Of a DNA stretch of 64,000 nucleotides, positions 1 to 64,000 are shown one piece after another; position 1 is the stretch's first letter, and each line of letters opens with the position of its first letter. Position numbers and translations under genes: made by a program. The stretch comes from Ignavibacteria bacterium (GTDB taxonomy: Bacteria > Bacteroidota > Ignavibacteria > Ignavibacteriales > Ignavibacteriaceae), in assembly GCA_021286645.1 (NCBI GenBank), contig JAJTBZ010000064.1, positions 62,001 to 126,000 on the forward strand, read 5' to 3'. A model generated the notes under the pieces. The model was not told the DNA's origin, did not search any database, and worked only from the letters and a program-made list of their open reading frames with translations.

Positions 1-1224
1 ATACCAGTGGATTTTTGGATTGGTGCTTTCCTGCAATCCAAAAGATTGATCGACAGGAACCCAACCCGCACCGGCGACATACATTTCAGCCCAATCATGA
101 AGGTTAACTGCGTTAGGGTGCAACATCCAGCCACTTTGCCACCGCGCGGGGATTCCGTTATAGCGGCAGAGAGTAATGAAAAGTAAACTTTGAATTCCAC
201 AATCGCCGTGACCATTGATTGCACAGTATGCCGGTATATCGGGAATTGTAGAATATTCGCGGGCGCTTGCCCAGGGAATATTATTAGAAATCCAGCTATA
301 TATCTTTAAGAGTTTTTGAGTTTTATCTTTTTCTGTTCCAACTATTGTATTGGAGAGTTTTTTAATTGTTTCAGTAAATTTAATTTGAGGTAATTCTTCG
401 CGGGTATATTGTTGAAGAATATTATCGGGCACATCAGTGAAATTAATTTTATTAACATCCAGATTGTAATATTCTGCAAAGGCCGTGTATTTAAACGAAT
501 ATGTGAATACCACTGGTTGGCCGGCAATGGCGGGCTTTTGCATATAAATTGACTGGTGACCATAGGAAGCTGGTGAAATGATGTAATCTGGTTCACCCGA
601 TGATACCAATTGGACATTCTTCTGACGTAGTTCTCCTGTGCGGGGATATGGCATCCAGCAACGGATAATTTCACCTGCGGGTACGGCATCCGGTTTTACT
701 GTTAGGGTATATGAACAGGTAATTTCAATTGGTCTGCGAAGGTTGCCGCCTTCGGCAGCAATAATTTGCGGCAACTCGGATTCTAGTAGGGGGGCGTAGC
801 GCTCGGTTTGTAATCCTTCAATTGTTTCGAACCGCTTTTTAGCATCGGCATCGAGGCGGAACAAATTTCTGGCTGCGAGTGAAAAATACCACCGGTTGCC
901 ATCGATGTTTTTCATTTCCAGGGTTTGGTTATTTTCCCACTTGCGCATTAAGGTGGCATCTGCTTCCGGTATATATTTTTTGATATAGCCCAAAACCTGA
1001 TCTTCAGTTTTGTTGAAATCAGCACGTATTCTGGCCATGCGCTCCTGACGGAATTCCAATTCCCACTTTACGAGTGGCGTAGTCCCTGGTGTGGTAAGTG
1101 TTTCGGTGATAAGCTTTTGAGCTTGTGAGAAACTGCCCGATTCAATTAATGAATCGATATGCGAAAAACTGTTCTGTGCAAATAGTATTGAAGTAGCCAT
1201 AAAAATAACGAATAGGTATTTCAT
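1..1224 (-). CDS. Transglutaminase-like domain secreted protein (3' end outside window)
   Basis: The reading frame is open on the minus strand from an ATG at 1224 to the window edge, 408 codons without a stop. The N-terminus is a short signal peptide (hydrophobic residues 3-16 ending F-A-Q), so the product is exported. The C-terminal part has the papain-like transglutaminase-core pattern: Cys342 in G-H-G-D-C-G, His376 in N-L-H-D-W and Asp392 in V-P-V-D-Q-S, the usual Cys-His-Asp triad. Family members act as peptidases, peptide N-glycanases or crosslinking enzymes; the substrate here is unknown. The start codon overlaps the stop of the upstream KdsC-like gene (ATGA), so the two are probably translationally coupled. 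The triad makes the fold assignment good; the function stays open. Confidence 0.8.
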   Translation of the reverse strand, partial: MKYLFVIFMATSILFAQNSFSHIDSLIESGSFSQAQKLITETLTTPGTTPLVKWELEFRQERMARIRADFNKTEDQVLGYIKKYIPEADATLMRKWENNQTLEMKNIDGNRWYFSLAARNLFRLDADAKKRFETIEGLQTERYAPLLESELPQIIAAEGGNLRRPIEITCSYTLTVKPDAVPAGEIIRCWMPYPRTGELRQKNVQLVSSGEPDYIISPASYGHQSIYMQKPAIAGQPVVFTYSFKYTAFAEYYNLDVNKINFTDVPDNILQQYTREELPQIKFTETIKKLSNTIVGTEKDKTQKLLKIYSWISNNIPWASAREYSTIPDIPAYCAINGHGDCGIQSLLFITLCRYNGIPARWQSGWMLHPNAVNLHDWAEMYVAGAGWVPVDQSFGLQESTNPKIHWY

Positions 1225-1727
1225 AATTTATAATCCGAGAATGTTAAAATTAAATCAGCAATTTCGCGGTACGCGCCAAATCCCCCATTCGTTTTACAAA
1301 TATAATGTACCGTGTTTTTAACGTCTTCAATCGCATCAGCAGGGCAGGCGCTAAAACCAACTTCCCGTAAAATATCCAGATCATTTACATCATCGCCAAT
1401 AAAGGCAACATTCTCTTTCGCGATGCTTTCGATCTCGCATATTTCTGCAAGTGCCTCTGTTTTTGACCATGTTCCGGTATATATATGCTGGAAATTAAGT
1501 ACCTGTCCACGCATTTTTGCTATTGGGGAGCGGTCGCTGGAGATTAATCCTGTTTTCAAGCCTGCTTTGGTTAAGAGTACCGATCCCATACCATCGCGGA
1601 CATGAAACCTTTTAACATACAAACCGTTTTCAGTATAATGCATACCGCCATCGGTAAGTACTCCATCAACATCTGTCAGGAATATTTTAATTTTTTTGAG
1701 TTTTTCAATTAATTCTGGTTTAAGCAT
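1221..1727 (-). CDS. kdsC: HAD-family phosphatase, KdsC-like (Kdo-8-phosphate phosphatase)
   Basis: A 168-residue HAD-superfamily phosphatase of the small, cap-less, tetramer-forming KdsC/YrbI type. Motif I is F-L-T-D-V-D-G-V-L-T-D-G with nucleophile Asp19 and acid Asp21. Motif II is the Ser of I-S-S-D-R-S, and motif IV is I-G-D-D-V-N-D-L (Asp112/Asp113). The length fits the family (about 170-190). KdsC removes phosphate from Kdo-8-phosphate in lipopolysaccharide core synthesis in the cytoplasm. Close relatives act on sialic-acid-type 9-phosphates, which I cannot exclude because no kdsA, kdsB or neu gene is adjacent. The 3' end overlaps the transglutaminase-like gene by 4 bases. Confidence 0.82.
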   Translation of the reverse strand: MLKPELIEKLKKIKIFLTDVDGVLTDGGMHYTENGLYVKRFHVRDGMGSVLLTKAGLKTGLISSDRSPIAKMRGQVLNFQHIYTGTWSKTEALAEICEIESIAKENVAFIGDDVNDLDILREVGFSACPADAIEDVKNTVHYICKTNGGFGAYREIADLILTFSDYKL

Positions 1728-1964
1728 AAAGTATCTTTTTAGCTAAATGAGCAATTGGTTAAAATACAAAATTACATTGTTTTACGTAAAATAACCCTAT
1801 GACTTTGGTTTTTGTTTAAATTTACGTAATCGACATACCCACTTGTATCAAAGCCCGTCAGTTTCTCTGTATATTTGTAGTATGGACTCAGAAGGAGAAT
1901 GGAACAATCTTTAAAATACAAGGGTTGTTAAAGAAATAAATGGTTTTATAACGAGGAAATTGCC

Positions 1965-3071
1965 ATGAACAGCATACATCAATTGCGGCATCGTTTGCAC
2001 TCGATGCCTGAATTAATGTTCGAAGAATACAATACAACAGAAACAATATTAGCATATTTACAGCAATTTACCGGTTTGCAAATTCACCGTCCTTTACCTA
2101 CTGGTCTGGTCGTTGAATATACGGTGAATAACGGGCCGTACATGCTATTCCGGGCGGATATCGACGCGTTGCCTGTTCAGGAGGAAACGGGATGTCAGTT
2201 TAGTTCCTGCAATTCGAATATGCATGCATGTGGCCACGATGTACACGCTTCTATACTGGCAGGGTTTATTGAATATGTATGTACCAATAACATTCAGCAA
2301 AATCTGCTTTTTGTATTTCAACCTGGTGAAGAAGGCGGCGGGGGCGCAGAAAGAATTATCAACTCTGGAATTCTGGATACGTATAACATTATCTACGCGT
2401 TCGCGCAACATGTTACCGATGAATACGACTTCGGTACAATCGCTACTACACCAGGTACATTGTTCGCGGCAGCTGTTGAAATTGATGTGGATATTTACGG
2501 GAAATCGGCCCATATTGCATTTCCGGAGAGGGGGATACACGCCTTACAGGCTATGATGCAGTTCTTACAGAGGGCCGATGAAATTATTTCGAAGGCACCT
2601 AAACCGGTATTATTTGGGTACGGAAAAGTTTACTCGGGTACTGCCCGAAATATTATTCCAGGACACGCGCGTGCTGAGGGAACCTTGAGAACAGTGCGAG
2701 TTGCGCTACAAGAGGATATAGTTGCCCAATTTACCAAAGAACTAGAATCTTTGGCAAATAAATTGGGAATTACTTACAAGTTAAATTTGAGCAGCCCATA
2801 CACTGAGGTGGTAGTTGATCACAAATTGCACTCGAAAATAATCCCGATTCTTGCTGAACATTTTTCTGTTATTGACTGTGGCCTAAAAATGACTGCGGAG
2901 GATTTCGGGTTGTTTACTGCAAAATATCCTTCCTATATGCATTGGCTTGGTACCGGGAAGGGAGAACGGCACGGTTTACATACACCAAAATTCCTTCCGC
3001 CTGATGAAATTATTGAGCAGGGAATTGAAGTGAATAAATTGATATTGCATAATGTGTGCATAAATTTATAA
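1965..3071 (+). CDS. M20D-family amidohydrolase (N-acyl amino acid / acetyl-diaminopimelate deacetylase-like)
   Basis: A 368-residue zinc/manganese amidohydrolase of peptidase family M20, subgroup D. The metal-site signature H-A-C-G-H-D-x-H-A lies at residues 88-95 and the catalytic/metal glutamates at G-E-E-G-G-G-G (121-127). R-A-D-I-D-A-L-P-V (63-71) is the conserved aspartate loop. Known members deacylate N-acetyl-L,L-diaminopimelate, hippurate, N-acetylcysteine or indole-3-acetyl amino acids. The next gene is aspartate-semialdehyde dehydrogenase, the entry to lysine/diaminopimelate synthesis. An acetyl-diaminopimelate deacetylase role is therefore attractive but is only inference from context. 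A GAGGAAAT ribosome site lies upstream of the ATG. Confidence 0.8.
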   Translation: MNSIHQLRHRLHSMPELMFEEYNTTETILAYLQQFTGLQIHRPLPTGLVVEYTVNNGPYMLFRADIDALPVQEETGCQFSSCNSNMHACGHDVHASILAGFIEYVCTNNIQQNLLFVFQPGEEGGGGAERIINSGILDTYNIIYAFAQHVTDEYDFGTIATTPGTLFAAAVEIDVDIYGKSAHIAFPERGIHALQAMMQFLQRADEIISKAPKPVLFGYGKVYSGTARNIIPGHARAEGTLRTVRVALQEDIVAQFTKELESLANKLGITYKLNLSSPYTEVVVDHKLHSKIIPILAEHFSVIDCGLKMTAEDFGLFTAKYPSYMHWLGTGKGERHGLHTPKFLPPDEIIEQGIEVNKLILHNVCINL

Positions 3072-3144
3072 AGAATTTTGAATAGCGATATTTTTTTATT
3101 AATATCCTAAAAGGAAAATATTAATAAAATACGGAGAATATCGA

Positions 3145-4185
3145 TTGAGTACCAAAATTCCTGTTGGAATACTGGGTGCCACCGGAAGTGTGGGCCAGAA
3201 ATTCATTCAACTTCTAGAGAACCATGAGTATTTCGAAGTGGTGGAAGTAGCCGCTTCTGACCGGTCAGCAGGTAAAACATATAAGCAGGCTGTTAACTGG
3301 ATTTTGAGTACTCCTATTCCTGAAAGTATTGCCAAACTTACAGTTAAAAGTTGTGAAGGCAAATTTGAAAGTAAATTACTTTTTTCAGGTCTCGATTCTT
3401 CTGTTGCCGGAGAGATTGAAGAACGGCTGGCTTCCGAAGGCCATGTTGTTGTTTCGAATTCAAAGAATCATCGTTGGGATACTTTCGTTCCATTATTGGT
3501 GCCTGAAGTTAATTATGAGCATCTTCAACTGATAAAGCAGCAAAATTTTAACGGTGGCGCAATTGTAACCAATCCCAACTGTTCAACTATCGGATTAACT
3601 TTAGCGCTGAAACCTTTGATTGATAATTTTGGCCTTGAACAGGTAAATGTTGTAACAATGCAAGCTCTATCCGGTGCAGGCTATCCGGGTGTGGCCAGTT
3701 TAGATATAATAGATAATGTAGTGCCTTACATTTCCGGTGAAGAGGAAAAACTTGAAACTGAACCGACAAAAATATTTGGTACCTACTCTGCTCAGGGGAT
3801 CATTCCCGCTGCAATGAAGATAAGTGCACAAACAAACCGGGTTGCTGTGTTGGATGGACATTTGGAAACTGTACAAGTGAAGCTTACATCCAAGCCGCAA
3901 ATGGATGAGATTATTAAAGTTTGGCAAGAATTTTCCAGTCTTCCGCAAAAGTTGAACTTACCCTATGCTCCTATTCACCCTGTGTACTATTTCTTCGAGG
4001 AAAAATATCCTCAACCCCGTTTACACCGTAATTTGGATAAAGGTATGGCCACCTGTGTTGGGCGCTTACGTCCTTGCTCACTATTCGATTACAAATTTGT
4101 AGTATTGTCTCACAATACCATACGGGGGGCAGCAGGAGGTTCTATTTTAGGGGCAGAATTAATGAAGGCCGAAGGGTTGCTGTAA
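3145..4185 (+). CDS. asd: Aspartate-semialdehyde dehydrogenase
   Basis: A 346-residue enzyme that reduces aspartyl phosphate to aspartate semialdehyde with NADPH, feeding lysine, threonine, methionine and diaminopimelate. The N-terminal Rossmann motif G-A-T-G-S-V-G is at residues 11-17. The acyl-thioester cysteine is Cys146 in T-N-P-N-C-S, and the substrate-binding segment H-L-E-T-V-Q-V follows in the C-terminal half. The overall pattern resembles the archaeal/fungal-type branch more than E. coli Asd. The only sensible start is a TTG at 3145 preceded by CGGAG at 3132-3136. It lies 73 bases after the M20 gene on the same strand and is closed by a strong hairpin terminator. Confidence 0.92.
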   Translation: MSTKIPVGILGATGSVGQKFIQLLENHEYFEVVEVAASDRSAGKTYKQAVNWILSTPIPESIAKLTVKSCEGKFESKLLFSGLDSSVAGEIEERLASEGHVVVSNSKNHRWDTFVPLLVPEVNYEHLQLIKQQNFNGGAIVTNPNCSTIGLTLALKPLIDNFGLEQVNVVTMQALSGAGYPGVASLDIIDNVVPYISGEEEKLETEPTKIFGTYSAQGIIPAAMKISAQTNRVAVLDGHLETVQVKLTSKPQMDEIIKVWQEFSSLPQKLNLPYAPIHPVYYFFEEKYPQPRLHRNLDKGMATCVGRLRPCSLFDYKFVVLSHNTIRGAAGGSILGAELMKAEGLL

Positions 4186-4209
4186 TTTTGCAACGCAAAC
4201 AATATTTGT

Positions 4210-4237
4210 AATGCCGGTCACGACCGGCATTTTTTTT
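4210..4237 (+). terminator. Rho-independent terminator after asd
   Basis: The arm AATGCCGGTC is followed after two bases by its complement GACCGGCATT, then a run of seven T. It lies 25 bases past the asd stop codon. The end base pairs must open to form a loop of four. Confidence 0.9.
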
Positions 4238-4723
4238 ATGCGGTACTTATGCAACTTTTTTCTTACCTTAGTAGTTGGGATTGAATAGCACGTTTAGGCG
4301 AGCTATAATATCCTGTGTGTGTGATAATCTCTATTGTTTTTAGTGAAAAATTCATTTTACGAGCGAAAAATTTACGGGCTCAGTCGGATGTGGGTAATTT
4401 TTAGTTCGTATTTCCCTATGAGATGTTATTGCCCATTTCCTAAAAAAAGGATGGGAGATAGTTGCCCGATTACGAATTACAGAAAATAGTAGAGAAATCA
4501 TAAAAAAATGTTCTCCTAAATTATTTAAGTAATGTTGATATATAAGTAGATTTCTTTAGTATTAATTGCATGGAGCTAATAAAAAAAGGCAATTGAAGCT
4601 TATGAAAGAGAACTTACTGAATTTATGTTGCATGTGGTACGGATTTTGAATTATTGAAATTCGTAAATTTCTTTATTATTTTCATTCAGACAATTTTTTT
4701 TAAATATTGATTACGAGAAAAAA
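4238..4723. other. Gene-free stretch upstream of korA
   Basis: 486 AT-rich bases with no convincing gene in any frame. The only structure I see is an interrupted inverted repeat, CCCAT-TT-CCT ... AGGATGGG, around 4431-4456, and a short inverted repeat GAAATT-CGT-AAATTTC near 4660. It presumably carries the korAB promoter, which I cannot place confidently. Confidence 0.5.
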
Positions 4724-6574
4724 ATGGCAAAAGATGTTGAAGTTCAAGTTCTGGAAGATGTAACTGTACGCTTCGCCGGTGACTCTGGCGATGGCATGCA
4801 GCTCACCGGAACGCAGTTCACCAATACAACCGCGTTGGTCGGTAATGATCTGAGCACACTGCCCGATTATCCTGCTGAAATCCGTGCCCCTGCCGGCACA
4901 TTGTACGGAGTAAGTGGATTTCAGTTACATTTTAGCAGTAGTGATATACAGACACCTGGTGACAGCCCTGATGTTCTTATTGCGATGAATCCCGCCGCAC
5001 TTAAGGTAAATTTGAAGGACTTGAAATCAAACGCTACAATAATTGTAAATACCAGTTCATTTGATAGTAAAAATCTCCGCCTGGCAGAATATGCTGTTAG
5101 CCCTCTTGAAGATAACAGCCTGCAAGGATATAATGTAATTCCTGTGCCGCTTACTGATTTGACAATGACGGCTCTTGAAGAATTAAAATTAACGAATAAG
5201 GAAAAAGAACGCTGCAAAAATTTCTTTGCACTTGGTTTGATGTACTGGTTGTACAGCCGTCCGGTTGAACCGAGTGTCGAGTGGATTGAACAAAAATTCA
5301 AAAAGAATTCCGTGATGGTTGAAGCCAATAAAAAAGCTCTGATGGCTGGCTATTACTATGGTGAAACCACCGAAGTATTCTCTACGAAGTATGAAGTTCA
5401 ACCGGCTAAACTGGCTCCCGGCACCTATAGAAACGTTAACGGTAATGAAGCCGTCGCATTGGGAATGGCTACCGCGGCGTTACGTGCTAATCTTCAGTTG
5501 TTCCTTGGTTCGTACCCTATAACACCGGCGACTGAAATTTTGCAGGAATTGAGTAAGCTTAAAGAATATGGAGTTAAAACATTTCAGGCTGAAGATGAAA
5601 TCAGCGGTATTTGTTCGGCTATCGGCGCGGCGTATGCTGGTTCATTAGCCTTAACAACCACCAGCGGCCCGGGGTTATCTCTTAAAACCGAAGCAATTGG
5701 TTTGGCTGTAATAACTGAACTTCCATTAGTCATTGTTGATGTTCAACGTGGCGGGCCGAGTACCGGATTGCCAACTAAAACCGAGCAGGGCGATTTAATG
5801 CAGGCGATGTATGCACGTAACGGCGAGGCACCTGTTGTGGTTCTGGCTGCCAACAGTCCGGCAGATTGTTTTTGGAAAGCTCAGGAAGCTTCACGTATCG
5901 CGGTTAAGTACATGACTCCGGTTATACTGCTAACCGATGGTTTTATTGCAAATGGCGCTGAACCCCTTCGGTTACCAACGAAAGAAGAAATGGCTCCTAT
6001 TCCGGTTAGTTTCCGTACTGATCCGGAAGGCTTCCATCCCTATTTGCGCGATGAAAATCTTGCACGTCCCTGGGCGGTTCCCGGTACTCCTGGTCTGGAG
6101 CATCGCGTGGGAGGTCTTGAGAAGAAGCATATTTATGGAAATATTTCGTACGATCCGGCCAATCATGAATTTATGGTGCGTACACGCGAACAAAAAATTA
6201 ATAATGTTGCCAATGAAATTCCGGATCTTGAAGTTGATGGTGAGGCGGAAGGTGATTTATTGGTCTTGGGATGGGGTAGTACATATGGCCCGATCCATGA
6301 AGCAATCCGAAAGGTACGTAAGAAAGGTTTCAAAGTTTCGCAGGCACATGTTAGCTATATTAACCCATTCCCGAAAAATATGGGTGATGTGCTGAAGCGA
6401 TTCAAAAAAATATTACTCCCTGAATTAAACCTGGGACAGCTTTCAAAGATTATTCAGGCAAAATACCTTATCGAGGTTCTTCCATTTAATAAAGTACAGG
6501 GATTACCATTCAAGGTTGCAGAATTAGAAGAAAAAATAATTGAAGTGCTCGGAGGTGACAATGGAACAAACTAA
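4724..6574 (+). CDS. korA: 2-oxoacid:ferredoxin oxidoreductase, fused gamma-alpha subunit (2-oxoglutarate type)
   Basis: A 616-residue subunit of a ferredoxin-dependent 2-oxoacid oxidoreductase. Residues about 10-195 form the gamma domain, starting with V-R-F-A-G-D-S-G-D-G-M. Residues about 225 onward form the pyrimidine-binding alpha domain, with G-S-Y-P-I-T-P-A-T, the acidic F-Q-A-E-D-E stretch and T-T-T-S-G-P-G-L-S. With the adjacent beta subunit it converts a 2-oxoacid plus CoA to acyl-CoA, CO2 and reduced ferredoxin, or runs in reverse in the reductive TCA cycle. The gamma-alpha fusion and the two-subunit operon fit the KorAB class, most often specific for 2-oxoglutarate. A pyruvate or branched-chain substrate cannot be excluded from sequence. 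Confidence 0.9.
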   Translation: MAKDVEVQVLEDVTVRFAGDSGDGMQLTGTQFTNTTALVGNDLSTLPDYPAEIRAPAGTLYGVSGFQLHFSSSDIQTPGDSPDVLIAMNPAALKVNLKDLKSNATIIVNTSSFDSKNLRLAEYAVSPLEDNSLQGYNVIPVPLTDLTMTALEELKLTNKEKERCKNFFALGLMYWLYSRPVEPSVEWIEQKFKKNSVMVEANKKALMAGYYYGETTEVFSTKYEVQPAKLAPGTYRNVNGNEAVALGMATAALRANLQLFLGSYPITPATEILQELSKLKEYGVKTFQAEDEISGICSAIGAAYAGSLALTTTSGPGLSLKTEAIGLAVITELPLVIVDVQRGGPSTGLPTKTEQGDLMQAMYARNGEAPVVVLAANSPADCFWKAQEASRIAVKYMTPVILLTDGFIANGAEPLRLPTKEEMAPIPVSFRTDPEGFHPYLRDENLARPWAVPGTPGLEHRVGGLEKKHIYGNISYDPANHEFMVRTREQKINNVANEIPDLEVDGEAEGDLLVLGWGSTYGPIHEAIRKVRKKGFKVSQAHVSYINPFPKNMGDVLKRFKKILLPELNLGQLSKIIQAKYLIEVLPFNKVQGLPFKVAELEEKIIEVLGGDNGTN

Positions 6575-7604
6575 TGTAAACACACAGGAAACGAAAGTGA
6601 AGTTAACAGCTAAAGATTTCGCATCTAATCAGGATGTTCGTTGGTGCCCCGGTTGCGGCGATTATTCAATTTTAGCGCAGATGCAACGAGTTTCGCCGGA
6701 AATGGATGTAATTAAAGAAAATATCGTTTGGGTTTCCGGTATTGGCTGTTCGAGCCGATTTCCGTATTACATGGATACATTTGGTTTTCATGGTATTCAT
6801 GGCAGGGCCCCGGCAATAGCTACCGGTGTAAAAATTGCTAATCCGAGGTTAGCTGTTTGGGTTGCCAGCGGTGATGGCGATTTAATGAGTATTGGCGGTA
6901 ATCATTTTATCCATGCTGCCCGGAAGAACATGGATCTGAAAATGTTGTTATTTAATAATCGCATATACGGTTTAACTAAAGGCCAATATTCTCCTACATC
7001 AGAAAAGGGTAAAAAAACAAAAACAACTCCCTATGGCAGTATTGATTTTCCTTTTAACCCTATAACAATGGCTGTAGCTTCGGGTTGTACTTTTGTGGCT
7101 CGTTCCATTGACCGTGAACCAAAACATTTGCAGGCAATGATGCAAAAAGCAGCTGTTCACAAGGGTGCAGCACTAATTGAAATATATCAGAATTGTAATA
7201 TTTTCAATGACGGTGCTTTTGATGTATTGACCGATAAAGAATCCAAAGCAGATAACGTTGTTGTAATGGAACATGGTAAACCATTGGTGTTTGGTAAAAA
7301 TAATGATAAGGGTATTAAGCTTGATGGATTTACTCCGGTTATCGTGGATTTAACTTCAGGTGAGCATTCCGTGAGTGATCTATGGGTACATGATGAAATG
7401 GATAATAGCCCCGTTCGGGCCTTCATCCTTTCCAGCCTTGCCAATAACCCCGGTTTCCCTACACCGATAGGTGTTTTTTATAAAACCGAAAAACCGACAT
7501 ACGATACCGAAGTAGAGCAGCAGATTAGTGATGTTCAAAAAGTTAAAGGTGTTGGCACATTGGAAAAACTTCTGTTTTCCGGGAATACCTGGACTGTAGA
7601 ATAA
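6561..7604 (+). CDS. korB: 2-oxoacid:ferredoxin oxidoreductase, beta subunit (TPP-binding)
   Basis: A 347-residue thiamine-diphosphate and [4Fe-4S] subunit, partner of the preceding KorA. Cluster cysteines are seen in W-C-P-G-C-G-D near the N-terminus and G-I-G-C-S-S-R. The TPP/Mg motif is G-D-G-D followed by N-N-R-I-Y-G-L-T-K-G-Q. I place the start at ATG 6561 because GGAGGTGA lies at 6551-6558; an in-frame TTG at 6540 has no such site. The gene therefore overlaps korA by 14 bases, a typical coupled arrangement. No ferredoxin gene is adjacent, so the electron acceptor must be encoded elsewhere. A terminator follows. Confidence 0.92.
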   Translation: MEQTNVNTQETKVKLTAKDFASNQDVRWCPGCGDYSILAQMQRVSPEMDVIKENIVWVSGIGCSSRFPYYMDTFGFHGIHGRAPAIATGVKIANPRLAVWVASGDGDLMSIGGNHFIHAARKNMDLKMLLFNNRIYGLTKGQYSPTSEKGKKTKTTPYGSIDFPFNPITMAVASGCTFVARSIDREPKHLQAMMQKAAVHKGAALIEIYQNCNIFNDGAFDVLTDKESKADNVVVMEHGKPLVFGKNNDKGIKLDGFTPVIVDLTSGEHSVSDLWVHDEMDNSPVRAFILSSLANNPGFPTPIGVFYKTEKPTYDTEVEQQISDVQKVKGVGTLEKLLFSGNTWTVE

Positions 7605-7624
7605 AAAAAGAGCATTTCATACGT

Positions 7625-7653
7625 AAAAGCAGCGGTAACGCTGCTTTTTTTTT
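7625..7653 (+). terminator. Rho-independent terminator after korB
   Basis: The arm AAAAGCAGCG, loop GTAA and complement CGCTGCTTTT are followed by more T residues. It lies 21 bases past the korB stop. Confidence 0.92.
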
Positions 7654-7857
7654 ATATTTACGGAACTTTGCCGTGACTTTTAACGTCCGAATACCTATAA
7701 GGGTATTTTATCCGGAATTTACCAGTTTTTGTGTCTGGAAAAGTCAAAATCTCCTTCTAATAACAAAATACCTTAATTAATTCGCTTGATTTTCGTTCAT
7801 TCATTGGTTAATATACTTAGTTATGTTTTTTTATTTGTTTAGCCGATAGAATAAGTA

Positions 7858-8712
7858 ATGATTACGGGAATTTTTCGCTTTACAAAAAATACTATTTGGT
7901 TCTTTTGCGTACTGATGTTCTTTGTATTGCCTGTTACCGGGTGCCTGGATATTGTTACCAGAGTAATGGTTAATCCTGATGGCAGTGGTAAAATCGTCAG
8001 ATCGGTCTATCTGGATCCCACGGTGGCGGAAATGGTTTCTTCGGCTTCGGGAAGAAGACCAGGAGGCAAAGATATTCGGTATTTACCCGATACTGCTACC
8101 ATGAAACGAGAAGCTGCTGCATTGGGTGCAGAATGGAGCTCGATCAGGGAGATGGATCGTAATGGTCAGCCCGGATATGAACTTGTATACACTTTTAAAA
8201 CCCTGAGTCAGATTCGTTTACCATATTCGCCGCTCGATTATATTCCAGAAGCAGTTAGCGCTGCAACAGGAAATTTTACCGAGAGATATGAATGTGGGTG
8301 GATAACATTCAAGAGCTGCCCTGAGAAAAAAGGTATCTTTGTGGTAACACTGCCTGGAGATTCTTTACTGATACAGTCTTTGAATGCAAATAATATGATG
8401 CAGGGATATTTTCAGCAAGTTTCAACGATACCGGAAGTCCGAAATAACTACCGGAAATTGATGGGGCTGAAGGTGAGTACAGAAATCAGCGCCGGAAAAT
8501 TATTGGTAGAGAAGGACGGTAAGTGGCGCGATGAAAACTCGTTGCGAATTAATCAGGTAGATGTTGGCAAATTACTTCAGAATTGGAATGCAAAATATAC
8601 CGGCATTCAATCGGTAATACATGCAGCTTCGGTACCTGGCAAAGATACAGGTGGTATTTTGGGAGTTAGTGTACCGGCACACGATACAATAATGATTCAT
8701 TTTATAAAATAA
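7858..8712 (+). CDS. Predicted lipoprotein of unknown function
   Basis: 284 residues. The N-terminus has a positively charged region, a hydrophobic stretch and a lipobox-like L-P-V-T-G-C with Cys29, so it is probably a lipid-anchored envelope protein. The mature part shows no motif I can name. It starts with a segment rich in hydrophobic/polar alternation (D-G-S-G-K-I-V-R-S-V), suggestive of beta structure. It lies 28 bases upstream of the first of three parvulin-type chaperone genes on the same strand, so an envelope-biogenesis role is possible. That is context only. The ATG is preceded by no strong ribosome site. Confidence 0.65.
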   Translation: MITGIFRFTKNTIWFFCVLMFFVLPVTGCLDIVTRVMVNPDGSGKIVRSVYLDPTVAEMVSSASGRRPGGKDIRYLPDTATMKREAAALGAEWSSIREMDRNGQPGYELVYTFKTLSQIRLPYSPLDYIPEAVSAATGNFTERYECGWITFKSCPEKKGIFVVTLPGDSLLIQSLNANNMMQGYFQQVSTIPEVRNNYRKLMGLKVSTEISAGKLLVEKDGKWRDENSLRINQVDVGKLLQNWNAKYTGIQSVIHAASVPGKDTGGILGVSVPAHDTIMIHFIK

Positions 8713-8740
8713 CTTACAATTAATGGAGAAGATAACTAAT

Positions 8741-10723
8741 ATGAAAAAAGTGTTGTTATCCCTTTTAGGAATCTCTGGCATGTTGTTCCTTGCAGGCTGT
8801 TTAGGCAGCAACGCGGGAGTAGTTGCTAAATTTGGTGATGAAAAGATCAGCTATACAGAGTACCAGGATGCATATACTAAAAATTTCGGAATAATGCCTA
8901 CAAGTGATTCAGTTGATGCTTCCAAAGCATTCCTGAAGCTTTATACCAATTTCAAAATGAAACTGGCAGATGCAAAAGCACGTGGATTCGAGAAAAACGT
9001 TGATTTGCAAAATGAACTGCTGGATTATAAAAAGAAAATTGGCGTAACATATTTGTTGGATAGAAAACTTGTTGAACCCAATCTTCACAGATTATGGGAA
9101 CTGAGAAAAAATGAATATCGCGTAAGCCATATTATGTTTAGACCTGATAGTTCAGGTGAAGCTAAACTACTCGTAAAAGCAAATGCAATTCTTGACAGCA
9201 TTATTAAATTTGGCAAACCATTTGAAGAAATGGCCCGTAAATATTCTCAGGATAACTATTCTGCAAAATTGGGTGGCGATGTTTTCTTCTTCACACCGCT
9301 TTTATTACGCGCGCCTGAATTTGAAGAAGCCTATATCAGCACTCCTGTAGGCGGTGTTTATCCTGCAGTGGTAAAAACCCAATTCGGGTGGCATATTATT
9401 AAGGTTACCGAAAAGAAAGTTCGTGTCCCGCAGATTAGAGCAAGCCATATTATGGCAATGTTCTCTAACGAGGCCGGAAAGATTGATACTGTTCGTGCAA
9501 AACAACATATTGATTCGGTCTATCAGATGCTGCAAAATGGCGGTAACTTTGAAGAAATTGCCAAAAAATATTCCGAAGATCGTTCAACCGCAGTTAACGG
9601 CGGTGATTTGAACTTCTTTGAACGACGGATGATGGTGCCTGAATTTGATGTGGCGGCATTTAACCTGAAAAAAGGCGAAATTTCCGGAATAGTGAGAACT
9701 ATGTACGGTTATCATATCATTAAAATAACCGACCAGAAACCTTATCCGAAATATGAAGATGATAAAGAAGCTTTAAAAGGTAATTATCAGATGTATCGCT
9801 ATCAGGGCGATTATGATACATTAGCCAAGGCTTCCAAAACACGTCATGGATATATGGAAAATGCAGAAGGTATTAATGCATTTGTAAAGGCAGCAGGCGA
9901 TACAAGTAAATTCGTCTTTGATGTGCAGAAAAATTCATGGTATAATACTGTTAGGTCAACCGTTTTATTTAACTTAAATGGCGCGGCTTATACAGTTGAT
10001 TCATTATTTAATTTCGCTTTATCTATACCTGAAACCAACGCACGCGAAATCAGCAAAGCAACGGTAACAACGGGTTTGAAAAAATATACTGATCAATTAG
10101 CCATTGAAGCGGAAGCACTGGATTTGCCAAAAGTTAATCCGGAATTTGCCAGCCTCATGGAAGATTACAAAAATGGTATCTTTATTTTCAAACTTCAGGA
10201 AGAAGAAGTATGGAATAAAATCCAGCTGGATAGCGCAAAATTAGTAGCTTATTACAATGCCAATAAGGATTCATATAAATGGAGCGACCGCGTATCATAC
10301 GTTGAGTTATTCTTCCGTGGTGATTCTGCAACAGTAGCAGATTATCAGAAAAGGTTGAAAGCCGGTGAACCATTGGATTCTTTGGCTGCTAAATACACAC
10401 AGCGTGCCGGCATGCAGGAAAAAGCCGGTCTCGTAGAATTAACTGAAGTTGATCAAAGCGATATTTCGAAAGCAGCTGCCAAGTTAGTTAACCCCGGTGA
10501 TATTTCACCTATCATCAACAATGAAGGTGGTATGTCGATTGTAAAATTGGTTAAAAAAGAAGCAGCACGCGTTAAAACATTTGAAGAAGCAAAAGCTGAA
10601 GTTTCCGGTGCATACCAGGAACAGGAAGCGAAGCGTTTAGAAGAAGCTTACCTGCAAACTTTGCAGAAAAAATATGAACCGACTTTCTATTATGATAATT
10701 TACAAAAGCCGGTTACAAAATAG
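8741..10723 (+). CDS. Lipoprotein with two parvulin (PpiC) domains, PpiD/SurA-like prolyl isomerase
   Basis: 660 residues. The lipobox L-A-G-C near residue 20 suggests a lipid anchor. An N-terminal SurA/PpiD-like helical chaperone region is followed by two parvulin rotamase domains at roughly residues 125-225 and 230-340. Each starts with S-H-I-M and contains the G-G-D and F-G-W-H-I-I or Y-G-Y-H-I-I signatures. A long C-terminal region has another helical part. It should assist folding of exported and outer-membrane proteins. I chose ATG 8741 (M-K-K-V-L-L) over an upstream ATG at 8723, since GGAGAA at 8725-8730 precedes it and it gives a clean signal peptide. The next gene overlaps its 3' end. 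Confidence 0.85.
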   Translation: MKKVLLSLLGISGMLFLAGCLGSNAGVVAKFGDEKISYTEYQDAYTKNFGIMPTSDSVDASKAFLKLYTNFKMKLADAKARGFEKNVDLQNELLDYKKKIGVTYLLDRKLVEPNLHRLWELRKNEYRVSHIMFRPDSSGEAKLLVKANAILDSIIKFGKPFEEMARKYSQDNYSAKLGGDVFFFTPLLLRAPEFEEAYISTPVGGVYPAVVKTQFGWHIIKVTEKKVRVPQIRASHIMAMFSNEAGKIDTVRAKQHIDSVYQMLQNGGNFEEIAKKYSEDRSTAVNGGDLNFFERRMMVPEFDVAAFNLKKGEISGIVRTMYGYHIIKITDQKPYPKYEDDKEALKGNYQMYRYQGDYDTLAKASKTRHGYMENAEGINAFVKAAGDTSKFVFDVQKNSWYNTVRSTVLFNLNGAAYTVDSLFNFALSIPETNAREISKATVTTGLKKYTDQLAIEAEALDLPKVNPEFASLMEDYKNGIFIFKLQEEEVWNKIQLDSAKLVAYYNANKDSYKWSDRVSYVELFFRGDSATVADYQKRLKAGEPLDSLAAKYTQRAGMQEKAGLVELTEVDQSDISKAAAKLVNPGDISPIINNEGGMSIVKLVKKEAARVKTFEEAKAEVSGAYQEQEAKRLEEAYLQTLQKKYEPTFYYDNLQKPVTK

Positions 10724-11531
10724 TTTTCTTTTTGTGATTTTTATTGCCGCACTCCTGTTACAGGGGTGCGGTGATAAACCGAAAAGAACGAATTATCTGG
10801 CACGTGTTAACGATTCATATCTGACTGAAGAAGAGTTCATGGCTTTATATGACTCTTCATTAGCCTCCTCTCCGACTGCCCGCCATGAATTATATCAACG
10901 CTGGATTCGCACCGAATTGCTATATCAGAAAGCTCTGAAAGAGGGAATACTCGAAAAAACAGATTTCCACTATATGATGGAACGCTCCAAAAAGGAACTT
11001 GCCGCTGCTTTGCTATTGAAAAGAATTGGAGACGATCAAAATTTCGACTGTTCTGATGAAGAATTACATTCTTTCTATGCAGAACATAAGGATGAATTCA
11101 GGGTAAATGAACAAAGTTATTTATATAATATCGTAGTATGTTCATCGGAACGAAAAGCCGAGCAGCTTCGGCAAACTTCAATTGCCAATGGATGGGTTGC
11201 AATTGTTAAAGCCGCTCGTGAAGACAAGGATATTGGGCTTTATACGAACAATTTTAAATATATTTATGAAATTGAAACCGGAATGATGCAACGGCTGATT
11301 ACCACCATGATGGAGTGCGAAACTTCGATAGTGTTTGGCACAGCACCCGGTAAATATGCCTTTGTGTACCTGAAAAATTCTTTTTCTCCCGGGGCGCTTC
11401 CTTCAATTGATGTGCTGCGGAAAATTATTAGCCGCCGTGTTATTGAAAAAAAGAAAGCAGATTATATAGATAAATATATCCGTGACTTATATACGGGTAG
11501 TAAAATTGATATGGAAAACCCTGATTATTAG
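10692..11531 (+). CDS. SurA-N-like lipoprotein, degenerate parvulin family member
   Basis: About 279 residues. A signal peptide ends at the lipobox L-L-Q-G-C. The body resembles the N-terminal helical chaperone part of SurA/PpiD proteins (A-R-V-N-D-S-Y-L-T-E-E-E-F). The region where a parvulin domain would lie lacks the S-H-I and G-G-D-L-G signatures, so isomerase activity is unlikely. The start is uncertain: ATG 10692 and ATG 10674 are both in frame, both overlap the upstream gene, and neither has a clear ribosome site. It is sandwiched between two active-looking parvulin genes, so it probably acts as a partner chaperone in the same pathway. Confidence 0.7.
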   Translation: MIIYKSRLQNSFLFVIFIAALLLQGCGDKPKRTNYLARVNDSYLTEEEFMALYDSSLASSPTARHELYQRWIRTELLYQKALKEGILEKTDFHYMMERSKKELAAALLLKRIGDDQNFDCSDEELHSFYAEHKDEFRVNEQSYLYNIVVCSSERKAEQLRQTSIANGWVAIVKAAREDKDIGLYTNNFKYIYEIETGMMQRLITTMMECETSIVFGTAPGKYAFVYLKNSFSPGALPSIDVLRKIISRRVIEKKKADYIDKYIRDLYTGSKIDMENPDY

Positions 11532-11620
11532 GTTTTAGGCGGCGCATTTAGCGTAGTTGAATATCAAAAAAATGCAGTAAATTAGTTGATTAGATTTAAG
11601 AAGAAAAAAGTGAAAGTACA

Positions 11621-12892
11621 ATGAAACGTCTGATAATTACGATATTTTTGTTTTTTACCGCTATTGGCTTTGCTCAGGAGACTCTTGATAGGGTTGTGGC
11701 AATAGTCGATAATGAAATTATTATGAAAAGCGAGCTGGATTTCCAGGTGAGCTTAATGATATCCCAGAAAAAAGCAAAAGCCGATACCCCTGAATTACGC
11801 CGTACTATATTAAATAGCATTATCGAAGAAAAATTAGTTTATGCCCAGGGACTTATCGATTCAGTAGTCGTTTCTGAGGAAGATGTTGCCCGTCAGATCG
11901 ATTATCAGGTAAATGTACTTACACAGCAATATGGCTCAAAAGAAAAAATTGAGCAAATGTACAATATGAGTATCGAGAAAATTCGCCGTGAATTGCGCGA
12001 TAACGTGAAAAAGGAAATTATGATTCAGCGCGTTCAGGAGAAAAAATTTGGGCAAATGGAATCTTCCCGCAGAGAAGTAGAAGACTTTTTCTACCGCTTC
12101 CGTGATAGCTTGGGTGTAATACCCGAAAAAATGAAAATATCGCATATATTCAGGAATCCAAAAACTTCAAGTGAATTGAAAAATAAATACCGTCTTCAGG
12201 CAGAAGCCATACTCGATAGTATAAAGAAGGGAGCTGATTTTGCAGCGTTAGCAAAATCTGTTTCTGAAGATCCGGGAAGCGCCTCGCATGGCGGTGACCT
12301 TGGGTTTGTAAAACGCGGTATATTCTACCCTGAATTTGAAGCAGCCGCTTTCGCGTTGCAGGTTAATGAATTTTCACCTGTTACCGAATCGCCGGCAGGT
12401 TATCATATAATTCAATTGTTGGAAAGACGCGGCGATGCAGTTCATACACGTCATATACTGATTAAAGTTAAGGCCGATGACGAGGCTGATTTGCATGCAA
12501 TTGAGTTCCTGAGCGCTGTACGCGACAGTATTGTTCGTAAAGTAGATACATTCGGGGAATTCGCTAAAAAATATAGCGACGATGAAGAAACTTCTGCTTT
12601 TGGCGGCGTGCTTGGGAATTTCTATCTGGAACAGATGGATAAAAACCTGTTAGATATTGTTGCTAAAATGAAGGATGGTGATATCTCTTTCCCGAAACGT
12701 GTCGATTACTCACGCGGTAAATACGGGTATCATATTGTTTGTCTTGAAAAGCGTGTTGAACAACATCAGCCGGATCTTAGTGTAGACTTTACTGATATAA
12801 AGAAACTTGCCGATGAGTATAAACGTCAGCAGCTTTATAAAAAATGGATGGAAGAACTGAAAGCAAAAATTTTCTGGGAAATAAAAATATAA
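11621..12892 (+). CDS. surA: Periplasmic peptidyl-prolyl isomerase, SurA-like
   Basis: 423 residues with a cleavable signal peptide ending F-A-Q. Next comes the SurA N-terminal segment (V-V-A-I-V-D-N-E-I-I-M-K-S-E-L) and two parvulin domains at roughly residues 170-275 and 280-390. The first has S-H-I-F, S-H-G-G-D-L-G-F and A-G-Y-H-I-I; the second has R-H-I-L, F-G-G-V-L-G and Y-G-Y-H-I-V. SurA escorts unfolded outer-membrane proteins across the periplasm. The architecture and length match SurA of Gram-negative bacteria. It is followed at 21 bases by a MoxR ATPase gene, so the transcript may continue. Confidence 0.9.
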   Translation: MKRLIITIFLFFTAIGFAQETLDRVVAIVDNEIIMKSELDFQVSLMISQKKAKADTPELRRTILNSIIEEKLVYAQGLIDSVVVSEEDVARQIDYQVNVLTQQYGSKEKIEQMYNMSIEKIRRELRDNVKKEIMIQRVQEKKFGQMESSRREVEDFFYRFRDSLGVIPEKMKISHIFRNPKTSSELKNKYRLQAEAILDSIKKGADFAALAKSVSEDPGSASHGGDLGFVKRGIFYPEFEAAAFALQVNEFSPVTESPAGYHIIQLLERRGDAVHTRHILIKVKADDEADLHAIEFLSAVRDSIVRKVDTFGEFAKKYSDDEETSAFGGVLGNFYLEQMDKNLLDIVAKMKDGDISFPKRVDYSRGKYGYHIVCLEKRVEQHQPDLSVDFTDIKKLADEYKRQQLYKKWMEELKAKIFWEIKI

Positions 12893-12913
12893 CAGAGCGT
12901 AAATCTGAATACC

Positions 12914-13900
12914 ATGAATACAAAACACCCGGATATTGAATTAGCAGGCAAGTTTACCGATTCGGTAAAAACACTTCGAGCTGAAATTGGAAAAGTTATT
13001 ATTGGCCAGGATGAGATAGTTCAACAATTAATTATCTCTCTATTGGCGCGGGGGCATTGTCTTCTTGTCGGAGTTCCAGGTTTGGCAAAAACTTTGCTTA
13101 TTAAAACACTTGCCGATGTGCTTGATCTTCAATTTAGGAGAATTCAATTTACGCCGGATTTAATGCCCAGTGATATAACGGGTACAGAACTTATCGACGA
13201 AGACCCGGTAACCAGGAAAAGGAGTTTCCATTTCGTTCCCGGACCGGTTTTTGCCAACGTAATATTAGCCGATGAAATAAACAGGACACCGCCGAAAACA
13301 CAAAGTGCTTTATTGGAAGCAATGCAGGAGCACAGGGTAACTGCTTCGGGAAAAACATATCAGTTGCAGGAACCGTTTTTTGTTTTGGCTACCCAGAACC
13401 CCATTGAACAGGAAGGGACCTACCCGTTACCCGAGGCGCAGCTTGACAGGTTCATGTTTAATCTATGGCTGGGGCATCCGGGGTTTGAAGAAGAAAAGCT
13501 TATTGTACAACAAACCACCAGTGACTATCGACCGGAATTGCAAAAAGTTCTCTCGGCAGATGAGTTGATTCAGTATCAGGATTTAATACGTAAAGTTCCT
13601 GTGGCTGATAACGTGGTAGATTATGTCGTTAGAGTGGTTTCCAGTACCCGCCCGTCTGCCACACAGATACCGTTTATAAAAGAGTGGGTTCGGTGGGGCG
13701 CCGGCCCGAGGGCTTCCCAGTATTTAATACTCGCTGCAAAGGCATATGCTCTGCTAGAGGGACGATATACGCCGGATATAAGCGACGTGCAAAAGAGTTT
13801 ACTGCCAGTATTAAGGCATAGAATTATAACCAACTTCAATGCTGAAGCCGAGGGTATTGGCAGTGCCGATATAATTGAACGCTTGATTAAAGCTCTTTAG
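12914..13900 (+). CDS. MoxR-family AAA+ ATPase
   Basis: A 328-residue AAA+ ATPase. Walker A is G-V-P-G-L-A-K-T (53-60), Walker B ends at D-E (120-121), and A-T-Q-N-P-I-E-Q-E-G-T-Y-P-L-P-E-A is the MoxR signature. MoxR proteins act as chaperones for complexes containing von Willebrand-type proteins, usually encoded beside a DUF58 gene. Here the only DUF58 gene in the window lies about 23 kb away at 36562-37467, so the usual pair is split. The gene sits 20 bases before an MlaF-like ABC ATPase and after surA. Confidence 0.92.
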   Translation: MNTKHPDIELAGKFTDSVKTLRAEIGKVIIGQDEIVQQLIISLLARGHCLLVGVPGLAKTLLIKTLADVLDLQFRRIQFTPDLMPSDITGTELIDEDPVTRKRSFHFVPGPVFANVILADEINRTPPKTQSALLEAMQEHRVTASGKTYQLQEPFFVLATQNPIEQEGTYPLPEAQLDRFMFNLWLGHPGFEEEKLIVQQTTSDYRPELQKVLSADELIQYQDLIRKVPVADNVVDYVVRVVSSTRPSATQIPFIKEWVRWGAGPRASQYLILAAKAYALLEGRYTPDISDVQKSLLPVLRHRIITNFNAEAEGIGSADIIERLIKAL

Positions 13901-13920
13901 AAAAATTACAGGCAATTACC

Positions 13921-14655
13921 ATGATTGAAATTTCTAACCTACAAAAAAGCTTCGGCAGTAAACAGGTATTACGCGGAGTTGATTTGACAATTCGCGATGG
14001 CGAGACGATGGTTATTGTTGGAAGAAGCGGTTGTGGTAAAAGTGTAATGCTCAAGCATATCGTGGGTTTGCTTTCACCCGACGCCGGGTACGTAAAGGTA
14101 GAAGGCAATATAATTAATACGTTGTCGCAAAAAGAGCTGTACGAAATACGTAAAAAATTTGGATTCCTGTTTCAGAGCGGGGCGCTATTCGATTCTATGT
14201 CGGTTGAGGAAAATGTTGCTCTACCTTTGGTAGAAGCCGAAATACAACCCGGCCTGGCCGAAATAGAAATTGCGGTAGCTGAGAAACTTGAATTGGTCGG
14301 TTTACCAGGTATTCAGAAATTACGGCCTTCAGAGCTCTCCGGGGGGATGCGTAAGAGGGTCGGTTTGGCGCGGGCTCTTGTTACTAACCCCAATTATATT
14401 CTGTATGATGAGCCTACAACCGGCTTAGATCCCATTATGTCAGATTCAATTGACAATCTTATAAAAGATGTTGCATCAAAAGTAAAAGCAACTGCTATTG
14501 TAGTAACCCATGATATGTTTAGCGTGAAAAACGTGGCAGATCGTGTGGCTATGATGCATGAGGGGCGGGTATATTTTACCGGCAAACCCGAGGAGTTGCT
14601 GAATTCATCCGATCCTATTATTTATGAGTTTATTAAACGAACAGAAACTCTTTAG
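13921..14655 (+). CDS. ABC transporter ATP-binding protein, MlaF/Ttg2A type
   Basis: A 244-residue ABC ATPase. Walker A is G-R-S-G-C-G-K-S (34-41), the Q-loop is F-Q-S-G-A-L-F-D-S, the signature is L-S-G-G-M-R-K-R-V and Walker B ends D-E-P-T-T-G-L-D-P. The Q-loop and signature wording are typical of MlaF, the ATPase of the MlaFEDB system that moves phospholipids between membranes. No MlaE permease or MCE-domain MlaD gene is adjacent, so the partners must be elsewhere. It is probably the last gene of the run that starts with the chaperones. Confidence 0.85.
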   Translation: MIEISNLQKSFGSKQVLRGVDLTIRDGETMVIVGRSGCGKSVMLKHIVGLLSPDAGYVKVEGNIINTLSQKELYEIRKKFGFLFQSGALFDSMSVEENVALPLVEAEIQPGLAEIEIAVAEKLELVGLPGIQKLRPSELSGGMRKRVGLARALVTNPNYILYDEPTTGLDPIMSDSIDNLIKDVASKVKATAIVVTHDMFSVKNVADRVAMMHEGRVYFTGKPEELLNSSDPIIYEFIKRTETL

Positions 14656-15006
14656 CAGTCCAATCCGGTAATACCATAGTAACAGCGAATTAAATAATGC
14701 ACACTTACTTGCAGAGTGCAGTATATATAATCTTTCCACTTTATTGGCAAATTTCATTCATATTATTTACGAAATAAGAAAAAGACTTCTTGGTTTTTAG
14801 AAGTAATGAATAGTAAGTGAGAAAAAAAATCTCATTATTCATGAAAAAAAAATCTGTTTTTGATAATTGTTGAAAATCGCAACACTAAAGAAAAATCCCT
14901 ATAACATTATATAATTAAATGCTTTATGGCGATTGGATTTTCCTTCCTGCTTAGTAAATAGTCATTTTCGATACATGTAGCAATACAAGAGCAAAAAACT
15001 GGTAAT
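14656..15006. other. Gene-free region with possible upstream activator site
   Basis: About 350 AT-rich bases with no gene. It contains the inverted repeat TGTTG-N7-CAACA at 14868-14884 (mid-stretch), roughly 150 bases before the expected start of the sigma-54 transcript. That distance is typical of enhancer sites for sigma-54 activators. A weak TGCAC...GTGCA repeat lies near 14700-14720. Confidence 0.4.
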
Positions 15007-15022
15007 TGGCACGCTAAATGCT
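15007..15022 (+). promoter_or_regulatory. Sigma-54 (RpoN) promoter of the hydrogenase/sensor operon
   Basis: TGGCACG-CTAA-ATGCT keeps the invariant GG (15008-15009) and GC (15020-15021) with the required 10-base interval, and only one core mismatch to TGGCACG-N4-TTGCT. Expected transcription start is near 15033, 45 bases before the kinase start codon. No NtrC-type activator is encoded in the window. Confidence 0.8.
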
Positions 15023-15077
15023 TATGTAAGTTGTATATCAGGTTTCAGAAATTCAATAATCTCGAAATGAATCCTAT

Positions 15078-17069
15078 ATGGAAGGCGTAATTAGCACCAA
15101 ACCAGATCGATGCCGCAGATGTTACGGATGTATCCGTGAATGTCCGGCCAAAGCAATCAGAGTTGTTAACGGACAAGCTTTGATTATGCAGGATCGGTGC
15201 ATTGTATGCGGGCATTGTGTAAAAGTATGTTCGCAGCAGGCAAAAGGAGTAAAATCGACCAATACCCTGGAATTCCTCGAGAGAATACAGCAAGGCACCG
15301 CGGTAGCATTAGTAGCTCCCTCGTTTGCAGCTTCGTGGCCAGAAAATTACCGAAAATTACCCGCTGCTTTACGAAAACTTGGTTTTTCTATGGTAATGGA
15401 AACAGCGTTTGGCGCCGATCTTATCAGCCCGTTATATGCTGAAGAAATAAGCAATAACCCCGCGGAAACCATTATTAGCAGCAGCTGCCCGGCTGTTTGC
15501 CACTATATTGAGAAATACTATCCGAAACTTGTTCCGAACCTGGCCAAAATTGTATCACCGATGATTGCCATGGGGCGATATGTTAAACAGGTTTATGGAA
15601 AAGAACATATAATTGTGTTTTTCGGCCCCTGTATTGCAAAAAAAGTTGAAGGCAGGGATCCGCAGGTAGAAGGCGTTATTGATGAAGTTTTTACTTTTGC
15701 TGAATTAAAGAATATCCTGAACGAAAATGCTCTTAACCTGGATGATTTAGAAGATTCGAATTTCGATCCGCCACATGCCAATTTAGGGAAAGTATATCCG
15801 TTGGCAGGCGGCCTGTTAAAAACAGCTGATATTTCTATTGACCTTATGGAAAAAGAAATTTTAGTAGTTGAAGGGAAGAGCAAAGTAATTGAGTTATTTG
15901 AAGAGTTGAAGGATAACCAGATTAATGCACGCTTTATTGATGTATTATTCTGTGAAGGCTGCATTAGCGGACCAGGAATTGATAGTTCGTTAAATCATTA
16001 TTCACGCCGTGAAAAAGTTATCGAGTTCGTTCAGGACAGTATTAACCTTGTTGATAAAAAAGTTTGGAAAAGTAATCTGTACAATAGCCGCGATCTGCAA
16101 CTGGAACGCGAGTTCGAAAGCAGACAGGTATATTCTGAATACGTCTCGGATGAAGATTTGACCACAATCCTGGCTTCGATAAATAAACATACCGATCGTG
16201 ATCGATTAAATTGTGGAGCTTGCGGGTATTTAACCTGTAAAGAGTTTGCCATATCGGTTGGTAAAGGACTTGCCGAGCGGCAGATGTGTTTGCCATTTTT
16301 GATTGATGAGCTACAAAACGCTTACGAGGATTTGCGGTCTACACAGGAACAATTACACTCGGCTGAAAAACTGGCATCAATTGGGCAGTTAGCGGCCGGA
16401 ATAGCTCACGAAATTAATAATCCATTAGGTACTATTATGCTCTATGCTTCGCTGGTTAAGCGTCAGGTGGAACGACTTGAGGCAGCAGGGGGGTCAGGGC
16501 AGGATTTGCAAACAATTATTAATGAAGCCAACCGTTGCAAGAACATAGTAGCTAACCTGCTAAACTTTGCACGCCAGGGTAAGCTTTCGTTATTGCAGTT
16601 TGATCTGTTCGATCTGCTTACTCAAATGATAAAAAAGCTTAAACCGCATCCTGCTTTTGCCGGTGTAAAAGTTGAAATGCATCACGAAGCAAATGATACG
16701 AGTCTGGAAGCTGATAAGGATCAATTAGAACAGGTTTTCCTGAATTTACTTATGAATGCTGCCGAAGCGATGGAAGGCAGAGAAAACCGAAAAATTACAA
16801 TTGTTATCGAAGAACAGCATGAATCTTTAGTTGTGAAGGTAACAGATACTGGTTGTGGGATTCCCAAGGAAAACGCGGGAAAAATTTTCACACCGTTTTT
16901 TACAACGAAAAAAATTGGGAAGGGAACCGGATTGGGTATGGCAATAGCTTATGGTATCATCAAAATGCACAAAGGTGATATCAATTTTGAAAGCCAGCCG
17001 GAACAAGGGACGACCTTTTTCGTCCGTCTTCCAAAAGTAATTACACTTTCTGAATCTTTAATTAATTAG
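15078..17069 (+). CDS. Histidine kinase with ferredoxin and [FeFe]-hydrogenase-like sensory domains
   Basis: 663 residues, cytoplasmic, with no membrane segment. In order: two [4Fe-4S] motifs (Cys12/15/18/22 and Cys41/44/47/51); a hydrogenase large-subunit-like domain (about 75-310) with L1-like S-S-S-C-P-A-V at 134-140, L2-like G-P-C-I-A-K-K at 183-189 and L3-like C-E-G-C-I-S-G at 292-298; a four-cysteine Fe-S domain (Cys379/382/387/404); then HisKA (H-E-I-N-N-P-L, phosphoacceptor His444) and the ATP-binding domain (G-T-G-L-G-M-A). The proton-relay cysteine of L1 is Ser136, so sensing rather than turnover is likely. It probably reports redox state or H2. A sigma-54 promoter lies just upstream, and regulators and the hydABC-type hydrogenase follow. 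Confidence 0.9.
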   Translation: MEGVISTKPDRCRRCYGCIRECPAKAIRVVNGQALIMQDRCIVCGHCVKVCSQQAKGVKSTNTLEFLERIQQGTAVALVAPSFAASWPENYRKLPAALRKLGFSMVMETAFGADLISPLYAEEISNNPAETIISSSCPAVCHYIEKYYPKLVPNLAKIVSPMIAMGRYVKQVYGKEHIIVFFGPCIAKKVEGRDPQVEGVIDEVFTFAELKNILNENALNLDDLEDSNFDPPHANLGKVYPLAGGLLKTADISIDLMEKEILVVEGKSKVIELFEELKDNQINARFIDVLFCEGCISGPGIDSSLNHYSRREKVIEFVQDSINLVDKKVWKSNLYNSRDLQLEREFESRQVYSEYVSDEDLTTILASINKHTDRDRLNCGACGYLTCKEFAISVGKGLAERQMCLPFLIDELQNAYEDLRSTQEQLHSAEKLASIGQLAAGIAHEINNPLGTIMLYASLVKRQVERLEAAGGSGQDLQTIINEANRCKNIVANLLNFARQGKLSLLQFDLFDLLTQMIKKLKPHPAFAGVKVEMHHEANDTSLEADKDQLEQVFLNLLMNAAEAMEGRENRKITIVIEEQHESLVVKVTDTGCGIPKENAGKIFTPFFTTKKIGKGTGLGMAIAYGIIKMHKGDINFESQPEQGTTFFVRLPKVITLSESLIN

Positions 17070-17074
17070 GATAT

Positions 17075-17479
17075 ATGATGGAATACAAAAGAACAATATT
17101 AGTAGTCGATGATGACCCGGATATTGTAAATCAGGTACAAGTTATGCTCGAAGCCAGTGGCTACAAAGTATTAACAGCTGACTCAAGTAGAGAAGCATTG
17201 GAAATATTTAACAGAGAAAAACCCGATGCAATTGTAACTGACCTTATGATGGAAGAAATGGATTCAGGTTTTATGCTGAACTACCATGTAAAGAAAACCG
17301 AGCACGGAAAGAAAATTCCGGTAATCATGATGACCGCTGCGGCTCATGTAACCGGCTATAAGTTTGATGCATATACGTCCGATGAAAAAGACTGGCTCAA
17401 ATGCGATGCTTTGTTAAATAAACCTATCTCAATTGAAGAGTTAATCTCGAAAATTGAGAGTTTTTACGAGGTTAATTAA
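17075..17479 (+). CDS. Single-domain response regulator
   Basis: A 134-residue receiver domain with no output domain. The acidic pocket is D-D-D (12-14), the acceptor is Asp56 in V-T-D-L-M-M, the switch Thr is in M-M-T-A-A and the conserved Lys116 is in N-K-P-I-S. It starts 5 bases after the hydrogenase-like kinase gene, so it is the obvious phosphorylation partner. The acceptor loop reads M-D-S-G-F-M-L rather than the usual M-D-G-x-E-L, a feature shared with the second stand-alone receiver at 19041. With no DNA-binding domain it must act by protein contact or as a phosphate shuttle. Confidence 0.9.
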   Translation: MMEYKRTILVVDDDPDIVNQVQVMLEASGYKVLTADSSREALEIFNREKPDAIVTDLMMEEMDSGFMLNYHVKKTEHGKKIPVIMMTAAAHVTGYKFDAYTSDEKDWLKCDALLNKPISIEELISKIESFYEVN

Positions 17480-17487
17480 TAATTACC

Positions 17488-18981
17488 ATGGTGGAAGATT
17501 GTAAAGGCCATATCCTTGTTGTAGACGATGAGGAAGCACTGAGAACCGCGGTGCGGCGAATTCTCGAAATGGAAGGTTTCGAAGTAAAGGAAGCACATAA
17601 TGGTTCAGAAGGCATCAGTTTTGGTACTACTACCGAATATGATTTGGCTTTGATCGATTTAAAAATGCCGGATAGAAATGGGATTGAAGTTCTCAAGGAA
17701 ATCCGGCATACTTTCCCTAATACGGTTTGCTTTATGGCTACCGCGTATGCCTCGTACGAGACCGCGGTTGAAGCGACAAAACTTGGCGCCGATGGTTACA
17801 TACTAAAACCATTCTCACCCGATGAGCTGATTAACCAGCTTAATTCAGGCATACGCAAACGTAAATTGTTGCTCGAAACTGAACGCCTGAAGAAAGAACG
17901 CGAAGAAAGTTTACTTGAAGTGGCTTTTGAGCGTACCCGCCTGAAAACTATTATTAACTCAATTACCGATGGTGTAATTGTAATTAATAAAAAAGAGGAA
18001 CTTGCCTATTTTAACCAGGCGGCATTAAAACTGCTCGATGTTACTTATCTTCCCCTGGGTATTCCTGTAACCGAGCATTTCCCTATTGAAGTGGCCCAAC
18101 TGCTGAGTGAAAAATTTTTTGAAGTTGAAGAACAACAAAGTTCGTTTTCTATTGAAGTTGAAATTAAACCAAATAATGAACTAATACTTGAAGCAACTTT
18201 TAGCCCCATATTACAGGCCGATGGCAAGCTTGCGGGCGTTGTGGTAGTATTGAAAAATATTACCGAGTTTAAGCGCCTTGAGTTAATCAAATCGCAGTTC
18301 GTATCTATGGTGGCGCATGAATTGAAGGCCCCTATCGCTGCATCGATCGGATTTATCGATATTATGCGGAAACCAGAGTTGAATATCAGTCAGGAGCAGC
18401 AAATCGATTTTCTTAACAGGACACACGGGCGCCTGCAATCGCTGTTAACAATGGTTAATGACCTGCTGGATATTTCACGAATGGAATTGAACAAAGTTAC
18501 ACGTGAGATAAAAGAAGTTATTGTAGAGGAAACCATAGCCGAAGTTGCCGGCTTGTTTACTGTAGAATTGCAAAAGAAAGACCTGACACTTAGCCTGCCG
18601 GGTCCCGACGAAAAACATATTATAAAAGTAGATCAAAATGAGTTTTTACGGTTGCTTACCAACCTGGTAAGTAACGCGATTAAGTACAATAAAGAGCACG
18701 GAACGATATATATAACTGTAAAGGCTGATGCCTATTATACTGTTATTTCTGTTCGCGATACCGGTATCGGGTTGCGTCCTGAAGATAAAGACCGCTTGTT
18801 TAGCGAGTTTTTCCGTGCGAAGAATGAGTTCACTAAGAATATTCATGGTACAGGGCTGGGGCTCTCTATCGTGAAACGAATCATTGAGGCGTATTCCGGT
18901 AAGATTGAATGTCAAAGTACTTATGGCGAAGGAACTGAATTCATTATATCGTTCCCGGTTATACCCATTGAACAGGCATAA
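17488..18981 (+). CDS. Hybrid receiver-PAS-histidine kinase
   Basis: 497 residues. An N-terminal receiver (acceptor Asp57 in L-I-D-L-K-M-P-D, Lys107 in L-K-P-F) leads through a coiled-coil linker (about 115-150) to a PAS domain (about 150-265). HisKA follows, with M-V-A-H-E-L-K-A-P-I, and an ATP-binding domain has N-A-I-K-Y, D-T-G-I-G-L and G-T-G-L-G-L-S boxes. Having the receiver at the N-terminus of a kinase fits a phosphorelay: the upstream hydrogenase-like kinase could phosphorylate this receiver and so modulate the second kinase. The spacing of 8 bases to the preceding response regulator supports one transcript. Confidence 0.9.
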   Translation: MVEDCKGHILVVDDEEALRTAVRRILEMEGFEVKEAHNGSEGISFGTTTEYDLALIDLKMPDRNGIEVLKEIRHTFPNTVCFMATAYASYETAVEATKLGADGYILKPFSPDELINQLNSGIRKRKLLLETERLKKEREESLLEVAFERTRLKTIINSITDGVIVINKKEELAYFNQAALKLLDVTYLPLGIPVTEHFPIEVAQLLSEKFFEVEEQQSSFSIEVEIKPNNELILEATFSPILQADGKLAGVVVVLKNITEFKRLELIKSQFVSMVAHELKAPIAASIGFIDIMRKPELNISQEQQIDFLNRTHGRLQSLLTMVNDLLDISRMELNKVTREIKEVIVEETIAEVAGLFTVELQKKDLTLSLPGPDEKHIIKVDQNEFLRLLTNLVSNAIKYNKEHGTIYITVKADAYYTVISVRDTGIGLRPEDKDRLFSEFFRAKNEFTKNIHGTGLGLSIVKRIIEAYSGKIECQSTYGEGTEFIISFPVIPIEQA

Positions 18982-19040
18982 AATAAATGCTTTTAGTGCA
19001 TAAATAAAATCATTCATTCATTCATTAGTTGAGGAAACCA

Positions 19041-19409
19041 ATGTCTTTGATCGCAGTTATCGATGATGATCAGGATATTCTCGAAGCCAGTTCTCTAATA
19101 CTGAGAGCCAGGGGTTTCGAAGTCATTTCAGCCAACAATCCGGATGACGGGTACAAAATCATTAAAGAGAAGAATCCTGATCTGATTATTCTTGATGTGA
19201 TTATGAACGAACCGGACGACGGCTTCTTTCTGGCACAAAAACTTCGCCGGGAAAAAATAGCCACTCCTATTATAATGTACACCTCAATCGCTAAAGCCAC
19301 AGGTCTTGATTTTACATCAGGCAATATGATACCTGTTGACGAATTTGTAGAAAAACCTATCTCGCCCGATGAGTTAATCGCGAAGGTAGAAAAATTTTTG
19401 AAACGTTAA
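19041..19409 (+). CDS. Single-domain response regulator
   Basis: A 122-residue receiver domain. D-D-D is near residues 8-10, the acceptor Asp is in I-I-L-D-V-I-M-N-E-P-D-D-G-F-F-L and the conserved Lys is in V-E-K-P-I-S. I chose ATG 19041 because GAGGA at 19031-19035 precedes it; an in-frame TTG at 19029 overlaps that site. It sits between the hybrid kinase and hydC, 12 bases before the latter. It is related to the receiver at 17075 and, like it, has no output domain. Confidence 0.9.
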   Translation: MSLIAVIDDDQDILEASSLILRARGFEVISANNPDDGYKIIKEKNPDLIILDVIMNEPDDGFFLAQKLRREKIATPIIMYTSIAKATGLDFTSGNMIPVDEFVEKPISPDELIAKVEKFLKR

Positions 19410-19421
19410 CAGGAGGGTACA

Positions 19422-19895
19422 ATGCTGGTATATGAAAAAAATGAACTGGTTAGTGAGATTGAATCATTAACAATTAAGCATGGCGATACTCGTGATGCCC
19501 TCATTCCGATTTTACAGGAAATGCAGGCGAAATATCATGGGATATCTGACTTTGCTCAACAGGAAATTGCACGGAGATTATCAATTCATCCGGTAGAAGT
19601 ATATAGCGTTATCTCATTTTATTCATTCCTGAGCGCGAAAACGCTTGGCCGGAACGTTGTCCGGTTATGTAAAACCATTTCTTGCGATTTGGCAGGTAAA
19701 AACGATATTGTTAACGCAATAGAGCGCGAACTCGGGATAAAATTTGGCGAAACCACAAAGGACAAAAGGATTACCCTGGAATATACAAACTGTTTAGGTA
19801 TGTGTGATCAGGGCCCGGCCATGATGGTTAACGAACGGGTATATGGAAAACTTACCCCGGAAAAAGCCGTTGCAATTATCAATGAAATAAAGTGA
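19422..19895 (+). CDS. hydC: NAD-linked [FeFe] hydrogenase subunit, NuoE-like [2Fe-2S] protein
   Basis: 157 residues of the NuoE/HydC thioredoxin-fold family. An N-terminal helical bundle (about 1-75) precedes the fold carrying one [2Fe-2S] cluster, with cysteines in C-K-T-I-S-C and C-L-G-M-C. In trimeric hydrogenases this subunit pairs with the flavoprotein HydB and passes or tunes electrons near the FMN. AGGAGGG precedes the ATG, and hydB starts 10 bases later. NuoE of complex I is the alternative, but the hydA downstream decides the case. Confidence 0.92.
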   Translation: MLVYEKNELVSEIESLTIKHGDTRDALIPILQEMQAKYHGISDFAQQEIARRLSIHPVEVYSVISFYSFLSAKTLGRNVVRLCKTISCDLAGKNDIVNAIERELGIKFGETTKDKRITLEYTNCLGMCDQGPAMMVNERVYGKLTPEKAVAIINEIK

Positions 19896-19905
19896 GGAAC
19901 AGACT

Positions 19906-21114
19906 ATGGAAATCGGAATTGAGAAAACCGCTCGCCGGGGCTTTGTTCTGTTCACTGATTATGCTCAAGGCTCAGCGATTAAAAAAGCAATTGAAGTTGG
20001 CCGGGAAAATGTACTTTTCGAAGTACGTGATTCAAAACTAAAAGGCCGTGGTGGTGCAGGCTTCCCTACTTCAACCAAGTGGATGATTACTGCTGCTGCT
20101 ACTGCTGAAAAAAAATATATTGTTTGTAATGCCGATGAAGGTGAACCCGGTACATTTAAAGACCGCGTCCTTTTATTGGAATACCCGAGTATTGTTTTTG
20201 ACGGCATGGTTATTGCCGGATATACTATTGGTGCGGAATATGGCATTCTGTACCTTAGGGCTGAATACACGTATATGTACACCGCCCTGCTGGATTATCT
20301 GGATAACATGCGCAAAAATAATCTCTTGGGGAAAGATATCCAGGGTAAAGCAGGCTTTAACTTTGATATCGAAATCCGCCTGGGATCGGGTGCCTATGTA
20401 TGCGGCGAAGAAACTGCACTTATTGAATCGCTCGAAGGACAGCGCGGAGAACCCCGTAACAGGCCACCCTACCCGGTTAATACCGGCTATATGGGCTTCC
20501 CCACGGTAGTGAACAATGTTGAAACTCTTGCCTCCATTCCGCATATTGTATTAAAAGGCGGTGAATGGTTTAGGAACCACGGAACAGATAAATCTACCGG
20601 ATCAAAACTGTTTTCAGTTTCTGGTGATTGTGACCGCCCGGGTGTGTATGAATTACCCTGGGGTATATCCATTCGTGAACTTCTGGATATTGTTGGCGCC
20701 CAAAATACAAAAGCGGTACAGGTCGGTGGTGCTTCGGGAGTTTGTATCCCGAAGAGCCAGTTCCACAGGAAATTAGCGTATGAAGATGCGGCTACCGGTG
20801 GTTCGATCATGGTATTTAATGAATCCCGTGATATGCTGAAAGTACTTCATAATTTTATGGATTTCTTTGTTGAAGAATCCTGCGGGCAATGTACTCCTTG
20901 CCGTGTCGGTAACGAACGACTTCTGGAAGGTGTGGAGAAATTGATTAATGGTAATTTTACCTTTTCATTCATCCGCAACCTGAAGGAACTTGGTTATACG
21001 ATGCAGGCAGCATCGAAGTGCGGGTTAGGCCAATCGAGCCCTAACGCGTTTTTATCGATATTAGAAAATTTCAGCGATGAGATTTACCAGTCTAAAGGAG
21101 GAAGCCATGTCTAA
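19906..21114 (+). CDS. hydB: NAD-linked [FeFe] hydrogenase flavoprotein subunit, NuoF-like (short form)
   Basis: A 402-residue NuoF-type subunit binding FMN, NAD(H) and one [4Fe-4S] cluster. The flavin loop is G-R-G-G-A-G-F-P-T, the nucleotide-binding stretch is G-S-G-A-Y-V-C-G-E-E-T-A-L, an SLBB segment follows, and cluster cysteines are in S-C-G-Q-C-T-P-C-R plus a later Cys. It has neither the N-terminal [2Fe-2S] thioredoxin-like domain nor the C-terminal two-[4Fe-4S] ferredoxin domain present in HydB of electron-bifurcating enzymes (about 500-630 residues). It ends straight after the core. The stop overlaps the hydA start by 8 bases. This architecture favours an NADH-dependent, ferredoxin-independent hydrogenase. 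Confidence 0.92.
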   Translation: MEIGIEKTARRGFVLFTDYAQGSAIKKAIEVGRENVLFEVRDSKLKGRGGAGFPTSTKWMITAAATAEKKYIVCNADEGEPGTFKDRVLLLEYPSIVFDGMVIAGYTIGAEYGILYLRAEYTYMYTALLDYLDNMRKNNLLGKDIQGKAGFNFDIEIRLGSGAYVCGEETALIESLEGQRGEPRNRPPYPVNTGYMGFPTVVNNVETLASIPHIVLKGGEWFRNHGTDKSTGSKLFSVSGDCDRPGVYELPWGISIRELLDIVGAQNTKAVQVGGASGVCIPKSQFHRKLAYEDAATGGSIMVFNESRDMLKVLHNFMDFFVEESCGQCTPCRVGNERLLEGVEKLINGNFTFSFIRNLKELGYTMQAASKCGLGQSSPNAFLSILENFSDEIYQSKGGSHV

Positions 21115-22984
21115 AGCAAAAGAAAATCGTGCACCGGTAAGTCAACAGTCGCATAAAATTGAAAAGCCGGCTGATCCGAATTCAATCGGTGCAAATATTA
21201 CCATAGAAATAAACGAGAAAAAAGTCAGCGTTCCGTTAGGGACGACTATATTGGATGCATGCAGGCAAAATCAGGTACATATACCAACTCTATGCCATCA
21301 TGAAGACTTGTGCATAGCAGGCGTATGCCGTGTATGCGCTGTTGAGGTTGAAGGAATGCGTACATTACAGGCAGCCTGCGCGTTTCCTATTACCGCACAA
21401 ATGAAAATTAAAACATCAACCGAAAGAGTTCGTAAAGCCAGACGACATATTATTGATCTTCTGCTGAGTGAACATCACGGCGAGTGCTACGCGTGCGTGC
21501 GTAACCGTAATTGCGAGTTGCGTAACTTAGCTGCCGAATATGGTGTTGACGGGTTTACATTCGGGCATCGTGAGAAAAAGATGCATGAAATCGACCGTTC
21601 GTCATATTCAGTATTGCGCGATATGGATAAATGCGTGCTCTGCCGTCGTTGTGTACGTACATGTATCGATTTACAGGAAGTTGGCGTACTCGAAGCCATA
21701 GGCCGTGGAAATCAAACAAGAATTTCTACGTTTATGGATAAACCGCTTTCCGAGGTAATTTGTATTAATTGCGGTCAGTGTATAAACCGCTGCCCAACCG
21801 GCGCGTTGTTTACCAATGATCCCTCTGACGATATCTGGCGCGCGATTGATGACCCTACCAAGCATGTTGTTATACAAACCGCACCTTCACCACGCGCGGC
21901 AATATGCGAAGAATTTGGTATGGAAGCCGGTACATCATTAACACAGGAACTGAATACCGCCCTCCGCCGTATTGGTTTCGATAAGGTTTTTGATACGAAC
22001 TATACAGCAGATCTTACAATTATGGAAGAAGGTACTGAACTTCTCCTCCGATTGAAAAAAGCTCTTGTTGACAAAGATCCTGATGTGAAATTACCACAAT
22101 TTACATCATGTTCTCCGGGATGGGTGAAGTTTATTGAACACTTCTACCCTGATTGTCTGGATTATCTTTCAACGGCAAAATCACCACAGCAGATGTTTGG
22201 GGCACTTACAAAAACATTCTATGCCCAGGAGTACAATATTGATCCGAAAGATATTGTAACAGTTGCGGTTATGCCTTGCTCTGCAAAGAAATTCGAGTGT
22301 AACCGGCCGGAAATGACTTCATCGGGTTACAAAGACGTTGATTACGGTTTAACTACACGTGAACTGGCTACAATGATTAAGGAAGCAGGTATATTCCTGC
22401 CCGAAATGCCCAAGACAGGTTTTGATGATCCGTTTGGTGAAGCTTCTGGCGCGGGATTAATATTCGGCGCAACGGGCGGTGTTATGGAAGCAGCCTTGCG
22501 TACCGCTTATGAAATTGTTACCGGGCGCGAAGTGCCTTTTGAAAACCTAAACATTACACCATGTCGTGGTTTTGAGGGTATCAAGCAAGCATCAGTAAAA
22601 TTAGAAGGATGTGTTCCTGATTGGAGTTTCCTGGAAGGCGCAGAATTAAAATTTGTTGTTGCTCATGGAACGGCGAACGCACGTGCAGTTATGGAAATGT
22701 TTAAACGCGGTGAGCTGAACGATGTTCAGTTTATTGAGATCATGGGATGCCCTGGCGGGTGTATCGGCGGCGGCGGTCAACCAATACCTACATCACCGGA
22801 AATACGGCAAAAACGCGCTGAAGCTATTTATGCAGAAGATGAGTCATTGCCATTACGGAAATCGCATGAAAATCCACACGTGAAGTATTTGTATGAAAAA
22901 TTCCTGCCTGAAGGTCCTTGCGGACACAAATCGCATGAATTGTTACATACACACTATACAAAGCGTGGAAGTTTTATTGTTTAA
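21107..22984 (+). CDS. hydA: [FeFe] hydrogenase catalytic subunit of a trimeric NAD-linked enzyme
   Basis: A 625-residue group-A hydrogenase. In order: a [2Fe-2S] domain (Cys63/74/77/91); a His-Cys3 [4Fe-4S] motif (His123, Cys127/130/136); a two-cluster ferredoxin domain (Cys176/179/182/186 and 219/222/225/229); the H-cluster domain with L1 T-S-C-S-P-G-W at 333-339, L2 M-P-C-S-A-K-K-F-E at 389-397 and L3 with Cys548 and Cys552; and a small-subunit-like tail. It interconverts protons and H2 using electrons from NADH via HydB/HydC. L1 reads C-S where the textbook motif has C-C. ATG 21107 is preceded by AAAGGAGG. No maturases HydE, HydF or HydG are in the window. Confidence 0.95.
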   Translation: MSKAKENRAPVSQQSHKIEKPADPNSIGANITIEINEKKVSVPLGTTILDACRQNQVHIPTLCHHEDLCIAGVCRVCAVEVEGMRTLQAACAFPITAQMKIKTSTERVRKARRHIIDLLLSEHHGECYACVRNRNCELRNLAAEYGVDGFTFGHREKKMHEIDRSSYSVLRDMDKCVLCRRCVRTCIDLQEVGVLEAIGRGNQTRISTFMDKPLSEVICINCGQCINRCPTGALFTNDPSDDIWRAIDDPTKHVVIQTAPSPRAAICEEFGMEAGTSLTQELNTALRRIGFDKVFDTNYTADLTIMEEGTELLLRLKKALVDKDPDVKLPQFTSCSPGWVKFIEHFYPDCLDYLSTAKSPQQMFGALTKTFYAQEYNIDPKDIVTVAVMPCSAKKFECNRPEMTSSGYKDVDYGLTTRELATMIKEAGIFLPEMPKTGFDDPFGEASGAGLIFGATGGVMEAALRTAYEIVTGREVPFENLNITPCRGFEGIKQASVKLEGCVPDWSFLEGAELKFVVAHGTANARAVMEMFKRGELNDVQFIEIMGCPGGCIGGGGQPIPTSPEIRQKRAEAIYAEDESLPLRKSHENPHVKYLYEKFLPEGPCGHKSHELLHTHYTKRGSFIV

Positions 22985-23140
22985 GAGGTGAGGCCTGCCA
23001 TGTATCCGGAGGGGTTCGTGGCAGCGTGCGAGCAGATGGGGGAAAGGTGATACAGTGAATTCGAAAGTATAACCTTAATACCGCCGCTCAGTAGTTCGAA
23101 GGTGATAAGAATTGCGAGTGGCGGTTTAATTTTAAGCAAA

Positions 23141-23173
23141 AAAAAACCTGAATCAAACGATTCAGGTTTTTTT
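23141..23173. terminator. Bidirectional terminator between hydA and the T9SS protein
   Basis: AACCTGAATC, loop AAAC, then GATTCAGGTT, flanked by A residues on the left and T residues on the right. It can stop transcripts arriving from either side of this convergent gene pair. Confidence 0.92.
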
Positions 23174-23189
23174 ATAATCAGTAATTACA

Positions 23190-24416
23190 TTACTTCATTA
23201 AAATCAGTTTTTTCATTGCAACAAAGTTGCCAGCTTCAAGTTTATAGTAATAAACACCGGATGAGAATTTTGATCCGTCAAATGTGTATTCATGTTTGCC
23301 GGCCGCCAGCGATGAGTTGATTAATACAGCAACTTCTTTACCTAAACAGTTGAAAACAGTTAGCTTGGCATTGCCAACAGCAGGGGTTGTGAAAGAAATC
23401 TTTGTAACTGGGTTGAACGGATTCGGAAAATTCTGATTCAATGAGTAAGAAACGGGTTGTTTAACAGTTACTTCCAGAGTATTTGAATAATTGGTGGTCC
23501 CGTCGTTATCAACTTGTTTCAGGCGATAGTACATCGTTCCCTGAACAGTTTTGCTATCAACAAAGCTGTAATCATGTGCAGTTGCCGAATATCCATTTCC
23601 TGCTACGAAGCCAAGATCTGCCCAGTTTACCTGGTCAGTTGACCGCAGTACATGGAAACCGGCGTTATTGGTTTCAGAAGCGGTATTCCAGTTTAATTTT
23701 ACTGCATCGCGGATTAGCGAGTAATTGAATGCTGCTAATTCGACAGGTAGTGGACTGGTAGAACGAATGCTCAGGTTGTTAAAAAATAAGTTATCACGGC
23801 CATCACTGCCCGAACTTCCTATATACACATGGAAACCGGTTACTCGACCAGTTGTAGTGATTACTCCTGAAGTGCGTACATCTGAACCGCGGGTAAGTTT
23901 TGCCATAATTGCAGTTGAAGAAAGTGCCATAACTTCGATTTTGAAAATTGAAGTAGCAGAATAAGACCAACCAAGATTCACATCTGAACCACTTGCTCCT
24001 TCACGTACATAATAGTTATCGGACTGGCAGCGGAAATGATAAACTACCGTACTGCCAACTTTAACGTCAATCCCCTTATTTCCATTTCTCCATTGAATTG
24101 CCAAGTCGATTCTGAATGTATTGTTATCGGCCAAAGATGATGAAAAAGAGCGGGAAGCATTAGCAAACATATCGCCCTGATTACCATACATACCAAAATC
24201 TTTAGATGTTGCATCAAGGTCACCGAAGCCGCTTGCAGCAGCATCACCGAGGAAAAAACCAGCATAACCGGTGCTGCCGGTTGTGGTTAATGACCAGGCA
24301 CCAAATCCGGTACCGGCATTCGAAGCATCTGTCCATGAATTATAGTTATTTGCAACGTCGCTCTGTGCGAAAGCATAAACACAGAATAGCATAGAAAGCA
24401 ATATGAGTTTTTTCAT
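23190..24416 (-). CDS. Secreted protein with T9SS type A C-terminal sorting domain
   Basis: 408 residues. A signal peptide (residues 1-18, ending A-F-A-Q) is followed by a region of unknown fold, about 25-210, probably a beta-sandwich. A fibronectin-like segment begins L-P-V-E-L-A-A-F and leads to a C-terminal sorting domain starting N-F-P-N-P-F-N-P and ending M-K-K-L-I-L-M-K. That tail directs export through the type IX secretion system and attachment outside the cell. I chose ATG 24416, with GGAG six bases upstream, over an in-frame GTG at 24422. I recognise no enzymatic motif in the N-terminal part. Confidence 0.85.
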   Translation of the reverse strand: MKKLILLSMLFCVYAFAQSDVANNYNSWTDASNAGTGFGAWSLTTTGSTGYAGFFLGDAAASGFGDLDATSKDFGMYGNQGDMFANASRSFSSSLADNNTFRIDLAIQWRNGNKGIDVKVGSTVVYHFRCQSDNYYVREGASGSDVNLGWSYSATSIFKIEVMALSSTAIMAKLTRGSDVRTSGVITTTGRVTGFHVYIGSSGSDGRDNLFFNNLSIRSTSPLPVELAAFNYSLIRDAVKLNWNTASETNNAGFHVLRSTDQVNWADLGFVAGNGYSATAHDYSFVDSKTVQGTMYYRLKQVDNDGTTNYSNTLEVTVKQPVSYSLNQNFPNPFNPVTKISFTTPAVGNAKLTVFNCLGKEVAVLINSSLAAGKHEYTFDGSKFSSGVYYYKLEAGNFVAMKKLILMK

Positions 24417-24627
24417 GCCCACTCCAATAAATAATTTTAGTTTAAACTATTTTCTCAACCAATTGCTAAAATACACAGGGGGATGGGTTTAATCTAATTA
24501 TAAGAATTTTTATAATGGTGAAAGGGGCGAAAAATGAAGTAAAATGTGCTGTTTGTAACAGGGATCCTTAATAATTTGCGGAAAAATGGGGGATGGCTGA
24601 AAAAGATTTGCTTTTTGTTCAGGAATA

Positions 24628-24655
24628 GGGCTATCCATCGGGTGACGGATAGCCC
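24628..24655 (-). terminator. Inverted repeat downstream of tex
   Basis: GGGCTATCC and GGATAGCCC form a perfect 9-base stem with a 10-base loop, 6 bases past the tex stop. No T-run follows on the minus strand, so this may be a Rho-independent terminator of poor quality or an mRNA 3'-end stabiliser. Confidence 0.5.
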
Positions 24656-24660
24656 AAATT

Positions 24661-26847
24661 TTACTTCATCGAAAGAGCAATTCGTTTTCGTTCAATATCT
24701 ATCTGGAGGATTGTTACATCAATAATATCGCCCACTTTAAGCACATCAAGCGGGTTTTTTACAAATTTATTGGCAAGCTGGGAAATATGAATCAGCCCGT
24801 CCTGCTTAACGCCAATATCCACGAAAGCCCCGAAATCAACAATATTGCGAACAGTACCTTTTAACCGCATTCCTTCGCGTAAATCTTCCATTTTTAAAAC
24901 GTCGGATCGAAGTATCGGCGGTGGAACATCTTCGCGCGGATCTCTGCCCGGCTTTTTCAGGTTCTCGATTATATCATTTAATGTCGGTTCGCCTAACCCC
25001 ACTTCCTGTGCTATCTTTTTAACACCTTTCTTTTCCATGAAGAAATCGATTAATCCAATCGATTCTCTGAATTGGTTAGGCTGAAAGTTAAACATTTTTA
25101 GCAGTGTTTCAGTTGCTACATACGATTCCGGGTGGATGAATGTATTATCCAGGGGGTTATCGCCATTGGCAATTTTCAGGAATCCCGCTGCCTGTTCAAA
25201 AGTTTTAGCACCAATACCGGCAACTTCCAGAATTTGCTGACGATTAGTGAACCGTCCATTCTTTTCACGGTGTTTTACAATGCTGCCGGCAAGTTTTTTA
25301 TTAAGGCCGGATACATAAGCGAGTAATGATTCAGAAGCCGTATTTACATCTACACCAACATAGTTTACGCAACTTACAACAACGTCATCGAGTTTCTTTG
25401 CAAGAAGTTTTTGATCTACATCGTGCTGGTAAAGGCCCACACCAATGGATTTGGGGTCTATTTTAACTAATTCCGCAAGTGGATCCAGTAATCTTCGGGC
25501 AATTGAAATATTTCCTCTCTGGCTTGCTTCCAGTTCCGGGAACTCTTTTTTTGCAACTTCAGAGGCTGAGTACACTGACGCGCCTGCTTCGCTAACTATT
25601 ATATATTTAGTGCTTAATTTCTTTTCTTTCAGCAAATCAGCAACTAATTGTTCGGTTTCACGACTCGCGGTACCGTTACCAATTGAAACTACTTCAACTC
25701 CATATTTCTTGATAAAATGGTGAATAATTTCTTTGGATTCCGTTTCTCTGTTCTTCGGTGGGTGTGGGTAAATTGTAGCGCCCTCGAGGTATTTACCTGT
25801 TTTATCAATTACCGCAACTTTACAGCCCGAAACATATCCCGGATCGATTCCCATAATCATTTTATCGCTTAAAGGCGACTGTAGCAACAATTGCCGTAAA
25901 TTGCTGGCGAATATTTCTATCGCGTGCTGATCGGCTATTTCTGTAAGCGTGTTGCGAACTTCTTTTTCTACGGAAGGAAAAATCAGGCGTTTATAGCTAT
26001 CTTCAAAAACTTCATCAAATACGGGCTGCAGTGGTGTTGTTTTATTTCCGAGGAAAATATTATTCATGGCAGCATACATCATAAGCTGGTCATGTTCCAG
26101 TTCAATTTTTAAGAATTTTTCAGCTTCTCCACGGTTCAGCGCTAATATCTGATACGGTTTTAGTTTTGTGATATCAATCTGAAAATCAAAGTAAATTCTG
26201 TAAACGTCTTTTTTATCTTTATCTTTCAGTTTTTCATTGGTTTCATCCTTCAATGATACGTCTTCACGTTTCACAGAGCGAACAACCGATTCACGCTGGA
26301 GATTTTCACGAACAGTTTTCCGAACATCGGCATTATCACTTACCATTTCTGCCAGAATATCTTTTGCACCCTGTAAAGCTTCGATAGCACTGCCAACACC
26401 AAGTTCATCATTAATGAATTCGGCTGCTTTGGCCATAATATCCCCATCAAAATCAAGATTTTCAAGCAGGAATAAGGCCAACGGTTCAAGACCTTTTGCT
26501 TTTGCAACCGTACCACGCGTTTTTCGCTTGGGTTTATAGGGCAGGTACAAATCTTCCAGTTCCTGCAGGCGGGTGCAGCCTTCAATCTTTTGCTGCAATT
26601 CGTCGGTTAATTTACCTTGTTCCGCAATGCTCTTTAAAATTGTTTCACGGCGCTCGCCAAGTAAAGTAAGGTAGTTATTTCTTTCTTCAATTTCGCGCAA
26701 TTGATCCTCTTCAAGGCCGCCGGTTCGTTCCTTACGGTAACGAACGATAAACGGGATAGTAGAGCCTTCCGCGAGCATTGTAAGAACGGAATCAACTTGT
26801 TCCTTGCGTATCTTAAGTTCATCTGCAATTAGGGATGGAATTTGCAT
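24661..26847 (-). CDS. tex: Tex-family RNA-binding transcription accessory protein
   Basis: 728 residues, the normal Tex length. The N-terminal helical region contains T-I-P-F-I-V-R-Y-R-K-E-R-T-G-G and Y-L-P-Y-K-P-K-R-K-T-R, followed by a YqgF-like RNase H fold (I-M-G-I-D-P-G-Y-V-S-G). Tandem helix-hairpin-helix motifs and a C-terminal S1 RNA-binding domain (G-T-V-R-N-I-V-D-F-G-A-F-V-D-I-G) complete it. Tex binds nucleic acid and affects transcription and stress tolerance in several bacteria; the exact role is not settled. It is transcribed alone, divergently from the TPR gene at 27055. Confidence 0.95.
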   Translation of the reverse strand: MQIPSLIADELKIRKEQVDSVLTMLAEGSTIPFIVRYRKERTGGLEEDQLREIEERNNYLTLLGERRETILKSIAEQGKLTDELQQKIEGCTRLQELEDLYLPYKPKRKTRGTVAKAKGLEPLALFLLENLDFDGDIMAKAAEFINDELGVGSAIEALQGAKDILAEMVSDNADVRKTVRENLQRESVVRSVKREDVSLKDETNEKLKDKDKKDVYRIYFDFQIDITKLKPYQILALNRGEAEKFLKIELEHDQLMMYAAMNNIFLGNKTTPLQPVFDEVFEDSYKRLIFPSVEKEVRNTLTEIADQHAIEIFASNLRQLLLQSPLSDKMIMGIDPGYVSGCKVAVIDKTGKYLEGATIYPHPPKNRETESKEIIHHFIKKYGVEVVSIGNGTASRETEQLVADLLKEKKLSTKYIIVSEAGASVYSASEVAKKEFPELEASQRGNISIARRLLDPLAELVKIDPKSIGVGLYQHDVDQKLLAKKLDDVVVSCVNYVGVDVNTASESLLAYVSGLNKKLAGSIVKHREKNGRFTNRQQILEVAGIGAKTFEQAAGFLKIANGDNPLDNTFIHPESYVATETLLKMFNFQPNQFRESIGLIDFFMEKKGVKKIAQEVGLGEPTLNDIIENLKKPGRDPREDVPPPILRSDVLKMEDLREGMRLKGTVRNIVDFGAFVDIGVKQDGLIHISQLANKFVKNPLDVLKVGDIIDVTILQIDIERKRIALSMK

Positions 26848-27054
26848 TCAGTCTTTCTCCGGACAATAAAAAATGAAATTTCAAATTTGACCGGAAGAAA
26901 ATGAATTTACAAATAGGAAAAAAGTTTTTTTTATTGTAAGAGCCTTTTACGAAGAAAAAGAGGAAAGATTTTCGCATTTTTAAAGATTTGATATTTATTT
27001 AAGTGTATAAAAGTAAGCATTGATTTTGCCCGAGACCTTTAATAATATTATTAT

Positions 27055-30027
27055 ATGAAATTACGATCAATTTTTATCTGCATGCTCTTCCTTTCAGGTA
27101 TTACATTTGCCCAGCAAAAAAACAGCCTGTACGAGGAAGCACTCTACGATTATGCCCGTGAAGCATATAGCGCGGCCTACCAGAAGTTTAAGGATTTTAC
27201 CGCAACCCTTGAACCTGCCAACCCTTTAAATGCTTCGGCGCAGTATTACACTGCTGAATGCCTTTATAAGTTGGGCGATTATCCCGGTGCCGTTTTCGAG
27301 TTCGAAAAGGAAATAACATATCACCAACTTTCAAACTTCAGGGAAGAATCGCTTTATAAACTGGGACTGATTTATTATAATCTTAAACAGTATCAAAAAA
27401 GCCGGGAGCGACTTTCAACTCTTATTAGCACATATCCCGAAAACGAACATTATGGTTCGGCTTTATACTGGATCGGTGAAGCCTATACGGTAGAACAAAA
27501 GTACGATGAAGCAATTGAATTTTTTAACCAGGCAATACAGCAAAAACGCAACAATAGTTTTCTTGATTACAGTGTTTACACGCTTGCAACTATTTACGAG
27601 AAAAAGAAGGAGTATAAAAAGGCAGTAGAATTTTATGATATGCTTCTGAGCTATTATAAAAATAGCACGCTGGCTCCAACTGCCCAAATACGAATCGGGT
27701 ATTGCTACTACAAATTGAAAGAATACGAAAATTCTATTATTGAGCTTTCCAGTCCTACAGTAAAAAGTTTAAGCAGCGAGAAAAAGGGAGAAGCACTTTA
27801 CATGCTCGGTAATTCTTATTTCAGAACTGCCGAATATGATAAGGCGCAAACAACCTTTCTGGAATTGATAGGAAAATATCCGGATAATGAATATATACGA
27901 GAAATTAAGTATTCTCTTGCCTGGTGTTATTTTCAACAGAAGCAATATCAGGATGCATATAAAACATTTCAGGGAATTAGTGAAGGAAGTGATACCTTAG
28001 CCCGCCTCTCTATTTACTGGAAAGCGGAATGCCAACGGTATTTAGGCAATGATAATGAGGCCTTAAAAGGGTATCAGGAGTATATAAAAAAATTCCCCCT
28101 ATCACCCCTGATTCAGGGCGTTCAGTACCAGGTAGGAGTTATATATTACAATAATAAAATGTTTGATAAATCGGTTAACTTTTTAAATAGTGCCACTAAT
28201 TCAACCGATCCGGAAATAAAGGCACGCTCATTAATTCTTTTAGGTGAGCTGGAGTTAAACCGGATGAAATATGCGGCTGGTTACCGCTATTTTACCAATG
28301 CTCTTTCACTGAAAGGGATTCAGGATAACCTGCGGAACAGGGGCCTTTTAGGCTTAGGGGTTGTGCAGTACGCCATGAAAAAATATACCGATGCGCTTCA
28401 GGCTTTTGATGAACTGGATACTAAAGCGCCAAATTTCGAAAGTGATAAGGTGCAATTCTATTCAGCTGAATGTCAATTCCAACTCGATAATTTTCAGGAT
28501 GCCCTTAGTCATTATAAAAAGATTAGTTTCGATCAGCCTGAATTGGGCGCCGCCACGGCTTATGGCACTGCCTATTGTTATTATAATCTTAAGGATTTTG
28601 ATAATGCCAGTTTCGCGTTCGATGATTTTTGCCGCAAATTTCCGCGGGATTCACGGGTTGGCGACGCGAAGATACGTTTGGCGGATACTTACCTGGCGGT
28701 TAAGCGCTATGCCGATGCTGCGAGAGTATACGAAGAAAGCTTGAAATTAAAGACAATTCAAACGAATAAAGATTATCTTAATTATCAATATGCTCTTACG
28801 TTGTTTAAGAGTGGGAAGACTCAACAGGCGGTAACTGAATTTACCAAAATGCTCAGTACATATCCAAAATCGCCATATACGGAAAATTCGCTCTATATGG
28901 TAGGATGGATTCGTTTTCAGCAGGGCAAACTGCAAGAGGCAGTCAATTCATATCTCTATCTGCTTTCGTATGCACCGCACTCCAAATTATTACCGTTGCT
29001 CTATTATTCGGTTGGCGACGCTTATTATAACATGGGCGCGTATGATTCGGCCATTACTTATTATGGACGTGTTGCCTATAATTTTAAGAATTCATCATAT
29101 ATCTTTGATGCTGTTAACGGATTACAGCTTAGTTATATAGCCAAAGGGGATCTTGATAAAGCCTCGGCGATTATTGATGAATTCGCGAATGAGAACAAAA
29201 AATCAAATTTTGCTGATCAGCTCTATTACAAAAAAGGTGAAATGTATTTTAACCAGGGTAATTACGAGCAGGCAATTGAGAGCTACAAAGAGTTCGTTCA
29301 GCGTTTCCCGGCCAGCAAATCTGTACCCAAGGCGCTTTTGGGTATCGGGAAAGCATCGCAACTCTTAGGTGATAAAACACAGGCTGCAAATTATTTTAGA
29401 AAAGTATTTGACGCGTATCCGGGCAGCGATGAAGGCGCTTCTGCCGTAGTAGAGGCAGGGAATATTTATACCGCGGCCGGTAACCCGGATGAAGCGCTTC
29501 GGCTGTATGATAGAGCAATTGATAAAGTTAAAAAAGAGACAGTGCGACCCGAAATTATGTATTATAAGGGCGTAACACTTGAAGCCAAAGGCGATTCACG
29601 TGGCGCGTATGACGTGTTTGAAGAAATTGTTATGTATTATGACGGGACATTGTTTGCTGATAAGTCTCGACTTGAATTAGGGCAAATTGAGTTGAAATCC
29701 AAAAGGTATCCTAATGCTGCCAAGTTCCTCCAGGCACTCAGTACTAAACGGACAGACGATCTGGGAGCCGCAGCTCAATTTTGGTTAGGAACCATGTATA
29801 TGGAACAAAATAAATTGAGTGATGCGGTAACAGCATTTGTAAGAATTCTGAATTTATTTGGCACTTATGAAGAATGGGTTGTAAAAGCTAACCTGCGCTT
29901 AGCCGGATGCTATGAACAGTTGAAAGATGTGAAGAAAGCAAAGGAAATGTATAAAGTCGTGATATCGAAGCATAAAGATGACGAATTTGGCAAAGAAGCA
30001 GCACAAAAACTGAAGAGGCTTAAATGA
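27055..30027 (+). CDS. Large secreted tetratricopeptide-repeat protein
   Basis: 990 residues. A signal peptide ends at F-A-Q, and almost the entire remainder is a solenoid of TPR units. Repeats such as A-L-Y-W-I-G-E-A-Y and A-A-x-Y-Y-x-A-E-C recur with 34-40 residue spacing, resembling BamD/CpoB-type periplasmic scaffolds. It should be a periplasmic or outer-membrane-associated protein-protein interaction platform. Its stop overlaps the start of the barrel gene (ATGA at 30024), so the two are translationally coupled and probably form a complex. Downstream genes in the same run are an HU-SPOR protein and a TonB-family protein. Confidence 0.88.
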   Translation: MKLRSIFICMLFLSGITFAQQKNSLYEEALYDYAREAYSAAYQKFKDFTATLEPANPLNASAQYYTAECLYKLGDYPGAVFEFEKEITYHQLSNFREESLYKLGLIYYNLKQYQKSRERLSTLISTYPENEHYGSALYWIGEAYTVEQKYDEAIEFFNQAIQQKRNNSFLDYSVYTLATIYEKKKEYKKAVEFYDMLLSYYKNSTLAPTAQIRIGYCYYKLKEYENSIIELSSPTVKSLSSEKKGEALYMLGNSYFRTAEYDKAQTTFLELIGKYPDNEYIREIKYSLAWCYFQQKQYQDAYKTFQGISEGSDTLARLSIYWKAECQRYLGNDNEALKGYQEYIKKFPLSPLIQGVQYQVGVIYYNNKMFDKSVNFLNSATNSTDPEIKARSLILLGELELNRMKYAAGYRYFTNALSLKGIQDNLRNRGLLGLGVVQYAMKKYTDALQAFDELDTKAPNFESDKVQFYSAECQFQLDNFQDALSHYKKISFDQPELGAATAYGTAYCYYNLKDFDNASFAFDDFCRKFPRDSRVGDAKIRLADTYLAVKRYADAARVYEESLKLKTIQTNKDYLNYQYALTLFKSGKTQQAVTEFTKMLSTYPKSPYTENSLYMVGWIRFQQGKLQEAVNSYLYLLSYAPHSKLLPLLYYSVGDAYYNMGAYDSAITYYGRVAYNFKNSSYIFDAVNGLQLSYIAKGDLDKASAIIDEFANENKKSNFADQLYYKKGEMYFNQGNYEQAIESYKEFVQRFPASKSVPKALLGIGKASQLLGDKTQAANYFRKVFDAYPGSDEGASAVVEAGNIYTAAGNPDEALRLYDRAIDKVKKETVRPEIMYYKGVTLEAKGDSRGAYDVFEEIVMYYDGTLFADKSRLELGQIELKSKRYPNAAKFLQALSTKRTDDLGAAAQFWLGTMYMEQNKLSDAVTAFVRILNLFGTYEEWVVKANLRLAGCYEQLKDVKKAKEMYKVVISKHKDDEFGKEAAQKLKRLK

Positions 30028-31610
30028 AAAAAGTATTCAGTATCCTCGTACTAATGGCAGTGTTTGCTTCATTGCTTCGGGCTCAGGAATCATCGGGGCA
30101 AAGCGTTGAGCTTCCCAGTTTCGTTATTACCGGCGAAGAAAAGTATGAATTACCCAAAGCTGCAAAGGCCGAAGCACCCCTTTTACCCATAGTTTCGGAA
30201 GAATTTCTGAAACCTGTATTTTCACCCGAATTTCTTGAAACCTCGCTGCAAAGCGACCCCATTCGAAAAGAGATGCGGTTACAGGATAGCATTATTAATT
30301 ACAGCTCAAAATTGGAAGCCTCGATGGGGAATTTGAAAACTCCCGAGTTTAATTTCTCAACCATATACCCATACAACAGTATGACGTTGGTAGGTAACCT
30401 GAAGGGATTCAACCAGCGTGCCTACGAAACGGGTTCTGGTAAATACGGGTTTCATCCTGAAGCAGGCGTACGATTAAAAGTAGTTGAAGAAGGGGCATTC
30501 TTCAATGATAACGATATTCAGGTTCTGGCCGGTTACAATTTTCTGGGATACAAACTTTGGGCTCTTACACCGATGATTGAACGCAAGACCGGAGAAGCTT
30601 ATATCAAAGGCAGTCTTTCGAGTAGTAAAAGTAACTTTTGGCAATATTCTATTGCAGGGCAGGCGAGCTCATTATCCATGACCGATGAAAAGGGTAAAGA
30701 GACTGAACTGATTTTGGACCTCAACGCGGGCTTTTCCGGGAAAGTTATGCAATTTACTCCCGGTATTCAGTATATTGGGTCGGTAACAAAAAATGAAAAT
30801 TTAAGTAAGCACCTTGGTTTCTTTAGAGTGAATGCACCGTTACAATTAAATATTTCCGATGTTGTAAATATTGCTGCGGGTGGTGAATTTTTTCATTGTG
30901 ATACAATAAATTCGTTTCTTCCAAAAGCCAGTATCGCAGTTAAGCTGAAGAAAGGGTTAATTCTGTATGGTGAATATAACCCGGTTTATGAAAAAATGGG
31001 GTTAAAGCGCGCACTGAATGAAAATAGCTTTTTTAATGTAAACCAATTTGTCCCTGTATATTATCCCTTGAAGAACCGGATTACCATTGGGATGAATCTG
31101 GAATATGAGCGCGAATTCGATATGATGCTTTCGTTTGTTTCATTTACATCAGACAGATATCCATATTTTCAGCTGGATAGCAGCAGGAATTACACGGTGC
31201 AAACTTCTGATATTAAAGGATTTCAAACAAAAATTGAGACAAGAATTTATCCTGGCAGGCTGGGCTACTTTTATGCCTCGTTAACGTTCCAGTCAATTCA
31301 AAACGATTCCGACAAATATTTGCCGTTTGTTCCTTCTCTTCAGGGTACTTTGAGTTATGGATATACTATTATGAAAGGATTAAATGCAAAAGCAGGAGTT
31401 ATTTTTGAAAATGGCAGGTATATTGACGCATTAAATAATATTTCGCTCAATACGTATGTTTCAACATTTTTAGAACTTGGTTATTCTTTCTCGCATGACT
31501 TTTTCGTAAATTTCAAGATTAATAACCTGATAAATAAAGAAAACTATTTCTGGAGATACTATAAAGAGCCACCATTGAATGCCACAGCCGGCATTACTTT
31601 ACAATGGTAG
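30024..31610 (+). CDS. Outer-membrane beta-barrel protein, TonB-receptor-like
   Basis: 528 residues with a signal peptide (ending L-R-A-Q). Next comes S-F-V-I-T-G-E, which resembles the start of TonB-dependent receptor plugs but is followed by no recognisable plug. The rest alternates aromatic and polar residues as in a transmembrane beta-barrel and ends in a typical final strand (A-T-A-G-I-T-L-Q-W). It lies between the TPR protein, whose stop codon it overlaps, and the HU-SPOR and TonB-family genes. The order suggests an outer-membrane component energised or anchored by its neighbours. The transported substrate, if any, cannot be told. Confidence 0.72.
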   Translation: MKKVFSILVLMAVFASLLRAQESSGQSVELPSFVITGEEKYELPKAAKAEAPLLPIVSEEFLKPVFSPEFLETSLQSDPIRKEMRLQDSIINYSSKLEASMGNLKTPEFNFSTIYPYNSMTLVGNLKGFNQRAYETGSGKYGFHPEAGVRLKVVEEGAFFNDNDIQVLAGYNFLGYKLWALTPMIERKTGEAYIKGSLSSSKSNFWQYSIAGQASSLSMTDEKGKETELILDLNAGFSGKVMQFTPGIQYIGSVTKNENLSKHLGFFRVNAPLQLNISDVVNIAAGGEFFHCDTINSFLPKASIAVKLKKGLILYGEYNPVYEKMGLKRALNENSFFNVNQFVPVYYPLKNRITIGMNLEYEREFDMMLSFVSFTSDRYPYFQLDSSRNYTVQTSDIKGFQTKIETRIYPGRLGYFYASLTFQSIQNDSDKYLPFVPSLQGTLSYGYTIMKGLNAKAGVIFENGRYIDALNNISLNTYVSTFLELGYSFSHDFFVNFKINNLINKENYFWRYYKEPPLNATAGITLQW

Positions 31611-31628
31611 GCGAATAAGATTGTAATA

Positions 31629-33431
31629 ATGATAACACGTACAGAATTAATACAGACATTAGCGATACGCGCTGAGATGCCTCAAACTGAGGCGGGGCGC
31701 TTTATGGAAATTTTTCTCCATAAATTGGTAGATATTTTAGCCCCTGGCGATGTGTTTTCACTCGAAGCCTTCGGGGTATTTGAAGTTGTACGCCCTGATG
31801 ATAGTGAAGGGCTTATGGGGCAGGATGATGTGCTGATTCTTTACCGAACTGAAAAGGCATTTGGGAATGGTGAAGAGCTTGTCTTCCGGGTTTCAGTGGC
31901 GAAGAGTGAAACTTCCAATCCATTGGATCTGTATTTTAGTCTGGGTATTGCAAAACCGCTGATTCCTTTGAAAGGACAAAAATTTGTGGCCGATTCATTG
32001 CCCGCTTCTCCGCTTGAATTACGGAAACTGGCAGAAATGAAGGCTGATTCTATTATTGCCAAGGGTTCTATTAGTCGCGGAACTTCCGTTACTGATTATC
32101 AAAGCATACGGAATATTCATGCTGAGCAGGGAGCTGCTTCCCAAGGGGCAAAGAAGAAACATCTTACCTGGGAATTTGGCGATGACTGGAAAAAGGAGTA
32201 TGAGGCAGCTACAATACTTTCGGGTACTGATACCGGGATAGTAGACGAGTTCCCGCTGGAAGCAATGCATCCTGATAACGAAATGAATTGGGATTTTGGC
32301 GGTGACGAAGAAGCCCCTCCTCTAACGCCTCACGAGCGAACCGCAGAGAATAAAGCAATTGATACAGCTAAAACACCCGATCCGGTGCTGCCGTTTTCAC
32401 AGGTGAAATCTTCTACCAGGGAATTGGAGATCGATTTTTCTGATTTTGAAGATGACAGCGAGGCTTCGGCTGAGGATTTCGATACGATATTCAAAAAATC
32501 ACTTGCTGCTAATGTTCTTTCAACTGATGCATTGCCGCCCGAAGAACCCTATAAGCAGGTGCGCTCAACCCGTGAATTACCTGCATTCCACATTCCCGAG
32601 GAACCTGCTGAGGAAGAAGAAATTGATAGAGCGGGGCAGGAAGATTTCTCCAAACTTGTTATTGATTTGAAAGACGGACTGCGTTCTACTTCGATATCGG
32701 AAAATGAAACCTTTCAGGCCAGGGGAATCAGGGATACAATTGATTTTCATCCACCCAAGAAAGAGTCAAGCGCTCTGAAATGGTACGTGTTAGCGTTCAT
32801 TTTATTTACTGTTTCCGGGTCACTTGTATATGTAAAAATGTACGGTACTCCTGAATGGGCCAGAAAATATTGGCAGAATAATATTGAACAAGGCTTTACA
32901 AAACCAATTCCTGTTGTAGTTGAACGTGATTATTCCTTTCCGGTCACATTCCCATACCCGGCACGCACGGTTACACCGATTGCCAGTAAACCTGTGGAGC
33001 AAGCGGAACCGGTGACTGAAACAAAGAAAGCAGAAGAGCAAAAAGTTGAAACTGCGCCGATTAAGCAGGAGTCGGTGAAGCCGCAGCCGGTGAAGCCGCA
33101 GGAAAAACCCGTTGGTAAAACGGAAAAAGTAATAGAAAAACCAAAACTGGTTGAAGCTAAAAAGGAACCCGTAAAGCCGGAAACAAAACCGGCCGCTCAG
33201 GTGCAAAAAAATATTTTTAAAGAGGCCGATGGTTACCAGGTCCAGGTAATGTCGCTCAATCGCGAAGATCAGGCAGAAGCAGAAGCTGCACGGCTTCGTG
33301 CAAAAGGTTATAAGGTAACGGTCGTTTCAGCAAATGTTCCCGGTAAGGGGCTCCATTATCGTGTCAGGGTCGGAAGCTTTGCCACTGTTGAGGAAGCATC
33401 GAAAGCTGCGGCTAAGCTCGGCGGCAAATAA
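31629..33431 (+). CDS. HU/IHF-like domain, transmembrane helix and SPOR domain fusion
   Basis: 600 residues. Residues 1-95 look like an HU/IHF-type domain (L-I-Q-T-L-A-I-R-A-E-M, then L-E-A-F-G-V-F-E-V). A long acidic low-complexity linker (about 120-375) precedes one membrane helix at about 380-402. The periplasmic part has a Lys/Pro/Glu-rich stretch (about 450-530) and a C-terminal SPOR domain (Y-Q-V-Q-V-M-S-L ... R-V-R-V-G-S-F). SPOR domains bind denuded septal peptidoglycan. HU-SPOR fusions of the CCDC81-like type have been described in Bacteroidetes and suggested to link chromosome and envelope. It is transcribed with the TPR, barrel and TonB-family genes. Confidence 0.82.
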   Translation: MITRTELIQTLAIRAEMPQTEAGRFMEIFLHKLVDILAPGDVFSLEAFGVFEVVRPDDSEGLMGQDDVLILYRTEKAFGNGEELVFRVSVAKSETSNPLDLYFSLGIAKPLIPLKGQKFVADSLPASPLELRKLAEMKADSIIAKGSISRGTSVTDYQSIRNIHAEQGAASQGAKKKHLTWEFGDDWKKEYEAATILSGTDTGIVDEFPLEAMHPDNEMNWDFGGDEEAPPLTPHERTAENKAIDTAKTPDPVLPFSQVKSSTRELEIDFSDFEDDSEASAEDFDTIFKKSLAANVLSTDALPPEEPYKQVRSTRELPAFHIPEEPAEEEEIDRAGQEDFSKLVIDLKDGLRSTSISENETFQARGIRDTIDFHPPKKESSALKWYVLAFILFTVSGSLVYVKMYGTPEWARKYWQNNIEQGFTKPIPVVVERDYSFPVTFPYPARTVTPIASKPVEQAEPVTETKKAEEQKVETAPIKQESVKPQPVKPQEKPVGKTEKVIEKPKLVEAKKEPVKPETKPAAQVQKNIFKEADGYQVQVMSLNREDQAEAEAARLRAKGYKVTVVSANVPGKGLHYRVRVGSFATVEEASKAAAKLGGK

Positions 33432-33442
33432 AGGTTAGTAGT

Positions 33443-34114
33443 ATGAAACAACGTCGTTTATATAATTATATTATTTCAGCAATATTTCATGTATTACTTT
33501 TTTCTGCATTCTTTTACCTGCCGGTAGCCGCTACCCCCAGTGAAGAAAATGCCGTTGAGGTAGGAATTGGGTTCGGTTTTGGCAATGGCACCGGCGGTGG
33601 TGGAATGGGCATGGATCTTACTGAACCGGGAGGGAATGAGTCTGCAGCTGAAGAAAAAACCAATGAAGATGTGAAACCCGCGAAAGAAATTACCCAATCG
33701 GCAATGGCAAAATCAGACGATGAAGTGAAAATTTCCGGTAAAGGGAAAAAAGCGGATTCGAAAAAAGAAGCACTTGGAGGCAGTGGATCGGGTACAGGTA
33801 GCGGAATAGGAAACGGCTCAGGCAGTGGTTTTGGTTACGACATTGAATGGGGTGGCGGTGGAAGACGAAGAATATATAATTATTCTTTGCCAGAGTATCC
33901 CGCGGGGGTTAATAAAGAATTGGATATACGAATCAGGTTTACCATTTTACCCGATGGCACCGTAGGCAGAGTTTTCCTGCTTACAAAAGGTGATACGCGC
34001 TTAGAAAACTCTGCTCTCAATTCATTGCGTCAGTGGCGGTTTGAGCCTTTGCGCTCGCAACAGCCGCAGGTAGAACAGACTGCTGTTATTGTTTTCCCTT
34101 ATCGGCTGCAGTAG
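33443..34114 (+). CDS. TonB-family energy-transducer-like protein
   Basis: 223 residues. One N-terminal membrane helix (about 8-28) is followed by a Gly-rich and Lys/Glu-rich periplasmic linker (about 40-150) and a C-terminal TonB domain (Y-P-A-G-V-N-K-E-L-D-I-R-I-R-F-T-I-L-P-D-G, later N-S-L-R-Q-W-R-F-E-P-L). TonB domains contact outer-membrane partners and transmit proton-motive-force energy. No exbB or exbD gene is adjacent, so it either borrows these or acts structurally. It starts 11 bases after the HU-SPOR gene and ends convergently with, and 29 bases inside, the gene on the opposite strand. Confidence 0.85.
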   Translation: MKQRRLYNYIISAIFHVLLFSAFFYLPVAATPSEENAVEVGIGFGFGNGTGGGGMGMDLTEPGGNESAAEEKTNEDVKPAKEITQSAMAKSDDEVKISGKGKKADSKKEALGGSGSGTGSGIGNGSGSGFGYDIEWGGGGRRRIYNYSLPEYPAGVNKELDIRIRFTILPDGTVGRVFLLTKGDTRLENSALNSLRQWRFEPLRSQQPQVEQTAVIVFPYRLQ

Positions 34115-34388
34115 AGAACGTAGGTTTGTAATAAACAAAGTAAAATGCTATTTCACAAAGGGTGAGTAGTGTTAGCGAAAAGCTGTCCCGGTCAAAGTAT
34201 ATCCCAAAACCTTCCGGCTGCATAAGGGTTTTCGATATGATAGTTGATATTGACCAGCCGACTGAAAAAAGCAATCCTATTAATGCGGCATCTTGTATTC
34301 CCGCTGAAAGCCCCTCGGTTTGCCATTTCTTTGAAAAAACAATTAACAAAAAAACACAATGAGCAAATAATAAAAATGCATTAACCAT
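34086..34388 (-). CDS. Small integral membrane protein of unknown function
   Basis: 100 residues with three hydrophobic segments (about 5-20, 30-50 and 75-95), consistent with three membrane helices. I place the start at ATG 34388, one base after the stop codon of the gene upstream, giving tight coupling to it. The 3' end overlaps the convergent TonB-family gene by 29 bases. I recognise no family. It probably works with the membrane protein encoded immediately upstream. Confidence 0.6.
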   Translation of the reverse strand: MVNAFLLFAHCVFLLIVFSKKWQTEGLSAGIQDAALIGLLFSVGWSISTIISKTLMQPEGFGIYFDRDSFSLTLLTLCEIAFYFVYYKPTFSTAADKGKQ

Positions 34389-34389
34389 A

Positions 34390-34905
34390 TTAGTGTATAT
34401 CCTTATTCTCAAGTAATTTTTTATTGTTGTAATTTGCCCCGAGTATGCCGCCTACAATGCCAAAAATTGCGCATGTGAATGCATTGCCAAGCCCTATACA
34501 TACCAGATACATGCCGGAGAAGCCGTATTGCTGAATATCGGCAGCACATTGCCGGAGGATGCCTGTAGCTTCTTTAACAGACACAGCAGGAAACTGCATT
34601 TGGGCAAGAATCTTTTCCATTTCGGGGAGCTGGCGAACAAATTCATTTGAATGAAGAATAAAAGATATCAGTCCTTCGAACAGAGTAGCGAATAATGCCG
34701 CGTAAAGACCGGTAATTATTCCTTTTATCGCGCCCTTAGGCAGACGGACATGATGCGGGCCGTTCAGGCGCTGCTCTAAATATTGGCTTATCCAGGCTGC
34801 AAAAGGCACAACAAAGCAACAGGCAATACTTTGGAACCCGGGTATGGAATAGAAAACTCCTGCCGCGAAACCACAAACCAGGGCAGGTGAAATTTTTGAG
34901 CTCAT
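34390..34905 (-). CDS. Integral membrane protein of unknown function
   Basis: 171 residues with about four hydrophobic stretches (about 6-40, 62-85 and 138-160) and a central hydrophilic loop of about 45 residues. The pattern, with Gly-rich helices such as G-I-V-G-G-I-L-G-A, resembles small DUF-type membrane proteins common in Bacteroidota, but I cannot name one. It is followed one base later by another small membrane protein. No clear promoter or ribosome site is seen. Confidence 0.6.
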   Translation of the reverse strand: MSSKISPALVCGFAAGVFYSIPGFQSIACCFVVPFAAWISQYLEQRLNGPHHVRLPKGAIKGIITGLYAALFATLFEGLISFILHSNEFVRQLPEMEKILAQMQFPAVSVKEATGILRQCAADIQQYGFSGMYLVCIGLGNAFTCAIFGIVGGILGANYNNKKLLENKDIH

Positions 34906-35091
34906 AAAAATAAAACTTATAACGAGTAAATAAAATTTCGCCTACAACAGAAATTGAGAAGCTTATACAGCATTGCAATTCCATAATCGGCGATTTTGAA
35001 ACTGTAAAGATACGATAAGCCGATAAATTACTAAAGCGACTGTACATTTTATGCTATAGCGACGCAGAAGCATTGTCTATATAGTCGCTTA

Positions 35092-35934
35092 CTAATTCCC
35101 GAGACTAAATTTAGTAATTGACTTTGAAGATAATAAATACAGAGAATTTCCTTTCAGACAGAGCTCCCGGGGATTGGAAAAATCATCGGTTAAGCGAAAG
35201 AGTTCCTGCCAATTGCCAGTAGTACCTGAATATACATTGATTGTTTTAGCAGAAAGCGTGTAAATATTATCGTTATCAGAAGCGATATCGATTGTTCCAT
35301 CGGGTACAGGTATTGTTCGAATTGCATTCCCGAAATGATCGAAAAGAGAAATACCTTTAGCATTCAGTACGGCAATATTTTCACCAAACATCCGGATTTT
35401 AGTCGGCAACTGTAAAGCTGCAGCGCCGGAATTAATTCCCCCGAATGTTAACGAATATCCGCCGGAAGGAGAAAATACAACGACCTGACTATTCTCAGAG
35501 TCCAATATAAAATACTCGCCCAGGATGCTTCTGACTGCGCCAATGGGGTACCGGAAACTGTAATTGAGGTTTTCTGCTGAGAGAGAAATTATACCGGCAA
35601 GAATAAGATTTCGATCGAAAAGCTGTATTCTATGATTGTTTTTATCAGTTACTAAAATTTGCAGTGTCGCCGATGTAACGGAAACCGGGCTGTCAAATAC
35701 CCCGGTATCCCACCCGAACCCCCCGGCTTCTTTTTGTTTTACTCCGGTTTCATCTATACGAATGATATTGGAGCTTACGGAATCAATGATATAAAACTCA
35801 TTCAAATCATTTGTGCAAAAAGAAACTGCCGACTGAAAATCGCCGAATGAGCCTGCTACATGCAATGATTGAGCATTTGAACATGTTGCAAATACCAGAA
35901 TGATCAGAGTATATAAAAATTTTCTTTTTTGCAC
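35092..35934 (-). CDS. Secreted NHL-type beta-propeller protein
   Basis: 280 residues. A signal peptide (ending S-N-A-Q) is followed by about six repeats of a propeller type, each with a segment like F-Y-I-I-D-S or I-L-V-T-D-K-N-N-H-R-I-Q-L-F-D, the hallmark of NHL repeats. I prefer GTG 35934, which has AAAGGAAA just upstream and gives a normal signal peptide. An ATG at 35982 would add a 16-residue tail before the signal. It is likely periplasmic and involved in binding protein or sugar. It is transcribed divergently from the TPR lipoprotein at 36062. Confidence 0.7.
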   Translation of the reverse strand: MQKRKFLYTLIILVFATCSNAQSLHVAGSFGDFQSAVSFCTNDLNEFYIIDSVSSNIIRIDETGVKQKEAGGFGWDTGVFDSPVSVTSATLQILVTDKNNHRIQLFDRNLILAGIISLSAENLNYSFRYPIGAVRSILGEYFILDSENSQVVVFSPSGGYSLTFGGINSGAAALQLPTKIRMFGENIAVLNAKGISLFDHFGNAIRTIPVPDGTIDIASDNDNIYTLSAKTINVYSGTTGNWQELFRLTDDFSNPRELCLKGNSLYLLSSKSITKFSLGN

Positions 35935-36061
35935 AGTCAGATTTCCTTTAATAAATAGTTCCGGGAAAATGTCTATTGGCACATTATGAATTTCCGTAAA
36001 TTACCAATTCAAAAATAGAAATCTTTTCAACGTTATAAAGAGAATAATTTCAGGATCGTGT

Positions 36062-36562
36062 ATGAAATACATCAGAACAATTCTGGTGCTTATTGCACTT
36101 GTTTTAATTGGTTGTTCAAAAAGAAGCGAAAAAAACTATCTGGACTCTGCTTCTGAAAAAATGAGAAATAATGATATTTCCGGTTGTATAGTGGAATACC
36201 AGAAACTTATTCAAGACTATCCTTCAAGTCTTAATTCATTGGCTGCCCTTGATTCATTAATATACATATATCAGAACGGATTGGAAAAATCGCTTTCACG
36301 CCAGGCTGCTCAGCAAAAGGTTGTAGAGTGCTACTCAACAATCAGTAAGAACTTTCCCGAATCCGATCAGGGGAAAGTAGCAATGTTTATGGTAGGTTTT
36401 ATACAGGCCAATGAATTGCAGCAATATGACGCGGCTAAGAAAAGCTACCAGGCATTTTTGGATAAAAACCCTAACCACCCCATGGCCCCTGCTGCACGTA
36501 CAGAGTTGGAAAATATAGGTAAATCGGCAGAAGATATATTGAAATCTGCCAAAGGTATTTAG
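36062..36562 (+). CDS. TPR lipoprotein, BamD-like
   Basis: 166 residues. The signal peptide ends in the lipobox L-I-G-C (Cys19), and the mature protein consists of three to four TPR-like helical hairpins (G-K-V-A-M-F-M-V-G-F-I, Y-D-A-A-K-K-S-Y-Q-A-F-L). It resembles the N-terminal half of BamD/ComL-type outer-membrane lipoproteins but is shorter than BamD (about 240). It is immediately followed by DUF58, whose GTG start overlaps its stop by one base. Confidence 0.75.
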   Translation: MKYIRTILVLIALVLIGCSKRSEKNYLDSASEKMRNNDISGCIVEYQKLIQDYPSSLNSLAALDSLIYIYQNGLEKSLSRQAAQQKVVECYSTISKNFPESDQGKVAMFMVGFIQANELQQYDAAKKSYQAFLDKNPNHPMAPAARTELENIGKSAEDILKSAKGI

Positions 36563-37467
36563 TGGGCGAAGTAAATGATCATCGGCGTTATCTTGACCCG
36601 GCTGTTGCTTCGCGCTTAAGCTCGGTCGAATTAAGATCCCGGCTTATTGTAGAAGGATTTCTACTTGGTTTGCATAGAAGCCCTTTTCATGGATTTAGTA
36701 TAGAATTCAGTCAACACCGGCCCTATATGCAAGGGGATGCTTTAAAAGATATTGACTGGAAAGTTTATGGCAAGACCGATAAATACTATGTAAAGCAGTA
36801 TGAAGAAGAAACGAACATGCGCTGTTCTTTTTTTCTTGACTGCAGCGCAAGTATGGGATTCAAATACAGCAGTACTACTACTAAATATGAATATGGGGCA
36901 ATGCTAGCCAGCGCTCTGAGCTATTTATGCATTCATCAGAAGGATGCAGCGGGAATAACCTTATACGCGGATACTATAAAAAAGGCTCTTACTCCAAGGG
37001 CTTCAGGCATATATTTGAACGAAATTTTTAAGGCAATTGCAGAAACAACGGTTTCCGATAAAACAGCCACCGGTAAATGTCTTGATAAGGCGGTTGATAA
37101 GGTAAATAAAAGAGGGTTGGCAATTATTATCTCCGATTTCCTCGATACACCGGATTCAATTCTGCCGGCATTAAAACATTTTCGATTTAAGAAAAATGAA
37201 GTTATTGTATTTCAGATATTAGATCCGGTTGAACAATCTTTCGCTTTGGGAAAGGATGCCGTGTTTGTTGATATGGAGACAGGTGAAGAAATGACGAGTC
37301 AGCCATATCAGGTTCAGAAATCGTATCAGGAATTATTCTCATCATTTCAGAAACGTCTTAAAGATGAATGTATAAAGATGGGAATAGATTATAATGTTGT
37401 TTTAACAACAGAGCCTTTTGACAGGGCCTTGTTCGGGTATTTACAAAAGCGGGCAAGAATGCAGTAA
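36562..37467 (+). CDS. DUF58 / von Willebrand-like domain protein
   Basis: 301 residues of the DUF58 family. The signature R-P-Y-M-Q-G-D-A-L-K-D-I-D-W is at about 54-67. A vWA-like domain with metal-site motif D-C-S-A-S-M is at about 93-98, and I-I-S-D-F-L-D lies further on. DUF58 proteins are partners of MoxR ATPases in envelope-stress and metal-insertion pathways. The only MoxR gene in the window is at 12914. The start is a GTG overlapping the upstream stop codon; no ATG gives a better frame. A strong bidirectional terminator follows. Confidence 0.88.
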   Translation: MGEVNDHRRYLDPAVASRLSSVELRSRLIVEGFLLGLHRSPFHGFSIEFSQHRPYMQGDALKDIDWKVYGKTDKYYVKQYEEETNMRCSFFLDCSASMGFKYSSTTTKYEYGAMLASALSYLCIHQKDAAGITLYADTIKKALTPRASGIYLNEIFKAIAETTVSDKTATGKCLDKAVDKVNKRGLAIIISDFLDTPDSILPALKHFRFKKNEVIVFQILDPVEQSFALGKDAVFVDMETGEEMTSQPYQVQKSYQELFSSFQKRLKDECIKMGIDYNVVLTTEPFDRALFGYLQKRARMQ

Positions 37468-37485
37468 GGATTTTACTATTAAAAG

Positions 37486-37523
37486 AAAAGGCGGTACCGA
37501 ATGATATCGGTACCGCCTTTTTT
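37486..37523. terminator. Bidirectional terminator between DUF58 and secF
   Basis: A long perfect stem AAAAGGCGGTACCGA / TCGGTACCGCCTTTT with a 6-base loop, flanked by A residues on one side and T residues on the other. It serves both convergent transcripts. Confidence 0.95.
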
Positions 37524-37537
37524 GTTTCGAGAAACAA

Positions 37538-38677
37538 TTAGAAATTGATTTTCGACTTGGTTTTATTCGCGTAATCAAGAACCATCGCGCTGGCAACAAA
37601 CACCGATGAATAGGTACCGATAACAATACCGAATGTAAGTGTGAATGCAAAAGAGCGAAGAACTTCGCCGCCGAAGATTAACAAAACGATACATGAGAGT
37701 AATGTAGTACCACCGGTTAGAATGGTACGGCTCATGGTTTTGTTGATACTAAGGTTCATGAGTGTTTCGAGAGATTCTGATTTATGGAGGCGAATTGTCT
37801 CACGCACACGGTCAAATACGATTACTGTATCCATAACCGAATAACCAATAAGCGTGAGGAATGCCGCCACAATTGTTAAGTTGATTTCGAGGTTTAAGCC
37901 GGGAATTAAGCCATATAATACTGCAAATAACCCTAAGGTAATAAGTACGTCATGGAATAAAGCCACAACTGCACCAACCGCGAATATAGGTTTGTACCGA
38001 ATTGCTAAATAAGCAAGAATACCAAGTAACGAGAAAAAGATTGCTCTGACAGCATCGACTTTTAACTCATTACCTACTTTCGGACCAATTACTTCAGTAC
38101 GACGGATTGTAAAGCCATATTGCGGTAATTTTGTCTTGAGGTTTTCTTTTACCCAGTCTGCAATACCAAGACGCACGAGCATCTGTTTATTTGTTACTTC
38201 TTCAGAAACCTTACCTGCCTGGAAACCCAGAGCGAGTAATTTTTCGATTACGATATTTGTCGTATCGGGGTTAGAGAATTCATAAACAATGGTGCTTACA
38301 TTTTTTTCTTTAACTGATTTAGGAATTCCCGCAAGCGATTCATCCATAGCTTTTTCGAGAGTAGCCTGAATTTTTGGGAATATGTTTGCAGGGATATTTT
38401 GTAAGTCGGTGCGTAATAAAATATTACGGTCACCGCCGAACATTTTAACTTCAAGTTCGCCTAAGCCACTGTTTTCGAGTGTTTGGCGAATGGTGTTGAT
38501 ATCTACCGGCTGATTAGCCTGTAATTCGAGTTCTGTACCACCTCTGAAGTCAATACCAAATTGAAGGCCGCGAATAAAGAAATTAACGAGGCCAATAAGA
38601 AAGATTGTAGTGGATAAGAGATAAAACATTTTTCTCTTTCCCATCCAATCGACGTTTAGACTTTTGAAAATATGCAT
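37538..38677 (-). CDS. secF: Protein-export membrane protein SecF
   Basis: 379 residues. SecF enhances Sec-dependent export using proton-motive force. A first membrane helix (about 18-36) is followed by the P1-type motif F-G-I-D-F-R-G-G-T-E, a periplasmic domain (about 45-190) and five further helices at about 205-370. The latter carry the SecF signature in Y-S-V-M-D-T-V-I-V-F-D-R-V-R-E. It is somewhat longer than E. coli SecF (323) owing to the periplasmic domain. It lies 30 bases after secD on the same strand. Confidence 0.95.
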   Translation of the reverse strand: MHIFKSLNVDWMGKRKMFYLLSTTIFLIGLVNFFIRGLQFGIDFRGGTELELQANQPVDINTIRQTLENSGLGELEVKMFGGDRNILLRTDLQNIPANIFPKIQATLEKAMDESLAGIPKSVKEKNVSTIVYEFSNPDTTNIVIEKLLALGFQAGKVSEEVTNKQMLVRLGIADWVKENLKTKLPQYGFTIRRTEVIGPKVGNELKVDAVRAIFFSLLGILAYLAIRYKPIFAVGAVVALFHDVLITLGLFAVLYGLIPGLNLEINLTIVAAFLTLIGYSVMDTVIVFDRVRETIRLHKSESLETLMNLSINKTMSRTILTGGTTLLSCIVLLIFGGEVLRSFAFTLTFGIVIGTYSSVFVASAMVLDYANKTKSKINF

Positions 38678-38707
38678 GAATTATTATTCTCCTTAAACTC
38701 TTTAATA

Positions 38708-40633
38708 TTAACCAACTTTAATGGCATAGTTTTTATTCAGCATGAAATCCATGATTACACGGCAAATAACGAGTGTGCTGAATAACGAGGTGATAATACC
38801 AATCATGAGTGTGAGCGCGAATCCCTGAACCGGACCTGTACCGAAGTTATACAAGATAACCGAGGTAATCAAGGTAGTAACGTTCGAGTCAAGAATAGCC
38901 GAGAAAGCACGTTCATAACCGCTATCAACCGCGGCACGCATGGTTTTACCGGTGGCGTATTCTTCACGTATACGCTCGTAAATAAGTACGTTCGCATCAA
39001 CCGCGACACCCATGGTAAGTACGATACCGGCAATACCAGGGAGTGTAAGAGTTGCCTTAAAAGCTGCCAGGAGGCCGAAAATAAATAACACAGTCATGGC
39101 CAGACCCAAAGCAGCAATAGAACCGGAGCGTTGATAATAGAGCATCATGAATACTGCAACAAGGATGTAACCGAAGATCATTGAGTCCATACCTTTTGCA
39201 ACAGAGTCAGCACCCAGTGATGGCCCGATTGTGCGCTGTTCAATTACATCAACTGGAGCGGGAAGAGCACCGGCTTTTAATACGATTTCAAGGAGTTTAG
39301 CTTCTTCCATGTTAGCCATACCTTCGATACGTGATCCACCGCCGCTAATTTTATTACGAATTACCGGTGAAGAGAAAACGGCGTCATCTAAAACAATCGC
39401 GCAGCGTTTGCCAATATTGGCCCCGGTAATACGTGCCCAGTCTGCCGCGCCGTCACCGCTCATTTCCATGTTAACAACCGCGCCTGAGCTTTGTTGGTCA
39501 ACAGTTGCAATTGCATTAGTAACAACGTTACCATTAATTTCGGCAGTCTTATTCAGGCAGTAGAGGCCATAAGTAGCCTGGCCATCTTTTGAGAAGCCGA
39601 TTGGTTTCGCAGAGAAACTGAATTGCATATTGTTAGGGATAACCTGACGAACATCTTCACGGCTAAGTAATCGCATTACTTTATCTTTATTTCCGGCAGC
39701 AACAAATAAATCGGCGCTGCGTCCGCTGGGATCAGGCATAGCAAGAGCCCAGAAAGGATATTGTTTAGCGAACTCTTCCTGAGTTAATTGTTTCTTTTCG
39801 TTCGGTTTCGATTTATCGGCGGTATTCTCAGCTTTTTTTGCAGAATCTACAGCAGCAGTTGAATCATCTAACTTTTTACCTGCCAAAACCTCATTGATCT
39901 TTTTCATTACGTTAATCGCAATTTCAGGATCTTTTAAGAGTTTGAATTCCAGGAGGGCGGTACCCTGTAAAAGTTGTTTTGCTTCTTCTTCGCGTGCAAT
40001 ACCGGGCAATTCAACAACGATACGTCGTTCACCCTGGCGCTGAATTGAAGGTTCAGAAACACCGTACTGATCAACGCGATTACGAATAATTTCAACCGCG
40101 CGGGTTACAGCGTCTTCAGTCTGTTTCTTCAGGTTGGCTATAGTTTTGTCTTCATCTTCGCGAACTGAGCCAAAGTACCTGTTGATGCGTATATTGCGTT
40201 CTTTTAGTTTTCTGATCACAATATCAACGATTGGTTCGTTAGAGCGGGCGGCTTCTTTCGAAGCTTCATCAACGATCTGACGGTACGTATCATCTGGTTT
40301 TTCAGGCAACTTTTCGAGTAGTTTAGCCATGTTTACTTCCATAACCAGGCGCATACCACCCTGCAAGTCCAGACCAAGCTTAATTCGTTTAGCACGGGCT
40401 TCTCTAAAATCAGCGTCATTTGCTTTAATAGAGTCTTCATAGGGTGTAATTTTTTTTGTAATTGCATCCTCGTCGAGACCCGGGAAAGCCTTTTTCAGCT
40501 CTATCCGCTTTTTTGCTACATCAGCATTCAGGCGATCGGTATTTTTATAATCCTTAAAAGTCGGGAGTAAAAAATACACGGCAATCGCAATAAAAGCTAC
40601 GATTATAACCGAACGTAAAGTAATATCCTTCAT
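38708..40633 (-). CDS. secD: Protein-export membrane protein SecD
   Basis: 641 residues. One N-terminal membrane helix and a large periplasmic region (about 85-430), with G-L-D-L-Q-G-G-M-R-L near its start and R-Q-G-E-R-R-I-V-V-E-L-P-G inside, are followed by five helices with G-I-V-L-T-M-G-V-A-V-D-A-N-V-L-I-Y-E-R. An extra Lys/Ala-rich insertion (about 255-290) is not seen in E. coli SecD. It pulls substrates out of the SecY channel together with SecF. No yajC gene is visible next to it. Confidence 0.95.
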   Translation of the reverse strand: MKDITLRSVIIVAFIAIAVYFLLPTFKDYKNTDRLNADVAKKRIELKKAFPGLDEDAITKKITPYEDSIKANDADFREARAKRIKLGLDLQGGMRLVMEVNMAKLLEKLPEKPDDTYRQIVDEASKEAARSNEPIVDIVIRKLKERNIRINRYFGSVREDEDKTIANLKKQTEDAVTRAVEIIRNRVDQYGVSEPSIQRQGERRIVVELPGIAREEEAKQLLQGTALLEFKLLKDPEIAINVMKKINEVLAGKKLDDSTAAVDSAKKAENTADKSKPNEKKQLTQEEFAKQYPFWALAMPDPSGRSADLFVAAGNKDKVMRLLSREDVRQVIPNNMQFSFSAKPIGFSKDGQATYGLYCLNKTAEINGNVVTNAIATVDQQSSGAVVNMEMSGDGAADWARITGANIGKRCAIVLDDAVFSSPVIRNKISGGGSRIEGMANMEEAKLLEIVLKAGALPAPVDVIEQRTIGPSLGADSVAKGMDSMIFGYILVAVFMMLYYQRSGSIAALGLAMTVLFIFGLLAAFKATLTLPGIAGIVLTMGVAVDANVLIYERIREEYATGKTMRAAVDSGYERAFSAILDSNVTTLITSVILYNFGTGPVQGFALTLMIGIITSLFSTLVICRVIMDFMLNKNYAIKVG

Positions 40634-40797
40634 AAGATTCTTATATAATGATAAATAATGTGACTTGTAATTTTATTAAAACTTTAAAAATACCCTACCA
40701 GAGGTTAAAAATCAAACGAAAATTGCATTTTCACGGTTTGTTTATCCTTTAATTTATAAGTAATTTACAGGGTTAATTTGAATATTTTGGAGTATTA

Positions 40798-41943
40798 ATG
40801 AACAGGAACACATTCTATTTAATCAGCGCGATCATTTTTGGCTGGCTTTCTCTTACAGCTTTTGATTGTGCTTCAACAGAAATTACCAGCGCTAAGCTGT
40901 ATATACAACAGAAAAACGTCGATAAGGCGCTTGATGTTCTTCAGAAAGAAGTTACAAAAAACCCCCGCAGCGAAGAAGGTTACTATATGATGGGCGTAAT
41001 TTATGGTGATAAAGAAGAATACGCCAAAATGCTTGACTGCTTCGATAAAGCATCAGCCAATGGTAAAGTGCACGAAACTGATATTAAAAAAGCTAAACTC
41101 TCTTACTGGGGGCAGGCATTTAATAGAGGTGCGAACTATTTCAAACAAGCTACCACCGCTCCTAAAGATTCCTCTGCTATTTTCTATGAAAAATCGGCTA
41201 ACTCTTTCAAAATGGCAATTGCAATTCAACCGGATAGTTTAGGTTCATACAAAAACCTGTCATATGTTTACATGAATATGGGCCGTTATGATGATGCAAC
41301 CGCACCATTACAGAAAATGGTTGATTTGAAAAAAGATAAGGATGCATATAAACTCCTTGGCGAATTAACAATGGATAAAGCAAGCCGTTTGAAAGAGAAA
41401 AAAGATTCTGTTGGCGCAACAAAAGAATATAATAACGCCATTCAGCTGTTTGAAGAAGCACGTAAAGCACATCCGGATGACCAGGATATTTTAACAAGTT
41501 TATGTAATGCTTACATTGCTGCTGATAAAGCCTCGGTAGCTATGGGTACATTTAAACAATTGCTTGAAAAAGATCCTACTAACCTTACTTACCGGTATAA
41601 TTATGGTGTATTATTGTTAGGCGCCAATGATTTTACCGGAGCAGAAGCCCAGTTCAAAGAAGCTCTTACATCAGATGCTGAACACCTTAACTCGATATAT
41701 AACCTTGCGGTAACCTATGTTAAATGGGGTGCAACTCTCTCGAAGAAAGCAGATGAAACCGGAAAAGAAGATCCGGAAGTTAAAGCAAAATACCGTGCTG
41801 CTTTACCATATCTGGAATCCTATGTTCAGAAAAAATCGAATGATGTTAACGTTGTTGAGCTATTAGGCAAAGTATATTCAGTTTTAGGTATGACTGAAGA
41901 TGCAAAAAAATGTTTCGATAAAGCCGATAAATTACGTAAGTAA
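40798..41943 (+). CDS. Secreted tetratricopeptide-repeat protein
   Basis: 381 residues. The N-terminal hydrophobic segment ends near T-A-F-D-C-A-S, which is not a good lipobox (Asp before Cys), so I call it exported but leave the anchor open. The rest has about eight TPR units, such as Y-Y-M-M-G-V-I-Y-G-D, L-S-Y-V-Y-M-N-M-G-R-Y and R-Y-N-Y-G-V-L-L-L-G. No enzymatic motif is seen. It is transcribed divergently from secD and followed by a strong terminator, so it is a single-gene unit. Confidence 0.82.
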   Translation: MNRNTFYLISAIIFGWLSLTAFDCASTEITSAKLYIQQKNVDKALDVLQKEVTKNPRSEEGYYMMGVIYGDKEEYAKMLDCFDKASANGKVHETDIKKAKLSYWGQAFNRGANYFKQATTAPKDSSAIFYEKSANSFKMAIAIQPDSLGSYKNLSYVYMNMGRYDDATAPLQKMVDLKKDKDAYKLLGELTMDKASRLKEKKDSVGATKEYNNAIQLFEEARKAHPDDQDILTSLCNAYIAADKASVAMGTFKQLLEKDPTNLTYRYNYGVLLLGANDFTGAEAQFKEALTSDAEHLNSIYNLAVTYVKWGATLSKKADETGKEDPEVKAKYRAALPYLESYVQKKSNDVNVVELLGKVYSVLGMTEDAKKCFDKADKLRK

Positions 41944-41964
41944 TTTTCGCTAAAAGATTTTTTT

Positions 41965-41997
41965 ATAACCCCCGCTAAGTCGGGGGTTATTTTTTTA
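41965..41997 (+). terminator. Rho-independent terminator after TPR gene
   Basis: ATAACCCCCG, 6-base loop, CGGGGGTTAT and a run of T. The 10-base GC-rich stem is perfect. Confidence 0.95.
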
Positions 41998-42037
41998 TAT
42001 TTGGGGTAATGAAGTTTAATCATTAAGGAATGGAAGT

Positions 42038-42364
42038 ATGAATCAGGAAGAACAAGAAGGCTTGCAGCAGATTAATGTTGAATTGGGCGAAAAAGAAGCT
42101 GAAGGTATTTACTCTAATTTGGCAATTATAACCCACTCACCCGCTGAATTTGTTATTGATTTTACAAGAATAGTACCTGGATTGCCGAAAGCAAAAGTAC
42201 TCTCTCGTATTATTACTACTCCGCAGCATGCGAAAATGTTATTGTACGCGCTGAAAGATAATTTGGATAAATATGAAAGCCGTTTTGGTGAAGTGCGAAT
42301 TGATATGCAGCCTGAACAGCATTTTGGTTTTACACCTTTGGTAAACAAAGAAAAAGTAAATTAA
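42038..42364 (+). CDS. DUF3467-family protein
   Basis: A 108-residue cytoplasmic protein with the family pattern Y-S-N-L-A-I-I-T-H-S-P-A-E-F-V-I-D-F and P-G-L-P-K-A-K-V-L-S-R-I-I-T-T-P-Q-H-A-K. Members are widespread and uncharacterised, with a fold related to small heat-shock-like or DNA-binding folds by some predictions, which I cannot test. GGAA precedes the ATG. It stands alone between two terminators. Confidence 0.85.
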   Translation: MNQEEQEGLQQINVELGEKEAEGIYSNLAIITHSPAEFVIDFTRIVPGLPKAKVLSRIITTPQHAKMLLYALKDNLDKYESRFGEVRIDMQPEQHFGFTPLVNKEKVN

Positions 42365-42371
42365 AACCTAC

Positions 42372-42407
42372 AAAAAAAGCCGCGTCTGTTTACCAAACGC
42401 GGCTTTT
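42372..42407. terminator. Bidirectional terminator between DUF3467 and DHS-like gene
   Basis: AAAAGCCGCGT and ACGCGGCTTTT pair around an 11-base loop. Seven A residues precede and four T follow, so it can serve both convergent genes. Confidence 0.88.
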
Positions 42408-42428
42408 GTGTTTAGAGAGCTAAATATC

Positions 42429-43457
42429 TTATTTCATAAATAATTTTGCGAACTCTCTTGGTTCACGGTTTTTCCAAACACCTTTATGATATGCGTAGCC
42501 TGCAATTAACGGCATAGCCAATGTAGCTTCGGCGTAAACCATCTGTTCATAGGTGGTTTGAACTTTACCCCATGAACTGGCTTCTTTTAATGTAGAACCC
42601 GAGAGGCCGCCATCGCGTTCATCCGCAACAGTAATTTGAACAGCATACTTATGCATAGGGGCATTTTCCTGCAAAATATCGGCAGCAACAACGATATCCT
42701 GGGTGAAATTTTTCGGAACACCGCCGCCAATCATGAAAATACCGCTTTCTTTGCTGTTAATCTTAATCTGGGTTAATTCCAGAAAATCTTTTGCTGAATC
42801 GATTGAAACATGTTTATCCGGATTTTTTGTTTGGTGAACAACAAATCCAAAACCAGCAGAACAATCGGAAAAGGCAGGGCAGAAGATCGGCACATTCTTT
42901 TTATAACAGGCATAAACGACACTATCTTCAACTTTTGGTCCGCCGTTATCTTCCAGATATTTACCCATGTGCCAGATTAATTCGCGTGATGAATAAGGGC
43001 GTGGTTCGAGGCTGTCGAAAATTATTCCACAGGTATCATCGCAAACACGTAATTCATCTTCATCTATATAGGTATCATAAATTCTGTCAATAGCCATTTC
43101 TCTAAGCGAGTTGTCATCGCTGAATGGAGTGCCAATATAGTGCTTAAAGCCAAGTGCCTCAAAGAAATCCTGATCAACGATAACGGCACCGGTAGATACA
43201 ATAGCATCGACCATATTGTTCATTACCATATCGTAAACGATTTTCTTTAATCCCGCGCTAAATAAACTGCCCGCGAGTGTAAGAATAACAGCACCGTCTT
43301 TTTCAGAAATCATCATTTCAACAATTTTTGAGGCGCGGTACAAGTTCCTGGCCTGGAAAGCCATCTTTTCCATCGAATCAACAAGTGCAGTGACATCATG
43401 TTTCTTTATGTCAAAATGCTCGATAACATCATTCAGTAGTTCTTTTTTCGTTTCCAT
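42429..43457 (-). CDS. Deoxyhypusine synthase-like enzyme (probable polyamine-transforming)
   Basis: 342 residues homologous to eukaryotic/archaeal deoxyhypusine synthase. The NAD-binding stretch has I-V-S-T-G-A-V-I-V-D-Q-D-F and the active-site lysine motif S-S-W-G-K-V is present with Lys298. Bacteria have no deoxyhypusine-bearing eIF5A, and some bacterial members make homospermidine from spermidine or putrescine, so a polyamine role is more likely here. No eIF5A-like gene is visible in the window. It is preceded by an epimerase gene on the same strand 73 bases upstream. Confidence 0.85.
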   Translation of the reverse strand: METKKELLNDVIEHFDIKKHDVTALVDSMEKMAFQARNLYRASKIVEMMISEKDGAVILTLAGSLFSAGLKKIVYDMVMNNMVDAIVSTGAVIVDQDFFEALGFKHYIGTPFSDDNSLREMAIDRIYDTYIDEDELRVCDDTCGIIFDSLEPRPYSSRELIWHMGKYLEDNGGPKVEDSVVYACYKKNVPIFCPAFSDCSAGFGFVVHQTKNPDKHVSIDSAKDFLELTQIKINSKESGIFMIGGGVPKNFTQDIVVAADILQENAPMHKYAVQITVADERDGGLSGSTLKEASSWGKVQTTYEQMVYAEATLAMPLIAGYAYHKGVWKNREPREFAKLFMK

Positions 43458-43530
43458 GGTCTGGAATCTCCTTATTTATTAACATATAATATATTCGTAC
43501 AAGAAAGTTTGCTCAGCGTGCAAAACTCTG

Positions 43531-44574
43531 TTAAAAGAAGAATTTTGCAAACGCCAATATGCCTTGTTTCCACGGCACCCGATGTGATATACCGGAGGCC
43601 TTGGATATTTGTTCCAAATTTTTCAGGTACCACTCGTAATTACGGATTAAGGCATCTTTATTTGAGTAGCGAGGGTTATAGCCCAGTACTTTTTCTGCTT
43701 TATCTATTGAAACAAAAGAATCCTTCGAGGCAGTTTCATACACCCATTTATATAATGGGGAAAGGTTCAGTGCTTCAAGTATTTTTAATGTTGCAATAAT
43801 TGGTTTCTCGGGCAGCCCTACAATTTTTTTACCAAAACCCGCAAAATCCAGAACTGCCTGATAATCTTCACGCATGGTAGTAAATTCTTTTGCTCCGATA
43901 TTGAACGTATCGTTTACCGTATTAACAGGTAATTGAGCAGTTAGATAAATTGCATCGCATAAATCTTCAACGTCAAGTAATTGATATCTGTTATTACCTG
44001 AGCCAATCATGGGGAAGCCGTGTCCGTCTTTTGCCCAGTCATAGAATAAGGCAAAAACGCCCAGTCGCTCGGGCCCAATGAACGATTTCGGCCTGATGAC
44101 AGGCACGCACATGCCTTTTTTCCGGAATTTGAGGCATTCCTCCTCGGCTAAAATTTTCGCCTCACCGTATGGCCCCACTCCATGTAATCTATCGGTTTCA
44201 TATAGTGGGTGATGATCGGGAATTCCATATACTGCAGTTGATGAAATCATGATCATTCGTTGAATGTTGTGCGATTCTGCTGCTTCCAGCACATTTCTTG
44301 TGCCATCTACATCCGTAGAAAAAATATCTTCTTTACTATAGAGCGGCAAGGCAGCCGCAGAATGAACAATTATATCAATATCTTTGCAAGCTTTATTGAG
44401 AAATTCTTTATCTCGAATATCACCCTTGAGAACCGTTATATCGTTAAGGCAGTCAGCATAGTCAAAATCTGCGATATCTAATGAAACCACCTGATGATTT
44501 TTCTTCAATAAATAGCGCACTAAATTTATTCCTAAGAAACCCGCGCCACCAGTTACAAGAAAACGCATGAGCAT
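43531..44574 (-). CDS. NAD-dependent epimerase/dehydratase (SDR, sugar-nucleotide type)
   Basis: 347 residues. The Rossmann motif T-G-G-A-G-F-L-G is near residues 8-15, and the catalytic S-S-T-A-V-Y-G is followed by Y-G-E-A-K (Tyr-x-x-x-Lys). Extended short-chain dehydrogenases of this type act on NDP-sugars or 3-beta-hydroxysteroid-like substrates; the exact one cannot be told. The start is ATG 44574 or ATG 44568 two codons later. No glycosyltransferase genes are nearby. Confidence 0.85.
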   Translation of the reverse strand: MLMRFLVTGGAGFLGINLVRYLLKKNHQVVSLDIADFDYADCLNDITVLKGDIRDKEFLNKACKDIDIIVHSAAALPLYSKEDIFSTDVDGTRNVLEAAESHNIQRMIMISSTAVYGIPDHHPLYETDRLHGVGPYGEAKILAEEECLKFRKKGMCVPVIRPKSFIGPERLGVFALFYDWAKDGHGFPMIGSGNNRYQLLDVEDLCDAIYLTAQLPVNTVNDTFNIGAKEFTTMREDYQAVLDFAGFGKKIVGLPEKPIIATLKILEALNLSPLYKWVYETASKDSFVSIDKAEKVLGYNPRYSNKDALIRNYEWYLKNLEQISKASGISHRVPWKQGILAFAKFFF

Positions 44575-44692
44575 GCCTACAATTTTGAAAAAAATAAGCG
44601 TAAATATACGAATATTTGCAGATTTACCGGATAAGAAAGTTGATCGAAAAGGGAAAAACGTGTTTGATTGAATTTTTATGCAAATAAAGCAG

Positions 44693-44715
44693 AAAGCCCC
44701 CGTAGAGGGGGCTTT
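44693..44715 (-). terminator. Hairpin terminator after the small TPR gene
   Basis: AAAGCCCCC and GGGGGCTTT form a 9-base stem with a 5-base loop just past the TPR stop codon on the minus strand. The following T tract is interrupted (CTGCTTTATTTG). Confidence 0.8.
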
Positions 44716-44725
44716 GGCAAAATCG

Positions 44726-45211
44726 TTAGTTTAGCATGCCCTGAACCCGCAAAGCGGACTCAACGCCTGTAATAAAATCAGGGTGTATTTTAATGGATTG
44801 GAAATAAAACTTCAGAGCAACATCCCACGCGCCCTGTAGTTCATAAATTCTGCCTATATTATAATATGCCCAATGGCGTTCGCTAAACCTGGGGGCGGCA
44901 ACCGCTTTGTGGAGCCATTCAAGAGCTTCTTCATACCGTTTGAATAGTGTAAGGTAATATCCTAAGTCATTATAGGAATTTCCGTATTCTTCATCAATAT
45001 CAATTGCCTTATAGCATTCTTTAATTGCCCGGTCAAATTTTCCTACCAGGCTGTATGCCCAACCAAGGTATGTATGTGCCTCGGCAGTAGGCAATAATCT
45101 AATTGAAGCCCTATATTTTCGTATCGCTTGTTTTATTCTTCCGCGCTTTTGTTCCTGATATCCTGAACGGATCAGTTCAAATGCCTCGGCGTATTTACTA
45201 TTTTCTTGCAT
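44726..45211 (-). CDS. Cytoplasmic tetratricopeptide-repeat protein
   Basis: 161 residues with no signal peptide and about four TPR units (A-H-T-Y-L-G-W-A-Y-S-L-V-G, S-Y-N-D-L-G-Y-Y-L, W-A-Y-Y-N-I-G-R-I-Y). The start is taken as ATG 45211; an in-frame TTG two codons upstream is possible. It is a generic protein-binding scaffold with no named partner. It is a single gene ending in a GC-rich hairpin. Confidence 0.8.
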   Translation of the reverse strand: MQENSKYAEAFELIRSGYQEQKRGRIKQAIRKYRASIRLLPTAEAHTYLGWAYSLVGKFDRAIKECYKAIDIDEEYGNSYNDLGYYLTLFKRYEEALEWLHKAVAAPRFSERHWAYYNIGRIYELQGAWDVALKFYFQSIKIHPDFITGVESALRVQGMLN

Positions 45212-45413
45212 TACCAAATTTTTCCAAATGTCACCCCTTATTTACTGATTTTTTCGGTAAAAATCAAAAGAAAGCGGGATGTATTATAGTATGGAATGTA
45301 CAATAATAGCCAAAAATAAAGACTTGTGAGCGTAAATATATAGTTTGTAAGGGGTTATATGAGTGAAAAAAAATGGGTTTTTCGCAGCCCGGGAGGGGGA
45401 AATATTTTTACCC

Positions 45414-45446
45414 GGCAAACCGGCCCGGGCAATGAGCCGGTTTGCC
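45414..45446 (-). terminator. Long inverted repeat downstream of DUF1015 gene
   Basis: GGCAAACCGGC and GCCGGTTTGCC form a perfect 11-base stem around an 11-base loop, 8 bases past the DUF1015 stop. Downstream on the minus strand is GGGTAAAAATATTT, not a clean T-run, so termination is likely but not certain. Confidence 0.6.
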
Positions 45447-45454
45447 AATATAAT

Positions 45455-46699
45455 CTATATAGTATGGACGAGCAGCCCATCGCGTAATTTTGGTTCGAAC
45501 CAGGTTGATTTGGGAGGCATAATTTCTCCTGCATCCGAAATATTCATCAAATCATCGCAGGTAACAGGGAATAATGAAAAAGCTACAGCAAATTCGCCAG
45601 AATTAACCAACTTTTCTAATTCACCCACGCCTCTGATGCCGCCAACAAAGTCAATCCGTTTATTGGTCCGTGGATCATCAATGCCCAATATCGGGTTCAA
45701 AAGGAAATTTTGTAATATACTTACATCAAGCTTTTCCGAAACCGAATTGCTTAATGAGTTGCTTGCAATTACTGAATCATGCGGTGTAAGAGTGTACCAG
45801 CTGCCATTCAGGTACATACAGAAGGATTGAGCAGCGGGCTCTTTTACTCCGTTTTGTGCCACCGAGAATTTATCACTCACAGCATTCAGGAATTCTTCTT
45901 CAGTCTTTCCGTTTAGGTCTTTTACTACACGGTAATACGGAAGAATTGCGAGTTGATCGGCAGGGAAAAGTACTGCAATAAAGTAATTATATTCTTCTGA
46001 CCCATTATGTGCCGGATTCAAGGCCTGCTTTGCTGCACGTGAGCGCGAAGCACTTGCTGCACGATGATGCCCATCGGCAATATATAATTTATCTACGCCG
46101 CCTATAGCTGCAATAATAGCTGCATTGTATTCCTGAGGTACAACCCATATTGTATGGCTGATGCCATCTACAGCGGTAAAATCATACATGGGAGTAACAG
46201 AGGAGGTTACTTTTTCAACAATTTCATCAACTGCTTTTACACCACGGTAAGTAAGAAACACGGGACCGGTTTGTGCCCCTGTAGTAACGATATGTTTTGT
46301 CCGATCATCTTCTTTTTCTTTACGGGTTTTTTCATGTTTCATGATAACATTGGTATCATAGTCATCAACAGAAAAAGTTGCAGCAATTCCGGTTTGTGCA
46401 CGGCCATTCATTATTAATCGGTAGAAATACAATGAGGCAGTTTCTTCAACAACAAGCGGAGCCTTTTCAATAATCTGTTCGAGCTTCAATTTTGCTGTAG
46501 CATAAATTTCATCCGAATATGGATTCGTGTTATCGGGGAAATGAATTTCAGAGCGGGTCACATTGAGTAAACTAAAAGGGTTACCCTCTGCAAAAGCACG
46601 AGCTTCTTTCGTATTTACAACATCGTATGGTACGCTTGCAACCTGATTAACAACTTCGGGTGCCGGACGTAACGCGTTAAAAGGGCGAATTACTGCCAT
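45455..46699 (-). CDS. DUF1015-family protein
   Basis: 414 residues matching DUF1015: N-terminal I-R-P-F-N-A-L-R-P, then V-P-Y-D-V-V, and Y-I-A-D-G-H-H-R in the middle. Members are uncharacterised. They often sit near serine/glycerate metabolism genes, with predicted kinase-like or HAD-associated roles that are unproven. Here the neighbours are IMPACT/YigZ and histidine ammonia-lyase. ATG 46699 is preceded by AGGAGA, a good ribosome site. Confidence 0.88.
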   Translation of the reverse strand: MAVIRPFNALRPAPEVVNQVASVPYDVVNTKEARAFAEGNPFSLLNVTRSEIHFPDNTNPYSDEIYATAKLKLEQIIEKAPLVVEETASLYFYRLIMNGRAQTGIAATFSVDDYDTNVIMKHEKTRKEKEDDRTKHIVTTGAQTGPVFLTYRGVKAVDEIVEKVTSSVTPMYDFTAVDGISHTIWVVPQEYNAAIIAAIGGVDKLYIADGHHRAASASRSRAAKQALNPAHNGSEEYNYFIAVLFPADQLAILPYYRVVKDLNGKTEEEFLNAVSDKFSVAQNGVKEPAAQSFCMYLNGSWYTLTPHDSVIASNSLSNSVSEKLDVSILQNFLLNPILGIDDPRTNKRIDFVGGIRGVGELEKLVNSGEFAVAFSLFPVTCDDLMNISDAGEIMPPKSTWFEPKLRDGLLVHTI

Positions 46700-46787
46700 A
46701 ATGTCTCCTACAAAATAAATTAATGACGTTATATAAAATTCGGAAAAATTTTTTTGAAATCAGCAAAAAAATACTCGAAAAACTTAA

Positions 46788-47420
46788 TTATTTATCCGAT
46801 GGCAAGAATACTGGTTTCTCATGGTCGATAGTAAGCTGTAATTTACCAAGAAAAGTTTGTAGTGCGTCATCAGAAAATTTATCCGTTGAATCGGCACTTA
46901 CCAATAAAGAGAAAACCGGGTGGGGGATAAAATCTGTCGCGATTATTCTTGCAGGTTGTGAATTAAGGAATCGGTAAGCTATATTCGATTGGTCAAAAGA
47001 AATTTCAAGACGGGCCGGAACGAAGCAGGTTTTTTCAACGGGGCTGCATAAACGTAAAGTTTCGTAGGCGCTGTCATGGTAAGCTTTGCCCAGTGGTCCT
47101 ACCCCCAGTTTAGTGCCGCCAAAATAGCGTATTACAATAACACAGGTATTCACGAATGAAAAATGATCCAGTGCGCCGAGAATTCGCACTCCGGCCGTTC
47201 CTGAAGGCTCGCCATCATCGCTATAACGAGGGGTGGCATCAAGGAGTCGGTACGCGAAGCAGTGATGAGTTGCATCATAGAATTCTTTTCGGATATCGTG
47301 AAGAATTGAATTGCACGCATCCACCGATTCTACGGGAAATGCTTTGCCAATAAAAAGCGAACCCTTTTCCTTGAAACGGTATTCCTGATATTGCTGTATT
47401 GTTATAAAATGCTGAGTAAT
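46788..47420 (-). CDS. IMPACT/YigZ-family protein with apparent ATT start
   Basis: About 210 residues if it begins at ATT 47420. Core motifs of the family are D-A-T-H-H-C-F-A-Y, R-Y-S-D-D-G-E-P-S-G-T-A-G and I-R-Y-F-G-G-T-K-L-G-V-G. YigZ/IMPACT proteins are linked to translation control; the bacterial role is not settled. The first in-frame common start is a GTG at 47324 that would cut off conserved sequence. Upstream codons read F-K-E-K-G-S-L-F-I-G-K-A-F, typical of the family N-terminus, and no ATG, GTG or TTG occurs before them in frame. ATT 47420 has GTGGAG five bases upstream, so I use it as the probable start. Confidence 0.75.
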   Translation of the reverse strand: MTQHFITIQQYQEYRFKEKGSLFIGKAFPVESVDACNSILHDIRKEFYDATHHCFAYRLLDATPRYSDDGEPSGTAGVRILGALDHFSFVNTCVIVIRYFGGTKLGVGPLGKAYHDSAYETLRLCSPVEKTCFVPARLEISFDQSNIAYRFLNSQPARIIATDFIPHPVFSLLVSADSTDKFSDDALQTFLGKLQLTIDHEKPVFLPSDK

Positions 47421-47446
47421 AAGTGCTCCACGATATAAACTACAAG

Positions 47447-47465
47447 GTAGCGGGCATCCCGCTAC
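47447..47465 (-). terminator. Hairpin terminator after histidine ammonia-lyase gene
   Basis: GTAGCGGG-CAT-CCCGCTAC, an 8-base perfect stem, 9 bases past the lyase stop; the minus strand continues CTTGTAGTTTAT. It also separates the lyase from the IMPACT gene. Confidence 0.75.
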
Positions 47466-47474
47466 CCTGGTTAG

Positions 47475-49388
47475 TTAATGTAATATCTCAAGTGTAACTT
47501 TCGATTGCAGGGCTCGCAATAGAACGCCGGAATCAATAAGTTCGACCATTGCCTGAATATACGGTTGCATATAGACATCGTTGGTTATGGGAAAGGTCAA
47601 TTTGCGTTCGTGGAGATGTGTTCTGATTATTTCCAGAACAATGGATGAACCTTTGCCTGGTTGTAAACGAGCCTTTGCTGATTTGAATGATTTTTCCAAA
47701 TCTCTCAAGTATCCAAGTGCTTCATTAATTCGGGTATCATCAAGCACGCCTTCAAGCGCCTCCAATACTTCAATTCGCATATCCAAATCATAGAGTTCTT
47801 GTAAGGATTGTCGCAGCCGAAGTTCGATGCCCTGAGCAGCGCTTAACAATTCAACTCCGATAACACGTTTCGTGTTATCGAGTATCTGTAATGCCTGGCG
47901 GGCGCCATGGGTACCCATGCTAACATGGTCTTCGGTCCCCGCGCTGGTCGGAATAGAATCTACACTAGCCGGATGGGCAAGAACTCTGTTTTCTGAAACT
48001 AAAGCCGCGCAGAGGTACTGGGGAATCATGAAACCACTGTGCATACCATGCTCAGGGTCGCCTTGCGGTGATACTTCAGGTGAGAGGAACGCCGGTAACC
48101 GACGATTGAATGCCGGATCTACCATAGCAGCAACGCGCCGCTCTGAAACACTACCTAATTCGGTTAGAGCAATTTTTAAATAATCTGCTGCTAAGGCAAC
48201 CGGTTCACCATGAAAATTACCACCGGAGACTGCTTTGCCATTCAGGCGGGAATCGTCGAACATTACATTTATTATTGGATTGTCATTAACAGAATTAGCC
48301 TCCGTCTTAACAATTCCACTTACATAATGAACAGTATCCCAAACTGCCCCGATTACTTGTGGAGAGCAGCGTACCGAGTAAACATCTTGTATCGGTTCTT
48401 TTACAGGATGGAGTTTTTTACGAACTCCTAAAGCAATTTCAATTTTCTGTACTTCAATATCTTTGCGGTAAGCCAGATAATCGAACTCGCGGGATGGATC
48501 GAAAATTAACGTACTGCCTTTGAGAATCGCCCGCATATTGTTTGCAGCAGCCGTTTGCCCCTTGTATGGGCGTAATTGATGAATTATGGGCTGGAACGCA
48601 TCAAATGTACTTAACAAAGCATCGCAGGTAAGTGCAGCGGCAATCTGTGCAGTAAGAACCAATTCATTACCTTTTACGGCTGCCAGGCAGGTAAGTGCAT
48701 TCAGAAATTGTGTACCGTTGTTTAAAGCAAGACCTTCTTTTGCCTGTAAAATAATGGGTTGAATAACATTTCGCAGCTCTTGTGCCATAACAATTTTGTA
48801 TTCACCATCTATATAAAACTCAACATCGCCCTGCAATGGATCTTCCGGAGAATAGGGGTTAAGGATAAAGGGAAGTACCATGTGCGAAAGCGGCGCGAGA
48901 TCACCACTGCCGCCAACAGAACCCTGGCAGGGGACAACGGGTGTAATATCATTATTGAGCAGCCACAATAGTTTTTCAATTACCTCCTCGCGTATACCCG
49001 AGTACCCGGTGACAAGCGTATTTGCACGGAGTAACATTGCGGCTCGAACTACATGCCGAGCGAATTTTTCTCCGTGACCGGTCGCATGACTAGCTATCAG
49101 GTTATATGCTATTCGAGAAAGATTTTCGCCATGACCGGCATCAATGAAGTTGTGCTTATTTGCCCCAAATCCTGTATTGACACCATATATATAGGGAGTT
49201 TCAAGTCCTGAACCTCCTTGCTTTACAATACTATCAATATAATTCCGTGAAGCTTTGATGCCCTTCTTTGCAGAAGGTTTAATGCGAACTTCGAAATTTT
49301 CGGCGTTACCATACGCAATTGCGGTAATGGTTTGAACATCGAGCGAATGCCCGTCAATGTGAATAATGGATTTCTTTCTTCCGTGCAT
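47475..49388 (-). CDS. Histidine ammonia-lyase-type aromatic amino acid lyase (long form)
   Basis: 637 residues, longer than typical HutH (about 510). The electrophilic prosthetic group MIO normally forms from Ala-Ser-Gly; here it reads Gly160-Ser161-Gly162 in V-G-G-S-G-D-L-A-P-L-S-H. Tyr68 in Y-G-V-N-T-G-F-G, the N-G-T-Q-F-L-N-A-L segment and V-Y-S-V-R-C-S-P-Q are conserved. T-E-D-H-V-S-M keeps the glutamate typical of histidine-specific lyases. It should deaminate L-histidine to urocanate, but no hutU, hutI or hutG is in the window, so the physiological substrate is open. It begins 3 bases after hisS stops, so the two are co-transcribed. Confidence 0.85.
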   Translation of the reverse strand: MHGRKKSIIHIDGHSLDVQTITAIAYGNAENFEVRIKPSAKKGIKASRNYIDSIVKQGGSGLETPYIYGVNTGFGANKHNFIDAGHGENLSRIAYNLIASHATGHGEKFARHVVRAAMLLRANTLVTGYSGIREEVIEKLLWLLNNDITPVVPCQGSVGGSGDLAPLSHMVLPFILNPYSPEDPLQGDVEFYIDGEYKIVMAQELRNVIQPIILQAKEGLALNNGTQFLNALTCLAAVKGNELVLTAQIAAALTCDALLSTFDAFQPIIHQLRPYKGQTAAANNMRAILKGSTLIFDPSREFDYLAYRKDIEVQKIEIALGVRKKLHPVKEPIQDVYSVRCSPQVIGAVWDTVHYVSGIVKTEANSVNDNPIINVMFDDSRLNGKAVSGGNFHGEPVALAADYLKIALTELGSVSERRVAAMVDPAFNRRLPAFLSPEVSPQGDPEHGMHSGFMIPQYLCAALVSENRVLAHPASVDSIPTSAGTEDHVSMGTHGARQALQILDNTKRVIGVELLSAAQGIELRLRQSLQELYDLDMRIEVLEALEGVLDDTRINEALGYLRDLEKSFKSAKARLQPGKGSSIVLEIIRTHLHERKLTFPITNDVYMQPYIQAMVELIDSGVLLRALQSKVTLEILH

Positions 49389-49391
49389 AAA

Positions 49392-50963
49392 TTAATCTTT
49401 TTGTGTAAGGATTTCCTTAACATGAGTAACGAGTTGGCCGCGAGCCACTTCCTTTTGAGCCATTTGTTTCCACTCGTTTTTATCAACTATATTTCCGGAC
49501 ATCTGCGCTCCTAAACGCAGATTGCGTACTGTTACAACTCCTTTTTCCAATTCATCGCCACCCAATAAAATTGCTACCGGCGATTTGGATTCATCAGCAT
49601 ACGATAATTGTTTTTTCAGGCCTTTTTGCATGCCATAATAAATTTCTGTAGGGATATCATGAGCCCGTAATTCGGCTGCAATCATCTGATATTCTGTCAT
49701 TAAAGTCGGGTCGAATACAACAACCAGAACAGGTCCCGTATATTGTAATTTCAGTGCATTAGTCAGGGTGAGTAATTCGCCCAGGCGGTCAACACCAATA
49801 GATGCACCGGTGGCAGGAACTCTCACTCCAATGAGTCTTTCTACGAGTCCGTCGTATCTTCCTCCGCCGCAAATCGCTCCAACGCGTCTTTCCCGTCCCT
49901 TCTCATCAATAAAAGTAGAGAGAGATTCAACTTCGAAAACCGGCCCGGTATAATAGGCCATTCCACGAACTAAAGCCGGATCAAAAATTACCCGGTTCTC
50001 AGCATAACCTAACTTATTGAGCATTGCGTCAATTTCTGCAAGTTCTTTAAGGCCCTCGTCAAAAATTGCATTCGCGGTATATGTGTTAGAGAGATGGGCA
50101 AGCAATTGCGAACGGCTGGGAGTTTCAGAAAATCCTTCAAGAAATCTCGCGATAGCATCAATTGTTGAACTATTAAGATTTAAGCCCTCAATTATTGCTC
50201 CTGAAGCATCTTTTCTGCCTTTACCAAGCTCAAGCATCACGCCTTCCTGACCGATTTTATCGGCTTTGTCAATTATTCGTAAAACATCCTGCTCCAGTTT
50301 TTCATCGGCAATGCCACATCCAATAAGTACACCTTTGAGAACTTTTCGGTTATTTACTTTAACGCGGTATGTTGCACGCTGAATACCGATAGCCTCAAGA
50401 GCATCGGAGAGCACCATACATACTTCTGCATCAGAAGCTGCATCGGCGCTGCCAACGGTGTCAAAGTCGAGCTGCCAGAATTCCCTGAAACGACCCGGAT
50501 CAAGCTTCGCTTCAAATCGGAAAACGGGTCCATATTGAAATCGGCGGAACAAGGGAGCTTTAAAATTATCTTTTTGATTAATGAGAGAAGGGCTCCAAAT
50601 TTTTTCGGCATATACACGCGAAAGCGGAGCGGTTAGATCATAGCGCATGGTAAGGAAATGGTTTTCCATGAGGAAATTGCCGGCCCCATCGGTCATACGA
50701 TTGCCGGAGGCGTTAAAAATTGGCTCTTTTTCAGGATTGCGGAATGAATAGACACCTTCAGCAACGCTATCAGCATCGGGCAAATATTTACCCAGGCTAT
50801 CGGCGTATTCTACTATTGGTGTATCCCAATGTTCGAAACCGTAATTACGGTAAACCCGGGAAGCTTTTTCAATAATGTGCCAACGTAACCGATTGATTTC
50901 CGGATTAATATCTCTGAAGCCTTTAATTTTCTGTGGCATAATGCCGCGTTGCTGTTCGCTCAT
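49392..50963 (-). CDS. hisS: Histidyl-tRNA synthetase
   Basis: 523 residues, longer than E. coli HisRS (424). Class II motifs are present: motif 1 region near Y-G-F-E-H-W-D-T-P; motif 2 in F-R-R-F-Q-Y-G-P-V-F-R-F-E; the histidine-binding R-G-M-A-Y-Y-T-G-P-V-F-E-V; and a C-terminal anticodon-binding domain. The extra length lies in an N-terminal extension and in an internal segment (A-S-G-N-R-M-T-D-G). It charges tRNA-His. The unusual neighbour is the histidine lyase 3 bases downstream. Confidence 0.95.
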   Translation of the reverse strand: MSEQQRGIMPQKIKGFRDINPEINRLRWHIIEKASRVYRNYGFEHWDTPIVEYADSLGKYLPDADSVAEGVYSFRNPEKEPIFNASGNRMTDGAGNFLMENHFLTMRYDLTAPLSRVYAEKIWSPSLINQKDNFKAPLFRRFQYGPVFRFEAKLDPGRFREFWQLDFDTVGSADAASDAEVCMVLSDALEAIGIQRATYRVKVNNRKVLKGVLIGCGIADEKLEQDVLRIIDKADKIGQEGVMLELGKGRKDASGAIIEGLNLNSSTIDAIARFLEGFSETPSRSQLLAHLSNTYTANAIFDEGLKELAEIDAMLNKLGYAENRVIFDPALVRGMAYYTGPVFEVESLSTFIDEKGRERRVGAICGGGRYDGLVERLIGVRVPATGASIGVDRLGELLTLTNALKLQYTGPVLVVVFDPTLMTEYQMIAAELRAHDIPTEIYYGMQKGLKKQLSYADESKSPVAILLGGDELEKGVVTVRNLRLGAQMSGNIVDKNEWKQMAQKEVARGQLVTHVKEILTQKD

Positions 50964-51213
50964 GGTATTTTGTGCCTTACCTAAATAAAATAATACAAAT
51001 TCAATAGTGAAATATACATAAAATGCCCCTGTCTATTACCTTTTGATGGAGAAAAAGCAGGTGATAGAGGAATTTTTGAATTTGAAATGATATACGGTAA
51101 TTTGTTGCGAAATGTTGCGAATTGAGATAAAAACGGGCTAACGGACTGAAAAATGACCATAAAATTTTTTTGATTTTGCCTATAAAAACAATAGATTAGC
51201 TATCTTATTTATT

Positions 51214-51900
51214 ATGATTGCTGAAAATATACATATTATCAGGGAACGGATGCAGAATGCCTGTACCCGGTCCGGCAGAAATATCTCGGAGGTCACTCTC
51301 ATCGGGGTTTCGAAGACTGTGGGTGTACCTGAGGTAGTTTTAGCCCATGAGGCTGGATTATTGCAATTCGGAGAGAACAAGGCTCAGGAATTGCGTGACA
51401 AATCCAGAAATTTGCCGACGGATATTACGTGGCATTTTATTGGTACATTGCAGTCGAATAAAGCAAAATATGTTGCCGAAGCGGCTCATTGGGTGCATTC
51501 GGTGGATTCATTGAAACTTGCACAGGCGTTGCAGGAACAGGCTGAACGGAAGAATCGTGCGCTCAACGTTCTTTTTGAAGTAAAGACGTCAGCTGAAACA
51601 ACCAAGCATGGATTGACCGAACTTGCCGATGTATTCGAGACGCTTGATTATTGTATGAACGCCAGCCATTTGCATGTACGGGGATTGATGACTATGGCTC
51701 CGTTTGTAGATGATATGAACATAGTGAGGAAGTCATTTCGGCAATTAAAAGAATTACAAATGGATCTGCACCATAAGGGATACCCGGTAACAGAACTTTC
51801 GATGGGTATGACCGGCGATTTCGAAATCGCTATAGAAGAAGGTGCAACGATGATTCGTGTTGGAACCGCGATTTTTGGTGAACGAAACTACAATTTATAA
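51214..51900 (+). CDS. YggS-family pyridoxal-phosphate-binding protein
   Basis: 228 residues of the PLPBP/YggS family. The PLP lysine is in L-I-G-V-S-K-T-V-G, and W-H-F-I-G-T-L-Q-S-N-K and L-S-M-G-M-T-G-D-F-E-I-A-I follow. Family members keep vitamin B6 pools balanced and are not enzymes in the classical sense. The gene begins a run with a DivIVA-type gene 6 bases on; in many Gram-positive genomes yggS/ylmE similarly lies next to divIVA, which supports the pairing. Confidence 0.92.
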   Translation: MIAENIHIIRERMQNACTRSGRNISEVTLIGVSKTVGVPEVVLAHEAGLLQFGENKAQELRDKSRNLPTDITWHFIGTLQSNKAKYVAEAAHWVHSVDSLKLAQALQEQAERKNRALNVLFEVKTSAETTKHGLTELADVFETLDYCMNASHLHVRGLMTMAPFVDDMNIVRKSFRQLKELQMDLHHKGYPVTELSMGMTGDFEIAIEEGATMIRVGTAIFGERNYNL

Positions 51901-51906
51901 AGATAG

Positions 51907-52449
51907 ATGATCATGAAAATTTCGCCTTTGGCTATAAAACGGCAAGAATTCAGCAAATCATTCAGAGGGCTGGATGCCGAAGAAGTGCAGGCTTTTTTAG
52001 AAAAACTCGCTGAGCAGGTTGAAGAACTCATTGCTGAAAATGACTCGATGAAAAAGCAAGTAGAGGATGCTTCTACTCAACTGGCCGAATACCGGCGGAT
52101 TGAGAAAAACTTACAGGAAACATTGCTTAAGGCTCAGGAAAATTCTGCCAAATCTATTGAAAGTACAAAAAAGCAAGCCAGCCTTATGTTGAAAGAAGCA
52201 GAACTAAAGGCACAGCAAATAATTGATAAAGCTAAAGAAAATGCGAATGAGATTCGTAGTTCAATTATCAACCTACGCGAAGAGCGCGATGTTATTATCG
52301 CGAAACTGCGAGCCATTATCACCTCGCAAACTAATCTTCTGGAAATGAAAGTAGAGAAAGCCGGTGAAGAGCCTGCAGCAGAAAAGAAAATTGAACCGCC
52401 AAAGAAATTTCAGGTAAATATTGATCAAGTTATAGACAAATTATTATGA
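51907..52449 (+). CDS. DivIVA-domain coiled-coil protein
   Basis: 180 residues. The N-terminal M-x-M-K-I-S-P-L-A-I-K-R-Q-E-F with F-R-G-L-D-A-E-E-V-Q-A-F-L is the DivIVA lipid-binding domain pattern, followed by a long coiled coil (about 35-150). DivIVA proteins sense membrane curvature at poles and septa. Starts ATG 51907 and ATG 51913 are both possible; neither has a strong ribosome site. It overlaps the start of the purine phosphorylase gene (ATGA). Its presence in a Bacteroidota/Ignavibacteriota-like genome is of interest. Confidence 0.82.
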   Translation: MIMKISPLAIKRQEFSKSFRGLDAEEVQAFLEKLAEQVEELIAENDSMKKQVEDASTQLAEYRRIEKNLQETLLKAQENSAKSIESTKKQASLMLKEAELKAQQIIDKAKENANEIRSSIINLREERDVIIAKLRAIITSQTNLLEMKVEKAGEEPAAEKKIEPPKKFQVNIDQVIDKLL

Positions 52450-53267
52450 GCAACTTCAAAAACTATATAGAAGAAACCCTTGCAGTCATTCGGAAATATT
52501 CCGATAAAACATATCCCGTTGGTATAATCCTCGGCACCGGATTAGGAGGATTAGTTAATGAAATTACCGTGGAACATGAAATAGATTATTCATTGTTACC
52601 TCATTTCCCGCTTTCAACGGTCGAATCGCATCAGGGAAAATTGATTTTAGGGTCGATTAACGGGAAAAATGTAGTTGCTATGCAAGGACGCTTTCACTAT
52701 TATGAAGGCTACACGATGCAGGAAATTACCTACCCTGTACGAGTAATGAAATACCTTGGAGTTGAAACCCTTCTGGTATCCAACGCGTGTGGTGGAATGA
52801 ATCCCATCTACCGCCGTGGCGATATTATGTTGATGCTTGATCATATTAACCTACTGGGAGATAATCCCTTGATCGGTAAAAATATCGATGAACTGGGCCC
52901 CCGCTTTCCGGATATGAGCGAACCGTATAATCTGGAATTAATAGCACTCGCGGAAAAAATTGCCCTGGAAAATAAAATTAAAATTCATAAAGGCGTTTAT
53001 GTTGCTGTTTCAGGACCTAATCTTGAAACGAAAGCCGAGTACCGGTTTTTGCGTGGTACCGGGGCGGATGTAGTAGGTATGTCTACTGTACCGGAAAATA
53101 TAGTAGCAAATCATATGGGAATGCGTGTTTTAGGGTTTAGTATTATTACCGATGAGTGTTTTCCCGACGCGCTAAAACCACTGAGCCTTGAAGAAGTGAT
53201 TGCTGCTGCAAATCTTGCAGAGCCTTCAATGACACTTATTATGAAAGAAGTAATAAAGAGCCTCTAA
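52446..53267 (+). CDS. Purine nucleoside phosphorylase
   Basis: 273 residues of the trimeric PNP family. The phosphate-binding G-I-I-L-G-T-G-L-G-G is at about 26-36, then V-E-S-H-Q-G-K, and V-S-N-A-C-G-G-M-N-P and D-V-V-G-M-S-T-V-P further on. It phosphorolyses inosine and guanosine (and deoxy forms) to free base plus ribose-1-phosphate in purine salvage. It overlaps the upstream DivIVA-type gene by 4 bases and shares one base with the following membrane gene, so it sits inside a tight operon of otherwise cell-architecture genes. Confidence 0.92.
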   Translation: MSNFKNYIEETLAVIRKYSDKTYPVGIILGTGLGGLVNEITVEHEIDYSLLPHFPLSTVESHQGKLILGSINGKNVVAMQGRFHYYEGYTMQEITYPVRVMKYLGVETLLVSNACGGMNPIYRRGDIMLMLDHINLLGDNPLIGKNIDELGPRFPDMSEPYNLELIALAEKIALENKIKIHKGVYVAVSGPNLETKAEYRFLRGTGADVVGMSTVPENIVANHMGMRVLGFSIITDECFPDALKPLSLEEVIAAANLAEPSMTLIMKEVIKSL

Positions 53268-53881
53268 TGACTGAAAAAACCTGGCTATCGTATCTTTCGG
53301 TTTTAATCCTTGCTGTATTGGTATTTATATCAAACTTTTTGGATACTAACCTGTTTCACTTTGGTGACATGAATTTTGCGGTATGGTTTATTCTGTCATT
53401 CTTCTGTTATGCATGCGGGCACTATATCAACAAGGTGTTTGGCTGGCAATTCGGGGGTAAACTGGTATTTGCCGCTTCGATTTCGGTTACTGTTATTAGT
53501 ATTACGGTTATAATATTTTTCAAAGAGTATTTTAATGCTCCCAACCCTACGGGCGAAAATATTATTCTGTTTGCTTTGCGGAATGTATTCCTTGGTGGTA
53601 TGGGCTTTTTTGGTATGGCCGTGGCAGAAGCTATGGCACAACAGGGACAGGTCGCGAGTCTTACAGAAAAATTACAGTTAATTGAAGAAACTATTAAAGA
53701 CTCGAAAAAAGAAGCTGATCTGACTGTTAAAGATGCCCAGATTAAAGCAAATAAAATTATTAACGAAGCTGAATTGACAGCGAAAAATGTAATATTGAAA
53801 AAAGAACGTATTGAAAGAGAATTGAGGGAGTTTATTCAAATAGAAAAGGAACTCCTGAAAAAATATGAAGAAAATAAATAA
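53267..53881 (+). CDS. Membrane protein with C-terminal coiled coil
   Basis: 204 residues. About four membrane helices (about 8-25, 35-52, 65-88 and 100-125) are followed by a Lys/Glu-rich coiled coil (about 130-204) with heptad-like A-N-K-I-I-N-E-A-E-L. The tail looks like the coiled coil of the DivIVA-type protein two genes upstream. I know no family name. The TAATG overlap with the phosphorylase gene ties it to the same operon, so a link between membrane and a DivIVA-like scaffold is a reasonable guess. Confidence 0.65.
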   Translation: MTEKTWLSYLSVLILAVLVFISNFLDTNLFHFGDMNFAVWFILSFFCYACGHYINKVFGWQFGGKLVFAASISVTVISITVIIFFKEYFNAPNPTGENIILFALRNVFLGGMGFFGMAVAEAMAQQGQVASLTEKLQLIEETIKDSKKEADLTVKDAQIKANKIINEAELTAKNVILKKERIERELREFIQIEKELLKKYEENK

Positions 53882-53947
53882 CCAATAGATGGTATTTTCT
53901 TCAGACAGATAAATGAATTTTAGGTTGAATTAAATTAGTTAGCAGAT

Positions 53948-56900
53948 ATGTATAAAGTACTTCCTGATCAGATAAATTACGCATCGATCGAAAACGAGAT
54001 ATTAAAATTCTGGGAAGAAAACGCGATTTTTGAAAAAAGCGTTTCAACCAGAGACTCTAATAATAGTTTTACTTTTTATGAAGGCCCTCCTACCGCGAAT
54101 GGTAAACCGGGAATTCACCATGTTATGGCTCGTTCTCTTAAGGACATTGTATGCCGCTATAAAACTTTACAGGGAATGCAGGTTCATCGTAAAGCCGGAT
54201 GGGATACCCATGGGCTGCCGGTAGAAATTGAAGTTGAAAAACAATTGGGTATTAAATCCAAAAGCGAAATTCCTGAGTTCGGTGTTGAAAAATATAATGA
54301 GGCATGCAGGAATTCGGTTTTTACCTACAAAGATTTGTGGGAGCGCATGACCAACAGAATGGGCTATTGGATTAACCTTGAAGATGCCTATATCACCTGC
54401 ACGAACAATTATATTGAATCTGTTTGGTGGTCACTGAAGCAGTTGTTCGATAAAGGCCTGATTTACAAAGATTATAAAATAGTTCCACAGTGCCCTAAAT
54501 CAGAAACAGTACTCTCGTCACATGAACTTGCCCTTGGTTATAAAATGACTAAGGATCCTTCAGTTTATGTTCTGTTTAAAATTCAGGGAAAAGATGAACA
54601 CTTTCTCGTATGGACGACTACGCCCTGGACGTTAATTTCGAATGTAGCCCTGGCAGTAGGAGAAGACATAGATTATGTGAAAGTTTCCCATAAAGAAAAA
54701 GTAATAATTCTAGCCAAAGCGCGTCTTGCTGCCCTTGATGGCGAGTATGAAATTTTGGAAGAATTCAAGGGTGCAGTACTTGAGGGCGTTGAATATGAAC
54801 AATTGATGCCGTATGTAATTCCCGATAAAAAAGCTTTTTATGTAATTGTAGGCAATTTCGTTAGCACCGAAGATGGTTCCGGTATTGTTCATATCGCCCC
54901 TGCATTTGGTGCCGATGACTATGAAGTTTCTAAAAAATACGGATTACCGATGCTTCAACCTGTTACCCGCGGCGGCAGATTTACAGCCGATGTAACAGAT
55001 TATGCAGATATGTTCGTTAAGGATGCCGATGAACATATCATGAAAAAATTACGCATTGAAGGCAAGCTTTATAAAAAGGGTGTTATCGAGCACTCGTATC
55101 CATTCTCCTGGCGTTTTGATAATGTTCCGGTAATTTATTATGCCCGCGAATCATGGTTCATCAAAACAACATCAATTGCAGATCGCATGGTTGAGTTGAA
55201 TAAAACTATCAACTGGTGCCCGCCTGAAGTTGGTTCCGGCCGATTTGGTAACTGGTTAGAAGAAAATAAGGATTGGGCATTATCACGTGACCGGTATTGG
55301 GCAACACCATTACCGATCTGGGTAAGTGACGATGATGATAAAATAGCAATTGGTTCAATCGAAGAGCTTAAAGAAGGATTTGTAGAAGAAAATGGTCAGC
55401 GGGTTTCAGTTCGCGACCTGCCCGCTATTGATTTACATAAACCATTTGTAGACAAAATACTCTTCGAACGCAACGGGAAAATTTACAGACGTACGCCTGA
55501 ATTGATTGATGTTTGGTATGATTCCGGCGCTATGCCTTTTGCTCAGTTCCACTATCCATTTGAAAATAAAGAATGGTTCGAAGCAAATCACCCGGCGCAT
55601 TTTATATCGGAAGGTATTGATCAGACACGCGGATGGTTTTATACACTGCATGCAATTTCCACTATGCTTTTCGATAATGTCGCGTATAAAAACTGTCTGG
55701 TCAACGATCTTATCCTTGATAAGAGCGGATTGAAAATGTCTAAATCCAAAGGCAATACTGTTGACCCGTTCATGTTATTTGATAAATATGGCGCAGATGC
55801 CACCCGCTGGTATCTTATTATCAACAGCCCGCCATGGCGGCCTACACTGTTTAATGAAGAAGATCTGGCTGATTATCAAAGAAAATTCTTTGGTACATTA
55901 TATAATACTTACGCGTTCTTTACGTTATACGCGAATATTGATAAATTCAATTTTTCGGAAGCTTCGGTACCGTATCAGGAGCGCCCTGAAATAGATCGTT
56001 GGATCATATCCAAAATGAATGCGGTTATTGAAGAGTACCGCGAATTGATGGACGCGTATGATGTTACAAAAGCAGCACGCTTAATAGCTTCGTTTACAAT
56101 AGATCATGTTTCGAATTGGTATGTGCGCAGATGCCGTCGGCGTTTCTGGAAGTCCGAAATGAATGCAAATAAACTTTCTGCATATCAAACCCTCTATGAA
56201 TGTTTGGTTACCATAAGCAAGCTAGCATCTCCTTTCGTTCCATTCATCTCGGAAGAAGTATTCAGGAATCTGAATACAATTACGGGTAAAGATAGCGCAG
56301 AATCCGTTCATTTATCATATCTGCCGGCAGCAGGTTATAGGGATAAGGAACTTGAACTGAAGATGGATATTGCTCAGCAGGTTGTCTATATGGGTAGAGC
56401 AATGCGTGCAAAGCATAATCTCAAAGTCCGGCAGCCGCTGCTAAAAATGATGGTTGCTGTTGATGAATTCCAGAAAGCAGCCGTTCAGAATATGAAGGAT
56501 GTAATTCTGGAAGAATTAAACATTAAAGAAATGATTGTATTAACAGACGATTCCGGTATAGTACAGAAATCCGCGAAACCGAATTTTAAGTCTATCGGGC
56601 CGAAGCACGGGAAAAAAGTTAATCCGGTTGCCAATGCAATTCGGGAACTGAGCGGAGAGAATGTAGAAAATCTTTCCAAAGGTGAATCGGTTGTTATAAC
56701 GTTAGATGAAGAAATTGTAATTGAGCCGGCTGATGTAGAAATACTGAGAACCGAGATACAAGGCTGGATAGTACAAAGTGAAGCAGGCGTTACTGTTGCG
56801 GTAGACCTTGAGCTGAATGACGAATTAGTTGCAGAGGGTTTCGCGCGGGAATTTGTAAACCGGATTCAAAATATTCGGAAAGACTCGGGATTTGAAGTTA

Positions 56901-57088
56901 CCGATAGAATTTCGGTAATTTTTAGTGCGCCTGAGCAATTGCGCAAAGCAATAGAAGCACATTTTAATTATATTAGCAATGAGACTTTAGCGGTTTCAAT
57001 AACGGCTGGTGAAAACCTGGTTGGTGCTGCGCAAGCAGAAATTGATGACCAAGTCGTCTCCATTTGTATTCAGAAGACAACAGATTAG
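53948..57088 (+). CDS. ileS: Isoleucyl-tRNA synthetase
   Basis: 1046 residues, class I synthetase. The HIGH-type motif is G-I-H-H in N-G-K-P-G-I-H-H-V-M-A-R and the KMSKS motif is K-M-S-K-S-K-G-N near residue 600. The editing domain lies between, and the anticodon-binding region follows. Length and motifs fit the eukaryote-like IleRS type 2, which is naturally tolerant of mupirocin in the cases studied. It has the W-x-x-S-R-D-R-Y-W segment typical of IleRS. It precedes a DksA-type gene by 18 bases. Confidence 0.94.
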   Translation: MYKVLPDQINYASIENEILKFWEENAIFEKSVSTRDSNNSFTFYEGPPTANGKPGIHHVMARSLKDIVCRYKTLQGMQVHRKAGWDTHGLPVEIEVEKQLGIKSKSEIPEFGVEKYNEACRNSVFTYKDLWERMTNRMGYWINLEDAYITCTNNYIESVWWSLKQLFDKGLIYKDYKIVPQCPKSETVLSSHELALGYKMTKDPSVYVLFKIQGKDEHFLVWTTTPWTLISNVALAVGEDIDYVKVSHKEKVIILAKARLAALDGEYEILEEFKGAVLEGVEYEQLMPYVIPDKKAFYVIVGNFVSTEDGSGIVHIAPAFGADDYEVSKKYGLPMLQPVTRGGRFTADVTDYADMFVKDADEHIMKKLRIEGKLYKKGVIEHSYPFSWRFDNVPVIYYARESWFIKTTSIADRMVELNKTINWCPPEVGSGRFGNWLEENKDWALSRDRYWATPLPIWVSDDDDKIAIGSIEELKEGFVEENGQRVSVRDLPAIDLHKPFVDKILFERNGKIYRRTPELIDVWYDSGAMPFAQFHYPFENKEWFEANHPAHFISEGIDQTRGWFYTLHAISTMLFDNVAYKNCLVNDLILDKSGLKMSKSKGNTVDPFMLFDKYGADATRWYLIINSPPWRPTLFNEEDLADYQRKFFGTLYNTYAFFTLYANIDKFNFSEASVPYQERPEIDRWIISKMNAVIEEYRELMDAYDVTKAARLIASFTIDHVSNWYVRRCRRRFWKSEMNANKLSAYQTLYECLVTISKLASPFVPFISEEVFRNLNTITGKDSAESVHLSYLPAAGYRDKELELKMDIAQQVVYMGRAMRAKHNLKVRQPLLKMMVAVDEFQKAAVQNMKDVILEELNIKEMIVLTDDSGIVQKSAKPNFKSIGPKHGKKVNPVANAIRELSGENVENLSKGESVVITLDEEIVIEPADVEILRTEIQGWIVQSEAGVTVAVDLELNDELVAEGFAREFVNRIQNIRKDSGFEVTDRISVIFSAPEQLRKAIEAHFNYISNETLAVSITAGENLVGAAQAEIDDQVVSICIQKTTD

Positions 57089-57106
57089 TTAGAAGGATTA
57101 AATGCT

Positions 57107-57961
57107 ATGGCAAAGAAAGCAAATGTGGTCTCCAAAACAGGCAAGAAGGTAGCACCTAAAAGTGCCTCGCCGGTTGTAAAAAAGGTTGCCCCGAAGGTAA
57201 CAAAATCAATTACAGCAGCAAAACCTAAAGCAGCCAAAACCACTACTGCTAAACCGGTAAAAAAAGCAGCGGTGAAAAAGCTTGTTGCAGCTAAACCGGT
57301 AGAGAAGAAGAAGACGGTGAAAGCAGCCGGCTCAAAAGCTACTCCAATTACCAAAGCGGTAAAGGCGAAAAAGGTAGTTGTTGCTGAAACAAAGCCCGTA
57401 AAAAAAGCCGCGGCAGTTAAGCCTGTTGCAGCAGCTAAGCCAGTTCCTGCCCCGGTACCGGTAAAGAAAGCGGCTCCGGTAAAGCCAGTGGCACCGGCTC
57501 CGGTTGCAACTCCTGCTCCGGTTACCCCGAAAGCTAAACCGGTAACAAAGCGCTACTCGAAAGAAGAACTTGAGCACTTTAAACAAATTATTCTTGAAAA
57601 GCAGAGCGAAGCTATTGCAAATCTGCAAACTTTCAGGGATCAAATGTTAGATCCTTCTACCGGTGAGTACATTAACGAAAATTCGCCTTATTCTTTGCAC
57701 ATGGCCGAACAGGGTACGGATGCAATGGAAAAGGAAAAAACATATTTCTATGCTCAACGTGAACAGAAATTATTGGGATATCTGGAAGAGGCGTTGAAGC
57801 GTATTGAAGCAGGTACCTATGGATTGTGTATTGATTGTATAGATGATCCGAAGATGCTTTGCCCCACATGTCCTCTGATACCCAGAGAGCGTTTGGAAGC
57901 AGTTCCGCATTCACAATTGTGCGCGCAGATTAAAAAGCAGCAGGAAAAACCTCGCAGGTAG
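57107..57961 (+). CDS. TraR/DksA-type zinc-finger protein with histone-H1-like tail
   Basis: 284 residues. Residues 1-147 are an Ala/Lys/Pro/Val-rich, strongly basic tail with repeated K-K-A-A and A-K-P-V units, like histone H1. Residues 150-284 are DksA/TraR-like: helical E-E-L-E-H-F-K, then a zinc-finger region with Cys241, Cys244, Cys252, Cys255 and Cys272, and I-P-R-E-R-L-E-A-V-P-H-S. The usual second Cys pair is reduced to one Cys, while an extra C-P-T-C pair is inserted. DksA proteins bind RNA polymerase with ppGpp. The tail suggests that this one also binds nucleic acid. Confidence 0.85.
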   Translation: MAKKANVVSKTGKKVAPKSASPVVKKVAPKVTKSITAAKPKAAKTTTAKPVKKAAVKKLVAAKPVEKKKTVKAAGSKATPITKAVKAKKVVVAETKPVKKAAAVKPVAAAKPVPAPVPVKKAAPVKPVAPAPVATPAPVTPKAKPVTKRYSKEELEHFKQIILEKQSEAIANLQTFRDQMLDPSTGEYINENSPYSLHMAEQGTDAMEKEKTYFYAQREQKLLGYLEEALKRIEAGTYGLCIDCIDDPKMLCPTCPLIPRERLEAVPHSQLCAQIKKQQEKPRR

Positions 57962-58003
57962 TCAGATTCTCTGGCAGTCCATTCAAAGTATAAAATTACC
58001 CCG

Positions 58004-58032
58004 CCCCGCCCGGAGCGGGGGTTCTTTTTATT
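58004..58032 (+). terminator. Rho-independent terminator after the DksA-type gene
   Basis: CCCCGC, loop CCGGA, GCGGGG, followed by GTTCTTTTTATTT. It lies 42 bases past the stop codon. Confidence 0.85.
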
Positions 58033-58049
58033 TAAATTAGAGAAGATAT

Positions 58050-58781
58050 TTGAGAACACTTTATTTAACTTTAGTAGTTGTCGTCCTTGACCAATTTTCA
58101 AAACTATGGATTAAGGGCTTTTCATTACCGTTTCTTAACCTTAATCATGTCGGAATGATTCATGGCGATTCCATTCCGGTATGGGGAAATTTCTTTCGAA
58201 TTACATTTGTAGAGAATCCCGGCATGGCTTTCGGTATCGGGTTGCTGCCTGCAGCAAAGCTAATTATCTGCCTGTTCACGGTAATTGCATGTGTCGGTCT
58301 GATATATTATCTCTACACTGTTCGTGATCAATCGCTCAGTTTAAGGATTGCCCTCGCGCTTATTTTAGCTGGTGCGCTTGGTAATTTGATCGATAGAAGT
58401 TTCTACGGACTTTTTTATGGTTATGAAAAGTTATTCTATGGGAAAGTGGTTGATTTTTTTGATTTTGACTTTTTCGATATAACATTTCTGGGCCGGAGTT
58501 ACGATCGATTCCCAATCTTTAATGTGGCTGATTCTGCAGTAACAATTGGTGTTGCAATCCTGTTACTCTTTTATAAAAAGCATCAGGCAGAAATTCAAAC
58601 CGAAGCACAGACTGCCGAAGGCGCCATTGTATCCGAGGACGACATAGCAACTACGCCGGAGGAGCAAATAATCGGTACGGAAAATCCTGATTTGAGTGAT
58701 TCAAAACAGCAGGGTAATACTCCCCACACTTCCACGAACGAAAAAGCAGATGAGCAAGTTAATAACAGAACGGAAGTATAG
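58050..58781 (+). CDS. lspA: Lipoprotein signal peptidase (signal peptidase II)
   Basis: 243 residues; typical LspA is about 160. Four membrane helices carry the family motifs: L-D-Q-F-S-K near the start, E-N-P-G-M-A-F-G, G-N-L-I-D-R (catalytic Asp) and F-N-V-A-D-S-A-V (second catalytic Asp). It cleaves prolipoproteins at the lipobox Cys, matching the many lipoproteins in this window. The C-terminal 60 residues are an acidic, Gln/Thr-rich cytoplasmic tail. The start is a TTG at 58050 with AGAGAAG upstream. Its end overlaps the rluD-type gene by 32 bases. Confidence 0.92.
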   Translation: MRTLYLTLVVVVLDQFSKLWIKGFSLPFLNLNHVGMIHGDSIPVWGNFFRITFVENPGMAFGIGLLPAAKLIICLFTVIACVGLIYYLYTVRDQSLSLRIALALILAGALGNLIDRSFYGLFYGYEKLFYGKVVDFFDFDFFDITFLGRSYDRFPIFNVADSAVTIGVAILLLFYKKHQAEIQTEAQTAEGAIVSEDDIATTPEEQIIGTENPDLSDSKQQGNTPHTSTNEKADEQVNNRTEV

Positions 58782-59748
58782 TTTTACTCTGCCGGCAGGC
58801 AAAAAAAAAGAACGTCTTGATGTATTTTTAACGGGTGCTATGGAAAATGCGACCCGTACCAGAATTCAGAAGCTTATAGATGCGGGATGTGTTACAGTTA
58901 ATCAAACGACACCCAAAGCAAATTATCAGGTAAAACCTTCCGATTTGATAGAAGTCACCATTCCGGTATCACCCCGCCCGGAAACTCTGGAAGGAGAAGA
59001 TATCCCGCTCAATATTATCTACGAGGATGATTACTTCCTGATAATTAATAAACCCCCCGATATGGTTGTACACCCTTCATTAGGGCACTTTACCGGAACA
59101 TTGGTTAATGCATTACTATTTTACAGCGATCAGTTGAGTGAATCGAACGATGAGGATGCACGTCCCGGCATTGTCCATCGAATTGATAAGGATACCAGTG
59201 GATTACTCGTTGTCGCGAAGGATGAAGTTACCCACGCCGAACTTTCAAAACAGTTTTTTCATCACACAATAGAGCGCGAGTATTGGGCAATCGTTTGGGG
59301 AAAGTTTAAAGAACCTGAAGGTGTAATCCGATCGTATATTACGCGCAGTAAAAAGGACAGGAAAAAATTTACAATGAGTGAAGCTGATGGAAAACACGCC
59401 GTAACTCATTACCGTGTACTGAAAGAATTCGATTTTCTGACATTAGTAGCGCTAAACCTTGAAACCGGAAGAACACACCAGATTCGTGTGCATATGGCCG
59501 GTACGGGGCACCCGATATTTGGTGACGAAACTTACGGCGGCAGGGTGATTCATACAGGGGTGCAGTATCCCAAATTGCGTGCACGGGTAGAGAATTTACT
59601 TGAAATGATACCCCGGCAGGCGCTGCATGCCAAAACCCTGGGATTTATCCATCCACATACCCGTCAGCCGATTCGTTTCGAAAGCGAACTGCCCTATGAT
59701 ATGCAAACTATTCTTGATGAAATTGAGATACCGGAAGACGTAGAATAA
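58750..59748 (+). CDS. RluA/RluD-family pseudouridine synthase
   Basis: 332 residues. An S4 RNA-binding domain (about 10-70) precedes the pseudouridine synthase domain with the catalytic aspartate in V-H-R-I-D-K-D-T-S-G-L. E-T-G-R-T-H-Q-I-R-V-H and H-P-I-F-G-D-E-T-Y-G-G follow. RluD members modify 23S rRNA helix 69, and other subgroups modify tRNA or other rRNA sites. I take ATG 58750, which lies inside the lspA end; a start further upstream would overlap lspA more. Confidence 0.92.
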   Translation: MSKLITERKYSFTLPAGKKKERLDVFLTGAMENATRTRIQKLIDAGCVTVNQTTPKANYQVKPSDLIEVTIPVSPRPETLEGEDIPLNIIYEDDYFLIINKPPDMVVHPSLGHFTGTLVNALLFYSDQLSESNDEDARPGIVHRIDKDTSGLLVVAKDEVTHAELSKQFFHHTIEREYWAIVWGKFKEPEGVIRSYITRSKKDRKKFTMSEADGKHAVTHYRVLKEFDFLTLVALNLETGRTHQIRVHMAGTGHPIFGDETYGGRVIHTGVQYPKLRARVENLLEMIPRQALHAKTLGFIHPHTRQPIRFESELPYDMQTILDEIEIPEDVE

Positions 59749-59830
59749 GCAACTCTCAATAGTTGTATTTTATCCTATTATGTTATTGAAAAAATACCTA
59801 TACTATCTGTCCATTTTTTAAGGTTTATAA

Positions 59831-60961
59831 GTGATTAAAAAAATACTGCTTCTTAGCATTGTTATCAGCACGGGGTATTTTATTTCTTTTGGATGGGGCA
59901 AAGACGGGCACCAGTTGGTTAACCGGAAAGTAACAGAAGCTTTTCCGGCACAAATGAATTACTATAAAGCCTGGCAGGCGCAATTGATATCGAAGGCGAG
60001 TGACGCCGATAACCGTAAGCAACAGGATAAAACTGAGGCGCCTCGTCATTATATTGATATTGATTCATATCCTGAATTTTTACAATTCGGCTATATTAAC
60101 CAGAATTACGATACGGTAGTTGCACAGCATGGAGCAACATTTGTAGGCGGGCAGGGGATTCTTCCCTGGGCCATTCTGAAATGGACTGACTCACTTACTG
60201 CATTGTTACGTGTGAAAGATACGACACGTGCAATTCAGGTAGCTGCTGATTTAGGCCATTATGTGGGTGATGGACACATGCCTCTTCATATTACCGATAA
60301 CTACGATGGTGATGCAACAAACCAGTCAGGAGTGCATAGCCGTTATGAGTCAACTATGATGTCTAAATATGCATCGCAGATAGTATTTACACCGGCAACA
60401 GCTCAATATATAACCAACAAATCTGATTTCGTTTTTAATTTTCTCTATGAGGATTACAAATTCAAGGATTCGGTTTTATATGCTGACTCTGTGTCAAAAG
60501 CGGTAAATGGAAATTCATATAATGGTAAATACGTGGATACTTTATGGGCGCGTACGAGGTATTTTACTGCTGCATTGATACAACATGCATCAGAAAGATT
60601 GGCCAGCCTTATTTATACTGCATGGGTAGATGCCGGAAAACCATTCGGCAGTAATGCAGTTACAGGCGAAGCAAACCTGAATAGCCGCGATTTTAGAGTT
60701 GACGCCTATCCTAACCCTTTTAATGCACAAGTGCGGATATCTGTTTCTCTTCCTGCCTCGGCTCTGCAAAACGGCACTGCAGGCGAGTTTAAGGTTTACT
60801 CAATAACGGGACAATTGGTAAAAACAAAACTCTTAAGCCGCGATGATATAAGAAATGGCAGCTTTGCAATGGATTTTACAGAGAATACTTCAGGAATTTA
60901 TATCGGAGTGTTGCGAGCAGGGAATTATGTTATCAGTAAAAAACTATCCTTATTAAAATAA
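59831..60961 (+). CDS. Secreted S1/P1-type nuclease with T9SS sorting domain
   Basis: 376 residues starting at GTG 59831. After a signal peptide the mature protein begins W-G-K-D-G-H, as in S1/P1 nucleases where the N-terminal Trp binds zinc (Trp22, His27). Further ligands are H-Y-I-D-I-D and D-L-G-H-Y-V-G-D-G-H-M-P-L-H. The C-terminus (from V-D-A-Y-P-N-P-F-N, about 295-376) is a T9SS type A sorting domain ending K-K-L-S-L-L-K. The enzyme should degrade single-stranded nucleic acids outside the cell for phosphate or nucleoside scavenging. It abuts a convergent gene with no spacer. Confidence 0.9.
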   Translation: MIKKILLLSIVISTGYFISFGWGKDGHQLVNRKVTEAFPAQMNYYKAWQAQLISKASDADNRKQQDKTEAPRHYIDIDSYPEFLQFGYINQNYDTVVAQHGATFVGGQGILPWAILKWTDSLTALLRVKDTTRAIQVAADLGHYVGDGHMPLHITDNYDGDATNQSGVHSRYESTMMSKYASQIVFTPATAQYITNKSDFVFNFLYEDYKFKDSVLYADSVSKAVNGNSYNGKYVDTLWARTRYFTAALIQHASERLASLIYTAWVDAGKPFGSNAVTGEANLNSRDFRVDAYPNPFNAQVRISVSLPASALQNGTAGEFKVYSITGQLVKTKLLSRDDIRNGSFAMDFTENTSGIYIGVLRAGNYVISKKLSLLK

Positions 60962-62596
60962 TTACTCGCTTAGTTGCGTGGTTTTTCTGTTGATTTCAAG
61001 TAAAAGACGTGCAGTTTTTTCCCTGAAATCAACAGTGCCATGTTTAAGTGCCATTTCACAATCGGTTTTAGCCGCCTTATAATATAACATACTCATATTA
61101 ATTAGTGCCCTGAGATAATATGCATCGGCATATTTAGGATCTACTTTTATGGCGCGGTTAATTTCCCGAAGCGCATTATCGTGCTCACCTAAAAGGTTAT
61201 AGCAGAAAGCCTTCATAAAATACGCTCGTTTATGCAAAGCATCCAGGTGGATGATATGATCGAAATCCATGATCGCGCCGGTAAAATCTTCCATTTTAAT
61301 TTTCAACTCTGCGCGAGCTGCATAGGCATTAATAAAATCCGGTTTAATCAGGGATTTTGTAAGATCGGCCAAAGCACCCGAAAAATCATGCTGCTCAATA
61401 CGCGCCAGGGCACGGTTATAATACATCATGTAATTATCTTTTGTCAGGTGTATCGCGCGGGTAAAATCCTGGACTGACTCAGCAAATTGTTTTAGCTTGA
61501 AATAAGCAAGTCCCCGTTCATTGTAGTATTTCGAATCCTCGGGGGCAAGTTCAATGGCTCTGGTAAGCAGGTCAGCAGCCTTATCAAAGTTGCCATTGGC
61601 AATTTCAATATCGCCCAGTAGAAAATACGAATTGGGATCGTTCGGATGCATCTCAAGCACTTTGTAAAAATCTTCCTTCGCGCTTTCAGTATCATTTAAA
61701 ACCTTCTTAAGCATTCCCCGACGTTCATGAATTTCTTTCCTTTCAGGATCGATCTCCAGAATTTTATTGAAGTCGGTAAGGGCTTCTTCAAAACGTTCCA
61801 GCTTTATGAACAGGTTAGCCCTGAAATCGAGGGCTTCCATGTAATCCTTTTTAATCTGTAATGAATTGCCGAGTTCGCGCAATGCATCCAGACTGCTATT
61901 TATACCGGCGTACACAGCACCAAGGAAATAAAACGCCTGATGATTACGCGGGTTAAGTGTAATTGCTTTTCGAAGATCGTAAATTGCCTCGCTGGAAAGT
62001 TTCGCGAGGAATTTGGCCCTGCCACGGTAGGCCCAGGCTTCCGAACTATTCGGACGTAATTGAATAGCGCTGTTAAAAAACGTAATCGCCCGTCGATAAT
62101 CCTGCATGTCTATTTTAATGAGCCCGCTCAGTATATGAGCCTCAAAATGATCGGGTACCCGTGTTAACAGATTATGTAAATCCTTCTGCGCTCTGTCAAA
62201 GTCTTTTTTCTTATGGTAAATCTGAGCCCGATGGTAAATAGCATTGGTATATGAGCTTTTAAGGGTCAGGAACAGATTAAGATCCTCAAGGGCATAATCA
62301 TCCTGATTGGTGTATTTATACGAAACGCCGCGAGCGTAATAGATGATACTGCGGAATTGCGGGTCGAGAGAAAGTACATGGTCAAAATCTTTTATGGCTT
62401 CGATGTGCATTTGTAATTGCTGGTAGCACAAGCCACGGTAAAAATAGCCTTCCGGGTCTTTGGGATTAAGCGCAACAGCTTCCTGTAGGGATTTGAGAGC
62501 TTCCTTATACTGGCTTTCCCGATAGCCCCCTATACCTTCGTCGAGCAGCTGCTCTGCCCGGTCCGGAAACAGGTTTTTTATAAAACCTAACGCCAT
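60962..62596 (-). CDS. Cytoplasmic tetratricopeptide-repeat protein
   Basis: 544 residues made up almost entirely of about 14 TPR units with clear consensus (Y-F-Y-R-G-L-C-Y, A-W-A-Y-R-G-R-A, Y-Y-N-E-R-G-L-A-Y). It has no signal peptide or membrane helix. It is a scaffold of unknown partner. It ends directly against the nuclease gene, so convergent transcription without a spacer is expected. Confidence 0.88.
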   Translation of the reverse strand: MALGFIKNLFPDRAEQLLDEGIGGYRESQYKEALKSLQEAVALNPKDPEGYFYRGLCYQQLQMHIEAIKDFDHVLSLDPQFRSIIYYARGVSYKYTNQDDYALEDLNLFLTLKSSYTNAIYHRAQIYHKKKDFDRAQKDLHNLLTRVPDHFEAHILSGLIKIDMQDYRRAITFFNSAIQLRPNSSEAWAYRGRAKFLAKLSSEAIYDLRKAITLNPRNHQAFYFLGAVYAGINSSLDALRELGNSLQIKKDYMEALDFRANLFIKLERFEEALTDFNKILEIDPERKEIHERRGMLKKVLNDTESAKEDFYKVLEMHPNDPNSYFLLGDIEIANGNFDKAADLLTRAIELAPEDSKYYNERGLAYFKLKQFAESVQDFTRAIHLTKDNYMMYYNRALARIEQHDFSGALADLTKSLIKPDFINAYAARAELKIKMEDFTGAIMDFDHIIHLDALHKRAYFMKAFCYNLLGEHDNALREINRAIKVDPKYADAYYLRALINMSMLYYKAAKTDCEMALKHGTVDFREKTARLLLEINRKTTQLSE

Positions 62597-63349
62597 TTTC
62601 TCTATGAATTAGTGAATAAAACTATTATACCTGAAAAGATTAAAACCTTTAATCTGTAAAGGTTATAAAAATAATTGACATATCAAAATTTTAACCGTAT
62701 AAATATGAATTCTTTCAAAGGCTTACATAGAGTATTATGGCAACAGAATACAGCCACGAAAAATATCTTGATATCGTGACGACTCTTTAGCCAAATAGGC
62801 CGAAGAAAATCCGAGTCGTAAAACCATGCAGGAATTTATGATTGCTTATTTCACACTTTCGCGCCAATTATAGACAAATGAGTCGAAAAATTTAAATTCA
62901 TGGGTACCGCGGGGTAGCAGGTGTTGAAAAATTCACACGTTATTAACCGGCAAACCATAAAAAACTTAGAAAGATTCTACAGTTTTCGAGGGGAAATGAT
63001 GAAGAATTCTACAAAAAAGCCCCTAATATGGCGTTGACAGGGCAGAAAACACATTAAGTGTTGAAAAAATAAACAGGACGTGTGGAAAAATTCAACACGA
63101 CAAAAGTAGGTAAATATTGCGAATACGTTGAAAATTTCAATGAGTTGAGATTTTTGACGATTTTAGCGTTGAAATATTAAACATGCTACTGTAGATACAT
63201 GTACAGGCACCGGCACCGAAAAACCCCGTAACATATTGTATAATAATGGAATATAGCCGTAAGATGGTGATGTTAGAAAAATGGTATGCAAATTGCGGTA
63301 TAATATGAAAATGTTGCATTATTCATCAAAGTCAGAATAGGAGTTCAAA
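62597..63349. other. 753-base gene-free region with palindromic repeats
   Basis: AT-rich, with no convincing gene. It contains five near-palindromes related to GTGTTGAA-N3-TTCAACAC between 62931 and 63185, and a possible decayed 45-residue reading frame at 62737-62873. TATAAT-like hexamers lie at 63239 and 63299. The region precedes the GcvH-like gene. Confidence 0.6.
62931..63185. repeat. Cluster of near-palindromic repeats, possible operators
   Basis: Copies at 62931-62948 (GTGTTGAAAAATTCACAC), 63058-63074, 63079-63099 (CGTGTGGAA-AAA-TTCAACACG), 63126-63142 (CGTTGAAA-A-TTTCAATG) and 63166-63185. The third and fourth are near-perfect palindromes. A regulator operator array is one reading; DnaA-box-like sites (TGTTGAAAA, TGTGGAAAA) are another. 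Confidence 0.55.
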
Positions 63350-64000
63350 ATGGTAGCATTATTTGTAGCATTAACATTTATTATCTTCTTAGTAATTGAT
63401 TTCTTTGTATTGAGATCACAAAAGAAAGTTCATCCTGCTTTTATGCCCAATTCAGTATTTGATAAGAGTAGTATCTATTTCCCTGGAAAATATTTGTTAT
63501 CGAAGGGACATATTTGGCTTCAGGCACTGAAAAATGACACGTATAAACTTGGATTAGATGAATTTGTTGTACGTGCAATGAATAATATAGTAATTAATAC
63601 CATAGCCGAAGAAGGCACAAAAATTAAGAAGGGTGATGTATTATTCAGTGGTACAGCCGGCGGGCACCCGGTTGCGTTTTATGCACCTGTAGGTGGAACG
63701 GTAAGTCAGATTAACACGAACATCCTGAATAAAAACATTGAAGATATATATAATGAAGATTGGGGCGTTATTTTGCAGGTTGAGAGCCAGGCAAAAATTC
63801 AGGAGATTGCATTTGAAGCAGTAAAAGCAAAAGCATGGATGCAATCTGAGTTTAAAAGATTAAAAGATTTTCTTACAATACAAACAGCAGAACCGGAATT
63901 AGCAGGTTTGACCATGGCAGATGGTGGAAATATTGCTGAAGGGGCAGTTTCAATGCTATCAGATAAAGTAGTAGCAGCTTTTGAAAACGATTTTCTGAAG
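63350..64000 (+). CDS. Membrane-anchored GcvH-like protein (3' end outside window)
   Basis: 217 codons open to the window end from ATG 63350, with AGGAG at 63339-63343. An N-terminal membrane helix (about 3-21) is followed by a domain resembling glycine-cleavage H protein: Y-K-L-G-L-D-E-F-V-V, E-E-G-T-K-I-K-K-G-D-V-L-F, F-Y-A-P-V-G-G-T-V-S-Q-I-N. The position of the lipoylated lysine (E-S-V-K-A in GcvH) reads A-G-G-H-P, so Gly105 replaces the lysine and lipoate cannot be attached. GcvH-like proteins occur in clusters of anaerobic energy metabolism and heterodisulfide-reductase-type complexes; the neighbours lie beyond this window. Confidence 0.78.
   Translation, partial: MVALFVALTFIIFLVIDFFVLRSQKKVHPAFMPNSVFDKSSIYFPGKYLLSKGHIWLQALKNDTYKLGLDEFVVRAMNNIVINTIAEEGTKIKKGDVLFSGTAGGHPVAFYAPVGGTVSQINTNILNKNIEDIYNEDWGVILQVESQAKIQEIAFEAVKAKAWMQSEFKRLKDFLTIQTAEPELAGLTMADGGNIAEGAVSMLSDKVVAAFENDFLK

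Follow-up and report, generated by a model that had tools for sequence, protein, structure and literature searches.

A predicted plug-less TonB-box barrel in a motor-less copy of a Bacteroidota envelope gene set: a candidate counterpart of Tol-Pal in Ignavibacteria

A run of four genes on the + strand of an Ignavibacteria genome, at positions 27055-34114 of the window (the whole stretch of DNA that was analysed, 64,000 nucleotides), raises the question whether a giant TPR protein, an outer-membrane barrel, an HU-TM-SPOR protein and a TonB-family protein act as one machine across the cell envelope, and if so, as which. These gene types and their tight packing had been proposed by a sequence-only reading and were recovered exactly by ORF calling, Pfam and NCBIfam, with the barrel recognised by an AlphaFold2 model: the TPR and barrel genes share a 4-base ATGA overlap at 30024-30027, 18 bases separate the barrel gene from the SPOR gene and 11 bases the SPOR gene from the TonB gene. 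The cluster is the local form, without motor genes, of a gene set that is kept throughout Bacteroidota. As to its function, we place a tether or force machine that spans the envelope and is driven by the PMF, similar to both Tol-Pal and Ton and a member of neither, about midway between doubt and acceptance.

By a single-sequence search, the barrel was found in 63 of 149 genomes of the class. Forty class loci were read, chosen by the barrel alone from among its stronger matches. With neighbours counted in stop-to-stop frames and the genes of relatives taken from a simple ORF script, all 40 have a TPR gene within 2.5 kb upstream of the barrel on the same strand and all 40 a SPOR gene downstream, 38 have a TonB gene nearby (one of the two misses is a contig end) and 24 have both ExbB and ExbD in the cluster, an arrangement hardly due to chance. 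In the phylum, the barrel profile matches 359 of 395 genomes, a number that partly includes ordinary TonB-dependent transporters (TBDTs). The matches of 630-710 aa in loci L171, L174, L191 and L201 were taken for such transporters and left aside; two of these loci (L201 and L191) show plug-type N-termini.

Among 20 further distant loci, mostly from other classes, a TPR gene was found in 16, SPOR in 12, ExbB/D in 13 and TonB in 12, in the order TPR, barrel, (HU), (HU-)SPOR, ExbB, ExbD, TonB, often followed by folC. The gene set is therefore kept in the class and in other classes of the phylum, so that the expected conservation beyond close relatives is borne out. Named carriers, found by a contig search with ExbD, are Ignavibacteriaceae, Melioribacteraceae, a Melioribacter roseus MAG, Balneolaceae and Roseivirga. 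Furthermore, L166 (Candidatus Hatepunaea) and L170 (bin522), two records without a Bacteroidota label, carry barrel-ExbB-ExbD-TonB, L170 also with a TPR gene; SPOR is absent from both loci. In Flavobacteriia, a TPR-barrel pair stands apart from any motor. In 3/3 Flavobacteriia-type loci (this name and Cytophagales-type, used below, are judged from gene content), the TPR gene has a divergently oriented FtsE-like gene next to it, for which FtsE is the best model with 237-242 bits at a cut-off of 265, a weak hint of a role in division.

No tol-pal loci could be identified in Bacteroidetes in a 2025 study, in which PorE was proposed as a Tol-Pal substitute and further outer-membrane systems were expected to be found in these bacteria (PMC12204202). 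In our searches of 61 genomes of the class, neither TolB nor Pal ever reached its curated cut-off, as both do in the controls E. coli and Caulobacter; OmpA-domain proteins below the Pal cut-off are common in the class. The window's own genome has no TolB at 1e-55. With counts depending on the sequence cut-offs, TolB (E <= 1e-55) is present in 81 of the 395 phylum genomes, all belonging to one family (f33), which represents the green sulfur bacteria (FMO protein in 6/6 tested). A full-length barrel was found in none of 20 genomes of this family, in which the profile matches only the C-terminal part of receptor-type frames; these matches, of about 570-900 aa, were read as ordinary TBDTs. The family is likewise absent among the phylum's best barrel matches listed (E <= 2.4e-34). 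The mutual exclusion of TolB and barrel is striking, yet it concerns a single lineage and thus one evolutionary event.

Being frequent in the class and spread widely over the phylum, with no full-length barrel in the TolB-bearing green sulfur bacteria checked, the gene set is a concrete candidate for holding or constricting the outer membrane in Bacteroidota without Tol-Pal. Searches of published open-access papers found no description of it and no experiment on any member. Its function as a Tol-Pal equivalent is the leading inference, with roughly an even chance of being correct: the outer membrane would be drawn in or stabilised, mainly at division, in bacteria that lack TolB and Pal. Somewhat more tentative is the wider proposal of an undescribed PMF-driven system that is ancestral to Bacteroidota, occurs in at least some related outside lineages, has a plug-less TonB-box barrel for a handle in the outer membrane and replaces Tol-Pal in the whole phylum apart from green sulfur bacteria.

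The barrel gene (30024..31610, + strand) encodes 528 aa, for which no Pfam match was obtained with the window protein. An AlphaFold2 model from 40 sequences (pLDDT 85.9, residues 20-89 mostly disordered) predicts 22 strands, counted from its DSSP elements, and can be overlaid on the FhuA barrel (residues 159-714) with a Z of 24.0 and an rmsd of 2.4 over 415 aligned residues. The alignment begins at FhuA residue 159. Every match of the barrel profile to the PDB up to E 0.01 is a TonB-dependent receptor, and 5 of the 40 barrels match the TBDT barrel family. By sequence and fold, the barrel is of TBDT descent, and according to the model it is plug-less. A 'TonB-siderophor' match in NCBIfam would make it an ordinary receptor, which was ruled out by the missing plug.

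Directly after the signal peptide lies the most conserved 8-residue window of the 40-barrel alignment, LPDFVITG (longer form ELPDFVITG), with a mean majority frequency of 0.83 vs 0.35 over all columns. In the window it reads LPSFVITG (barrel residues 30-37, 30111..30134, + strand). At the equivalent position, ELPPIVVTD, NDIVITG and KEIVVTG occur in ordinary plug-bearing receptors encoded by this genome, and owing to this resemblance the motif is read as a TonB box, which would probably bind TonB. The TonB C-terminal domain would grip this box and the barrel would serve as an anchor or handle in the outer membrane. If this is true, a plug-less barrel with a fixed TonB box means that TonB acts on an outer-membrane anchor and not on a gate.

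The main rival explanation is dedicated TonB-energised transport, in which the barrel moves one substrate, TonB acts on a gating partner, and the TPR and SPOR proteins provide scaffolding. Transport would readily account for a barrel of TBDT descent with a TonB box and for the motor and TonB genes clustered with it. We nevertheless consider it unlikely: a movable plug (PF07715) was detected in 0/40 barrels, and genes for substrate-binding, SusD-like or inner-membrane transporter proteins do not recur in the neighbourhoods inspected. Barrel identity falls as low as 13-27% with the TonB box remaining constant, unlike what a conserved substrate site would leave, and the SPOR gene is constant in the class.

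In the tether or force machine, the pulling would be done by an inner-membrane TolQR/ExbBD-like motor acting on the TonB-like protein. The latter (223 aa, 33443..34114, + strand) has the layout of a TonB/TolA-like force transducer, with a TM helix, a glycine-rich linker and a TonB C-terminal domain (residues 162-219, 33926..34099) that is recognised by PF03544 (5.9e-7) and, over the NCBIfam cut-off, by TIGR01352 (3.1e-7). TolA and TonB contact their motors through an S-x3-H motif. The histidine of this contact is conserved (PMC12204202). In the class loci, S-x3-H was found in the TonB protein of 23/24 clusters with ExbB and ExbD and in 0/14 without them (Fisher 1.6e-9, calculated over related and hence phylogenetically non-independent loci); matches of the regular expression in L057 and L061 were excluded, as by inspection they lie outside the TM helix. 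Several motor-bearing Bacteroidia, and some motor-bearing distant loci, carry Asn in place of His.

That none of the Tol genes is present, as had been remarked in the sequence-only reading, is true of the window but not of its relatives, in which a TolQ/ExbB-like and a TolR/ExbD-like gene occupy the junction that here comprises 33432..33442 (+ strand). A TolQ/ExbB-like gene lies close to the barrel in 11/13 genomes of the window's family, and in the family loci read the ExbB-like and ExbD genes sit between SPOR and TonB. The relatives' ExbB scores 107 bits with the TolQ model vs 71 with the ExbB model, both below cut-off, and their ExbD 51 bits with TolR (cut-offs 221 for TolQ and 127 for TolR); all 13 ExbD sequences compared share the TM aspartate. 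Together with the phylum-wide gene set, this TolQR-like motor inside the relatives' clusters agrees with the earlier suggestion of a trans-envelope machine with Tol-like logic.

In a maximum-likelihood tree, the cluster ExbBs of the class and of the distant loci form a single group with moderate support (86/76). In the window genome, ExbB is encoded only twice (contigs C44 and C66, two ExbBD sets), and both copies fall outside this clade. Since the relatives carry the pair and the window genome lacks the cluster ExbB clade, the absence of the motor is a lineage-specific loss. Although its cluster has no motor genes, the window TonB retains S-x3-H as SAIFH in its TM helix (33476..33490, + strand), which fits a recent motor loss and the use of another ExbBD. 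In this lineage, the cluster lost its motor pair by deletion, and the ExbBD of C44 or C66 most likely serves the TonB-like protein instead.

The missing ExbB clade could also be taken as a sign that the cluster is decaying in the window genome, the motor being lost and the TonB-like protein at most a passive tether. In one clade, made up of f8, f15 and f20, the barrel and the TonB C-terminus indeed persist where clustered motor genes and S-x3-H are both missing, which shows that cluster and motor do not invariably go together. Decay is improbable, however, given that all four ORFs are intact, that SAIFH is retained and that two other ExbBD sets are available in the genome.

The third gene (31629..33431, + strand) encodes a 600 aa protein with an HU-like domain (PF00216, 2.1e-5, residues 3-55, 31635..31793), a long cytoplasmic linker, a predicted TM segment (residues 386-404) and a periplasmic SPOR domain of the peptidoglycan-binding family (PF05036, 3.9e-15, residues 534-597, 33228..33419). 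Through the latter, the protein would attach the assembly to peptidoglycan denuded at the septum; the SPOR domain is also the sole basis for the proposed role at the division site. The HU-like slot varies between loci. Family f12 has a separate HU gene, with the RxGxNPxTG arm, ahead of the gene for a SPOR protein that itself includes an HU domain, and Balneola-type and similar loci have a short HU gene followed by an HU-SPOR gene. Cytophagales-type loci hold a CCDC81-type HU pair (PF18174 and PF18175) plus SPOR in this place. The two models matched in the relatives L115 and L121, and neither matched the window SPOR protein.

A link to the chromosome had been suggested through the HU-like domain, which could fasten the machine to the nucleoid. 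The domain itself is real by Pfam, and the arm motif RxGxNPxTG is kept where the HU gene is separate or full (L056, L058, L050), including the separate HU of f12. The suggestion is weak for the window, however, where the alignment of the HU-like half reveals the loss of this motif, as in the whole order, so that DNA binding is doubtful. HU was moreover undetected in several families that retain SPOR and TonB. A nucleoid attachment appears quite improbable.

The TPR gene (27055..30027, + strand) encodes 990 aa with a Sec signal peptide and with TPR_6 in 11 stretches. Its AlphaFold2 model is a single continuous helical-repeat solenoid (mean pLDDT 91) of about 54 helices, or about 26 helical hairpins. 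A lipobox expression matches 2/41 TPR orthologues, the window protein not being among them. In the tether or force machine, this periplasmic protein may act as the scaffold and bind the long disordered N-terminus of the barrel. High NCBIfam scores for YbgF/CpoB and BamD are generic TPR matches, and an assignment to PorW/SprE of the T9SS was rejected (NF052312, 148.8 bits, below the cut-off of 250).

Compared with known systems, the gene set resembles Tol-Pal (TolQRA-TolB-Pal-CpoB) in its clustered genes, the TolQ/TolR-like motor of the relatives, the single-TM transducer with S-x3-H, the TPR protein and a link to peptidoglycan. It differs in that TolB and Pal are not part of it, the outer-membrane partner is a TonB-box barrel, the peptidoglycan link is SPOR and the relatives' motor scores below the TolQ/TolR cut-offs. 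With Ton/TBDT systems it shares the TonB C-terminal domain, the TonB-box-like motif, the TBDT barrel fold and, in relatives, an ExbBD-like motor. Unlike in those systems, the barrel has no plug, the TPR and SPOR partner genes are constant, and the barrel has a set place in one cluster, which in relatives also holds its motor. The HU-CCDC81-SPOR proteins of Bacteroidetes have the same succession of HU-like N-terminus, TM and SPOR, whereas in the window protein the HU part consists of one degenerate half, with no CCDC81 pair.

With Agl-Glt of Myxococcus, the gene set has in common a TolQR-type motor combined with TonB-type, TPR and barrel parts. Agl-Glt comprises two TolR-like genes, many more parts and different barrels. 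An Agl-Glt-like gliding or surface-motion machine, suggested by these similar parts and by an AgmX/PglI domain match to the TonB-type protein (2.2e-4, below cut-off), is very improbable, as each cluster in the loci shown has a single TolR-like gene where Agl-Glt has two, further Glt-type genes were not seen and the gene set appears to extend across the phylum regardless of motility.

PorE is likewise a proposed link between outer membrane and peptidoglycan in a phylum without tol-pal (PMC12204202), and as a rival substitute in Bacteroidetes it weakens the case for Tol-Pal replacement by the gene set. The two are unrelated in architecture: PorE is a lipoprotein in which TPR, propeller, carboxypeptidase-like and OmpA domains are fused, with no motor or transducer (PMC12204202).

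Promoter and terminator scans of the cluster returned nothing usable, and no TAnnTTTG -7 element was found there. Upstream, the cluster is flanked by a divergent Tex gene (24661-26847), and downstream a small gene for a conserved membrane protein (34086-34388) is convergent and overlaps the end of the TonB gene.

The TPR, barrel, SPOR and TonB genes are retained together in one class clade (L051, L053, L054, L057, L060-L063, L066-L068, L070), in which the motor genes (ExbBD) are absent from the cluster and the TonB transmembrane helix is found without the motor-contact motif S-x3-H. These loci possibly represent a motor-less tether version of the cluster.

In the window's order, a single protein combines the HU half with SPOR; a separate small HU gene is located between the barrel and SPOR genes in L050, L056, L058, L108, L110, L122, L180, L181, L189 and L198. 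In the loci judged to be Flavobacteriia-type from their gene content (L114, L116, L120), the TPR-barrel pair occurs without motor and SPOR genes and is adjoined by a divergent FtsE-like gene. The Omnitrophota locus L178 contains TPR-ExbB-ExbD-TonB, with the barrel absent from the locus, and is perhaps a related force-transducer set.

Downstream of the window cluster, two small membrane-protein genes (orfX, orfY) and an NHL-repeat protein gene are located at 34086-35982 (- strand). Their cluster-adjacent position is kept in nearly all loci from the same family and order. At 36062-37467 (+ strand), a gene for a small BamD-like TPR lipoprotein lies immediately before one of the DUF58/vWA (Bat) type. 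Upstream, genes resembling an electron-bifurcating [FeFe]-hydrogenase cluster (19029-22984, + strand; 21077-22984 assigned by eye) and a protein whose C-terminus looks like a type IX secretion-like sorting domain (23190-24422, - strand; by eye) were noted.
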